Below are positions 1 through 64,000 of a stretch of 64,000 nucleotides of DNA, in pieces; the first letter of the stretch is position 1; each line of letters opens with the position of its first letter. This DNA comes from Branchiostoma floridae (Eukaryota; Chordata; Leptocardii; Amphioxiformes; Branchiostomatidae): positions 25,371,899 through 25,435,898 of the forward strand of contig NC_049979.1 in NCBI RefSeq assembly GCF_000003815.2. The letters run 5' to 3'. A program made the translations under genes and the position numbers. The notes beneath the pieces are model-generated. The model did not search any database and was not told the DNA's origin. It saw nothing but the letters and a program-made list of their open reading frames with translations.

Positions 1-1381
1 GTCTGGCCGTAGTAGTGTGTAGGCTGCTTAGCATGTAGCATCGGAATTTTTGGAAGTTAATTCAGATGCTGGGGTTGTACCGGCAAAAGTCAGCTGTTGA
101 AAAATTTCTCATCGTCATGTAACTGAAAGACAAGCAGTAACCCACCCATTCAACCCACCCATTCCTTCTTCCCACCGCACCGTCGAAGTGTGCGTGGGGG
201 GCACACTATAACGCAGCGCCGATAATGACCGTTGGGGATTCTAAACGACATTCTTGCAGAAACCTGGCACTTTTAGCAAAGTCTTGTATACGTAAAATAC
301 CCTTATCTAAATCTTAGAATTATAACAGAAATATGCTACACCTTAACCAGTTCACCATCAGTCCACGAAACTTCAACGTCACAGCGTGCAGCTCAACACG
401 TCTTGACGTGCTGAGGGACACGTAGCGACGGCATGAGGAAAGTTCCTTTTAAAATGCCTTTTGATATTTTATTGTGCGAAATTAAAACACATAATTCATA
501 AACATACTACTACTACGTATAAATAAGCTTTTAGTCCGAAAATCTCCGTGGTGACGGACTCACAAAAACAAAAAAAAGACCCTGAGTTCGGCGTATGCAG
601 ACAACTCGCGCGTGTCGCCGTATCGTTTGTGTCGCAATAAGAGGCTAGCTTCTGTCCCACAAATCCATCATGGCGGCGGATTTTTCCGTGCCGAGCACCG
701 AGCCGAGATCGGCGGTACCTGCAGGTTTTTCGCAGGTTTACTGGCAGATTCTGCGAAGCAAATCATAACTATGACATCTGAAGATTATAAGAAGTGGAAA
801 AGTTTATAGTTTTGGTGCTGTTTTTATTTATTTTCAGGACGGGATAGTTGAACGATCTTCAAGATCCGCGCTCGCAAGTTCTGACAGGCGCTCCGTACGA
901 ACTTGGCAACTTCGGTATTTTCGTAAGATCTGTCGTTCATAGAAACCAAAAGATCGTAAAGTATGATTGTTAATCTATTTTGTGACCGAGTATAGTCCAC
1001 TGTTTGTGCCCTTTGTCAATGTTGAGACCGTAAGAAACAGCCGTTGTGGGTACCCAATATGGCACCTTGGGACTGCCGTCATTGCGTGTTTCCTGTGCAC
1101 TTTTGACGCCGTCGAAACGTGCTGTGTGGCACGCTTACATAGCTCGTAGGTGGGTAAGCTGAGGGGAGGGTGGAAGAGTTGGTGCTACACATTCAAAGCT
1201 CTGGTGACTGGTGTGATAAGAAACAATAGTGAAGAAAGGTGTTCATAGCACAGGGGTGTTTGTTGAAACATGGTGAGAAGCTAGAGAGGTGATTAGTATT
1301 TTTTGCAACACAGTGGTGGATCCAATTGTACCCATCCTATTTTTGTGTGAATTTTGAATGGATTTCCTGATGTTGTAACAG
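1..1381. other. Spectrin intron or upstream DNA, no coding exon recognised
   Basis: No exon with spectrin similarity is seen here, although the gene must continue upstream because the first visible exon begins in repeat 6. A TATAAATA match at 518-525 and an ATG at 670-672 followed by a short GC-rich open frame could mark an internal promoter, but the link to the next exon is weak (see findings). The rest is AT-rich intron-like sequence. Confidence 0.5.
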
Positions 1382-4300
1382 GAGCGGGAGTCTCCTGACG
1401 TTGAGAACCGCCTGGCGACGGTGGATCAGCGGTACAAGGACCTGCTGGAGATGGCCAAACTGCGCAAGCTCCGCCTGGAGGACGCACTGGCACTGCACAA
1501 ACTCTTCACAGAGGCAGACGGAGTGGAAGCTTGGATTGACGAAAAGGTTTGAAAAATCTTCCCTGCTCATTTAGGACTTAATAGCAGTTTAATAGCTGTT
1601 TTTTTGTATTTCATTTTTAGTGCCATGAATAAATTATGTTGGTTTACAGTTCAGGTGGTACAGGACTGAATGATTAACATTACATTCCTTTATTTTATTT
1701 TCCATTCCTTCCACAGGAACAGATGCTGAACACCATGGAGTTTGGTAATGACATAGAGGAGCTGGAGGTGGTACGCCACAGGTTTGAGGGTCTGGAGCAG
1801 GAGATGAATGCGCAGGCTTCCCGCGTGGCCGTGGTGAATCAGCTGGGCCGGCAGCTACTGCAGAACCAACATCCCAACTCCAACGAAATCATGGCTCGCC
1901 AGAACCAGCTCAACTCAAGGTAATGTAGTTTGTAATACACTATTCTGCACAAATCTGTAGTTTGTTCTTTTGTGTGTATTATTGAGCTTTTGTTCAAACT
2001 GAGTTGTATATTTTTTTACCTTCATTGTATATATGGGTTCCTTTGATTTTGTACAGGAGTCAAGGTTGTTGGCACATGTTTCACTTTGCTGAAGGATTTT
2101 AATGTAAAGTATTCGCGCTTTTGGACAAATGTATTTGTGAGTGATTGATTAAGAAGCTAGTTTTTACTTAATAAATAATATCATCTTGAGGTTCTAGATG
2201 ACAAATGATTGATTTGTTCCGACAGATGGGCAGCACTCCGAGAGCTGGTTGATGCGAAGAAGGAGGACCTGAACTCAGCCATGGGTATCCAGAACTTCCA
2301 CATTGAGTGTAACGAGACCATTGTAAGTGGACAAGTTTTGTGTATCATTTGTGGACAGAATAAGACATTTTAGAGTTTCATTCAGAAAAAAGATATATGA
2401 TTTGTACTGCCCGATTCTTCAGTAGACGTGACGTGATCTGAAAATGTGTCGTTTCTTCCTGTAGTCCTGGATCCGCGACAAGGCCAAACTGATCTCGTCC
2501 ACAGAAGATCTGGGTAACGACCTGGCAGGTGTGATGGCGCTGCAGCGTCGTCTGACAGGCATGGAGCGGGACCTTGCAGCCATCCAGGCTAAGGTATGGA
2601 GAAGCTGCACTCAATCTTTACAATGGTAGTACAGAAAACATGTAAAACAGGATCTGTAGGCTTCTAATAGCATTTTTATGAAGACAACGTCTTGATTTGA
2701 ATGATTTATGTAAGAGAAGGAATTTGAAATGCAATAGATACATGTTTCTGCTACAGGCTGCAATGTGCTTGCCTGGCTTGCCTTGGCTTGATGTTGCCTT
2801 CTGTTGTTATGTTGTTTTGTTTGTGTGGTCTTTGTGCCTCTGCTTTGTTGCCTTCAGCAACACAGACTTATTGCTAGATCTGTCTGTTTTTGTCACCCAT
2901 TGGTGAGAGGGGAAGCTCTTTATGGCTAGAGCCTTGAAGTGTAACAGTTATACAGTAGAAGCCAGTTAATTGCACACTTCAATTAATTGGATAACCGCAC
3001 ATTTCAGTCAATTGCATAGAATGCCCAAATCCCAAACCAGCTCCCATTCACCCCATTGTTAGTGACTTCGCTTATCTGTACGAGGAAAAGTTACCAATGG
3101 CGGATAATTGCACTAAAATTTTGTCAAACATGGTAGACAAATTGACTGAAAATGCGTGTTAGAAATTGGCATATGCGATACAAATAAGCCGAAAGCTGTC
3201 TGTGCAAAGGCGCAGAAAACCTGTATAAAATTATTTTGGGCAAAAGAAAGCGATGTTGTTGAATTCAGGAGGATGTGGGCGTGTCTGCACCATAAAAAGA
3301 TGACCACCTGCCCGCCCGCAAAAGGCTGTCAAAGCCAACGTTACCATTTGGCATACAACCTGTGACATACTCATGTTAGTCTGTTACGCTAGCAGTTAAC
3401 AACCTCAATCCATATCGTTCTTCGAGTCTGCAAAAAAACACATCAAGTTTCTTTCAACATTTATGAATGTACATTATGGGTGTCAGTTTTCTTGCACGAA
3501 ATACACTGGCAAATTGGGTGTGCAATTAAACAGCTTCTCTGTAGTACAAAATCCCTCCCCCCCCCCCTCACCAATGGGTATACCTATCTGTGAACAGCGA
3601 GTGGTAGAGATGGTGAAAAAAGAACTGCCATTGATTGAAGAGAAGGTACAAGTTTGGAATGTCTGCATGCAAGTTTGTGTGACCTGTGTGCTGCTTTCCT
3701 ATGCCTGCCTCGTGTATTTAGTTTTGCTTTCCTATACTACTGTCTTCTTGTATGCATGCCTACTTGATTCCCTTTTATTTAAAGTTAAACTTTTATTTTA
3801 CCATCATGTACTGTCCTTACTGAGTCAGCTTGCTTTTGAAGTGTTTGCTGCATGTATTGTGTGACGTGATGTGAGCTGTTACTAAAGCAGATTGAATATT
3901 TATGCCTGACACAGTCTGATGGTCATGTTTTCTCCTTCCTACTAGCTTGATGCTCTGCAGAAAGAAGCAGACAAGCTGGCTGAGGAACATCCCGAGGTAA
4001 GACATCTCTACTTGATAAGGATTAAGGTTTAGAATCAATGCAGCAGGCTACACAAGCGGGCTTCTGATGTTGTCCTCGACTGACTGACTGACCCATGCAT
4101 GTAGGTAGATAGGGATAAAGGAACCAGCGAATGTCAAACATTTTGTAGTTACCAGGAAATAGGATTTTAGAAATCTCCCTTGTGAGAAAGCGCTAAAATG
4201 CCCCTCTAGTCCCAAAAGGAGAAGACTTATTAAAACTGCTTACCATTGTTAATCTGTTGGAACAAACGATCTTTATATAGAGTAAAATGAAAGTACTACA

Positions 4301-7300
4301 AAAGCTGAGCAATCTCCAAATTTAGTAGCAGTTTTGAACGAGTTTCAGAATGTATTTATTGATAATAAGAATTGTGTATTTTCACTGACATCCGTTGTTG
4401 CAAACTCCATGATAATCTAATGGTGGGATAATCTAAAGCTGGAGGGGTCACCCACCCATCTTAAGATAAAATAAATGAATGAAAAATTCCCTGCTGTTCT
4501 CACTGTTTCCTATCTGAGGAACTGTTGTAAGAGATTTGTTTTCTTTATCTTGACTGCAGGAGGCTGATGCTATCCGTCAGAAGATCGCCCAGATCCAAGA
4601 CGTGTGGCAAGAACTCAGGGTCATTGTAAGTATTACCATTCACAGTCAATAACAAATTTTGAATCAACCATTGTAAACATTCAGAAGAGTAGATATAGGG
4701 TTAATAGTCCACTACTTTTGGTTTTGCAAGTAATCTTCTTTGTTGCAAGTAACTTTTGGCTCTCTGTTAAAGATATTTGTCCAAGGTGGTGTCATTTGTT
4801 TACTTGAAATGTAAACCTTGTTTCTTTAAAAAGGTGTACTGCTGTGAAAGAAATTATGTCCTTTAATATTTTGAAATGTCACAATTAGGTTCTTGCAGTA
4901 CCAAACTGTTTTCTTGTTTGTTTGTTTTTGTTAAGCTGAAAAAGCGAGATGAGGCCCTAGGAGAGTCTGGCAACCTGCAGAGATTCCTGCAAGATTTAGA
5001 CAACTTCCAGGCTTGGTGAGTACATGTCCAACATGTAACCTTCTCACTACTGCTGAACCCCATAGCTAAAGCAAAAATATATCAGAACAAGGGGGTTAAC
5101 CTCCTTGATCAGAATCATGCATCAGACCCGGCGCCCATCTCCACTTCTAAGCCCTGGGCAAGCACTACAACAGGGGTTAGTCCACTAATAGTGTGTTTAG
5201 CTTCCATACTCCATACTTTCTTAGCGGAGAAAGAAGTATGTACCATTTTTAAGAGTCTTTGGCATGACCCGGCTACAGCATCCAAGTGTTCCTTGGTGGT
5301 CTCCCATCCAAGTACCGCACGATGCTTAACTTCCAAGATCAATGCATAGGGTGTATCAACGCACCACGGCCATAGCCATTGGCTGAACCCCATAAGCTAT
5401 AGAAAATTTGTAGCCACAGTATTACATGTAGCTGCAACACCTAACTGCAGTGTGGAATAGTACCAGTTGGTATTGCCCTGAGGAAAGTGATAGACGGTCA
5501 CGGAAATGTCAGCTATGATTGTATGTCTTGTTTGTGAATAAAAATCCTTAAGTTGTTACACAGTGACCTGATGAAATTAGTCACGGGGTGAAATGCATCT
5601 GCAGTGCCCTGTTATGACCTTACATGAAATGTAAGGGAAAGTCGGTGCCGAGTGTTGTGATGAAATGACTTACATCCCTCACCCTCACGACCCAACAGGC
5701 TGACACAGACACAGACAGCCATCGCCTCAGAAGACATCCCCAACAACCTAGCAGAAGCAGAGAAACTGATGACACAGCATGCTGCCATCAAGGAAGAAAT
5801 TGACGGGTACGAGGAGGACTACGCCAAGATGAAGGAGATGGGAGAAAAGGTGAGATATAAAAAAAACTCATGTAGCCACCAAAGAATATAAAATATCGTA
5901 GCCATATCAATTCATGGTGATATAGTTGAAAAGGTGGTGTTCCTGAAGCTTAGCTGAAAAAGTTAAAGGCACTTGAGAACTGTAAATCTTGAAATGATCT
6001 CAGTGCTGTTTTTTTTTCTGGTGACCTCTTCATAAAAAGAAATTATAACACCACGACTATGCCTTTCCATTGCATTAGTATCATTTTGATTTGACTGTAA
6101 ACGTAATACACCATGAAATCCTACTTTCCTCTGGTAAATGTTCTGTTATGTGTTTGACCGCAGGTGACCAATGGCCAGACGGATGCCCAGTACATGTTCC
6201 TGCGTCAGCGGCTGGGCGCCCTGGACGAGGGCTGGGAGGACCTGCACAAGATGTGGGACAACCGACAGGAGATGCTGTCCCAGTGTCTGAACGAGCAGCT
6301 CTTCCTGCGCGATGCCAAGCAGGCTGAGGTGCTGCTGGCCCACCAGGAACACTTCCTAACCAAGCAGGACGCCCCCGTATGTACAAACAAACCTGTAGTC
6401 ACACATAGCTTACCATGGCCTCCTGACCTTCTCCAGACCATGGGTGGAGTTAGTCATGAGTTTGGAGTATTTTGAAATTACCAGAGCACAGGTTATCTGA
6501 GGTGAACCAATCAGAGCCTAGAACATGCACTCATATTTGCATACCAACATGGCGCCCAGCTGGCATATATTAATTTGATAATGATGATAATAGCTGATTT
6601 CCAAGAGTCAACAATTTATGAACAAACTGTAATACATAGATATTACCAAAAATTTAGTCTCTGATAGGCATGGTGATTTTATACTTTTATGTGCTACTTA
6701 TTTTTGTATTGTTCTAAATTTTTATCAAAAGTTGGTATGTGTTCCATGGAATAACAATGAACAGCAGTTCTGCAAAATTGTGTAAGATAGTACAAGAAAA
6801 TGACTTTCACTTGCTTGATTAATCCCAAATCCTTGCAGCAAATCTCTGCTTCCACCGCTCTCCCCAGGTGCCATTTCTAATCAATATTCCCATCCTTACC
6901 CCCCTCCCCATCACAGCGACGCTCGGGTATGGACCAGGTATGGGCTCCTGCTTCCTTCACAAAAAACAAGATGAACTATTACACCTCTAATGCCTGCTTC
7001 TGCGATTCCATGTTGTATGTAATATATCGTTAATTGTAAGTCCTTCCTAATCGTGCTTAATGAAAAGCTTGACAACTTGGCCTGCTAATTAATGCTTGTG
7101 CTGTCTTGCTTCTGCATCTAATGACCAAACACAACATAAAAGCATGACACCATATTGTGTAAAACTCACTTATTTTTCACAAGAAGATTTACTCCTCTGT
7201 GGAAATTCTTAGAACTCCCTGGAGGCGGCGGAGAGTGCGGTGAAGAAACAGGAGGCCTTCATGCAAACCATGGAGGCTAACGACGAGAAGATCAACCATG

Positions 7301-10300
7301 TTTGCCAGTTCGCCAACCGGCTGGTGGACGAGAACCACTACGCAGCCGACAAGATCAAGGGCAAGGCTGATACTATACAAGACAGGTCAGCAAATACACT
7401 GGCATCGTCCTGACTGTTTTGTATTCTATTGCTTCCTGTTTCATTTGTCTTGTTGTGTCATCAAATTTCTGACCAGTCCTAAAGTTGGCAGGGTTTAAAG
7501 TCACTTGGTTTAAAGTCGCTGGGTGGCAGGAAGCGGAGTTGCTAGGCACATTGGGGACACTGAAAGGGCCTCAGGTCAAAGGTCCCAGAAAAGGTTTTGA
7601 AAGGTCGTCTCATTTCCAATTTCCTGCTATATGCATGTTTGTAGCCTTGTGGAAAAATAGATAGGATCAGTGAAAAATTCACATCAATATTAGTGAATAA
7701 GAAGTATTCATAAAATATTTAAATATTTCAGAGAGGTATGAAATCTTCAATTTCTTGTTTGTAATGAATAAAGGCTGTGTTTACATGTTTGATTATTATA
7801 GTCCATATCGCTGACAAGTTAGTTTTCTTCATTTAACAGACGAGATGGCAACAGAAAATTAGCAGACGATAACCTTGAGAAGCTACGAGATGCTCTACAA
7901 CTTCAGCAATTCCTACAAGAGTGTGATGAAGTAAGTACACCTTGTTTTCTAACACATAAGTCTCAGTGTGCTATTGATTTGTTTTCTTTGCAGAGATTGC
8001 CTTTGTTTGTAGAGATGATTTAAGATACTAGTTTGAGCATAATTTCTATAAATCTGAAGAAAGTAACAAGTTAAGATACAGTCAGACCTGTACTAGTGAC
8101 TACCTCTGCATGCAGACAACCCGGTCATTGTGGCAACTGTTTGGTGGGGCCTTAGATTGACTTTCCCATTGATCCAAGAACTGATCCTGCCTTCAGTGGC
8201 TACATGTCTGATGTGCACCTTTCCTACAAAACCTGAAAGTCTTCTACTTGTTTTAGACTTACTGTTTGTACTTCTCTCCCAGTTGGGCTACTGGATCAAT
8301 GAGAAGTTACTGACGGCCCAGGACGCTCTGCCGGAGGGCACACGGAACCTACACAGCAAGTGGCAGAAGCACCAGGCCTTCATGGCGGAGCTGGCTGCCA
8401 ACAAGGACAGACTGGACAAGGTGCACCAGGTACCGACACACACTGACTCCATTCTTGTTGATAACGATTTACATGCAGCTTCTAGATTATCTGTTGCCTT
8501 CAGTGACATCTACAGTTTAGCTCCAGTCTATTCTGTTTTGTGCTCTGTAATACATATAGAATACAGCACAGTGTATTCCGTATCACCTTCGGCCGTCGGG
8601 CAATCCGACCCGCGGTCGGGCTGGGTGATGCGGAATACACCGTGTTGTATTTTATTTATGTCATACCCACCTGAAAAACCCATGTTTTGATGCGAAATGT
8701 GCCAAAAGTTGAACAAATTTGGTGCCCTCAAACAAAAAGTGTTGCAACAGCAATGTTCCAATGTCCGAATCAGGTATTCGAATTGCCAACCATGTCACAC
8801 TCGGCCCGTTCGAAATGGTTCCATTTACTCAAAGAAAGCCTGTGTGATATGCCTTTCGAACCTGTACGATACGGAAGATATGGCCCGGTCCGGAACACCC
8901 GTATTGAACGTTTTCGCGTCACAGGTATGACATAAATACGAAATCTTCCACGACTGTCTGCTTCAGAATGGCGACGATCTGATTCGCGAGAAACCGGAGA
9001 CGGCGGACGTGGTGAACGACCGTCTGCGGCAGCTGCAGGAGCAGTGGGATGAGCTGGAGAACACCACCCAGTCCAAGGCACAGAAGCTGTTTGATGCCAA
9101 CAAGGCCGAGCTGTTTGCACAGAGCTGCGACGATGTGGACACATGGATCAACGACATCGACACCCAGGTCAAGTCTGAGGAGTACGGCCAAGACCTGACA
9201 AGTGTCAACATCTTGTTAAAGAGACAACAGGTACATGATAAAACTGAAATTTGCACTATCAATTTGATTCCTTCTCAGCTCTTTTGTTTCAACAGTCTTT
9301 GTTTTCCAAATAACAAAAGCAAAGAATTCTTGTAGGTGTCAAACTGTCCACGTCCTCTCGCTGATTGCCTGAAGGTTGCCAAATTTTTAAATTGCCAGAA
9401 AACTGAAAACCTCCTGTTACATTGAACAGTTTTTGGTGCAATGTGAACATTGGTTCATTCCTAAAGATGGTGAGGACACTACCGTGTCACACCAGGTTGA
9501 TATTATCTTTCATGCCAAGATTGAAATGGTTATAAACGTTGAGTGTTTTGACTGATTGCCTTTGTTCCTGTGCCCAGCTCCTGGAGAAGGATGTTGATAT
9601 CAAGCGTCAGCAGATGTTGGAGCTCCAGAACCAAGCAGAGGTGTTGAGGAACGAGGGCAGCATCGTGGATGAAGTTGATGGGAAGAGAGTGCAGGTGGAG
9701 GAGAGGTATGTCACAAGGCAGCGATTGCCACACCAATCAAGCATCTTTCATTCTGCACTTTTTGGGGATGACTTCAAAATGTCTTCCTCACCTCTCACAA
9801 AAAGATCCCAAATTCTTTGATTTTGAATCACGACATTGTCACATTTTCAATCATCAATCTTGTCAACACAACTCAAGTCATAGTTTTTAATTGTTCTACA
9901 ATTTTTTACAATTTCTTTTTTTTTTCAATTGGGAACAAAAACCACTAAATTTCCAAAAATATGCAATGGGTCCTATCAGGTCCAATCATTTTCAGTCCAA
10001 TGATCAAGAAACTCCAATCTTTTTAAAATTACCCATTCGTGGTTTCATTAAAATTGTACACAAATGGTAACTACTAACTACATATGAAATGCAACTATAT
10101 ATGTATGTTTGGCTACAAAAAATGTTATCTAGAGCTAACATTGTGTTAATTGATGGCATATCTGTTTATTAATACAGCATGGCCAGAACTGAAAGGCATG
10201 AAATGATCAGCAAAATAACTTGATAGCATTGCCAGAAACAATACTGTATACAGTTAAGGACAGCTTCTTTGACAACTAAGTTTTGCTGACTTACTTGCAT

Positions 10301-13300
10301 GCCTTGTTTTGTTTTTTATTTTCCTTTTGAAGCTGCTCACCAGTTGAAGCCAGGTATATTCATGGCATCTCAACAATACGTTCTCTCTGTTCCTGATGAG
10401 CATTCTTTACCTTGTGATTTATTCTGACACTCAGCCTGGCTTTGACTCTCACCTCCCTCCCTCATTTCCCATTCATTCGTACAGTCTGGCCAGCTTGGCT
10501 ACCTCTGAGTCGGTGAAGGAACGGTATGTGGGTAGCTAGAGGGAAGTCATGCCAACATCAAATGCTGACATTAATGTCTACTAGATGACTTCTGCTTTGG
10601 TGGTAACTTATGGGCTATACTCACTATTGTGTAGCGTAAGCTACAACAACCCTAACTTACCTTTACACAATAGTATCTGTCTGATCTGGTCTTACTGATG
10701 ACTTAAGGTGAAAACGACAGGTATCCGTTATGGGCCCATCAAATGATTTCACCACTTCCTACGTTGCTCATACCTTGAAATTTTCACTGCAGGCCAAAAT
10801 CCGTCACAATGATTTTTAAAACTTCATGATTGAAGATCTTTTTCTGTTCCAATTACAGGAAACAATATTCCGTCATGTTAAAAGTTGTTTGATTTGGTGG
10901 ATTTGTTGATTTAAAAATGAAGAATGGTGCCTTAGTTGGTGATGGAGTGTTCTTGTGGCCACCAGGTTTTCTCAGCTGGAGGGACCACTGTCCGAGAGAC
11001 GGAAAATGTTGGAGGCTTCCAAGGAACTCCACCAGTTTCACAGGGATGTGGAGGATGAAAAGGTACAACATTGCACGGAAAACTTTCAGAAAAGTCATTT
11101 CTAACTGATAGCACATAAATTTAAAAGTGTAGAAATCTAATCCTGAATTCTGCAGAAACCTACCTTAGTAATATGTACTGCACATATGCCATAAGTGTAA
11201 CAAATGTAGTATATTAAACTCTTGAGACAATTTTCCTAATTGTGCTTTTTTTTTACTCACATTTGTGTAAGGATATCATAGCTGACAAGCATGGAAACTT
11301 TACTAAGAAGCAACGCTGTATCTCAGCATTTCTAAGTAGTTAGATTTTCTTGATGCATCCATTTCTGTAGTGTGTGCTTCTTTGTACTTGTACAGTGGGG
11401 GAAACGTGTATTTTTTGTAGTTTGGTTGATTTGTGGAGTTTTGTTCTTGTCTGTCCACAGCTGTGGGTAGCAGAAAAGATGCCCCAGGCCACCTCCCGGG
11501 ACCATGGCAACAGTCTCCTTAATGTGCAGACACTGATGAAGAAGAACCAGGTTAGTACATTGGAAATCAATGGAACCGAATCCCGAGTATGTCAATCAGG
11601 GTTGTAGCCAGCACCCGTCCTTTGATGGTATTGTGACGCTGGGGACGGAAAAAAATGTTGCCCAATCCGTCTTCTGTGATAGACAAAAATCGATATGTAA
11701 AGATGAAATAAAACTGTCTCCCTTGTGTAATTTTCCACCAAAACAGATGCCAATTAATAGATTAGTCTACCAGCAAAATTTACACCTCAAAATGCAGGAA
11801 TTAGCATTTCAGACTGGGTCTAGCTATAGGTTTCAAAATTTTCCTGGGGAGCATGTTCCCAGACCCCACTAGCTAGGAACGTCGTACATTTGGTACTCGA
11901 TAGGATTCAAAATGGAGGGGACGGAAAATGATTTCAAGCTGGCTACAACCCTGATGTCAATATTCATTTGCCTTTTGGAGGACTCTTTCATTGAGTTTTG
12001 TAGACCACACAAGTCAATTTTTGTGCCGTCTCAGTCCCTGAGAGCGGAGATTGACGGACACCAGCCGAGGATCGACGAGATTTGTGAGCGCGGACAGGCC
12101 ATGGTGAGCAGGAGCCACCCCAGCTCGGACGCCATCGAGCACCAGATAGAGGACATGCAGAACCAGTGGGCGGTCCTCATCGACGAGGTGGACGCTCGCA
12201 AGCTGCGCTTAGAGGATTCGGAGAAGGCACAACAGGTGAGGCTGAAAGCAAGGAACAGGTTTATTCCTGTATTGTGAGATGTGAAGCTTCCAGAAAATGT
12301 CCCAGTGAGACAACATTGCAACAGTTTTGTGTTTCTCCAACAGTATTACACTGATGTGGCTGAGGCAGAGGCATGGATGAGTGAGCAGGAGCTGTACATG
12401 ATGGCAGAAGACAGAGCAAAGGTGGGGAACTGTCCCATTATCCTCTCCTTGTTTTCCATGCTTGCTTTACACGACCAGCATGTCTTGCAGTTTTCTTCTG
12501 TAGGCCTGTTCCGTAACAAGCTTTAACTTTTTCCAGGATGAACCAAGTGCAAACGCCATGTTGAAGAAACACGAGGGCATTGAGAACACCATCGAGGACT
12601 ATGCGCAGACAGTCCATGAGCTGTCTGAAACCAGTCGCAACCTTATTGCAGAAAACCATCCTGAAAGGTATAGATTGTCACTTGTGTCATTATGTGTCAC
12701 TACTTGTGATCAAATACTGTTTGATCCTTACAGTAAGGATACCTCTTATACAATTGTTTCCACATTTTGCCCAGAAACTGAAAAGGATGTAGGGGCAGTG
12801 GGTTGTTATGTGCTGTATCTAGGGCACGGCATTGGAGGGTGGAGTCCAGCCCTCTCCTTCCACCGCCTTGTCAGTTACTTGTTTTTACACCTCTGTAAAG
12901 TTAGGAAAGTCATGTAAAGTGCCTTTCCCAAGGGTACAATATCGGTAGCATGTCAAATTTTGAACCCAGAACCTTTGGGCTGTTGGCCTAATGCCCTACT
13001 TGTTACACTGACACGACAAAACTAAAAGCTTGACACACACGTCTGTTGTCACAGTGACCGAATAGCGACACGACAGGCACAGATTGACAAGCTGTACGCG
13101 GGCCTGAAACACCTGGCGGAGGAGAGACGGGGCAAGCTGGACGAGACGCTGCAGCTCTTCCTACTGAACCGTGAAGTGGACGACTTGGAACAGTGGATTG
13201 CAGAGAGAGAAGTGGTGGCAGGATCACATGAGCTGGGACAGGACTATGAGCATGTTACAGTAAGCACAGTTTTTATACCTACAATTTTTATTGCCAGACT

Positions 13301-16300
13301 GAATTAAAACATGCAAATATTTGAAGTTTATGGGAAACCACACTCTGAACTACTGCTTTATTCCATCAGATGTTACAGGATCGCTTCCGAGAGTTTGCGA
13401 GGGACACGGGGAACATCGGGTCCGAGCGCGTGGCAGCGGCAAACGAGATATGCGACAAGTTGATTGACCAGGGCCACTCTGATGCGGCGACCATCGCAGA
13501 ATGGAAAGACGGTCTGAACGAGGCCTGGGCGGATCTCCTGGAGCTCATTGACACAAGAACGCAGATGTTGGCAGCATCTTACGAGCTCCACAAATTCTAC
13601 TATGACTGCAAGGAAGTCCTCGGCAGAATACAGGTAATCTGAGCCTTGTTGTGCATATGATTACCATGGTGGTAACATAAATGACACATAGCTTTTCCCT
13701 CTATTGTAAAGCAAATTTCTTACGGCTGAATTAACACTTGTTCTACAGGAGAAGCAGCAGTCCATGTCTGAAGAACTTGGCCGTGACGCTGCCAGCGTTA
13801 CAGACCTACAGAGGAAGCACACAACGTTTGAAGCCGACATTCAGGCCATTGGATCGCAGGTCGTCGCAGTCCAGGAGGATGCCAACCGACTGAAGTGTGC
13901 GTACGCCGGCGACAAGGCCAAGCAGATCGAACAGCGCGAGGCGGAGGTGCTGGAGGCATGGAACAACCTGAACATGGGTGTGGAGGGCCGCAAGGTCAAG
14001 TTGGGCGACACCCTGGATCTTCATCGCTTCTTCAACATGCAGCGGGACCTCATGCTCTGGATGGAGGGGATCATCAGGCAGATCAACACAGATGAGAGAC
14101 CTAGGTGGGCTTGTCTGACAGAAAACACTTCTTTTGTCTATTTTCGTTGTCTTTTTACATAATTCTGCATGTTAGTGTGTTATATCATAAGCTCTCTTGA
14201 GTTGAAGTAGTAGTTTGTGTTGTTTCCAACAGAGATGTGTCAGGCGTGGAACTACTGATGGACAACCATCGCAGTGTGGAAGCGGAGATCAATGCTCGTG
14301 ACGAGAGCTTTGCCGAGTGCATCCAGTTGGGCAACAGTCTGATTGAGAGGCAACATTATGCCTCCAAGGATGTGGAGGAGAAACTGGTGCAGCTGAAGGA
14401 GGAGCGGAAGACTATGGTGGATGCCTGGGAGAGAAGATGGGACTTCTTGCAGATCAGTGAGTCCCTCCCTGTTCCCTTAAGTTATGCTAAATCCATCCTG
14501 TCTAACCACCAGCATATATAAGTTTATTTCACGTGTTGTAATTATAAAACCAAAAAAGTCATGTAAGCTTTGGTAGTAGGACTTCTGAAGTGGTGGATTT
14601 TGATACAAGGCACAGGTCACTTTGAATATGAATTTTAGAAATCTTTTGTTTAATCCATAAGTCAAATTGTCAAAAGGTTAAGATAGTGAGGAAGAAATCA
14701 TGATAAGACTTAAATCAAATTAGTTGTGCAAGTTTAAGAGACTGGTGTTACTTTACTATTCCTCTTCCATTTTTAGTGCTGGAAGTGTACCAGTTTGCAC
14801 GGGATGCGTCACAGGCCGAGGCGTGGCTTATGTCCGTCCACGGATACCTAAACAAAGAGAATCTGGGAGTATGTACTTCATGCTCATTGATGTCTGTAGA
14901 TACATGTATGTCGCTGTATGTTGTGTAACGCTATACTTTCTCAATCAGTGCTTGAGGTATACCAGTTTGCTAGAGATGCCACGCAAGCAGAGTCGTGGCT
15001 AAGTGGTCAGGATGCTTACCTCGGGAAGGACTACCTTGGAGTACGTATGAACCTGTCTTAGATGTTGGGTATGGTGTTTGTAGACCCAAAGTGCCTTCCA
15101 CATAGTTAACTGTGTAACAATCTACAGCAATGCTTATTACCATTGATACCCTGAAATTCCTCAAAAGCAGTATCCTTAAGTTGTCCCCATGAAGGGTGTA
15201 ATATGTATGTCGGTTTGCTGAAGGTTAGAAAATGATGGCAGACCATGTGTCTTTAAGTAAGACATTGTGCTGTGTTTTATAAAGTTGAATTGATGTTTAT
15301 GAATCAATACAACGGCTTTGACAACAAACATTATGCTCTTTAGACGAACATCCTGAAGTTGTGTTTTGTCCTTCAAATGTTCTTTTGAAAGTATTACTTT
15401 CATGTGTTCTATTGCAAGTGTTCTAACAGCAATAGAAACAGCCACAAAGATGTGGTCTTGTTAACACGTTCTCTTACTAAACACTGTTCGTTTGTCCCCA
15501 TCAGGATTCCGTGGCTGAGGTGGAGAAATTGATCAAGAAACACGAGGCATTCGAGAAATCCACGGGCACACAGGTGGAGCGCTTCACAGCCCTGGAGAGA
15601 CTTACCACCGTACGTGAACCTTCAGCCTTTTCTGAATGTCCATTTCGATGCAGTTTGGGTTATGCATTGTAGTTTACATTTGTTTTTGGAATAGGAAAAT
15701 ATTGAATGTTTTCCCTTCCTCTTACCAGCTTGAGCTACGGGAAAAGAAGAAGTCAGAGGAAGAGGATTTCCGCCGCACACATCCAGAGAGCCCCAAAGCT
15801 GTGTCACCACCAAAGTCTCCAGAAAGGTAACAAACCGCATTACCATATGCAGACCATGTACAAAACTGGAGCACTATCCAACCCCAACCCCAACCCCACC
15901 ACACATTTCCCAAACATAAACAGTGTCTTGTAGGAAGGATGAGAGATTTCCTAGCTAGGTTTTGCAATAAACAACACAATACATAGTCTTTTCTCCACAT
16001 GTACAATTGGATTTTCAGTCAAAAGAAACGAAATCAATAAAGTGAGGTATTTGTCAACAGAAGAAGGAACATGTAACTTACACAGGGTTGGACAAGTCAT
16101 TTGCCCGATTGCCATGGGTAAGTAAAACCATTGATTCAGCAAGTGGATACTCTTGCCCAAACAGGCTAGTGCAATTTTCTTGGATGCCCTACATTAAAAC
16201 AAATAAGGAATGAGACATTTGATGTAGAAATGTTTGGGGAAATCTACAGATCGTTTCCCCATAAGAATATCATATTGATGTCCATCAAAAGTATGGTCTT

Positions 16301-19300
16301 TTCAAAATGGATTTAACAACATGCAAGAAATGACATTTCAGAGGATAAACAAACTCAGAAATTTAACATAGCAAGCATCTTAAAGCTCCAGATTCTTTCT
16401 TACTGGTTTGGGTAGATTTTTTACATACTTGTCCTCTAGTGCTAGGGGATTTATTTTATGGAATCTTGTCCAACCCTGTAACAGTTGCTGGTTATAAAAT
16501 GTAACATCCATCAACCATCCATTTATTTATGATTTATTATTCACATTTCAGTATTGTAATTGTTATGTTTTTTTTATGTTTTTGTTTTATGATATTACTT
16601 TTTTGTTTTGTTTTACGTTTTTGTGTTGTATTATTATGTTGTTATCTCTGTGTTTTATTTCTCTGTCCTCAAGATATCCTTAAAACTTGTGCCTTATTGA
16701 GATCAGCCATTGGAGACAATGGAAAGATTCCAATTACTGGAACCAAATTAAAAATTCTAGTCTAAAGTACCCCCCCCCCCTCCCCCAGGTAAATTGTGAT
16801 GGCTTTACAGAGCTTAACATAGATCAGCAGCCTGCAAATCAGGAGCCTCCTTCAGTTGGTTGGAGGTTTTGCAAGCTGCTGGTTCTCCATCTAACAATCC
16901 CCCCAAAAAGCCCAGGTCAACATAAACCTACCTCAATATACCATACATACTAGCCATGACTCGGACGACGAGGCCACCTGGCAGGCTTCGCCCGAACCGC
17001 AGGTTGTCCAAGCCTCCTTCCAGCAGCATGCGCTGGAAACTGACCTTGACTCTGCCGAGGTCGCGCAGCACCACGTGTCGTTTGCGGAGCCCGGGTCCCC
17101 GATGTGGGTTGAGGTGCACGACACCCCCGTGGATGACGAGCATGACCCCTCCTCACACCTGGATGTTTCCACTGACATTGATACTGACCCTGAGACTAAT
17201 GTTGACATTGGTGCCAGGTATACTTCCCATGATTTCAACAACCGTCACATGGAGACCAGTCCTTAGCAGGGCTTGGCCAGGCAGCATCAATACAATACTT
17301 TTGGATACGTGCAGAAATCATTCCCCTATAATGCAAATGCTTTGTTTTCCTCTTATTTTTTATTGGTGCTGCCAGTGCCACCATATTTGACCATGCTAAG
17401 GAATGGACTGCATCATTCAAGTCGCTAACTTCTCATTTAACCTGTCCAATAACAAGGCAAATGAATAACAGCCTGAAGATCATGCATGACAGAAACACCT
17501 TCATCACCAAGCATGCCAATAAATTAATTCAGGCCTGAAGAAGCAAACTGCCCTCACAATCATAATAACTACTGTATATGCATGCTGCTGTCAATCATCA
17601 TCATCATAACACACAACATATGTACCCTGTCCTGCGTTTTCCATCTATTCAGTACTTAACATATTCATCCAGATAATACAAGAGACAATCACGAACATGG
17701 TAGTGGGAAATCCTACGGACTATATGTTACGCAAACCAACCTATCTAGCAGCCCTGTTCTATCCTGATTATTTAAACAGTAGCATTAGATCGTTGGAAAT
17801 AATTATGAACCTAATATAAATTCTGCTGTCCTTAAGAATATAAATCATATCAGTTTCTTATTACTGAAGAAAGTCTCTAATTTTCATAAAATATAGATTC
17901 TGAAATATGTACAAGCTTTTAGAGAATTACTCTTTAGTTTGGCCAATAATCTGTAGTTTGTGAAGATCTCTTTCAGCTTGTTATGTCTGTCTGCTTGTAA
18001 TTAGGGTTAGGTAACACTGCTCTATGCTTGGATGACATCTAGTAATGCACTAGTCGTCTAGTTGTAATCCTATTGTACATTGATATGATATTGAAAGTAC
18101 AGTGAATTGTTTGTATGATTTTTTAGTAACCGATATGCATCTCATGCCAATTGAAGCTACTGTGGGTTCCTCAGAAGAAAAGTCAAAGTCTCTACAGACT
18201 GATTTGTCTGTTTGAGCAGTGCTCAGTTGCATGTTACCTATCTGATTGTCTGGTGCTATTTTTCAACAGGGAGGAAGCCCAGGCCATTGTGGATGGCGAA
18301 GTGGCTGAGCCTGCTAAACCTTCCCCAGACCGACAGGTATGTTCCTTTTTTAAATGTGCTCTTAAGACAGAAAAGGACATTGTGGCACTTCATGCGAGTT
18401 GATAACTTCTTGAGGCCTTAGGGGCACTGTATCTATCCGGTATGTGCATTCATCTGTAACCTCACAGTAAAATGTAGGACCAAAGGTGTCAGTAGCCTTG
18501 GATTTCTCCTGCCGTTTTAAAACAGTTGTTTGTGTATGTTGCAGCAGCCCGTAGTGAATGGCGAACATGAGGCAGCACAGGAAGTGGCACCGGCTGAACC
18601 CGCTGTAGTGAACGACAGCGGAGAGCCAGCCCAGGCAGAACCTACCATGGAGGGCATGCTGCACAGGAAACATGAGTGGGAGGCTCATGCCAAGAAGGCC
18701 TCCAACAGGTACACGGTCATAGTACTCGTGCAAATCTAGTTCTATAGTCTGGTCTACTCCACACATTGGCAGATAATCACAATTTCATTACCTGAGGATA
18801 AAAAAAAAAGGAAAATAAGGCAACCTGAAGAAGTCAACCTGGCCATCCATGTGGCAGAGTTTATTACACAATGATGAAAGCATCTGACTGAATATGTTGC
18901 TGAAGTTTTTGCCAGGAGAAAGTCTTGAAGCTTGTTGTAAGAACCTTATTAACCCTATCCAATGACCTACCGCATGATACATGATTGATGATACTATTCA
19001 CGATACAGAAAGGGTGGTCTGAAAATGCCTGATTGATTATACACCAGCTCATTGAGATGTGCATATATTAACCACCCTCCCCTTCCCAGGTCCTGGAGCA
19101 CAGTTTACACTGTCCTACGTGAAGGCATGCTCAGTTTCCACAAGGACCAGAAGGCCTTTTCCTCCAATGTCACCTTCCATGGGGAGGAACCCGTCACAGT
19201 GGTGGGGGGCACCTGTGAGGCAGCTACCAATTACACCAAGAAAAAGAATGTCTTCAGGCTTAAGTGAGTGGCCCTTGAAGACCACATCTGAACACTAGCA

Positions 19301-20142
19301 TTTGTTTCTCCTGTTTATTTTTTGCATTTCTCCTTGTAGCTTTGCAAATTTGCTGGGTTAAGGTAGTCTATAGCTGGTGGTGGTCTGATCATGTGTCATT
19401 TGTTTCTTTCAGGTTGGCCAATGGTGGAGAATACCTATTCCAGGCTAAGGATGAGGTAAAAAGAAAACCTTGCATTTTTGTCATGCACACAAACGCTATT
19501 TATTTTATTTTGTAAATTTATCAAGCATAGCTGATTGTAGTGACCTCTTGCCTTCTTAAAGTTTGTAGTTAACATTGTGGGGGCTCTGGCAGATTGTAAG
19601 AGTATGCTTTTTTTGTGTTGTAAATTTTGCTTACTTCAGTGGAGTAAGTGTTGCTCATCCTGTGGGGGCTTTGCAATAAGAATAGGATGTTGCAAGCCAC
19701 ATGCTCTCCTGTTGTCACTTTGGTGCTAGTGTTCAGTGCTGTCCAACTTAACACCCCACCCACCCTTGAAGTGTCAAAACCCTTGATGAAGAGATTTTGA
19801 GTTATATCAATATATTTCAAAGCATGATACAGTTTTACACATTGAATTAGTTTTATTCCAGTCACACCAACATGTCCAGAGAGGCTTCAATCATCACAGG
19901 TTTGTAAAGCAAGGTTTATGTTTAGACAAGGAGACATCATTGAACTCTTCCAAACCTTTTCTTGCCTGCAGGATGAAATGAACTTCTGGATTCACAAGAT
20001 ATCAAGCATAGCAGATGTAGGAGAGTCCAAGGAGCCGGCACGTGCAGCCACATATCCACCTACACGTGGGGAGGCAGGGGACTCCTCTCCCCAGGCACCC
20101 GAGAGGAAGAAGAGAGGGTTCTTTACTCTTAAGAAGAAATAA
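1382..20142 (+). CDS. SPTB: Beta-spectrin, 3' part (repeats 6-17, linker, PH domain)
   Basis: Beta-spectrin cross-links actin with alpha-spectrin in the membrane skeleton and binds ankyrin. Exons: 1382-1546, 1717-1919, 2226-2322, 2465-2593, 3946-3996, 4560-4625, 4936-5015, 5699-5849, 6164-6376, 7213-7385, 7840-7930, 8283-8429, 8967-9230, 9578-9705, 10966-11062, 11461-11550, 12035-12235, 12344-12421, 12537-12667, 13055-13259, 13370-13633, 13749-14104, 14233-14456, 14777-14868 or 14949-15040, 15505-15609, 15729-15826, 18270-18336, 18545-18708, 19090-19263, 19413-19455, 19972-20142. The sum is 4518 nt (1505 residues) ending at TAA 20140-20142. The repeats show the conserved helix-A tryptophan in turn, for example [34 protein letters not shown] and [13 protein letters not shown]. 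Helix-A counting to the last partial repeat makes the first visible repeat number 6. Conservation of repeats 14-15 and PH supports the conventional beta class rather than beta-heavy. CH domains and repeats 1-5 lie off the window. Confidence 0.95.
3598..3645 (+). CDS. Candidate 48-nt cassette exon, spectrin repeat 7
   Basis: This segment starts after a C-rich tract and an AG, ends before GTACAA, and reads 16 codons ([16 protein letters not shown]) without a stop. It is phase 0 at both ends and lies in the intron between phase-0 boundaries at 2593 and 3946, so inclusion keeps the frame. The peptide is charged and helix-like, as expected in repeat 7. The acceptor is only moderate and no homologous exon is known to me. 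Confidence 0.35.
5092..5385 (-). repeat. 5S rRNA-derived SINE (SINE3-like head)
   Basis: On the minus strand, 5383 down to about 5265 reads as a diverged 5S rRNA. It opens with GGCTATGGCCGTGGTGCG, has an internal AAGTTAAGCA (box A-like) and GTACTTGGATGGGAGACC (box C), and ends with GATGCTGTAGCC. About 170 nt of unrelated tail follow, ending in AAGGAGGTTAA. A 5S head with its internal promoter plus a non-5S tail is the structure of 5S-derived SINEs rather than a plain 5S pseudogene. It sits in the intron between exons 4936-5015 and 5699-5849. Confidence 0.75.
6917..6937 (+). CDS. Candidate 21-nt microexon, spectrin repeat 9
   Basis: Seven codons (RRSGMDQ) lie between a long C/T tract ending CATCACAG and the donor GTATGG. 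The flanking constitutive exons end and begin in phase 0, so the microexon can be included without shifting the frame. The insertion point is after FLTKQDAP, in the helix A to B loop of repeat 9. This is predicted from splice signals only, with no transcript evidence. Confidence 0.5.
8560..8651. repeat. Foldback (hairpin) element in spectrin intron
   Basis: The arms AATACAGCACAGTGTATTCC (from 8560) and the complement of GGAATACACCGTGTTGTATT (ending 8651) pair with few mismatches around a GC-rich centre. This is a MITE-like inverted repeat in the intron between exons 8283-8429 and 8967-9230. Confidence 0.6.
10333..10353 (+). CDS. Candidate 21-nt microexon, spectrin repeat 11 helix C
   Basis: The segment follows a strong T-rich tract (TTTTATTTTCCTTTTGAAG) and precedes GTATAT. 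Read in phase 2, as the neighbouring exons require, it inserts seven residues (S-CSPVEA at the junction) with no stop. The flanking exons 9578-9705 and 10966-11062 are phase 2 at the shared junction, so the frame is kept. Seven residues equal one heptad of the triple-helical repeat. There is no transcript evidence. Confidence 0.55.
10485..10523 (+). CDS. Candidate 39-nt cassette exon, spectrin repeat 11 helix C
   Basis: Acceptor TTCGTACAG follows a C/T-rich run and the donor is GTATGT. In phase 2 it adds 13 residues ([12 protein letters not shown] plus junction residues) and stays open. It shares phase with the 21-nt microexon 130 bp upstream, so either, both or neither could be used between VQVEE and RFSQLEG. 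It is rich in Ser/Thr. Confidence 0.55.
11597..11953. mobile_element. hAT-like non-autonomous DNA transposon
   Basis: Terminal inverted repeats CAGGGTTGTAGCCAGC and GCTGGCTACAACCCTG are perfect. They are flanked by an exact 8-bp duplication ATGTCAAT (11589-11596 and 11954-11961). The CAGGG end and the 8-bp duplication fit the hAT superfamily. There is no transposase. It lies in the spectrin intron between exons 11461-11550 and 12035-12235. Confidence 0.85.
12815..13020. repeat. Probable dispersed SINE-like repeat remnant
   Basis: The segment with AGTGCCTTTCCCAAGGG followed by a GAACCCAGAACCTTTGGG block, running toward ACACTGACACGAC, resembles a dispersed tRNA-like repeat common in marine animal genomes. 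This rests on motif resemblance only; no ends or duplications were found. Confidence 0.35.
13055..14104 (+). other. SPTB: Ankyrin-binding repeats 14-15 of beta-spectrin (exons 13055-13259, 13370-13633, 13749-14104)
   Basis: These three exons encode the segment that in other animals binds the ZU5 domains of ankyrin. The helix-A run [20 protein letters not shown], then [20 protein letters not shown] and [14 protein letters not shown], are close to invariant between this protein and my recollection of vertebrate beta-spectrins. The third exon continues into repeat 16 ([15 protein letters not shown]). Ankyrin binding is therefore probably conserved. No optional exon was seen in this stretch. Confidence 0.85.
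14777..14868 (+). CDS. SPTB: Mutually exclusive exon a, spectrin repeat 17
   Basis: This 92-nt exon encodes [20 protein letters not shown] followed by [10 protein letters not shown]. It is helix A and the A-B loop of the last, partial repeat, which pairs with alpha-spectrin in the tetramer. It starts in phase 1 (completing ATG after the A at 14456) and ends in phase 0 before GTATGT. Its tandem partner at 14949-15040 has the same length and phases. Only 80 nt separate the two. Confidence 0.85.
14949..15040 (+). CDS. SPTB: Mutually exclusive exon b, spectrin repeat 17
   Basis: This 92-nt exon encodes [20 protein letters not shown] followed by [10 protein letters not shown]. Twenty of 30 residues match exon a, and most differences fall in the second half. 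The GQxxYL pattern is closer to vertebrate beta-spectrin than exon a is. If spliced after exon a it would be read out of frame and reach TAA at 15000-15002, so a transcript can use only one of the two. Confidence 0.85.
16954..17217 (+). CDS. Candidate 264-nt acidic cassette exon in the spectrin linker
   Basis: This segment is flanked by TACTAG and GTATAC and keeps phase 2 at both ends. It is open for 88 codons in the spectrin frame and rich in Asp, Glu and His (for example [35 protein letters not shown]). It would sit between the SPPKSPE linker and the [10 protein letters not shown] exon, ahead of the PH domain. It is GC-rich against an AT-rich intron, which favours a real exon. The acceptor lacks a strong pyrimidine tract, so optional use is likely. 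Confidence 0.6.
18545..20142 (+). other. SPTB: PH domain and C-terminus of beta-spectrin
   Basis: The last four exons encode a PH domain, which binds phosphoinositides at the membrane. It opens with [19 protein letters not shown], continues through [20 protein letters not shown] and [19 protein letters not shown], and ends with the helix [15 protein letters not shown] basic tail, [11 protein letters not shown], precedes the TAA. The acceptor at 18541-18547 is a tandem CAGCAG, so one glutamine may be optional. Confidence 0.9.
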
Positions 20143-22787
20143 AAAGTGCTAGTGCTTTTAACCACTAAGTTGCATGTATCGTGTACTAAGAATCTCTATA
20201 TAATGTTAAAATGTAATGTCTCAAATTTTAACTGGTATGTAGCGAATGAGGAGTTTACTGTTACAAGTCATAGTGTAAACTGTACTCAGTGTCAATCCTG
20301 TCTTCAGATAATTCTGGAACCATTTTGTGGCTATTACTGCTATTACTGGATGCTTTACGAGATGTGAACAGAATCCTGCTGTGATTTTCGAGAACTACAT
20401 AGCAATTTCTTCATTATTCATAGTACTGGTTAAGAGAACTTATGGATCCAAATAAAAAAGGTGCTGTAAGACTAAGAGAACATGGTAATATAAGGTAATG
20501 TCTGCCGCTTCTACAGTGTTGTTTCCCTTGCATATGCAATACCCTTGTAGCATTAGGGATGTACCTGTGTATGAACGTGCTGTCTGACAGTCAATCATTT
20601 AGAGGAAAGTAAGGACTCCACTATTGGGCAGCAAATCTTCATGTTTTCAAGTTAGAGCATGCCCTCTGGTAGGTGTTGAAGCAATTGCAATGCTTTGTTT
20701 ATTTGGATGTTTGATACACACCATGCATTGGCAGAGGAGACTGGTTTGTCACAATCTGACTTTTCTATGTGATGTAGCAACGGAAATGTTGAGGCAAGAC
20801 TCTCGCTTCCGTCAACCACTGTCCAGGTTTTTTTTCTGTTTGTACATGTATTTTTGTTAGACATAGAAGGCCTCGTACCCACTTCATGTAATTCTATAAT
20901 CAAAAATAGAATTTTTTTTACTGTGCATTCTCAGCTGCCAAGTTTGCTTGTCTTTTGTTGGTTGGTCAAGAACAAGAGATTGTACTCTTGCAACTTTCAA
21001 GCTCACGCATAAGTGTTGCATAACCACTTGGGGCAAAAGACAATAAGTGTTCAGATAACCTGTGCTTGCTTTCCAGAAGAAAATAAATCTACAAATTAGA
21101 AATATTGGTGGTTTGTTCTTTTGTGTGGTTATTCAATATTCAAGGAATGTTGAGTAGGCTAGGTAGGCTTTGTGAGCACAAGATAAACAGGATAATGATT
21201 GTGTAACTTTAATTGAAATGGCAGGAAATATTCAACATTGTCCATTCGAATCAAAATGTACAAAACATAAAACCTACAATGTAGGAGGTAACAGCACAGA
21301 AAACAGCATTTATCACAGATATAGTGAATATGAACAGTTTACATGGATAGACATAATGGCTAGCCTATTCAACTGTTCAGCTGTTATACTTCAAGGAAAA
21401 TCAATTGAAATTTTTCTATGGTTGCATACTAAAAACTTGATCTATTCTGAATGGCCGTTAAAGGGGATTTTACATCACAAGTATTGCCTAGCCTCAATGG
21501 AAAACAATTCTGCACTAAGGGTTTATTCTTTCATCTCTACTGGAATACAAACCTATCACCAAAGCTAACTCAAAGGAACAAACACAACACATTGGGTACA
21601 TAATATTCATTTGCAATAATACAACCTAAAACAGATAACATGTCAACCAAATTGTCCACATAACTGTACAATACAATACAACAGCAATGTTAGATGTTGA
21701 CCAGTGCTTTTACATGTTGAAGATCCTACACATACAAAAATGTACATGTACTATTGTTTTAAAAATTTGTAGTGTTCACAAAAAAAGGAGCAAAGACCAA
21801 GCTCTAATCATTACATAAGTTTGATCTGAACTGTACATTCAAATTTGCTACCACAAGCGCAAATCCAATTCTCCCAAGCATGTGGTTACCTTTAACCAGT
21901 CTCGAAATGCTGTAATACGATGTAATGTAGAAATGACATGAACAAGACATACCACAGTTTCCTCTCTGCTGGTAACAATATGGACAACAAACTAAATCCA
22001 CTAGAACATAAAGTTGAGATTCCATTTTTTTAACTTCAATGACAATAGATAATCTCTACCAAAGTTTACTTTTGATAACATATTTTCACACCTTATGTTG
22101 GTTGTACAAATGTACACACACAGAGTAGTCTTAGTTAAATGTCTTACATCATATTCATAATCATAGGTAAATAAATAAAGCCTTTGGTGATGGAATGGCT
22201 TACATGTTAAAATTGCCATCACACACTAAAGGAACCTGATAAATAACCCTAGCAAGTCCACCATGCCCAAAGACAGCCTTCCATACAGATTTCAATGCTA
22301 TCATTGACAGTGACCAGGCTAGCATGATAAATAGACCCCTTGAACCACAAGGACTGCTTTCATCACGGGGAAATTTTACTCACAAATTTAAACCTATATG
22401 ACATTTACACAGTACAATAAAGGCCAAGTAGGGAAGGGGAATAGCCACATACACTATATGGCGAAGTTTGACTGCATGTGTGCAGGCACCAGGCTGGCCA
22501 GCAGAAGTGTATACTTGCAATATGCCAGGTCCATTTTGGTGGGTGTCCACAAAAGCTTAAAGTATCATTGTCTTCTGCGTTCGGTTTTTCGAACGTGTTC
22601 TTTATTTACGGATGAGCGTGATGAGTAAAATCCCCCTATGACGAAGGCAGTTCGTGTGGTTCAAAGGGGTCTATTGATCTTACAACATTCAAGGACCAGA
22701 CTTTTACATGCTCTGATATAGGCAGTGGTTTCATGCAGTAAATACCTGAAAGAAGCATGACTACTTGTACATATGTGGAGGTGGATG
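20143..22787. other. Convergent 3' UTRs of spectrin and CoREST
   Basis: No coding exon is seen. Spectrin transcripts run rightward to a probable poly(A) site near 21100. CoREST transcripts run leftward from 22787. A minus-strand AATAAA (plus-strand TTTATT at 22601-22606) and another at 21522-21527 are possible CoREST poly(A) signals; the second would leave only about 400 bp between the two transcript ends. Confidence 0.5.
21082..21087 (+). terminator. Probable poly(A) signal of beta-spectrin
   Basis: AATAAA is followed about 20 nt later by a GT-rich stretch (GGTGGTTTGTTCTTTTGTGTGG), the usual arrangement around a cleavage site. Other AATAAA matches lie close to the stop codon and near 20449, so shorter 3' UTRs are possible. 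Confidence 0.55.
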
Positions 22788-25700
22788 TTACTGGGTTGAA
22801 TGCGGCTGCCCCCCTACCAGCTGTGGTGGGGCCGTCACCACAGGAGGCCGGCTCCGCGCCATGGCGGCGGGCTGTGACGGGCGGATGAGAGGTGGCGGCT
22901 GCTGGAGGATGGGGCGTGCCCCGCTGGGTACAAACCTGGCCTGCTGTTGGAGCGGGGGCGGCGGTCTGTGCACAGGTGCAGCCGTGGGGGTGGGCTGTCG
23001 CGGCCTCATGAGAGGCGGGGGAACGCTGGCCACGTTGGGTGCGGCCGCAGCAGCAGATGCCGCCTGGATGGTGGGTGCTACACTGGGGCTGGACACAGCT
23101 GTGATCTGGACCTGTCCAGCAACACCAGAAAGGTTTACAAAACATGCCCACTAACCGGACAAATACGTGCAGAGAGGAAAATTTGACGAAATCTGAGACA
23201 ACGCACTGAGTTTCCTTACGTCGTCATCTCTGCTATCCTCGTCCTCCTTGCTGCTATCCTTGCTGTCCCTGCTGGCAGGAGAGGAAGATCTGGAGTTGTC
23301 CCGATTCTGTCTCCTCACCACATCCTCACCCTGCTCAGCCTCCCACTCGTCATACACCTATCAGGACCACAATCTTAGTGTTAGGCCTACTTGTCACACA
23401 TACATTATAGGGACCAGGCAGGTACATATTTCACTCCATGAAGCCTTGTCTAACATTGCTTTTTAGTTCTAAAAATTACTCGTCATACACTTAATTCAAC
23501 CTTCAACTCATACACCCAACACAGCCCCAAAACATAATGTTAGGTCTACTCTTCATACATTTAACAGAGGATGCAAATCACATCACCTTGTAGGATTACA
23601 GGTGTTTGTATGCACCTTAGGCTATAGCATATAATTTTATGGATGACATCCTCAGATGTGAGTGCATGAAAAAAGACACAAGGTTGGCTTTTTGCCAACA
23701 CTGTACCTAATTGGGGTGGGTACCAATACAACCCTTTTTTTTTGGCACTGGACCTGAAAAAATCAGTGGACCAAATCTTGCACCAATTAGAAAATGAACA
23801 CATTATATGGGCAGGCGTTGAAATGGTTAGGGGCTTGCTGGTCCAAGAGAATAATGAGTGAAGTAGGATTTCTACAGTCAGGCATTCAAACAGTTTGGGG
23901 CTTGCCGGTCCAAAGTAGGGTAGAGTTTATAGCCATTTTTTGCCAAGTTTCTACAGTCAAACTTAGCATCGTTTACATGAAGATAGGATTTTAAAACATC
24001 AGTGGTAGTCAGATACTCCACCAAACTGATTCATTAGTAGTGAAATGGACTATTTATTTTAACATACCCATTTACAATCTGGACCTGAACCGGACCTTTA
24101 CCTAAATTTTCTGTACTACAATTTCAAATTTAGTGTCCTAAACCTTTGAATGGAAGCAATCTAAAAAACAAGATTTATACTTCTGTGCGCTCATGTTATT
24201 CATAGAATTTATTTCCTGTGGCCTTACCGCATGATGTATATGTGGATTCAATCCTTGTTAGCTACATTGACCATGTTGAAGGTTAGAAGATACACAGTAT
24301 TTACTTCCATGTTTTTCACAGATGCCATTCACTGATACACATGTATGTTTCTTTTCTTTGATAATCTACCCATCTCACAAATAGCACTTTTTGCACAAGA
24401 ACATTTCACTCTTTGTTAGGAAAATTTTTGTTGAACTTGGGAAAGACCTTCAGTCCAACAGCTGGAACGTGCGTTCTGTACAGTGGATATCACAAACCTG
24501 CTGCAGGTTGAAACGTCTCCGATAGTTCACAAAGAAGTTCTTGCACTGGCTGACAGTCTTATTGCCCACGACCTCTGCAATGGCCTGGAAGTCCTTCCCG
24601 TACTTCCGCACTCCTTGGTTCACAAAAAAAGATAACTTTAGCTTGGAGACAGGTGGACAAGAGCAAGTTGTATTCACTCTCAATTATGTCAGTTGGGTAA
24701 TATGGTGCAAATTTACTACAGTACACATTTGTCCTAATTTTTTGCCATCATCACAGCAAGTTGTGCTCAAGCATTTGACTTAACTTTAATAATTTCCTAT
24801 TAGACATACCAGTTTTGTCTGTCAAGATAGAATATATTCATGATATTTTTATCCATCATAACCAACAAGATTCCATCAGATGACATAGTGTCAGGTGTTG
24901 GGGAAAATGCTGAACATGATGAATTTTTATTTATTAATAATTTGTCTAGTATTATGTACCTTGAACAGCTAGTAATAGCTCCTGGTTTGTCCACTGAGCC
25001 TTGATTCGTTGATTGCTCTGGGAACAAAGTAAAGGAAAAAAGATAAGAATACAAACCTACAATTCAATACGATTTAACATTCTCCATAATGGTAAATCAT
25101 TTTGACACAAAGGCTGTACAAACAGTAGTGATACAAGGGCTGGCAGTAAGGAGAAGGTTAGAAAAGCAGATACAATCTTGGCTTTTGGGCAATAATGTCG
25201 GAGTCACATTTATGTTATTTCCAATCATGTTCATCCTTGATTCTTGTCCAGAATTTTCTGCGCGGCTATGAGAACCAACCATTGACAAGGATCCACAGCA
25301 AACTTTTTCATCTCAAGGCGACTAAATTTTGCAAAACACATAGTGATTACATGACTGCTTTAAGAATGCCCTTAATTTGCTATCCTTAACTGCTCATACT
25401 ATGACTGAAACCCATTATCCACATTGCAAAATTAAAGTGCAACAAAGAATATTCTCCATGAATGCAAAGAAATAAGCTTCCAAAAGTTTTTGAGACAGAG
25501 ATACAAAATTATCATGATTTATTTGGAAGGCTGTGTACTAACCTCTGGTGGGCGGAACTCATCGATGCTACCTGTTGTAAATTTCAGCTGGCTGGACATG
25601 CTGAGCTGTTGTTTATTCTGTTGGACCTAGAATCACAAACATCAAGACAACTTGTAACATTTGTTTCAGGCCTCATCAGTCTTTCTTCAAAACTCAGGAT

Positions 25701-28700
25701 CTTATATATCATATCCTTTTGCACAAATGGTATTGGCAAGTTGGATTTGCCTACTGATCTGCATACTGGGAACTGGTAATGTGAAAATTGATTTGACACA
25801 GGTCCAAAATACCAGATTATGACATAATGTATATACTGATATAAATTTACACCAGGTATATGCTTATTTTGAGACTAATGATGCAGAAAGCCAAAATCTA
25901 GCACTGGAAATTTAGACTTGAAATCAGAGACACCTTTGAAATCAAAATACTTCAGTTTTCATCTCCTAAATTCAAACATGACCAAAGTGACACCTGGGAA
26001 TAGCAAAACTTCTACACAATAAATATTTCAGGTGGGGAGTTTTGTTATTTCGGGTACAATACAGGTAAACCCATGTACTGGGACTGGTACGTTGAGGTAC
26101 GCTGTCCTAGTTACAGGTTTCATTTTTCAACTAACACGTTCTGACAAAATATCACAGTAACCCACATAGTCTTTCTCTGGTAGTTTTACCATTCCCTCAT
26201 TCATTCCTCCGTTCTCTCATTCACTTGCTCCTTCCCATTCTTACCTGTCTCTTGGAGGAGACCAGTTCAGTGTCCAGCTGTCTGAGAAGTGCCTCTGCGG
26301 CCGTGGGCGAGGCTGAGATGGCCAGAAGGTCCTCCTGGTTCATGTACATACCCCGCGGGGCCTTCCTGCGCCCACGCAGGGGCATGTGGCGACTCGTCTT
26401 CATGGACATCTCGCTCTTCATCGGCCCTCCTGCACGCATCACTCCTGTTCTCCTAGAGAAGCAAGAGAACGGAGCACTACATTACCACCAGCTTCGCTCT
26501 ATTGAAGACAGTTCTGCCCCTATTGTGTTGCCGAAATGCTACTTTAGTCTAACAAAAAGAAAGGTAGCTTTAAACGCTATCAATACGAGATACAAAAAAA
26601 ATGTGTACACGTGAAATCAAATGCACCCTGTCTGCATCTTCCAATGGTGAGGGAACATACCCCTGTGCAGTGTTTTTGCGTATACTACATTTACCAATGA
26701 TAAGAATTCCACTTACATTCCGTAATTGGGTGTTCTCTGAACCACTTGAGTTCTAATACAGATGTACAAAGTACAGAATGCAAGTGCAAGGTCAAGTCAA
26801 ATTCATAGTGCATCTCAAAGGTGTGAGACGCCATGTTTATATTTCCAGCCTTGGGTGTCATGTCGTCGACTTGACAACATTACTGTATAGAGTTTGGTTA
26901 GACATGAAGAAGTACATATTCAGATGGATACTAATCTAAAGCAATGTAATCCGATTTGATCCAACCTGATCTGATCACGGCACAAGCAATGAAGCTCAAG
27001 GTGATTACACGTTGCAGCCAGGTGATACAGTTCAAATGTAGATCGTCAAAACATGTACAGAACTGCTGTACATTGCGACAATGTCAGTGTAGGAATTACA
27101 CATATACCTATATGTTAGTATACATAAAAACACAAACACAGACATTGATTACAATGCTATACTTGTTTCTAACACTAAGTAACGAATATTGGCAGCCTGC
27201 AATTTCAGCAACTCAAGTTCCAACTCAAGACTAATAGAAGGGTTTTCAAAAGAAGAAGACACAGCCGAACAAGCAATTCTTTCAGTTTCAGTTTATGTGT
27301 CGCAAAGGTCGGGTGTAAAACCACTTTATCAATACTTGATATGTCTTTCTTGACACCTCAGGGTGGAGGCGTTGCCTTATCATGTCGTATGTAGGAACTG
27401 GGGCTGTTGCAGGCTGCCGAGTGATTTTCACCTGGATGGAAGAAAGCCTCCATACCTCCAGTACTGGTAACACGAGTTACAGACAGAGCCTTTAGGGGTG
27501 GAGTGGAGGTGGGAGCTGGTGGTCTGGCAGTTGGCACATGCACCACTCTCCTTCCCATTGTTCTGTGGAGGAAAACAATGCCTGCTTGTACTCAGAACAG
27601 TATGTCATGCCCTTGAAGAGATTCATTAGTCAAGTATGTTTACAGTTAATACAGTTTTTCATCAATCAGTGACTGTTATTAAAGGTAAGCAAACGTACCT
27701 CCAAATTTTCGATGGCTATCCAGTCCATCTTGCTCACGGAGTGACCTAGTTCTTNNNNNNNNNNNNNNNNNNNNNNNNNNNNNNNNNNNNNNNNNNNNNN
27801 NNNNNNNNNNNNNNNNNNNNNNNNNNNNNNNNNNNNNNNNNNNNNNNNNNNNNNNNNNNNNNNNNNNNNNNNNNNNNNNNNNNNNNNNNNNNNNNNNNNN
27901 NNNNNNNNNNNNNNNNNNNNNNNNNNNNNNNNNNNNNNNNNNNNNNNNNNNNNNNNNNNNNNNNNNNNNNNNNNNNNNNNNNNNNNNNNNNNNNNNNNNN
28001 NNNNNNNNNNNNNNNNNNNNNNNNNNNNNNNNNNNNNNNNNNNNNNNNNNNNNNNNNNNNNNNNNNNNNNNNNNNNNNNNNNNNNNNNNNNNNNNNNNNN
28101 NNNNNNNNNNNNNNNNNNNNNNNNNNNNNNNNNNNNNNNNNNNNNNNNNNNNNNNNNNNNNNNNNNNNNNNNNNNNNNNNNNNNNNNNNNNNNNNNNNNN
28201 NNNNNNNNNNNNNNNNNNNNNNNNNNNNNNNNNNNNNNNNNNNNNNNNNNNNNNNNNNNNNNNNNNNNNNNNNNNNNNNNNNNNNNNNNNNNNNNNNNNN
28301 NNNNNNNNNNNNNNNNNNNNNNNNNNNNNNNNNNNNNNNNNNNNNNNNNNNNNNNNNNNNNNNNNNNNNNNNNNNNNNNNNNNNNNNNNNNNNNNNNNNN
28401 NNNNNNNNNNNNNNNNNNNNNNNNNNNNNNNNNNNNNNNNNNNNNNNNNNNNNNNNNNNNNNNNNNNNNNNNNNNNNNNNNNNNNNNNNNNNNNNNNNNN
28501 NNNNGTTAACCTTACTCCGGAAGGAGGCAGGGTGGGGGGCACGATCCACGTAAGTCTTGACCTAGTTCTTGCAACTCTCGCAAGAACTAGGTCACTCTGT
28601 GAGCAAGATGGACTGGATAGCCATCGAAAATTTGGAGGTACGTTTGCTTACCTTTAATAACAGTCACTGATTGATGAAAAACTATATTAACAGTGTGATG

Positions 28701-31700
28701 CAGATGCACTTGTTATTATTGTAAACCCAGGAGGAGTGACTGTTTCCCTCCATAATTATCATTATGCGCACAGCAGAAATAAAAATGAAATCAAATTTTT
28801 TAAAAGATTATCATTGACCTGAATAGCATTTTATGCATACGTGTGTACATACATGTAGCGGATGCTCTTAAAATACTTTCAAGTTGATTTCTTTAACCCT
28901 TGTCCTGCTGGCAATTTTTTACCCATATACCCTCCCTGTGCTGGGCATTTTTGACTCTCTTCAAAGTATGGGAAATGCTTTTACTTTGCTATTTTTTAGT
29001 TACTTTGCATTTAAGTAACCCTATAATGTTACACATCAATAGAAAGCTGAGAGTCTCTACTTTTTAGTAATGTCTTGAAAGTTTGACCCTGAGTCATAAA
29101 AATGATATGCAAGGGTAATAAATCAATAAAACAAGTTATTTTCATAAACTTTTGTATTAATAATACCTGAATTTCATAAATAATCTTAGTATCAACACTA
29201 CAACATTCCTATGACATATTGACAACATCAGAGCCACATATGCAGCAAAAAAATTTACCCAGGTATCACTGCAGGTGAGTTTATGGCTAGGTATTGTCCT
29301 GGGTGCTGAAAAGGCTGTTCAATAGAATAATGTAACATATGATCAGGCGGGCGAATGTCACTAATTATTTGCCACATCAAGGTACTTAATGACCTCCACA
29401 AAAGTAACTAAGGTCGAATTTGCAGCTTAACAGACTGTCCTAATTCGTTTCCTGTTGCGTGGGGGGGTAATTTTCCATAAAAATGGTAAAGTTCACGTTT
29501 ATGTCTTCTTTTCTCATGTTCGTCAGCATTTCTTCACCATTCTTGCCCAAAATTGGATGTTCTGCCTCAGAATCAGTGGGGAAAGGCTCCTAATGCACTT
29601 GTTACCAAGTTAACTTTGACATTTTAGCGCCTAAACTAAGAATTTATGCCCCAAAACACGAAAAAAACATGAAAAAACATATCTGCAGACGACAGTCGGC
29701 CATCTTGGCTCATTAACATAATTTATGCACGCAAAGAGCTCTGGGATTGATTGCGCAACCAGGATATTGACCCTTGACCCCATTCATGCAGCCCCCATCT
29801 TCTTCCCAGCTGTTCCTGGTTACCACACAGAAGCCACAAAGGTTCCTGTGGGGAATACCCCCAGCCGGTTATATAACCGGACCCGCACACAGGCACAGCA
29901 TGTGCATCCAGTTATATAACCGGGCCCGCAGGACAAGGGTTAATATATCTGTTAGTCATGTTCCACACCCATGGCAATAAGGTCATTAGTGACAAAGCAA
30001 AACACATGTCCCTTTAATGAGTAACCAAACTGTTCTAAACAATATTCCAAAGTGCAAAACTCACTGAGCAAAACAGCAACTTGTAAGTGTAACAATTGTC
30101 AATATTTCTTTAAGCAAAAGAATCAACATTCTAGTATTCAAAGTCAAGGACAGAACAAGTGCTTCAGCTGAAAATGGCGATGCTCTGGCCCGGAACAAAA
30201 ACATGGACCTTAGTTTTGTTATTTCTCATCAACACTCGTCATGTCACATGCACAGCTCAAGATGCTTGTCCGTGGACATGACAGGCAAGTTATCATTTTT
30301 GTGAGCTGTCTCAGTGGTAAACAACAAAACCAGAACTGGTATGAACTCCAAACTGGAACAAAATCAGACACCAACCGCTCTGCACTTACTACTGAACTTG
30401 ACCTAAACACCACTGACTCTTTTTCGGGGTCAAAGTCACTGTCGCTGTCATTATCCATATCTGAGGAGGAGGATTCACTCTCGCTGAAAAACCAAACCTG
30501 GACGTTAAAGGCTACGGGAAACAATTGGACACCACCACAGCTTGAGGCCCTTGTCGAGTCCTTTGTTTTACCAAGTTCTGCCAAGAATTTCAACTTCTTT
30601 TAGCTAACTTTTGTCCCAAAAGCTGTGAATTCTGGTGATATTTTTGGAACAAATTTGGTCATAAAGATACATGTAAGACAATAGGTGCCTTACTTTAAAT
30701 TCTTAGCATCTACTTGTTGTTGTTTTTTCTTGTTAAATGGAATAATTCAGTTCTGAATTAGAAGAGAGCAACAGCTCTGTACATGAACTAGTAAATCTTG
30801 GACTGAACAGTCTGTAAGTCAACCCCTTTACAGGGACTGAAGCTGTGGTCTCTGTCCAGATTTGGAGGGGGGGGCAGCAGGTCATGATATAACTTACAGT
30901 ATTTCCCCCTTTGCCTTCCTTTTCTGGATCAAAGTCACTATCGCTGCCGTTGTCCATTTCACCATCTTCCTCGCTGCAACAAAGTTTTGGTTATGACAAT
31001 TCAATTACAGGGAAGAATTTTACATGCTTGGCCCATCTGACTTTTCATTTATTTGTTAAAAATCTTATTCTTTTCAATCTTATACGTCAATAATATAGAC
31101 TACGATCTACAGCAAAAATTACCAAATTGAATGTAGCATGATGTAGCTCTAAATTTAGTTGCTATACCAATACAATACAATAAACCGGATAGTGAGTTAG
31201 TGTGAGTATTACAAAAGCAACTGTTAACGATTTGAAAAAAAATGATTACAATATGGACCTTGTTATAGTTATACATGCTGCAGTTTGAAACAAGATCCCT
31301 AGATGGTGCTGCTTTCCAGAAGCACCAAAGACATACAGTCATGTAATGTGTAGAATTATAATTTCCCTCCATGTATGTTACCTGTCGCTCTGGTCCTTCT
31401 GAGTTGCCAGTTTGCGTGCCTGTCGGTCCATCAGACTGGTTCTCGTCCGAGTCTTCTTCCAGGAGTAGTAATATTTCACTAGACTGGCAATGGACTTGTC
31501 TGGAAGCTACAGAACAAAAGAGTTATACCATCAATATCATAAGTCCCAACTCCCAACCTTACTCAGTTACTGTCACAATTTTCTATTTTCTGAATGCATT
31601 GAATGATGGATTCTAACAGCACTCTTATTTCATGCCACAAAGAGCTGTAATTCTAGTGGATTGAAGCAATAGTAGTAAAACAATGGAAATGCTGATGCCT

Positions 31701-34700
31701 GATTCGTGATTTGTTTAGTTTGCGGTAGAGAAATGGCTGTAAAACGGCAAACTTCAAAATACCATATTTCAAGATTTACAATACTGGCAGTGCATGCAAT
31801 GACATTACAGATGCTTATCCTATTTACATGCAGACATTTATATTTTTTACAACTGTTAGTGACATCCATCCAGTTCTGGAAATTCCTACTTTCCAGCATA
31901 GGAGTTGATCTTAATATGTACTATATTTTCATATACAACGTACAGTAATATATTGCCAAAAAATACAACCCCGCCTTTTGGCATTCAAGGTGCAGACATT
32001 TATTTTGTCGTATTTTATACAATATGATGTGACAAAAGATAATCAATATAACATCTCTATTAATTATTTCTTATTACCTGACGTATGAAGATATCTTAAT
32101 GCCATGTCTAAAGCAATTAGCCTGGGTACCATCCGGATAGTAGTTCGCTCCTATGTTCGCTTCTGCTATCCGTCTGGAGACGTGCGCATTCAAACCGTCT
32201 GGTGCTAACGTCAGTTAATGAGCGAATCAAGGAATAGGTTCTAGAGCGCGCGTTCGATGACAACATGTCCTCCTGCAGACGGAGAGCTTGTCCGGTGTTG
32301 GAACGCCTGTTCGAACGATCGCTTGGAACCATTCCATAATTCGCTCATATGTGGGGACCAATCAGCGCCTGCGTCCAAAATTTGGACGATTCCAGACGTT
32401 TAGATGGTCCGCGTTCCCAGACGGAAACACAGAGAAGCGGCTGTATATAGTGTATAATGAATGTCAGAGCTAGAAGCGACTGTATATAGTAAATAATGAA
32501 CGCCAGAGCGAACTACTTTCCGGATGGTACCCAGGCTATAAAGCAATGTGGTGAAATCAGTTCAGTTCAGTTCATCCTCATATTCATAAGAGGTGCCACT
32601 AATAATATTAGACCATGCATGTGGTGAAATGATACATGTTTATAACAGTTTTAAAATTCTCATATCAATATGTACTTTCAAAAATATCATACTTATAGAT
32701 GAGGATGATAGTATACGTATAAGAGGATGATATTTCTGAAGATTTATAGAAAGACCTACCATCTGTTGTATACGGATGAAACTTTTTCCGTGGAAGCTGA
32801 AGGCTTGTTCAAACAATACTTTGTCTTCTACAGTCCATTCATCTGTCATGATTGGATAAAGTAGTAACATCATCAACAACCACTTTAAGGACATGTGTTT
32901 CTCTTTTAGATGGAAGGCTCCTTTCCAATAGATGGATAAATTCATTTAGATGGAAGGCTCCTTTCCAATAGATGGATAAATTGAAAAATTGAAAGAATTC
33001 TGTGATGTAAGAGTTTGACTTGAAAGACAACAAAAAGCAAAATTGTTACAAAACACAATCAGTGAAGTTCAACGACGAACAAGAGACTTTGGTTGCTCAA
33101 TTGTCACTCAACAGCTACAGCCCCATTGCAGAGGGACAATTCCAAAAATCGTCTATTTTCGACATGCATGTTCAGGGCTCGAAATACTGGGTGCATGTGC
33201 ACCCAGGTGCACCCAAAATTGGAACTGTGCACCCAATTTTTTTCAGTGGGAGCACAGGGTGCCCCCAAATATTTTCTTAGGTTCATGTAGGGAAAGATAT
33301 GGAGTATACTAGTATACATCATATTCTTGACATCTAAGTGTAAGGAAGATAATAAAATGTCTGTCATGTTACTTGTTTAAGAATTTGATAGCTTGTAACT
33401 AAGTTTTGTTATTAGTTTTTTTTTTGACATTTTACTTAAATTTAAGTGGTGCACCCACAAATTTTTTGGTGCACCCAATTTTTTAAGCTGGGTGCACCAG
33501 TGCACCTAATCCCCAAAATGTATTTCGAGCCCTGATGTTCAATACAAGTATATCGTCAAAACAACAGCTGTAGCTTTGGTCCAATATCTTTAAGTTGTTC
33601 CTCCCTTGAACTTTAATCTTAACACTAGGAGGATCTTACCTGGAAATGGGGTGAAGTTGGGCAGGTCTGCCAGAGACTTTTCGATGTTGTGCTTGTGCCA
33701 AAACAGCATACCCAGGGCCTACATACAAATGTACATTCGGTTTTAGGACATTCGCTTAGAAATGAAGTGCAAATTTATGCCATATTACAAAAACAAATTA
33801 ATAAAACACAGGGGTTGTGTCATAACAATCTTCCTATATTACTTCAAAAGTTTGTTTGTTTGTTTGTTTCAAAAGTACATAATGTTTTTAATTGTACATA
33901 CCCTACCATACTAAACTTGGTACTACCATGGTAAATATATACTGATATACTAATCAATTACCTGTTCTGTATTGTATCCATGTTTTTCCTTGGCAATATT
34001 GATGTATTCATCCACTGTGGGGAAAAAGGAATGTGTTATATGAGTGGACTGAGATATGTTTTCTCTCCAAAATGACATTTGTCTCCCTTTATGATTTTAG
34101 GAATATTGCTAAATGTCAAAGATCAGTGCAGCACAATAGCCAACATTGAGTCTGTGATTATACTGATAGTTTCAATATTAGGCTGTCCAAGGAATTCAAA
34201 AGTTTCACTCAACCCAAAATCTAATTCAGTTACATTCTATATGTTTCCAATTTACATTTATTGTCATATACGATTGAGCGCAGGACTAGCAATCCTGTCT
34301 CGTAAACATTTTCTGCCGCAGAAGCGACAAAATCGAGCTTTGTTAACCAATACAACAGTGTTGCGGGAGGGTCTAAGGTGTATAACCAAACCAAACCTTG
34401 AGAAAATATTAGTTGTCCTTATATGCCCCCTATCCACAAGGCCAAATGACCATCTAATCAATGAGATTCTATTGAAAGTCTTGTGACCTTCCCACAATAC
34501 TGTAAATGCAGAAACTTTCACGGTGGTTTAATGTTTGCAGTTTTTGCGGTGGCCGCTTCACCGGAACATTTTTCCATGGCAGTAAGCGACTACATCGCAT
34601 GGTGCTACTGCGGACTTAAGAACACTGCAAAAGGTCTTTTTCCCCGCTACTGCAAAATTAAATCCCCGCAAATTTGAATGCATTTACAGTATATTAAGTC

Positions 34701-37700
34701 CTGGTGGTTACTCGTTGTTACTAGAAGTCTGTAAATATCAATTTACAGGGGAGAAATTATAGTCCCACAAGAGTATTCAATGAATTAAGATTTCATCCTT
34801 GTCCTTTTCACTTCCCCAAGGCCGACACACCTTTAATCAATCATATCCCATCTTTTCTAACTCAAAAAAATACCTCTTCTTTTAGATTTACGAAAACGGA
34901 TACTCTTCTGAAATACAAGACTTCCGCCTAAACACAGACTAGAAAAAAACAGCCCTAATCTGAGGCTTGAAAAAGAGCCAAAGAATATGCTGGTCTTACA
35001 TTTAGTATCATTGATGTCCATGCATGGGGCCCATACCAACAGTGCATCGTGTCTGAGCTGTGCTGGGTCTTCCTTCATGGACTCTGCAATTGTAAAAACA
35101 ACATTGTCATCATCTCGTCTTGAAAGTACTGTAAAAGCAGAAACTTTCGTGGTGGTCTAATGTACGCGGTTTTCGTGGTGGCAGCTTCACCACCAACTTA
35201 AAACCACCACAAACATTTTTCCATAGCAGTAAGAGACTACAGTGCATGGTGCTACCGCGAACTTAAATTAAAACCACCGCGAAAAGTCCCAAATTTCCTG
35301 CTACCGCGAAATTAAATCACGTGAACTTACATACATTTACAGTATCACAGATATTACTTTGTTGTTTAAATAGACGTTCAAAAACAAAATCAACAAATCT
35401 ACATATAATAAATGTAGTCGTACAAATATCAGTTAAACTTAAAGCACAGGATCACAATAACATTGTCAATTCATATATTCATCAGAAGAAGGCAAGGTCT
35501 AACAACATTATACATACATGTATATTACACAGGATAGATACAAAATAGCAAAAACTGCTGATATTCATTCCTAATTTCACATTTAGCCCTTGTTGTATTA
35601 TTGGGGTTTGCAAATATTTCAAATGAGCTTATAAATATTTTCAAGTCATATAACTTATAACTGATAGGGTTGGGAAATTGAAAGGAAAACCATATATCTT
35701 GCATTTGTCAGCAAATATTAGCAGGATGCAAAGGTTCAGAGTCTTATCTAACCAATCTCTAGGAAACCTTAAGTTGTACAAGAGGTGATTTTCTCCAACA
35801 CTAACAATATTTTAAAGAAATCTGGATGGTTAACTATTCCTGTTGTATAGTTATTATCAGCAAATAATTCACATCAAGGTCATGTGATCAGCTATTTCTG
35901 AGAACCAAATATAGGGTGAACCTATAGACATTGGCATAAGCCTCTGTCATTGACAAATAGCTTTGGGCAGGTTTAAAACACAGTGTTGGATTTCTCTACA
36001 ACCACAACATTGATTTCTGTCCGCTTTTATCACGTAGGAGGGTCTGCATGCTCTTTTACGTAAGGCGTAGGCAGCCTATTTTATTTCCCGTAATTCGTAG
36101 GGAAAACCATCTTATCTACGTAATTCGTAGCGAGGCGACCAACTTTAGCGTAATTGCCTTCCTTGATTTAGCGTAATACGTAGGGGGCTCTTCTGAATTC
36201 AACGTAAACCGTTGTCGAGACCCCCCATGCAGACCCTCACGTAGGGAGAAAAGATCTAAATATATCCCACTCTTAAATTATTTCGTAGATCAACAGATTT
36301 TATACATATCTTCATCTATTCATATTAAGCACATTTATTAAAATCGTAATCGAAATGTTTCTGCTTCTTCTTTATTTCTTCTTCTCCTGTCACAATCTCT
36401 AAGGGGATTTATCTCCATCGTTCCAGGGCCGAATGACCTGACATTTGGCACAAGGACAGAGTGGACCATTACCCCCAGATGTTTTTTTCTGTCTTTTGGT
36501 AGTTCGTTGCCTTGAAGTTTTTTAGCCATTTTCTGACGCAAACTGCACATTTTTGCCCATGCAATGCACTATCATGCCAAATGTCATGTCCATGAGATAC
36601 TTACAAAAAGAACCTCATTATCATTTTTGGCGGGGGGTCTCTATTTTCAATGTCCGCCGTTTTCAAGCATTTAAATATATGGTAAATGACAGAGCAAATG
36701 TTGCCATGCCAGACATGTGTGGGACCAGGTGTGAGTAGTTGCTAATTGAATCCATATGGCGCAGCCAATCGGCGCGCAACATTTAGTATAAGTGATGGCC
36801 TGGTTAGTCAACTCGGGTACAGCCAATGGGGAAGGGTCTTTCAAATTACCCAGCTTGCTCTAATTAATATTCATGAACACCCATCGCGAACGTCATGCTC
36901 TGAATGTGGGTATTGTCAAAATCTGCTCCATTTAATTATGAACACAGCTCCGAGAAAAGGGAGTGTGAAGACATCATTCTCAGTGGTATTGCCATCAGAG
37001 CGTGTGCAAACTGGCAGAAATCTGGACGCCACCACAAGAAGCGATAGGAACATTTTTGAATGGATTTAATCCTATTAAGTGCAGCATTCACCATAATGCC
37101 TGTTCACAATGAAGCCGATACACGCCATAATGAGATAGCAACAAAACAAGACGGGTACAAAAATAAGCTGGCAAATTTTTAAAATAGACACCAATCCATA
37201 AACATCCTAACACGATTTCAAGTGACAAAACGTGGCATCACAACTAACAAGGCATTCTTTCCTGTATCAAACTCAAAGAAGTGAACTAGTGTAGTAAAAG
37301 TGATACCAGTGTGGTACACTGGTATCACTTGCTAAGCTGGCAACTACAGTGATGGCTTCCATATTTGTGGCACTTTTACAACTGTCCAACAAGTTTCACT
37401 TCTGCAACTATACTCATGGATACCTTCCTAGTGTCACTTCTACAAGTATGATTATTGGCTACAACAACACAACATGTTTGCCTATTTTGGTCTATCTGAC
37501 CATCCCCAAGGAGGAAAAAAATTTATTTTCTGAAATCAGGCAAAAATTATAGAACGTGTTGATGTCATCCATAAAATTTACTTGCAGCAATGCTGTGGCC
37601 TAAGTAAGAAATATGCAGCAGGTAGTTAGCAAGATGGAAGCAAAATATAATCCTACATTAGTGACTGGAGTAAACAATTTTCCCATACATTCGTCATGCC

Positions 37701-40700
37701 TGTCGGCCAAGCCTTTGTGGGCACCATCAGAGACATACCATATAAGGTCAACAACCCAATGCCATATCTACAATCCTCTCTATAATTTTGCTTTTCACCT
37801 GAGGATTTCAGATTTTAGATGAGGAAACGGAATTTATCACAAACTTACACCAGAAACACACATGTACGTCAGGGTAGGAACAACAAAGCAAACATTTGCA
37901 AACAAACGCAGGATATTTCCCTACATCAATGTAACATAAAGCGTGGTTGTCTCACAGAACTCAACATTTATAATCAAAATCTGTGACCTCAATTCAATGA
38001 TTCTCCCATTACCATCTTTTATTTTTTAAGAGTATACAATTCTGTGGTTAAATGCTTAGACTGGGGATGTTAATTTTGTACTTATGTGACCCATAAATAG
38101 ACTCTGGTATCCAATTTCATGCCAACAGGTGCACAGGCACCATGTTTTTGTTCTCACAGACAAGATGGATGATAATGCCAGCACCACCTGTCTAAGTGGA
38201 TGTCACATAATCTACATTTTATTTTACCTCTTCTGTTCTGGTTGGAGGTAATAGTATTACTATTACTAATACTGATGTGTATTCTTGGGTCAGGCAAAAG
38301 AAACAAACATCTATGATAGACCCAGATGGCACCACAGGAGCCAAAAGGACAACATACTAGTACCAGACTGGTTGACATTTCAAACCTTGACTTGACTTTT
38401 ATTACATTGATAATGTAATGCAAAATCTAAAAAGGACAAGGGTATCGTGCAACATAATAAAATGTGACAAAATGTGAGCATTTGGGGGTTTATACATATC
38501 CTAAATGGTCATATTTTTTCAAGTAAAAAAAATCTGAATTGTGTGAATTTAAGCCCTATTCATGATGCACAAATCTAATCTTATTCATTTTGGTAAGCCG
38601 AAATCATGGACGCTCTGGAATGGATTCCAAATTTTTCCAAACCCCCTCACAGGTGGATCTGAAATGGTTTCTAACATGCAAAAAGTCATGGATGCAAAAG
38701 TGGACTGAATACGTTTTCTCGCAGTGTTCATGCGGGAACATGAGGTTACAGTTCTTTGCACAACACAGAAATGTTTTTTGCCCTTAGGCCACACCAATTT
38801 GATCTGTTGCTTCTCGGATTTTTTTAGAAAAATATTGGGGCGGTCGGTCGAAAAAAAAAATTTTTTGCAAAAGTCTGGGGTGAACATATGAGGCTTAGGC
38901 CACACCAATTTAGTTTCTTGGTTCACGGATTCGCTCGCTCCTATTTTTTTGAAAAAAAAAATAAAAATTACCACTCAGCAAATTTTCACCATTAATGAAA
39001 CCATTCACCAACTTTCTGGTGTAGCAAATTGGCCTTTATATCATAAGCTCCTTAAAATGTGGGTATTATTATTGCAGTTATATTTTTCATTCATGAAAAA
39101 AGGGACAAGCATAAAAACTGACACTACTTTTGTAATTTTCAATGAACTGGTGCTGTTACTGTACAGTAATAGTGTTTTTGTACTTTTTTCAAGCTGAAAA
39201 CTTTTCATTCTTTATGTTTTGGATTAGCCCTTACCTTTACCCCAACCATTTTACATTTTTTATTTTTATTTCGCCCTCTTGCTCCATATTTTTTATGAAA
39301 AAATCCGTGAACCAAGAAATCAAATTGGTGTGGCCTTATATAACACAAAAAACAAGGTCAGTCGTCATGTTTTCAGCTTTTCATGGCATGATTTATCCAA
39401 TGAATGTCTTCCTTTGATTTGATAGCACTGAATATTCTGAATAAAGGGAATTGTTTTTATATCTCTAGAGAGCGACAACACCCTGCCATGATGATGATGA
39501 TGTTTTTATACTGAAATTATGTGTGTTGCATTTATCTTTAATCACTACTATTACCATAATGTAAACCTATATCATTTTTCTTGGGACTAAATCGGGACAT
39601 CCGAGAAGCAACAAATTGAATTGGTTTGGCCTTATAGCTTAGTCTCTACCACACTCCAGGTCGCTGGAAAACCGTAGAAATGGAACAAATTGAGGAGTAA
39701 ACCGGCCAGAAGAGTTTAGCTGGTTACACCATGTGTACAGAGTGCAATGACAGGAAGTGAGTGGGAAGATAGTGTCACTGCAGAGGTAAGATTTGAAAGA
39801 GTGATAAGGTTAAAACATCATTCATGAAGGTCACAGGGTCAATGGGAGAGACTAGTAAAGTAGTATAATGGAAGTACAAATTCAGGGGTGGTATTGTTTT
39901 TCATCCAATCATCCCTTGAAAGTTGAGACATATTAAAAACTCACAGAGGTGTAAGATATTGTTTTTCCAATGTGTAAAAGAAAAAATACAACTAGCGCAC
40001 CACGCAAGTGAAGGCTGTGGAAACTACTGCCAAAAACTAAAGGTATCTCTAGAGGTGGCAAGGAGTATCTGCAAGGAGATGGCATCTAAGATGCCAGATA
40101 CAACACAAGATGTCCATTCAATAAGGTCACAAGTGATCATGGAAGCTAATCTCCAAGCAAATGTTGGGTAGTAAGATCTGACTGCCAGAAAATCTGACCA
40201 TCCCTTCCATACATCTGCTTCAGCATAGTAACAGTGAATGCAACCTCCAGCACTAAGGTCTGCTTAAAACCAACAACAATCTACAGTCGTGTGACTATCA
40301 TTGTGAGTGATGCTCATCTTCTGACACAAGGTCAGGAAGTATTGCAGGACTCCCCCAGCACAGGAATGCATTATGGTGCATGTGGGACACCCGAGATCGT
40401 TACACATTGGAAAACCAGTCGATGCCACCTCACATAATTCCAATGGGTACCCTAACATGGCCACATATAAGGCTTGTTGTTCGTCGTCAACTTAGTGAGA
40501 ATAGCAACTATTGGAGGCTGTCTATGGACCGGCTCACACGAGGAAAATTTCTTGTCGTACGACTTCACTTGACTCTGTTCAGATCCACATGACTTATGAT
40601 AAAACACACACAGACCAAGGACTCCCATTGCACCCCACATGTAAAAAACTGTTGACCCCCCATTGACCACAACACCGTGTAACATGTGCATTTTGAACAA

Positions 40701-43700
40701 ACTCAGTTTTGTAGTGAAAATGTTCTATCACTAGTAACATGCATTGGCATAATACCGGTAGTAAGACTTATACCGGTAGATTCAAAATACTGGAACTTAA
40801 AGAGATCTACACATGCAACAATAGTTATTTCTGAGCTGTGCACACTTCAGACATCTAGGTGTCCAATACATCATTTACAAAGCATCGATAACAATGCATT
40901 CGCAGACAACAAGGCCAAAAGTTTTCAGTATCTTTTTCGGGGTAGGCAGCTCGTCGTGGGACGAACACACTGTCACATTCATTGCCAAATTTATAGATCA
41001 TGATTACACATGCTCACGGCACAAGACGAACATGATTCAACAACAATCTTGAATTTCTGTTGGTGACCTACAACTCATGTAAAAGTGTGAAGGACCGTTG
41101 CATAATAGCCCGGATCTATGACTGAGTGGGCAAAATTGAACGTACGCAGCCATTTTCCCGCCATTTTTATATCTACGCTAGCAGTGAAGTGTTACGTCAT
41201 AGCGGTTGTGACGGACAGAAGTTAAATGAAAATTCTTGACAGTATACGTCCGTTTTCTCATGACATTTTGTATGCTCATGTATGTTTATGTTTTATGCAT
41301 TTACTGACAGAAAAGGAAGGAACATCAGAGGATGTATAAATGTACATAGCGGCAGTTAACTGTGCCGTGTTTCTTCCTCGTTCCTACCGGTATTTTTTAC
41401 CCCCTCCCAACCACGCGCCCGTTCGCCGTGTAATTCCGCGGCGTGTTACAATTACAATATTACGCTTTTAGCAGGACAAGAGTGGCAGAAAAGTTACACA
41501 GAAGAAGTGGCAAGGGTAACCTATAACAGCAACATGTAAGTGGAGAAAATGATGCGTTGAAAATTTGTCAAATCAGTATGGCTAGAGAAATCGTCGTAAA
41601 CGTACCGGTATTATGATAATAGATGTTACTGCGTTAGAGATCCTCAACTGGCGTGTTGTTTCTGCATATGACTCCGTCGTTCTAACCGTCTCCATTTTCC
41701 TTCTTATCCTGTCACTGTTCCACACTCCTATCAAACAGCGGGTTGGGGTTTTGTGTGCGTGAAGAACTTGCGCGTGAAAAATCTGCGCGTGACAATATGC
41801 AAATTTTTTAAGTTTTTGCAGTTTTATACTTAAAAGCTCAAACAAGATGGCACAAAATGGAATTAATCATCATATTGTTACATTCTAGAGTACAAAATCT
41901 CAATTTGAGTGATTTTCAAGTGATTTTTAAATGTTAAGTTTCCTTGCTACACATTTTCTGACATATTTCAGGAACTTTATTTTTTCACGCGCACATTTTT
42001 CACGCGCACACGTAAATTCTCCATGCGCAGAAAACCCATTCCCTCAAACAGTGAGTTTCCTCCAGTTTGACTTTGAGCTGTTGTCCTCTGTCATCCTTAG
42101 GAAACAAGTTCCGTATAAAACAGCAAACAAAACAAAAAAATACTGGGAAATGGAAGGTAAACAAGTTTGACCGAGGTAGTGTCGGTTCCGAAGCGGGAGA
42201 ACGCAATTAACATATGACTCCTGACCTCCTGCTGCCAGCAAACAGGCGTCGAGAAGCGACGGGCGACGCATTTCCGTTCACACAAGGAAAACAGAGTCAG
42301 AGATCTCGCCGGGTGGCCGTGAGCAGTCGTACATCTACCCTGAGGTTAACGTACGAAAGGGCCATAAAATATCTGTCACCCGACGCCGCAGGTGTGTTCA
42401 CAAGAAGCAAAAAACGTGTCGTACATGTGTGTCAAAGACGGACGACTTTGACATAAGCTAAAGCCCTAAAGCTAACAAGTCTGGGATCCAGCAAGATAGC
42501 AAGGGCTTCTAAAACAGGTATTGAACACATGGATATTTGAAGTGTGTATTGTATTCCCCAGGGATTACTGATGCTGCATGCTGCTGCCAGTAGATCTTTG
42601 TACTTCAGCGTTTTTTTCCTAATGTGGCAGATTACGGTAAGGTTACAGTACCAAGCAGGACTTCAAATTCAATATGAGGTTACAGCATTTACAAAACTTT
42701 CACTTAAAAGCACTCTTTTAAAAAGCAAGTGTCCACTTTTAACTCACATTGCAACAACTAAAACAACTGACATCGGCTTCCAAAAATTTAACACCCCGTT
42801 GGAAATCATCTATTCTCCACAAATATCTTCACCAAATCAGCTGCAAACTTTAACTGTACTAGAGAAAATTCATTTCAATTGTGGCATATAATCAGAAAAA
42901 AATAATGATCATTTTATGATTCATAAAGTAAAGATACGGCCTCGTTAAAAACCAAATACACAAGTACCTACAGAATGGATTTAAAAACATTGATCTATAT
43001 ATACATGCGTACTAAATTTCCCACATAAACGCTTAAAATCCCATGGGCAAAAAATCTGGGCACCATTTTCATTCACTGACTGAGATGTCGTCATGTTGGC
43101 ATATGGCCAAGTTAGCATTACCACAGGATTTGCCTTAACCTTTTACCACAAAGTTTGTAATAATTATGAATTCAGCATTCGTTTAAAAACCTATCCGTGT
43201 TTTGACATGCATTCTAGCAAAAAAAGGGCACCAAGGACCTTTCCTTGTTCACCATGTCCTAAAATGAGGTTAGCATATAAATTAAGAACCTCAGGGTTAT
43301 AACAATACAAGACTGAGGGTAACATTGAGTTACGAAAGTGGAAAAAAAACATTAAATGGTATATGATGATTTATCATTGGCAGTTTTGACAGACAATTCA
43401 AACTACATTTGCACTAATCTCAATGTTTTTCACAAAGGAAATATGCAAATAAGCCTCCATAGGCAGGTGGAGGGAAAGGCCCCAAAGGTGCACATTTTTT
43501 TACCATATGAAGCCATTATGAAAGCTAATATTTTATGATTGTGAAAGTGATGCACATTTTCTCAATACAAGATCAACTTTGGAGAGGATAATCAGCTAAT
43601 ACTGTTTTAGTTTCCCACAAAATGACCCCGAAGGTAAACTTCTATTCCCGAAAGTCATAAAAGGTCACGTTATAAAAGCAGAATAATAGAGGAAAATACA

Positions 43701-43967
43701 ATACCTGGGTTCCATTCGGGAATTGATGCTTGGTAATCTTGTCCGACCCGCATGCCAGCCTCTGTGAACGGAAAACGAGTCAATGATCAACACTTTTTTT
43801 CTTCAAAAGTGGGCAGACAAAGACAAGAAGATGTGAGGGGTGCAGAACGGGTGTTTACCGTGCTCCTCGTCGCTGCTACTGTCGTCCGATACGTGCCCAT
43901 TGCTGGCCCCCGACGGGGCATCCCCCCGTGTCCGCGGACTCAATATATCAACGTTTCTACCGACCAT
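22788..43967 (-). CDS. RCOR: CoREST / REST corepressor (complete)
   Basis: CoREST is the scaffold that couples LSD1 demethylase and HDAC1/2 on nucleosomes in the nucleus. Minus-strand exons in order: 43859-43967, 43705-43761, 35000-35083, 33962-34014, 33640-33718, 32760-32842, 31382-31506, 30898-30973 or 30390-30483, 27456-27562, 26245-26452, 25543-25626, 24960-25017, 24498-24613, 23220-23357, 22788-23111. The sum is 1701 nt with the first alternative exon (566 residues) or 1719 nt with the second. All phases match. Order: acidic [10 protein letters not shown] start, ELM2 ([11 protein letters not shown] to [20 protein letters not shown]), SANT1, acidic linker, CX2CX15CX2C finger, coiled-coil linker, SANT2 and a Pro-rich tail with QQPPPLIRP. 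The start chosen is the ATG in GCCACCATGG; an in-frame upstream extension is open. Intron 2 spans 8.6 kb and carries many repeats. Confidence 0.95.
24498..25017 (-). other. RCOR: SANT2 domain of CoREST (exons 24960-25017 and 24498-24613)
   Basis: The two exons join in phase 1 to give [20 protein letters not shown], then [19 protein letters not shown] and [16 protein letters not shown]. This is the myb-like SANT2 module that contacts nucleosomal DNA in LSD1-CoREST complexes. The next exon (23220-23357) continues with [11 protein letters not shown] and a Ser/Asp/Glu-rich stretch. Confidence 0.9.
27456..27562 (-). CDS. RCOR: CoREST exon encoding a GATA-like zinc finger
   Basis: Read in phase 0 from 27562, this exon gives [19 protein letters not shown] then [11 protein letters not shown], a CX2CX15CX2C pattern like GATA/MTA-type fingers. 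The last codon is completed by the next exon to give WRRTGVMR. The upstream alternative exons end in phase 0 and the downstream exon starts with one nucleotide, so the finger is in frame between the acidic linker and the [18 protein letters not shown] segment. I do not recall this finger in vertebrate RCOR1-3; zinc binding and function are inferred. Confidence 0.8.
27645..27754. repeat. Left arm of large inverted repeat at assembly gap
   Basis: This 110-bp segment is the near-exact reverse complement of 28582-28691, with about two or three mismatches, and abuts the N run. It lies in a CoREST intron. Its minus strand contains an open segment ending before GTACGT that encodes [18 protein letters not shown]. 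Confidence 0.9.
27755..28504. other. Assembly gap (750 N)
   Basis: The gap is unsequenced. Phase continuity of the flanking CoREST exons (30390 or 30898 to 27562) does not require an exon here, but one of length divisible by three could be hidden. Confidence 0.99.
28559..28691. repeat. Right arm of inverted repeat with terminal hairpin
   Basis: 28582-28691 mirrors 27645-27754. Just outside it, 28559-28572 (GACCTAGTTCTTGC) pairs with 28580-28593 around a 7-nt loop, as expected at the turning point of a palindrome. The plus strand at 28566-28637 is open between an AG and GTACGT and encodes [20 protein letters not shown] and further residues. The arm difference in the codon for Ser (TCC or TCT) is synonymous. 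Confidence 0.85.
28897..29939. mobile_element. piggyBac-like non-autonomous transposon
   Basis: Ends CCCTTGTCCTGC and GCAGGACAAGGG are inverted repeats and are directly flanked by TTAA (28893-28896, 29940-29943), the piggyBac insertion signature. Internal copies of the palindrome GGTTATATAACC lie near the right end. No transposase is present. The element is about 1.04 kb and lies in a CoREST intron. Confidence 0.8.
30390..30483 (-). CDS. RCOR: CoREST alternative acidic exon B
   Basis: Minus strand, after TTTTTCAG, ending before GTAAGT. In frame it gives [20 protein letters not shown], then [12 protein letters not shown], 94 nt, phase 2 to phase 0. The core [14 protein letters not shown] is shared with exon A at 30898-30973, pointing to tandem duplication. 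The extra Ser-rich flanks are potential phosphorylation sites. Confidence 0.8.
30898..30973 (-). CDS. RCOR: CoREST alternative acidic exon A
   Basis: Minus strand, after TTTGTTGCAG, ending before GTAAGT. It gives [20 protein letters not shown] then GKGGNT, 76 nt, phase 2 to phase 0. It follows the SANT1 exon (QSD|). If exon B were spliced after it, B would be read CGA GAG TGA, an immediate stop, so A and B should be mutually exclusive. Confidence 0.8.
32118..32538. mobile_element. TIR element with 9-bp target duplication (421 bp)
   Basis: The ends TAGCCTGGGTACCATCCGGA and the reverse complement at the right end form long inverted repeats. An exact 9-bp duplication TAAAGCAAT flanks it (32109-32117 and 32539-32547). 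It shares TAGCC ends and a 9-bp duplication with elements at 47301 and 52376. The 9-bp duplication suggests a Mutator- or Merlin-type transposase. Confidence 0.8.
32905..32982. repeat. Tandem duplication, 40-bp unit twice
   Basis: Two adjacent copies of TTTAGATGGAAGGCTCCTTT followed by CCAATAGATGGATAAATT in a CoREST intron. Confidence 0.85.
33173..33534. mobile_element. Small TIR transposon (hAT-like ends)
   Basis: Inverted ends CAGGGCTCGAAATAC and GTATTTCGAGCCCTG are perfect, with ATGTT on both sides. Internally GTGCACCCA is repeated many times near both ends (subterminal repeats). The CAGGGCTCGAAAT end is typical of hAT, but only 5 bp of duplication are visible. It lies in a CoREST intron. 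Confidence 0.75.
34498..34691. mobile_element. MITE copy 1 (TACTGTAAATGCAG ends)
   Basis: It begins TACTGTAAATGCAGAAACTT and ends CATTTACAGTA, with GCGGTGG-type inner repeats. It is related to the copy at 35127-35344. No coding capacity. Confidence 0.75.
35127..35344. mobile_element. MITE copy 2 (same family as 34498-34691)
   Basis: It begins TACTGTAAAAGCAGAAACTT and ends CATTTACAGTA. Inner CGCGGTTTTCGTGGTGG and its complements form arms. It lies next to the ELM2 exon 35000-35083. Confidence 0.75.
36039..36237. mobile_element. hAT-like MITE, 199 bp
   Basis: Perfect 12-bp inverted ends AGGGTCTGCATG / CATGCAGACCCT are flanked by an exact 8-bp duplication CACGTAGG (36031-36038, 36238-36245). 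The interior is built from repeated CGTAATTCGTAG-like words. Related words recur near 47670-47790. Confidence 0.8.
38784..39636. mobile_element. Nested pair of inverted-repeat elements
   Basis: An outer pair (TAGGCCACACCAATTTGATC at 38785 and its inverted relative ending near 39635) encloses an inner pair (from 38895 and ending near 39339). Both pairs share TAGGCCACACCAATTT. The subterminal part differs: GTTGCTTCTCGGA outside, TTTCTTGGTTCACGGA inside. This suggests two members of one family, one inserted in the other. It lies in CoREST intron 2. Confidence 0.7.
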
Positions 43968-44160
43968 GGTGGCCCCACTTGACGGTACAACGCGAATGTC
44001 GGCCTTTTCTGTCCGAGAAAAATGTCCGGAAATAGCCGAAGAGACAATAAAATTTTCAACTTTGTTAGAGCGTGCCACATCCGCCGGGCGACTCTCCACA
44101 TCTGAATAGTCTGTAGCGGAGGGATACACTAAAAGACCCATTCCGCTCGCACTCACTATT
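43968..44160 (-). promoter_or_regulatory. 5' UTR / start region of CoREST
   Basis: The frame of the first CoREST exon stays open upstream to about 44156 and includes another ATG near 44141 (MGLLVYPSATDYSD). The downstream ATG at 43965-43967 has the better context (GCCACCATGG) and is used here. No TATA box was recognised; the region has a moderate CpG content. Confidence 0.4.
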
Positions 44161-47100
44161 TACATAACTTTCTAGGGCTAAACTTGCAAAAGTTAGCACT
44201 TATATTCTGCGTTTTTCACATGTTTTGTATTTTCTGAGCCAAATAATGAAGCTTAGCCAGTGTAGTTCTGTTTTGTGACGGAACTACTTTTTACGCGTAT
44301 GTCACCAATCCGTGCTGAGTACCTAAAGTCCAAAATCGCCGTCGTGTGTCGAAATTGACTAAGATGTGAAAAACACCAAGTTTGTGCTCTAAGTGCCGTA
44401 TTAGGCAGTATGGGGACAGTAGAAAGAATACAGATTATGTTATGCTCTTGCTTTCGTTTTTTTCGTGGATGCCAAGCCAAGGAGCTAAATTCAGCACAAC
44501 GCACAAAGCTGCGGGGAGATCCGTTCATAACCATACTGGGTGGGTTTGATGAACAAGGTTACCAGCTTCAAAACGCCTTTGTCGTGCCCTTGTTGTGCCC
44601 CTCCTTTGTCTAAAATGATTGTCACATGGTACCGTGATAAGGATTTGTCTGTTTGGACACCTTCTGTGGGTAGAATCTGCGACTGCACCAATGTAAGCAG
44701 TAACGGTTGCTCCCCAATTCGTAAACGCCCTTGTTCACTGTGCACATGTTTGGGTGCAACCCTGGTTTTCCCTCGAAGTCATCAGCATTTTTCGACTGGG
44801 GCAATGAATACAACGTTATGCGCTTGAACAAGTAATTTTTTCGATTAATTGGGGGTAATTCAGATGGTACTAAATAACCTTCTTTGTCCTGCAATCAGCC
44901 TTACCAAAGTCGGTGTATCAAAGACCCGATTGGGAGAGAGTTTATTGGGCTAAGTAAAAAAAAAAGATTTTGTTTGAAAAGACCACAACATTGTGTAATT
45001 GTTTTGTAGGTAACGTTAGGGCCCATTCGATATCTTCAAGGTTAGTTCCAAACTCGGCTGAGCTATCTTTAGAATTTTCTTCAGTCAGTAACGTCAACGT
45101 TAGCTGTAGTATTCAGATGAGCATGCCTAATGCGTACGGTGAACTGGTTCGTCAAGGGAGGGATTGGGGCACCCAATGGGTTATTTGATACACATACATG
45201 GGTGGCTGTGCCCCCTATATAGGCCCCGCATGCTGACCAATCTCCACACAATAGACTTCATGCAAGATTATGGTCCAAGAGGGCTAAGCTGCAACTCATT
45301 TTTGGTCGTTGTATAAGAAGTATAGACAACTGTTTGTGAGGAGAACGTGAATATCTGTCAACCTTTTATTGTGTAATACTGTTGGTAAACACAGCCCTAA
45401 AGAAATTAAATTAGTCTACGTTTACTAGAATATCCTATCGGTTTGCCACTTATTTTCAATTCAACGATCACACAGTATTAAAATATATTTTAGCTTTTTA
45501 TCGGATGAAATGATCGTAAGATTTGGTTCTTAGGCACAGAACCATGCATATTTTCATCATCTGGCGAATTATATGAGAACCTATGGGGTCTTACCATCCT
45601 GTTACTAAAGGCTGCGACTGTATGATCAAGCAGATTTGCCGTTTGTAATCGCATATTGTCAAACTTAGCCCAAGTATAGTTAACCTGAATGTTTAACCAA
45701 AGCTGAGTCACTATTTTTCACAAATCCTGACAGGTAAAAAAATGTCATTTTTACCACAATTCTCTAGAGAGAAAACAGTTTCTGGGGGCAGTTCTTTGTT
45801 GGTGTCAACGGGTGCCCCGGGAGTGTTCCAATTGTGTACCTTATGGACCGAGGGTTTGTTAAAAATGATACTCCCGTCCATCGACCGTGGGTATCGCGTT
45901 CTCAGTCGTCGTTTGCGCCCCTAGAAACTGCGTGATAATGACCTGTAGAACTATAGACACATATTAGTGAACCGCTAATTAGTACCAACGTTACGTATAT
46001 ACGACAGATGCGGGATCTTTGACCCCCGTGGACATAATCATGAACATGAATAATGAGTCACTCAATACGAATCAATAGTGGCGGTGAAATTGTTCCACAC
46101 GAGGTACATGATGGTAAATGCCTTCTACTTTTTTTCTAGGCAAGTTTAAGAGGAATTCATGCCTGTTTTTCTGTGATCATGAACAATAAAAGACAAGCCG
46201 GTTTTATGCCGACACGTTTAATATATTTTATAACGTCCTTGTTGAAGTTTATTCATCATGCGAGTCCTGATTATATCCAGGTTGCCCACCACCCTTGTAG
46301 CAGTTTGGCAGTAATATAGTTTATAATTTACGTCTACACTTGGCAAGTTGGCAATATCAACATGTAAAAACAGTTTAGAAAATGCAGAATATAGTAACCC
46401 TTAACTAGAATCAAGTTTACCTGCGAACTGCGAGCGTTTTGCTTTCGGTGGAGATTTCACAACGGTCATCTCGCTTCCTTGCTTCCCTCTTGACTCACCA
46501 AACAACAGAAAAGTCTGTCACAAGAGACAGCTGGACGGCAGGCTTATTCATATTGATGAATCAGAGAGCCTGCATATTAATGAGGCCCGTGGCTTACACG
46601 GTAGGAGCTATTATTGGCTCGGGGGAGGACTTGGTTCGAGAAAATATTCTTTTGTTCTTTCGCGGAGCTAACGAAGTAGATTTTCTTGAAGGTATATTTG
46701 GACTAATTTGAAATCACAATATACATGTGATAAGTTATAGCTCACGAGGATAGCGATAATAGCATACTCCGAAGAGCCGAAATATGCACTACTGATAGTA
46801 ATCGGTAGGTGGTGTATGTATGATACACGTGTTGCACTACAAAATTTTAACCAGTTCCCTAGGGCTCTGAAATTTCTTCCGTCATCTTTATAATTGGTAT
46901 CTCTATTTTATCACCCAAGAGTTTCTTGTAGAAAACTATTGTTTTCTGTGCATTTGGATAGCATGACTCTTAGTTGTGACAAAACAACAGAACAGAACAA
47001 TAACATTGACACATAGAAAATTAACACCCTTATAAGGTAAGCTAATGTTTTTTCGCTTTAACAAGATTAAAAAATGAACAACAACAACAACGTGTCAAGC

Positions 47101-49150
47101 AGTACAAAGGAACATTGATAAAACAATGACACAAGAAATAGCCTATAACTAGTATAATACCCACATATCCCTACTTTTGTTTTTACAATTTTGAAGTGCA
47201 CATATCATTGAGAGCAAACAACAAAAACATCGGAAGATGGATACGATGACTTCACTGCAGACGGAGGTACTGTTCTGCTTCTGATTGTGTTCGCAAATAT
47301 TAGCCTCTACCAGGCTCCAGCGACCTGGGAAGCATGTTAGAGGCTACGCAAATATAACCCAAGATCCCGTTGATAGATTTGTTTGAATTGAATTTTGCAA
47401 CGTTGGTAGTTACTGAGGTCCCAACGAACCATGGAGATTTTGAGCACCGTTGCCGCCATGGCAGCATTTTCAGGTAATACATAATGAATGAATGAATTTA
47501 TTGCTCAGCAATCACACAAGGTACAATGTATGGCAACTTGCCATACAAGCAATAACAACTAATAGCTATACAAACAATAGTACTAAGAGGCTACATACAA
47601 AACAATAATAAAATATTATCGATAACAGAAGTATTGACCGACACCCTCATCTTGAAAGTAGGCAGGCCTTTTAATCTCCCGTAATATTTCCCGTAAAGCG
47701 TAGTCAGCTGCAGTGCATCTAACGTTAGCGTAATGCGAACCTAAAAATCCTCCGTAAAGCGTAGTCTGGCCTCCCATTTTTTCGTAAGCCCAATGAGGTT
47801 ATCTCTATATAACCGCCTTGGTAAGCCAAAGCGGAAACACGAGCATTGATCTGTTGTCATAAATTTTGGCTTAGTCAGAGAAGGTAAAGATTTTAATCTT
47901 TCTAAGGGAGCTACGATTTCCAGTACCATGCACTTCACATGGAGGATAACAATCCACGGCTGCCGCCACGGCTAGCTGCAAAAACGCTATGCGACTACTT
48001 TGTCTACATTTTTTGGGGCGACGCCTCTGGGGCTAGCATTCCCGGAAGTCTACTGGAATTTTTCCGCGCCTAGTTGCATCATCCCCTTGGAGGGCAATAA
48101 GTCGGGAATGGGTTGACGGATCGTCATGATATTTGGATTCGGAGATGCATATTCTGTGATGTTTTGTGCGTTTTTCTAAAGATTATGTTCTTTACCCATA
48201 TGTATTGGACCGTGACCAAATACTAGTAAAAGAAAAAGATGATACTGCATGTACCTTATTCCATTTATTTGTTTATTCACATGTATACCAAGGTTTACAA
48301 ACATCACATTGCAAAATACTGGAAGCAAAAATAACAAAGCTTAAGGATATGATAACGCTAGCGTTGTAGTTGTAAAGACTCACTACATACATAATAAAAA
48401 AAATTACAAAAAACGAATCAAACGAAAAACGAATCGCACGCTTCGACATATGAAGGCAAATAAGAGCCCGAGTCGAATCTATGAGGTGAAGTGAAAGTTT
48501 AAGTAAGAAGTTATCAAAATGGATTTAACTGAAATATGGAAAACAAACAAACCGAGTGGGAGTAGTGCTTGGGTGTTCTAAGAAACTGAATAAATGAATA
48601 ATATCAACCGAGTCACCATTGGACAGCCCTTGTGATATTGAAGTTCCAGCAGGTTAGTCGAAACGTTGGAAAGATTATAATGATGATCGATAATACGGTT
48701 ACTTACACTCGTCCATCGCGGGATTTTCAGAGGGTTGCGCGTATTTTTCACCTGAATGCTGTCCCTGTCACATATAAGCGATACTTTGTGCCTTGTGAAA
48801 TTGTTGTGCAATAAAGTTATTATCATAAGCGAGGCTCGGGCGATCGCCGCAGAATCGACGTCCGATTGATTTTCGCCAAATGTGACGGGTATAAGAATGC
48901 CCTTAATTCGCTGTGGTAAACCTGTCGTATGGCAACTGTGACCAATGTGACAATACTGTCATTCACTAGCCTGCATGGTTCCAACATGTCGAGTTAAGCC
49001 AGGCTTTCATACTCCCTTCTCACCAAACTAGTCTAGAGATGCTGACATTAAAACCGTCTGTAATTTGCACGGGTACCCTGTCAGATTCTTATCGAGGGCC
49101 ATGATTGGTCCTTCTGGATGGTTATTGATCACCCTCACCTCACAGACACA
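44161..49150. other. Intergenic region between CoREST and the transporter gene
   Basis: No open frame here resembles a known protein, and the short ones show no splice or family support. The region includes the 46-bp TIR element at 47301, CGTAAAGCGTAG-type repeat words at 47670-47790, an (AAC)n run near 47080 and LINE-tail sequence at 48798-48820. It should hold the CoREST promoter at its left edge and the transporter 3' end at its right edge. Confidence 0.5.
47301..47346. mobile_element. 46-bp minimal TIR element with 9-bp duplication
   Basis: It starts TAGCCTCTACCAGGCTCC and ends GTTAGAGGCTA. CGCAAATAT is duplicated exactly on both sides (47292-47300, 47347-47355). Same ends as the 153-bp element at 52376-52528. 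Confidence 0.75.
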
Positions 49151-52100
49151 TTACATTTCTTCGTCATTTCCTTCGAGCTCTTTTTCAACCTCGTAGGCTT
49201 CCATATTCCTGCGATTCCAGAAAAACATTGCAAGGCAAGCACAGAAGACGGACCAAGAGGCTAGAACGGTCTTTAGGATGGCCATGTAAGTGCTGAGTAA
49301 GGCGTTGTCATAGAGAAGACACGCCCCTCTTTTGTCACAGTTCCGGTCCCACAGCAGACACGCCTTGTCCACCAGAGCACCGTAGACAAGTGGAGCCGGA
49401 ACAGAGCCTACATGGGGTAGAAAAAAGTATGTGCATATCAATCAATTTGAAATATCTTTGGAGAAAAATACGTCAAAGCAGGTACTAGTAAAACAGTAAT
49501 GCCAAGTTTCATTCCCTGTCGTCCATTGGAAATAAGTCACGAAAACCTTTACAATTAACATTCAAAATATTAACGATGACACAGACGAGAGGACACCTAC
49601 CGAGCAGTACTCGAATGCTAGTGTCAATGCCGAGAGCAAATGATCGTTGATTCTGCTTAACACAGCTGGGGGAGAAAAACAAAGCATGAGTATTTAGGGA
49701 AATCCCCTTCAGCCGTCACTCAGAGGTGGCAGGCTTCGCCCGTATTACCAATATTGCCTTGCGAGTAGCATACGCAGGGACATCCAATGGCGAAACCACC
49801 TGTCTGGATGTACCCTGCTTTCTCAACCGTCACCCTAAGTTCCTGAACGCCCTGCTTATAAATATTGATGAGCTTAACCTTATATATGCGAGATCCCCTT
49901 TGAAAACTGAAAGGTCTATTCTCTGATTGGCTGACAGCTGGTTTGTGGCAACGCCCACAGGAACTAAAAGTGACGGTTGAGAAAGCAGGGCACATCCAGA
50001 CAGGCGGTTTCACCGTTGGATGTCCCTGCGTAGGAGGATGTGCGAGTAGGTCAGAGACACATGACGTTCTAGCAAATAGACAGATGTGCCAAAACAACAG
50101 ACTGTCGATGGAGTGAAAATGTGTCTATTCCGACATTGTTATCCTTGCAACTATACAAATTAGATACATTATGATACCGTTTTTCTGAATCCCCCACAAA
50201 ATCATGTTGGCAAAGTCAGTAGTTAGTTAGCAGTATTGCAATACGGCTTCGCTACGGCTTGCATTTATTTTGGGTCAAGGACACTGGGTCACCCCTGTTC
50301 TTCTTGATTGGTTTAAGTTCATAGGTTTGATGTTTGAGGCTAACGCCTGAATCTCCCTCATACACGGCACCATCCGAAATGATGAATGCATGCAATCCCT
50401 GACAACATGTGCGAGATGTCGACTTCTATTACTGTATCATAATGGTCAAATTGCCGTTGACAAAAATATTTGAGGAGATTTTGTGTCCATGACGATGTGG
50501 TCTTCAAGAAATAACACCTGGTTCTGGTCATCTGGCCCCTTTGTTATCACATCATCATCATCATCGCGGGCTGCTTCCCCAGACCAAGTCCGCCCTCTCC
50601 TTCCAGACATCTCTCTCCCCCATAGCTTTCTTTATATCGTCGACCCGCAGCCCCACATCACGAGCAAGCTGGTCTATGTAGGTTAGGGTCTCATTGATGA
50701 GTTTCTTCTTCCCATAGACTTCTATGTTATAATTCGTGGTTTACACGGGCGCGTTCATAATGAAGTTACGTGAAATTTTAGCAGATTTATTCTATGTTGA
50801 GCACATTTACCCTTTATCGTGGGAAAAATTGCTAACGTCAAATAGATACCAGTGTTTTTTGTATAGCAATTACAAACTACGATTAGTCAATCCCCACAAA
50901 AGGCACCTTTTCGCTTCTAGTGTACAAGCGCACCACTCAGAACCTAGGACTGTATACCTCCGACCTAGCGCACGTCTGCAAAACTTTACCTACTAATTTC
51001 TTCAGTTACAAACAAGCTTTTACTAATCTGACTTTTGAGATCAGTTCAGCTGGCTAAAAGGGAATTTCTCACCGCTAAAAACACACGTCCATGCAGCCGT
51101 TTATTTTTTGGCTCGGATCTCTCAGTTTAGGTACATGTACCCACTCGTAGTAATACAAATGTACATCAATGAGACCTTAGTCGAGGTCGCTCAGGACAAG
51201 GAGGTTAAAAATCGTGATTTTTAACCTCCTTGCTCAGGATAACTATAAATACTTCACCTCAGCATGATAACCACTCTCGGAGCGTTATCCATGCCAATCC
51301 CCATCGCGAAGACAGCCAGGAGAAACATCGCCAACGGAAGCAGAGTACAGCCGTTGGAGCAGCGACCTGAAGTCGCCGAAAACCGCTCACCTCTCGTCTG
51401 GTTTCCGACATGGCAGTGACACGATGTGTATTGCTGCGTACAGGTGTTCAATAAATGTTAGCTCTCACATGCATGCAAAAATCGGGACGGGGATCCATCT
51501 TATCAAGTTTTGAGATGATAAAATGTCAATTTAGATTGTACTTTCGAATTGTGTCCGCTTAAAATCATTACTATTAATACAATGTTAAAATTATAAAGTA
51601 CATGTAATTGACATGTATGATATCACAACAAACCATACAGACCTTATTAACCGAAAGACATACTCATATCGACAAGACAAGAGCCTTCCCAATTGCTTCA
51701 TCGGAAACGGAAGAAAACAGAAGAATTTTGAAATATCACTTAAGTCTTCTTTCGAATAACTGCTGAGTGCCGACCGGCACATGACCTTACGGAAGTGTCA
51801 TGTGACCAACGAGTCAAACACGGATGGCTGGAAGTCGGTATCGTCCCCCGTCCTAGTTGCAATTCGTCAAGAATAACGATCCCCTGAAGTAATGTCGACT
51901 GACCTGTTCCTGTGAGACGTTCCGACATCCCGCGAGACAAGGCGAGAAGTACTCCACACCGTTCTCTCCGCATACGGGGTTGTAAGCTGGCGGGCAGGGG
52001 CAGACCTGGTTACAGGGGGACTCCAACGCATCTACACCGACAATCGGGGTGCGGGGCATCGACCTATCACAACATTCAACAGGGCCATCGTCTCATTGCC

Positions 52101-55100
52101 ATCCGTATCATTTAGAGTGGTCACGTACTTACAATTTCCCTATCCTAGTTTAGGTCCCACTCTGCTGAAGGCTCTGACTCAATAGCTTATATTTGCCCTT
52201 GGGACAAGTCATAAGAAATTGTAAAATACTTGCAGGGCTGTTGAGATTTTGAAGTTTCCCTTTCACACCCTTAATAGATGTGAAAAGACTGGTACATCAC
52301 TGTCATGGGCCAAGTTTCGTTCCTCCTAAGCCAAGGGAAATAATTCTTCAAGGAGCAAACCGAATATCTTTTCACTAGCCTCTACCAGGCTCCGTGGATC
52401 GGTAGAATCATTATCTTCACGTGAGGAAACGTACTCTTCTGGCCGGCTAACTCCCCTAGCGTACTATAGACTCTATTTTTCCAATTTCTACAATTAGACC
52501 ACCGATCCACGAAGCCTGGTAGAGGCTATCTTTTCACCATGTCCCACTAATATCTAGGCAGCTCGCTTTACGAGGACAAAAAGTTAAGTTACGACATGTA
52601 CAGCGACAATGAACCTATAGCTTTGAGTATCATTACCCATGTGCAATTTCAGCTTCCAATTTATATACTGATTCGCCTTTCGTACAGCCCTGTTTAGACC
52701 AACAATGTCCTTACCCGTTCCCATACGGAATTGTCACTCCTGCCATGTTGGTGTTTGGGCAGCGAACGAGGAAGGCAACAGGCAGCGCGAACAAAAAGGC
52801 GGTTGCAATCGAAACAAGCTTCAGAGATCCGGTCACCCCCATCTTGTACTTCTTCATGATGACTCCTCCCATGACTGACCCAAGGATACCAGCTAGAACT
52901 ATGCTTAAACCTTGAAGACATTCAGGGGAGAAATACATACATTTATTTATCTATTCATTCATTCATTTATTTATTTGTTCAGCTGTATACATGGATGCCC
53001 AACTCGCCATAGGCTATTGCTAAGGGCTAATCCTGGGAGAGAAAATACATGTTACATATAAAATCACTAACATTAGCTGGGAGACAACAATGGTTACAAA
53101 TTTATTTATTCATTTACATCGAATATTACAATATGTACACATTTAAGATCACATAGTATGAGGTAGTACATGTACTGACATTAAGCAACAGAGAAATACA
53201 TATTTACTACTAGTAAACAGCTAATGCGCTAACGCAGTTCTAACCTCTGATTGGCTCCTGAGAGAAGAAGTAGAAATCAAAAGAAAAAACCAGCAGAAAC
53301 AATATGTTTTTTTTTTCTGCTACAGAAAAGTTTTTCCGGTGGAAAAAAAGACGTCCTACCTGTGACGATGGAAGCAGAGCCGGCCGTCATGGAGAATTGG
53401 TTTTCAACGTACTTGATGCCAAACGTGTTGAGACCAGTGATGCACATGTTGACAGAGATGCCCGTTAATACCGTGAACATGTATGTTGGATTTGTGCACA
53501 GGACCCAGACCTGCTTGAAGAAGTCGAGGACTCCTAGTAATCCTTTAGCCTTGCTCGCATCCTCTTCTCTCTCCTCTGGTACACTTTTGATCCCCTTTTC
53601 TATGGTTTCGGTCTCTTTGGCTACGTGTTTAGGGAAGATACGAGGGTTTTTCAGAAAGAGGGGTCCGTAACGCCGAATTTAAGCGACATACCATGTGACA
53701 TAACTACAAACTATAAAGCCTTCTATCAATGTCCAACAAATTAGACTTTTTTTGTCGTGATTTTTGTGACTGTGTGCCATCGGGGCTCCCTCAGATGGGA
53801 CACAGGCTGGTCATTTTCTTGCGAGCGTCGCCTTTTTGAACACCAGCAGTACTAGTAAGTAAGGGATTCTCCTTTAGGGAAACATGGACAATTCAGCTGC
53901 AACCAGAGATGTTCATTGCAAAGTTATAGAGCTCTCAGCCCTGCCTTTAATTTGAGACAAAAAGACCCACTTTTTATGGATAGAAGGTGTTGAAGTATGA
54001 GTTATGCCCGGTCTTGCTTCACAGTTACTACTAAACTAAGAATCACTTCTAACGAATAAACAATCCGCTCTCGAAAGAAATAACTCTTGGAGAAAAGTGG
54101 GCGGCGTCAGAGATGCATTCCTTGCGTATCGTGCTTTTTTAAATTAACTACTTTCTGCAACAAATCACGTGACGAGATCATTGAAAAGTGATCCTTAAAA
54201 ACACTAAATGCTGGTTGACTTCAAGAATCGATTGCAAGATTTTCTTTCCATTCTATTTTGTTGGATAGTTTCTTTTACCTGATATTTTCTCAGGCAATCC
54301 CAGTATCCACGGAGCAGTCAAAACTACGGCTACGGCAAGTGGAGGAAACCCCAGCCACCAGGCACCCAGCCATCGTGCATCTTCTGATCCGTCTGAAGGG
54401 CTGGATTGAGCATTTTCATTACGTGCATCGTAAGGTCATATTCTGACTATAGTATGTGGTCAAATCGAGCGTGTGCTCATTTGCATATTCGTGACGACAT
54501 AAATGCGACAGTAACCCACAAACATGGAGACAGCTATCTGCATCTCATTGAATGAGGCACAGGCGTTTGCAAAAATCCTAGAGATTTCTAACCCTCTGTC
54601 CAGAGTTAATTGAAGACGAATATCACTTTATGATTGTATGTCCTAAATATTCTGATATACGACATTCCCTGTACACAAGGCTGTCATCTTATACACAAGG
54701 ATTTATCTCAATGGACCTGAAGTGCAAATTAAAGTACATTATGACATGTGACAATCCCTGCATGGCAGATATAGGAAATATATCAATGAAGGTTTGGATA
54801 TTAGAAACTCCTCAACTGATTGTAAAAGCTTCCAATGATTATAAGAAGCTTATCCCATACTACAACTCCTGTATTAGTTAAGCTATAGAACTGTAGTTAT
54901 GTAGATGCCATACTTTGTACCTCGTACAATTGTTGTGCAATAAAGTTATATATCTAAACTCTATAAACATCTATAGTGTGTAACGTTATAGCTGGCAGAA
55001 GAGAATGCCAGAAAAATACATGCAATTAAGGAGCAAACTCGGGCTGACAAACTATGGAACTCTGTCAATCACCAACTCCACACAGAATGACTTGCATCAT

Positions 55101-58100
55101 CACACACCTAGGCATGCCCCTACTCTTTTTCGAAAGGTGTGGTGGGTTCTTTAGCGTGCTTGGGGTGTGACTCTTCTCAAATATGGGACCTCCATGTAAC
55201 GTCCTATCCGAGGGACGTCTCTAGTCGAAGCTAGGTACATTGTACTTACTTTCACCTGAGTGAAGTCGTGCAAAGTCGTCACAAGATCGGTGACACGGCA
55301 GGATTCTCGGGCCTGAGCCCACGCAATCACAATCTCTATAAGTTATAACGCTAGATCACCTTTATCCGCGGGGTAACCTATATCCGTCATTTCTTCAAAC
55401 AGGGTATCTCGGTATGTTAAGTCGACGGACGGTGCAATATTTTAAAGATACAATATTTTTATGCAGTTTGAAACCACCGTCCTTTGACTTGATTTTCCTA
55501 AAATACCATTTTTTATAACAACGGATAAAGGTTATCCCCGCGGATAAAGGTGAACTTGCGTTATATACGATATACAGTAGTAACAAGGGCATTGTGGAAT
55601 GCATCCTTACGGAATACTCCCAGGTTTGTCGAAGTCGATATAAACCCTCAGAAGCTGACCAGTGACAATAAACCCTAATGCTCCGGCTGCTCCTTTGAAG
55701 GCATTAAGAATACCTGAAACCGAGAAGGGACAAAAATTGGTTCATATTTAAAACATACGGGAGCGTTAAACGTTTATTTAGAGTGTGTTTAGGTCAACAT
55801 CTAGTAGTATATTCTCACATCTGCACCGGTGCACGTGGGGGTGTAGCCCAGGTCGGGCTCTGACGCCATACATTTGTCAGATGAGACTGTCGGATTGGGG
55901 GAGGGGTACCTGCCAGTGTTTTTGAACCAAAACATAGGTTCTCGTTATGCCGCTAAATGTCAGTTATACCACTTCCTTCCTGGTACCCCCCCCCCCCCAC
56001 ACACACACAAACTCACGAATTTACCGTCATGAACGGTAAGGAGAACCATCATGGCAACATCACTCAACGTTAAGGTGCGCTCCCACCGCACTTGTGTCAA
56101 GCTTGCGTCACTGCGTGGTTCGTTCACTGCGTCACTGTTTTGTTATTTTCTCCGATTTTTTATAATCTAGATAATGCGTAATACGCAAAAGTATGACTTA
56201 GAAGACCACAAAATACACAAAAAGAAAGACAATTCGTCATTTATCTCTGAAATTCGTTGAGTATCTTTCGAACCCCGGAGTGACGCAAGCTTGACACAAG
56301 TGCGGTGGGAGCGCACCTTTAGTGTTTACAGTGAACAACTCACCTAGATAAAACCCGCCCGAGCCCGCTGGTGCAGTGCTTTCGAGGATGTCACTTCCAA
56401 AGACGTAAATGGTCAGACCTCCGAGCGCGTTCAAGCACTGTGCTATGAGTACAATAATGACAAACGAAAAAACAATTATGCCTAGCCAGTGGTGAAGGTA
56501 CCGTTATAGCTAAGGGCACAAATCGCCGTACGTGCAAATACGTGCTGTCTATGTGCAAAAACGTGGGCAATCTTTTGAGGTCCGTTAGTGGTAATACCCC
56601 CGTCACAATAGGCGAAAATCTACCGGAAGACTAGTCTACGAGCTCTAAATGACATTTTCGTGAGTAAGACGTCCGGTGTTCTCACGATCATCTTGCGATT
56701 TTTAGGGATCGCCGGCGATTTTCAGGGGTCGTACGACGGTCGCGGTGCAGCCAAACATGTTCTTAACATAAGCGACAAGTCGCAGGAGATCTCTGAGATC
56801 GTAGAGATCGTTACCGAGTCGCAGATCGTGCGTGTAATCCGTGCGTACCTTACAAGGGTATCGTTTGACATTCGATTGATAGTCGTGCGTCAATCCAGCA
56901 CAGACCTGGTTATTAATCATCGAGCGCAAATCGGATGGCGAACGCCCGTCAGTCGGGCGACGTTCGGACGACGTTCGCCCGACGTCCGTTAGTTGACAAA
57001 TATTGAATGTCTGGGAATGTGAGGGTAATTCTGAAATTGTGGCCCCTGTCGAAGTATGCAGGCTGCCTTTATGAAACAATTTCTTTTCATTCGTCATTTC
57101 TATTATGCCCGCGCATTCCGTTGGTTAAAATGATTACGACAACAAAAGAAACAACATTTATCGATATCTTGCCTTTCTGCGAGGAACGTTTTGTGTTACC
57201 TTGTCCGCGGGCAAGAGGTCATGGGAGGTTCATTATCATTGTTCACAGACGATCGCACGAGCCACGCTTATATGTGACGGGGACAGTCTTTGGGCGAAAA
57301 ATACGCAAGACCATCCTAAAATCAGCCGACCTTCCTGCGATCGCAAAGTACGTCCGAAGATCGTATATAATGTGACGGGGATATAAGTACCGCCTCCTTA
57401 CGAGCTCGTAGGGAATCCGACGAATTTGGTAGTACGCAGACACGCCGTAGAACTTTACGTGCAGACAAAACTTTGTGTGCCATTGGGCTGCGGATTGGCC
57501 TCCCCGTACGTGCCGTATGGGCGACGCGCCTGCCCTGTACAGCCTGAACATTTTCAGAAATACGTGGCGGACGTGGCCTTCCCAAAAAACGTACGGACAA
57601 ATTGCACGTACGGCGGGTTGTGCCCTTAGCTTATCACGCATTTATAGAGCTTATCCTGATTTTTGTAAGAATTCCAAACATTCCCTGTTTGTTTATTTGT
57701 TTGTTTTTTCGTTTATTGGACATTCCATGTCAAAATGGATGGTAAGCTTGTATGGTGGCCTTGTCTACACTCGGCAAAATTATTGTGAATAAATCAACTT
57801 CTTGTGCCAATTCGAATCGACTCGAATTGATTTTCTCTGACTGTGAAAAGCCCGGTTCGGGATAGAATCGAGTTGATCCAATCTGGATTGGATCTGGTAA
57901 ATCTGCCAGGAGATTAGTCCTCGGGAAGGACTGCCTCGGCTGCTTGGTCCTGTTTGGCTGCCGAACAGATTCTCTGTCGGACATGGCAAGGGTAAGTACA
58001 GAAGAGACTATAAAACGAAGAGAATGTGATTCAGGACTTACCAAAAAGAAAGACGAAAAGAAAGTCAGAGAGACCTCGTTCCTCCTTAACGCAGGCCGTG

Positions 58101-59422
58101 AAGGTGGTGTTAGATGCGGGGTCACACGTCACTCTCACCGCCTCGCCATAGTTGTGCGGCCCTACGATGAAATGTGGAAGACTGTACAGCAAATGCCCCA
58201 GTCCGAGCAAGAAGGTGCCCGCTGCTATCCCCTGGATTTTCCCTCGCCTGGTCTTGACAATGAAGGTGAGCAGGAGAGCTGCTACCGCGTGCGCCACATC
58301 GTAAATGGTTGACACGAGGCCTAGAACAAAGTTAAGTTTAACTTTAAGGTTTTGAATTGTTTCACGTCATTTTCTTCAAAGATTGATCATGGTAAGAAAC
58401 TTCACACACGGAGGGAACTGTCCGTAGGGAAGAATCCTCCAAACAACCAAACCATGCCAAAGGGGAATTTTCTTGTATTGCTATGACCATGAATTAAAAC
58501 CATGAACGTATTTGCAAAGTCACCTAAAAACGTTAACCAAGAATAGGACAAGGATCGCGGACCTGCGAACATTGACCGATCGCGATCTCTAAAACTCGCT
58601 CAATGATGGAGAGAACACTGCCGAAATGGTCATTTGGTGGTCTCGATCTCATACACGACGGCAGATTGATTTTGCTGCTGTGCACGTGACAGGTGCATGA
58701 CGAAGGCAGCGTATAAGTTGCTCAATTTTGGCTAGTATGGAAATTTAGAACTATGGTATTAAGGCCACAGCAAATATTGTTTATGGATGACGCCAGAGCG
58801 ACCATTGATCTTCGCCTGATCTAGAAAGAAAATTCCCCTCTGGAGTCAGTAAGCATGACTAGAAAGTAACAACATTGGATAATCGTGTGGTAGTAGCCTT
58901 GATTGACATTAGTGAGGAACATTTTGCCATGACTTGTAGCAGTGACTAGAGTTGTCAACTTTTAGGTGATACCAGTCTACCACACTAGTGTCACTTTGTA
59001 CACCTCTTAAATATTGAATAAAAAGATTTGGTGGCTGTGATGTCGTGTTTTGCCGCTATAACTCTTGTTACAACGTTTATGTGGTTTATTCTGAAAATCT
59101 ACATATCGTCTAAATATCAAGATATCTTGTTTTTATTCGCCCTCTCTCAATCCTTTTGTAGTCTGCAGAGGATGCCATCCATAAAATCTACCTGCAGTGC
59201 CTTAAGTCTATGAAATACGGATCTAACCTGACTTGGAGCTTGGAAGTTGATATCGTTTCTCGATTGTAGAGATGGTGGCTCCTATCATACCTCCATGCGT
59301 CATGTTCTCGGCCACGGTGCAAATAACCAAGAGGACCATCATTCCCTGGACGGTGCCAAAGAACTGAAAATAATCGGGCCTGAATTTTCCCCAACCGAAC
59401 CTCTCCTGGTAGACAGTGTCAT
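49151..59422 (-). CDS. Organic anion transporter (SLCO/OATP family), 5' exon missing
   Basis: OATPs are 12-helix plasma-membrane carriers that take up bile salts, steroid conjugates, thyroid hormones and similar organic anions. Minus-strand exons: 59228-59422, 58042-58320, 56344-56442, 55618-55713, 54279-54392, 53360-53620, 52715-52910, 51904-52063, 51258-51433, 49601-49665, 49151-49407. After two leading bases they give 632 codons including the stop. Family signs: MIGATISTIEKRYQLPSS, a DARWLGAWWLGF motif in the sixth helix region, FSMTAGSASIVTG, a Kazal-type Cys-rich loop, FALGIDTSIRVLLGSVPAPL and CLLWDRNCDKRGACLLYD. The usual length is about 640-720, so only a short N-terminus is missing; it may lie beyond the LINE or outside the window. 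The subfamily cannot be told by eye. Confidence 0.92.
49769..50041. mobile_element. Long-arm foldback element with 8-bp duplication
   Basis: Arms of roughly 70 bp (for example TACGCAGGGACATCCAATGG on the left, with its complement at the right end at 50012-50031) fold back on each other. They continue through CTGCTTTCTCAACCGTCAC. GCGAGTAG is present directly outside both ends (49761-49768, 50042-50049). It lies in a transporter intron. Confidence 0.75.
51197..51232. repeat. Perfect 17-bp stem hairpin
   Basis: CAAGGAGGTTAAAAATC is followed after 2 nt by its exact complement. The AAGGAGGTTAA word also ends the 5S-derived SINE at 5092. It lies in a transporter intron, just upstream (in transcription) of exon 51258-51433's donor. 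Confidence 0.7.
51904..52063 (-). other. Kazal-like Cys-rich loop exon of the transporter
   Basis: This exon encodes SPCNQVCPCPPAYNPVCGEN followed by GVEYFSPCLAGC, the large extracellular loop between helices 9 and 10 in OATPs. Further cysteines follow in the next exon (CHCH, GRCSNGC). It starts with one nucleotide completing Gly and ends in phase 0. Confidence 0.9.
52376..52528. mobile_element. 153-bp TIR element with 9-bp duplication
   Basis: The inverted ends TAGCCTCTACCAGGCTCCGT and the complement of CGAAGCCTGGTAGAGGCTA are flanked by TCTTTTCAC on both sides (52367-52375, 52529-52537). Same family as 47301-47346 and, by ends and duplication length, 32118-32538. Transporter intron. Confidence 0.85.
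54585..54950 (+). pseudogene. LINE reverse-transcriptase C-terminal remnant and 3' tail
   Basis: The plus strand encodes LIEDEYHFMIVCPKYSDIRH and continues to YNSCIS-stop near 54881, the His/Cys-rich tail usual at the end of LINE reverse transcriptases. The 3' tail ends in ACAATTGTTGTGCAATAAAG, seen again at 48798 and 63852. The element is a short 5'-truncated copy in a transporter intron. Confidence 0.6.
56073..56318. mobile_element. Harbinger-like MITE
   Basis: The arms AGGTGCGCTCCCACCGCACT and the complementary right end ending GCGCACCT (about 40 bp, nearly perfect) are flanked by TTA (56070-56072, 56319-56321). A 3-bp TTA duplication fits PIF/Harbinger. Transporter intron. Confidence 0.75.
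56597..57380. repeat. GC-rich repeat with CCCCGTCACA ends
   Basis: CCCCGTCACA at 56597 and TGTGACGGGG ending 57380 form inverted ends. An inner block around 57266-57330 (GCTTATATGTGACGGGGACAG, GCGAAAAATACGC) recurs in reverse near 48718-48785. The several open frames here are short and overlapping and are not taken as genes. Confidence 0.45.
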
Positions 59423-59841
59423 CTGACAAATAAGAAAGGCAGAGGAAGAACAACAACATCTATTATCTGACAAAGCGCTTTGATGAGATACAAACAATCG
59501 ATTGTATAACGGTTTAGCAACATCAACTCTTATAATTCCCCCAGATATCTTAAGACCTAAATGCATTAATCTGCTATCCCTATGAAACATATGAGCTTGG
59601 CCTCTGGCCTCCAATAGCCTTATCATGTATTTGCAGCAGTATTTGATAGGCTGCCGATGATTTTGAATCGCAATGTTGTTCTGCAAATTTTGTATTTGTC
59701 AACCTGTCATGCTACGTCGTCATCAATTGTGTTATCATCTATGTACGTGGTATTTTAATGTCATCATCGAGGAAGAGTAAAGTAGATCATCTAGTCTAAT
59801 GGCTTTAGAATAAACATTAACATCAACATTGACCGAAATAT

Positions 59842-62800
59842 TTTTTTTTTATTATATAACTTTTTATTGATTTTTCAAACACAAGATACACATATCATAC
59901 ATAGAGCGATAATACTGAAAGTACATGTAGGACAGAAAAGATAAATAAAACCAGAAAACAATGAGGATAACTTATAGCAGTGTACACATTTGTATATAAC
60001 AAGGAAATGGTAAACAGAAGTTGTATATATGTTATTCACTATTCACTGTTTTAACGATAAAGCTATTTTCCCCCATTTACCAAAGTGTTCTTTTATCTTA
60101 TCCATCCTTTTTGCTATAATATATTCTAGCCTATGGAAGTATGACATATATGAAATAAAGGCTTGTAAATTAAGAGAGCGTTGACGGTTCTTGAAAATAA
60201 AGTGTTTGCCAAGAAGGATAATCATATTGGCAGAAACTGGGCAACGACAATTCAAATCACCAAAGATAACTTTAAACAGGTTCAGATTTAAATGTTCCCC
60301 CGTATTGATGAAAAACCAGTCTTCTACTTGCCTCCAGAAACGTGTAGCAATGAAAAAAGAGATGGAAGACTGTTTCTTCATCTTCATTACAATATTCACA
60401 TAAGGGCGACTCCTTCAAACCCCAAGTGTATAAGGTCTTGTTCACGGTCAAGTATTTGAATAATAGTTTATGTTGAAACATGCAAACACTAGAGTCAATG
60501 GAAATTTTGTAAGGTAGGCTATAAACCTTTTGCCATGGTATTGGACAGTTGAAATAATCTTCCCACGTGTACTGTATCATGTCTGAAGTTTCACATAATC
60601 TGGCTTCATTCATGTAGAAAGCATATAAGCATTTATTAATATTTTTACTATGTAGCCAGGTTACATCTCTACAGGCAGGGATGCAAACACGTAGCTCTGA
60701 GGAGCCTTGTCTTAGAATATGTTTCCATTGAGGAGGAATAGCTGACAAAAGTTGATGATACTGATAAGCTGTACAGACATCTCCAAATTTGACTACAAAG
60801 CTGTCAAAAGACAAAACATTATTCTCAGCATCAATAATGTCATTTACAAAAAGTACTTTTTTATTGAAGAAGGCTGAGGAACAAAAGGGTCGCCTATTTA
60901 TACAAATATGTGAATTCAAGCAAAGGAGTTGCTGTTTGACTTGTATGCTATTTTCTGGGGGGCGTAGTTGGTATTTCAACCAACTTTGTATAACTTGTCG
61001 AAAAAACAGACTGACTACTTTCTTAATCAAGATTTCGAAGTCATTCGTTTTAAGCTGTGCAAAAGGAAACGTACTGGTTCTAAGAACAGGACTAGAGGAG
61101 GACAATAATTTAGAACAAAACCAGTTTTCGTTTTTGTGCAGTTTTGGCACTAGAGCGGCCTTCAGTTTGAGATCGACAGCTCGCAGATTTTGAAGTTTTA
61201 ATCCACCTTGATCATAATCATTATATATTGTCTTTCGCTTAACTCGCTCGGGTCCGTCACGCCATAAAAACTTGAAAATCTTTTTTTCATATTTGTCGAA
61301 AAAAGCTGACGATGGAGACGGGAGCGAACTTAATAAAAATATAAACTGTGAAACTATAAGTGTATTTACCAGAGTGACTTTCCCCATAAGTGATAGTCCT
61401 TTTTCTTTCCAGGGATTCAAAATTTTATCTATTTTCATATATTTTCGGTCAAAATTGATTGACACAATATCTTTAAAGTTTACAGGAATATGGATACCTA
61501 AAACTTCTGTAGGTCCATCTGTCCATCGTATGGGCAGAGGAGAGGGTAAATAGAAGTCTGTATATTTTAGGGAGCCAATGCGAAGTACAGCACACTTGTC
61601 AAAGTTAGGAACTAGACCAGATAGCAACGCAAAGAGATCTAAATCGCCGGTAAGGGCGTGCAGAGAGCCAAGTGTTGCAGCGAGTGGAAAGTTGGAGTCG
61701 TCTGCATATTGAGAGATTTTTGTTTCGATGCCATGAATATTTAAACCCTTTATTTCGTTGTTACTTCTGATTTTGATTGCTAGTATTTCAGCACCTAAAA
61801 TAAAGAGATAAGGAGAAAGTGGGCAGCCCTGGCGAACTCCACGGGTGAGGGGGAATGATTCAGAGATATACCCATAGTTAATTACTTTACTAACAGCACT
61901 TTTATATAAAATCTTTATCCAATTCAGGAAGGATTCTCCAAATCCAAAAAATCTTAACACTTTGAGAATGAAGTCTTGTCTTATTTTATCAAAAGCTTTC
62001 TGGAAATCCGCAATAAAAATCAAGCCTGGCTTTTCGTTAAGATCATAATATTCTATGATTTCTAATATTTTTCGTATATTGTCACTTATATTACGTCCTT
62101 GTAAAAATCCTGTCTGATCGTATGAGACAAGGCTTGAGATTACATTTTTCATACGCAAGGCAATGCACTTTGATAAAATTCTGGTGTCACAATTTAACAA
62201 TGTTATGGGTCGCCAGTTTTTCATACTAGTGGGGTTTTTATCTTGCCCAGTTGGGTCCTGTTTAAGAATTTGAGAAATGAGACCAATTTTTTGGGACTCA
62301 GACAGATGCCCCACCTGAAATGAGTAATTGAATGAGTCTAGCATTGGTTGTTTTAAGATGTTAAAAAAAGTCTTATAAAAATCAGTAGGGAGTCCGTCAA
62401 GACCTGGAGACTTTCCACTGGAAAAAGATTCGACAGCTAATTTCAATTCCTTTTCTGTTATCGGACCTTCACAACTGCTACATTGGCCAGATGATAAGAT
62501 GGGGGCCGCTTTTGGAAAAAAGGGTAAGAATACATCACTGTCTAAAGACATGGGAGAATTTTCAAACGCATAAAGGTTAGCATAGAATTTTACTTGCTCC
62601 TGCAGAATGTTTTGAGGCTCCGTGAAGATCAATCCATCTGAATTCACAAGTGTCGTCATGTTTTTCCTTGCATGACCCCTACTAACTAAGTTCATGAAAA
62701 ATTTAGTACATTTTTCCCCCTGCTCCATAAATTTGGCTCTTCTGTTTGCGATTAAATTATTAGCTTTTGCTTGGTAAATTAATTCTAGTGCATATTTTTT

Positions 62801-63166
62801 CCTTTGTAATTTATGAAAGGTGTCACTATCTGGGGATGCGTCTAATATTTTCTGCAGGCTGTCGATCTCACTGGTAAGGAGTGATTCAGACTTTTTACTT
62901 TGTTTCCGTTTCCAAGACGAATATCTAATTATCTGACCGCGCACGGCACACTTGAACGATTCCCATACCATGTGAGGATTGGCTGAGCCATTATTAAACA
63001 AAAAGAATTCTGAAATAAAGCTAGAGATCTCCTTAAAAAATGTTGGATCATCTAAAAGTTCTTGATTGAATTTCCAGAAGCCAGGCCCTCTTGGTATTTC
63101 AGACCGAAATATTAAAGCCGGTGCTATCGAGGCTTTCTCAAGAATGTCTCGTTCACATGGATATCT
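59842..63166 (-). mobile_element. L1/Tx1-like non-LTR retrotransposon, 5'-truncated
   Basis: A minus-strand LINE lies just upstream of the first visible transporter exon. Its 3' end is A-rich (AATAAA then TTATATAATAAAAAAAAAA at about 59842-59875). The 5' end is cut within the region joining endonuclease and reverse transcriptase; no endonuclease domain was recognised beyond 63166. No clear target-site duplication was found. Confidence 0.85.
60272..63166 (-). pseudogene. LINE ORF2 reverse transcriptase, truncated and frameshifted
   Basis: The frame is open for 964 codons below TAA at 63167-63169 and has no convincing start. The N-terminal part (PRGPGFWKFNQELLDDPTF) is the linker following the endonuclease in L1/Tx1 elements. 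The RT domain shows KSPGLDGLPTDFYKTFF, NWRPITLLNCDTRILSKC, FIADFQKAFDKIRQDFIL, GVRQGCPLSPYLFILGAEI and the catalytic YADD at 61697-61708. A C-terminal zf-RVT finger follows (CEYCNEDEETVFHLFFHC). The family's tail (FWRQVEDWFFINTGEHLNLN, IILLGKHFIFKNRQ) continues in another frame at 60043 to about 60350, so one frameshift near 60330-60370 breaks the protein. Truncation and frameshift make it inactive for autonomous movement. Confidence 0.85.
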
Positions 63167-64000
63167 TTAATAAGTGTGTGTACATCAAGGATTACTAGTG
63201 TTGCATTTAGTATAGGTTTAATTTCTTCAAATTCACATTTTCTTATACGGTACCTGTTGGAATTTGGCAATGATTTAATACTGACGTATTCTATACTTAT
63301 ATTCAGTACTCTTTACTTATTCTATCTAAGAGAACTGAAAGTAGTCATCAGCTGGTTTAATTTTTGCGCTTTGATTTGCGCATGCGTGAGGTCAAAGGTT
63401 TTGGCTCATAGCCTGTAGATACGAGTATTTCTCGTCCAGACGTGTTTTCTTCACGTCTCAGGGACTTAAACGTTATCTTCGACAAAATGTACTATACCTA
63501 ATCCAGTTGCTACATTTTCAGTGCAGTTATATAGGTGTTCAGCACCATTTTTTCTCACCAAAAAAAAACAACTAAAAAGGACACGTTTAAAACACGAGGA
63601 CAAGATGAATGATAAGAACATCTCGGTATACTCATTAATCAGATAAAGACAAATCCGTAGAGCGAAAGGTTATTTCAATCTGTACTTCAATACTTTCGCT
63701 TCTACTAACTAGTTATCTATATATTTGTTATCACTTAGTTGTTATAGTCGTTGGTAGTTAGTCAATAGTTGCCTTGGTTATCAGTTATTACTTATTCTTA
63801 ATCCTTTCTTATTACATTCATCAAGTGGTTGTAAATGAATCATTTACCTTCTACAATTGTTGTGCAATGAAGTTAGCCATTATCATTTTCTTGTCACTTT
63901 ACTTGTTTTACTTGTTATGTAATCATTTTAGTTGCTGCATCTATTACTTAATTTACTGCCCTCATTCATTTGTTTCAACTATCGTAATCAGATAACTTAC
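63167..64000. other. Region upstream of the LINE, no exon recognised
   Basis: No SLCO-like coding segment is seen on the minus strand. A GC-rich patch with TGCGCATGCGTG (63377-63388) followed by AGGTCAAAGGTT (63389-63400) stands out. A LINE-tail word lies at 63852-63874. Confidence 0.4.

Follow-up and report, generated by a model that had tools for sequence, protein, structure and literature searches.

Mutually exclusive exons are a known kind of splicing arrangement, and the closest described systems are those in which adjacent homologous exons swap one segment of a protein domain, as in the IIIb and IIIc exons of Fgfr and the M1 and M2 exons of PKM2. The PKM2 exons are of equal length (167 bp) and share 60% identity at the protein level (as given in the accessible part of PMC2764345), whilst the amphioxus Fgfr exons IIIb and IIIc have been tested in minigenes (accessible part of PMC5703972). 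The two exons of Branchiostoma floridae considered here, E1 and E2, share this arrangement; unlike Fgfr and PKM2, however, what they would exchange belongs to the joint of the spectrin tetramer, namely its helix A, and the swap is predicted from genomic sequence. Within the spectrins, tetramer strength likewise varies by isoform, with alpha-II spectrin binding more tightly than alpha-I. That choice is made between genes and on the alpha side, whereas the choice between E1 and E2 would be made between exons and on the beta side. Mutually exclusive exons are also found in the alpha-actinin family. Alpha-actinin, encoded by a gene of the spectrin superfamily, has splice forms that may differ in binding, according to the accessible text of PMC4435478. 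There, the splice difference lies in the C-terminal EF-hand region, in contrast to E1 and E2, whose difference lies within a spectrin repeat. Similarly, vertebrate beta-II-spectrin is alternatively spliced near the tetramer site into long and short C-terminal forms (accessible part of PMC7757025). These forms change the C-terminal region and the PH domain, whereas E1 and E2 change helix A of repeat 17 itself. No published counterpart, with alternative exons for repeat 17 of a beta-spectrin, was found in the open-access literature, subscription papers lying mostly outside the search. The reading preferred here, which we consider probable, is that E1 and E2 are tandem-duplicated exons that are spliced mutually exclusively and that tune the affinity or kinetics of tetramer formation.

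The exon pair and its host gene

The window, i.e. the whole 64,000-nt stretch of DNA that was analysed, starts inside the gene, of which 25 exons were outlined by eye between 1382 and 15826, the list being incomplete. Both exons are 92 nt long and lie where an earlier note on this DNA had placed them, on the forward strand at 14777–14868 (E1) and 14949–15040 (E2); each is preceded by AG and followed by GT. The common upstream exon (14233–14456, forward strand), an open frame with AG/GT borders that aligns to 3lbx_B and 3edv_A, codes for the end of repeat 16 and ends in phase 1, with ATC A standing before the donor GTGAGT; the TG with which both E1 and E2 start completes an ATG, the first Met of E1 being split in this way with the previous exon. 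The shared phases, 1 to 0, are those that had been claimed, both exons ending in phase 0 ahead of a common downstream exon (15505–15609) that carries the end of the A-B loop and helix B of repeat 17. The next exon in the outline (15729–15826) holds the end of the repeat 17 region and the start of the C-terminal linker. The introns upstream of, between and downstream of the pair measure 320 nt (14457–14776), 80 nt (14869–14948; the length stated previously) and 464 nt (15041–15504), respectively. E1 and E2 are equal at 20 of 30 whole codons, which agrees with the earlier count, at 21 of 31 residues if the split codon is included, and at 58 of 92 nucleotides. The locus thus shows what characterizes a mutually exclusive pair, namely neighbouring homologous exons that agree in length and phase and are flanked by plausible splice sites.

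Sequence, frames and Pfam matches assign a variant of helix A to each exon. With E2 in place, residues 1–138 of the local protein match 3lbx_B, the human erythroid beta-spectrin in the tetramer complex, at 150.1 bits; with E1, the same residues do so at 149.9 bits, and this match with either exon bears out the proposal that both encode helix A of repeat 17. An alpha-spectrin (8iah_8) heads both match lists by whole-sequence score, in which several repeats are summed; its best single stretch reaches 79.3 bits with E2 and 74.3 with E1, below 3lbx_B. Pfam spectrin-repeat scores are nearly equal for the two exons (48.1 bits for E1 and 47.0 for E2). Downstream of the pair, a PH domain is found at 19037–19264 (PH_9, Pfam), together with an open frame that has a lysine-rich tail, ends at 20139 and carries no Pfam match of its own. 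The layout of a tetramer-site repeat 17, a partial repeat of helices A and B followed by a linker and a PH domain, is present. Because of the 3lbx_B match, the PH_9 domain and the frame with the lysine-rich tail, we identify the host as a beta-spectrin gene in which the pair codes for helix A of partial repeat 17, the tetramer site.

Elsewhere in the window, exons of an organic anion transporter of the OATP/SLCO family occupy 49154–59459 on the reverse strand (three of four matched pieces pass the Pfam cut-off), with a Kazal-type domain at 51856–52092 within that gene (Pfam). A 964-codon open frame at 60275–63166, also on the reverse strand, resembles a LINE-type element in having reverse transcriptase and zf-RVT domains, and a 750-base run of N at 27755–28504 represents an assembly gap or a masked stretch.

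Residue changes at the tetramer joint

Residues of the pair were mapped onto human beta-I-spectrin such that exon residue i corresponds to human residue 2008+i, with 3LBX as the reference structure; all 13 helix A positions in Tables 2 and 3 of the accessible part of PMC9082959 carry the residue named there. Eight of nine core positions (the eight listed in Table 2 of that source, as accessible, and the helix A Trp) carry the human residue in both exons. The sole exception is human Gln2028, which E2 retains as Gln but E1 replaces by Val. In the human protein, Q2028A costs 1.80 kcal/mol, and its Phi of 0.39 is the highest core value listed for helix A (accessible part of PMC9082959). The same part of that study gives association constants for three surface mutants, S2019A, A2023G and A2027G, of 49, 53 and 24, compared with 207 (all in 10^4 per M), i.e. 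reductions of about 4- to 9-fold. Four of the ten positions changed between E1 and E2 therefore coincide with sites where human mutants alter alpha-spectrin affinity (2019, 2023, 2027 and 2028), and the other six (2026, 2029, 2030, 2033, 2035 and 2036) fall outside the mutant set in the accessible text of PMC9082959.

The changes are unevenly spread: the first 17 residues contain two differences and the last 13 contain eight (Fisher exact P = 0.007; boundary picked post hoc). The claim that they cluster in the A-B loop half thus survives as far as the latter part of the exon is concerned, but not for the loop alone, as five of the ten still belong to helix A, in its C-terminal half. These five are consecutive (2026–2030) and, judging from the human study, probably lie in the part of helix A that docks early on alpha-spectrin. 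MSVHG is specific to E1 and SGQDA to E2.

Helices A and B pack together against alpha-spectrin's N-terminal helix, forming the head-to-head joint of the tetramer, and the two predicted isoforms would be distinguished solely by helix A and the beginning of the A-B loop in partial repeat 17. The swap would alter one core contact (Gln2028) and the stretch 2026–2030 whilst keeping the other core contacts. Since all core contacts except 2028 are retained and the changes include 2026–2030, binding is expected to persist and its affinity, or its on and off rates, to change. The residues exchanged belong to that stretch of the disordered beta tail which appears to dock first on alpha-spectrin, so that exon choice could affect not only the affinity but also how fast tetramers form. 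Which form should bind more tightly was also considered, and a prediction was given up, as residue matches and helix propensities point both ways: the human residue is found in E1 at 2019 and 2023, in E2 at 2028 and in neither exon at 2027; matches to human beta-I number 17 of 31 residues for E1 and 16 of 31 for E2; and summed helix propensities are near equal (9.27 for E1 and 9.55 for E2).

The alternative that survives best accepts that the exons are mutually exclusive and supposes that the swap serves some other end, such as the choice of alpha-spectrin partner, another ligand or a modification site in the A-B loop. The changed stretch does hold the six sites outside the human study, along with a core contact, as this alternative would allow, although human mutants affect alpha-spectrin affinity at four of the ten changed positions. 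We regard such another purpose as unlikely, whilst noting that it has the splicing part in common with the tuning of the tetramer joint, and the probabilities given to the two overlap. On the tuning reading, both exons would be used, the choice between them would be regulated and the two products would differ in affinity.

Splice sites and the possible basis of exclusivity

At the level of the predicted transcript, E1 and E2 are frame-compatible alternatives, and inclusion or omission of both breaks the frame. Double inclusion leads to a TAA at 15000–15002, exactly as had been predicted, and double skipping also shifts the frame, to a TGA at 15516–15518 within the common downstream exon. The reading frame at least thus enforces exclusivity, both or neither giving a premature stop. 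As these stops come early and more exons lie downstream, the both-in and both-out mRNAs are likely to be subject to nonsense-mediated decay (NMD).

This arrangement also lends itself to a different account, in which the both-in or neither product is a regulated unproductive mRNA that controls the amount of beta-spectrin, with the protein difference secondary. Both outcomes do shift the frame to early stops with further exons downstream. However, the protein difference is patterned, the first half being strongly conserved and the second diverged, and a device that only turned the gene off would not require both copies to be under coding constraint. Control of amount is accordingly an improbable explanation of the pair.

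Exclusivity had further been attributed to the shortness of the intron between the exons. This part of the earlier note is not supported: in the same gene, an intron of 85 nt (12259–12343) and five of 110–128 nt are predicted, and the best branch-point candidate in the middle intron, A14928, is at a distance of 59 nt to the donor and of 20 nt to the acceptor. A steric barrier arising from the 80-nt intron is possible, not compelled.

All sites of the pair have GT-AG borders, and they were scored with a matrix built from 23 donors and 23 acceptors of the same gene. The E1 and E2 donors, at 0.8, do not exceed even the weakest of the 23 others and are outscored by 42 and 43 of the 97 GTs in 14457–15504. 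Only the exon side is weak (GGA before GT), whereas on the intron side GTATGT (E1) ranks above 20 of 23 and GTACGT (E2) above 17 of 23 other donors of the gene; the idea that weak donors signal regulation was therefore dropped. Among the 68 AGs in 14457–15504, two outscore the E1 acceptor and six the E2 acceptor, each of which ranks above five of the 23 gene acceptors. As scored, the splice sites of both exons appear plausible and say nothing on regulation.

Competing RNA structure was considered as a means of enforcing the choice and is not supported: a single palindrome was the only inverted repeat found, and the middle intron has no stable fold, being less stable than its shuffles (z +1.46). 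Candidate regulatory motifs in the upstream intron include a single TGGTGG, at 14591, and a tract of CTCTTCC ahead of E1. None of 33 tests (11 motif sets in each of three introns) was notable, the lowest P values being 0.017 and 0.033 for PTB-like motifs in the downstream intron, and 0.057 for YCAY and 0.067 for TGGTGG in the upstream intron.

Age of the duplication and implications of the pair

In tblastn searches of the first 21 kb of the window, the E1 and E2 peptides find each other with E of about 1e-10 in each direction, and no place besides the partner exon is matched better than E 0.002. By the method of Nei and Gojobori, pS between the exons is 0.93, which can be read only as 'saturated' since twofold sites are treated crudely, against an overall pN of 0.22; the latter divides into 0.05 over residues 1–17 and 0.43 over residues 18–30. 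In neutral simulations of 45, 60 or 80 substitutions (600 runs each), no run keeps 20 of 30 residues in an open frame, nor does any of 2000 runs with 121 substitutions. With 30 substitutions, 0.3% of 600 runs do so, but their mean pS is only 0.30. Saturated synonymous sites, coupled with the failure of neutral runs to keep the residues, argue that the duplication is old and that both copies have been held under protein-coding constraint.

The two copies have apparently not diverged to the same extent. At E up to 0.001, 15 PDB sequences match the version with E1 and 25 that with E2, and alpha-actinin 2 (1quu_A) is matched at 26.1 bits with E1 versus 41.5 with E2. This weaker likeness to generic spectrin-type repeats suggests that E1 is somewhat the more derived copy.

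It could be supposed from this that one exon is an unused relic of the duplication and the other alone is spliced, as E1 resembles generic spectrin repeats somewhat less closely than E2 does. Synonymous change is saturated, yet frame, borders and 20 of 30 residues have been kept, and no neutral run with 45, 60 or 80 substitutions (600 for each number) retained 20 residues in an open frame. A relic is thus very unlikely, and this explanation was rejected on the combination of saturated synonymous change and conserved frame. An assembly artefact, i.e. two haplotypes or a misplaced tandem duplicate, has a negligible chance of being correct and was rejected on the divergence of the exons, as, although the assembly is imperfect (the window has one N run, 27755–28504), 34 of 92 nt differ with synonymous sites saturated, and the direct repeat (14775–14828 and 14947–15000) starts at the AG before each exon and stays within the exons, whereas allelic copies would be far closer and would take in the intron.

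No third copy of the exon scores above the shuffle maximum in the five stretches searched (the three introns, two of them also reversed, in three frames each), and no remnant of one was found in the downstream intron. The middle-intron branch-point region at 14922–14936 (TGTGTAACGCTATAC) recurs at 80% at 15111–15125 in the downstream intron, with an AG within a few bases; no exon-like remnant was found in that intron, and the recurrence is probably due to chance. When 29 exon peptides were compared with positions 1–21000 of the window (E up to 0.05, with matches up to 40 bases from the query's own exon dropped), no match outside the listed exons revealed another tandem pair, the exon list being incomplete and three of the 29 peptides (5699, 18521 and 19880) being in the wrong frame and hence uninformative. 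The next closest relatives of E1 and E2 in the gene are segments of earlier repeats at 6302–6370 and 12341–12412, with 33–52% identity.

E1 and E2 are natural variants, both products of evolution, of a tail that folds upon binding, and between them the joint is altered but most of its core is kept. They also offer a ready-made experiment, in which ten residues differ and four of these lie at sites already measured by human mutation. If both exons are used, the strength of the spectrin network would be settable by splicing on the beta side. That exon choice in this one beta-spectrin gene sets the strength and lifetime of the network joint cell type by cell type is a more tentative proposition, to which we give slightly less than even odds. 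If true, exon choice would here fill a role that vertebrates appear to give to gene paralogues.
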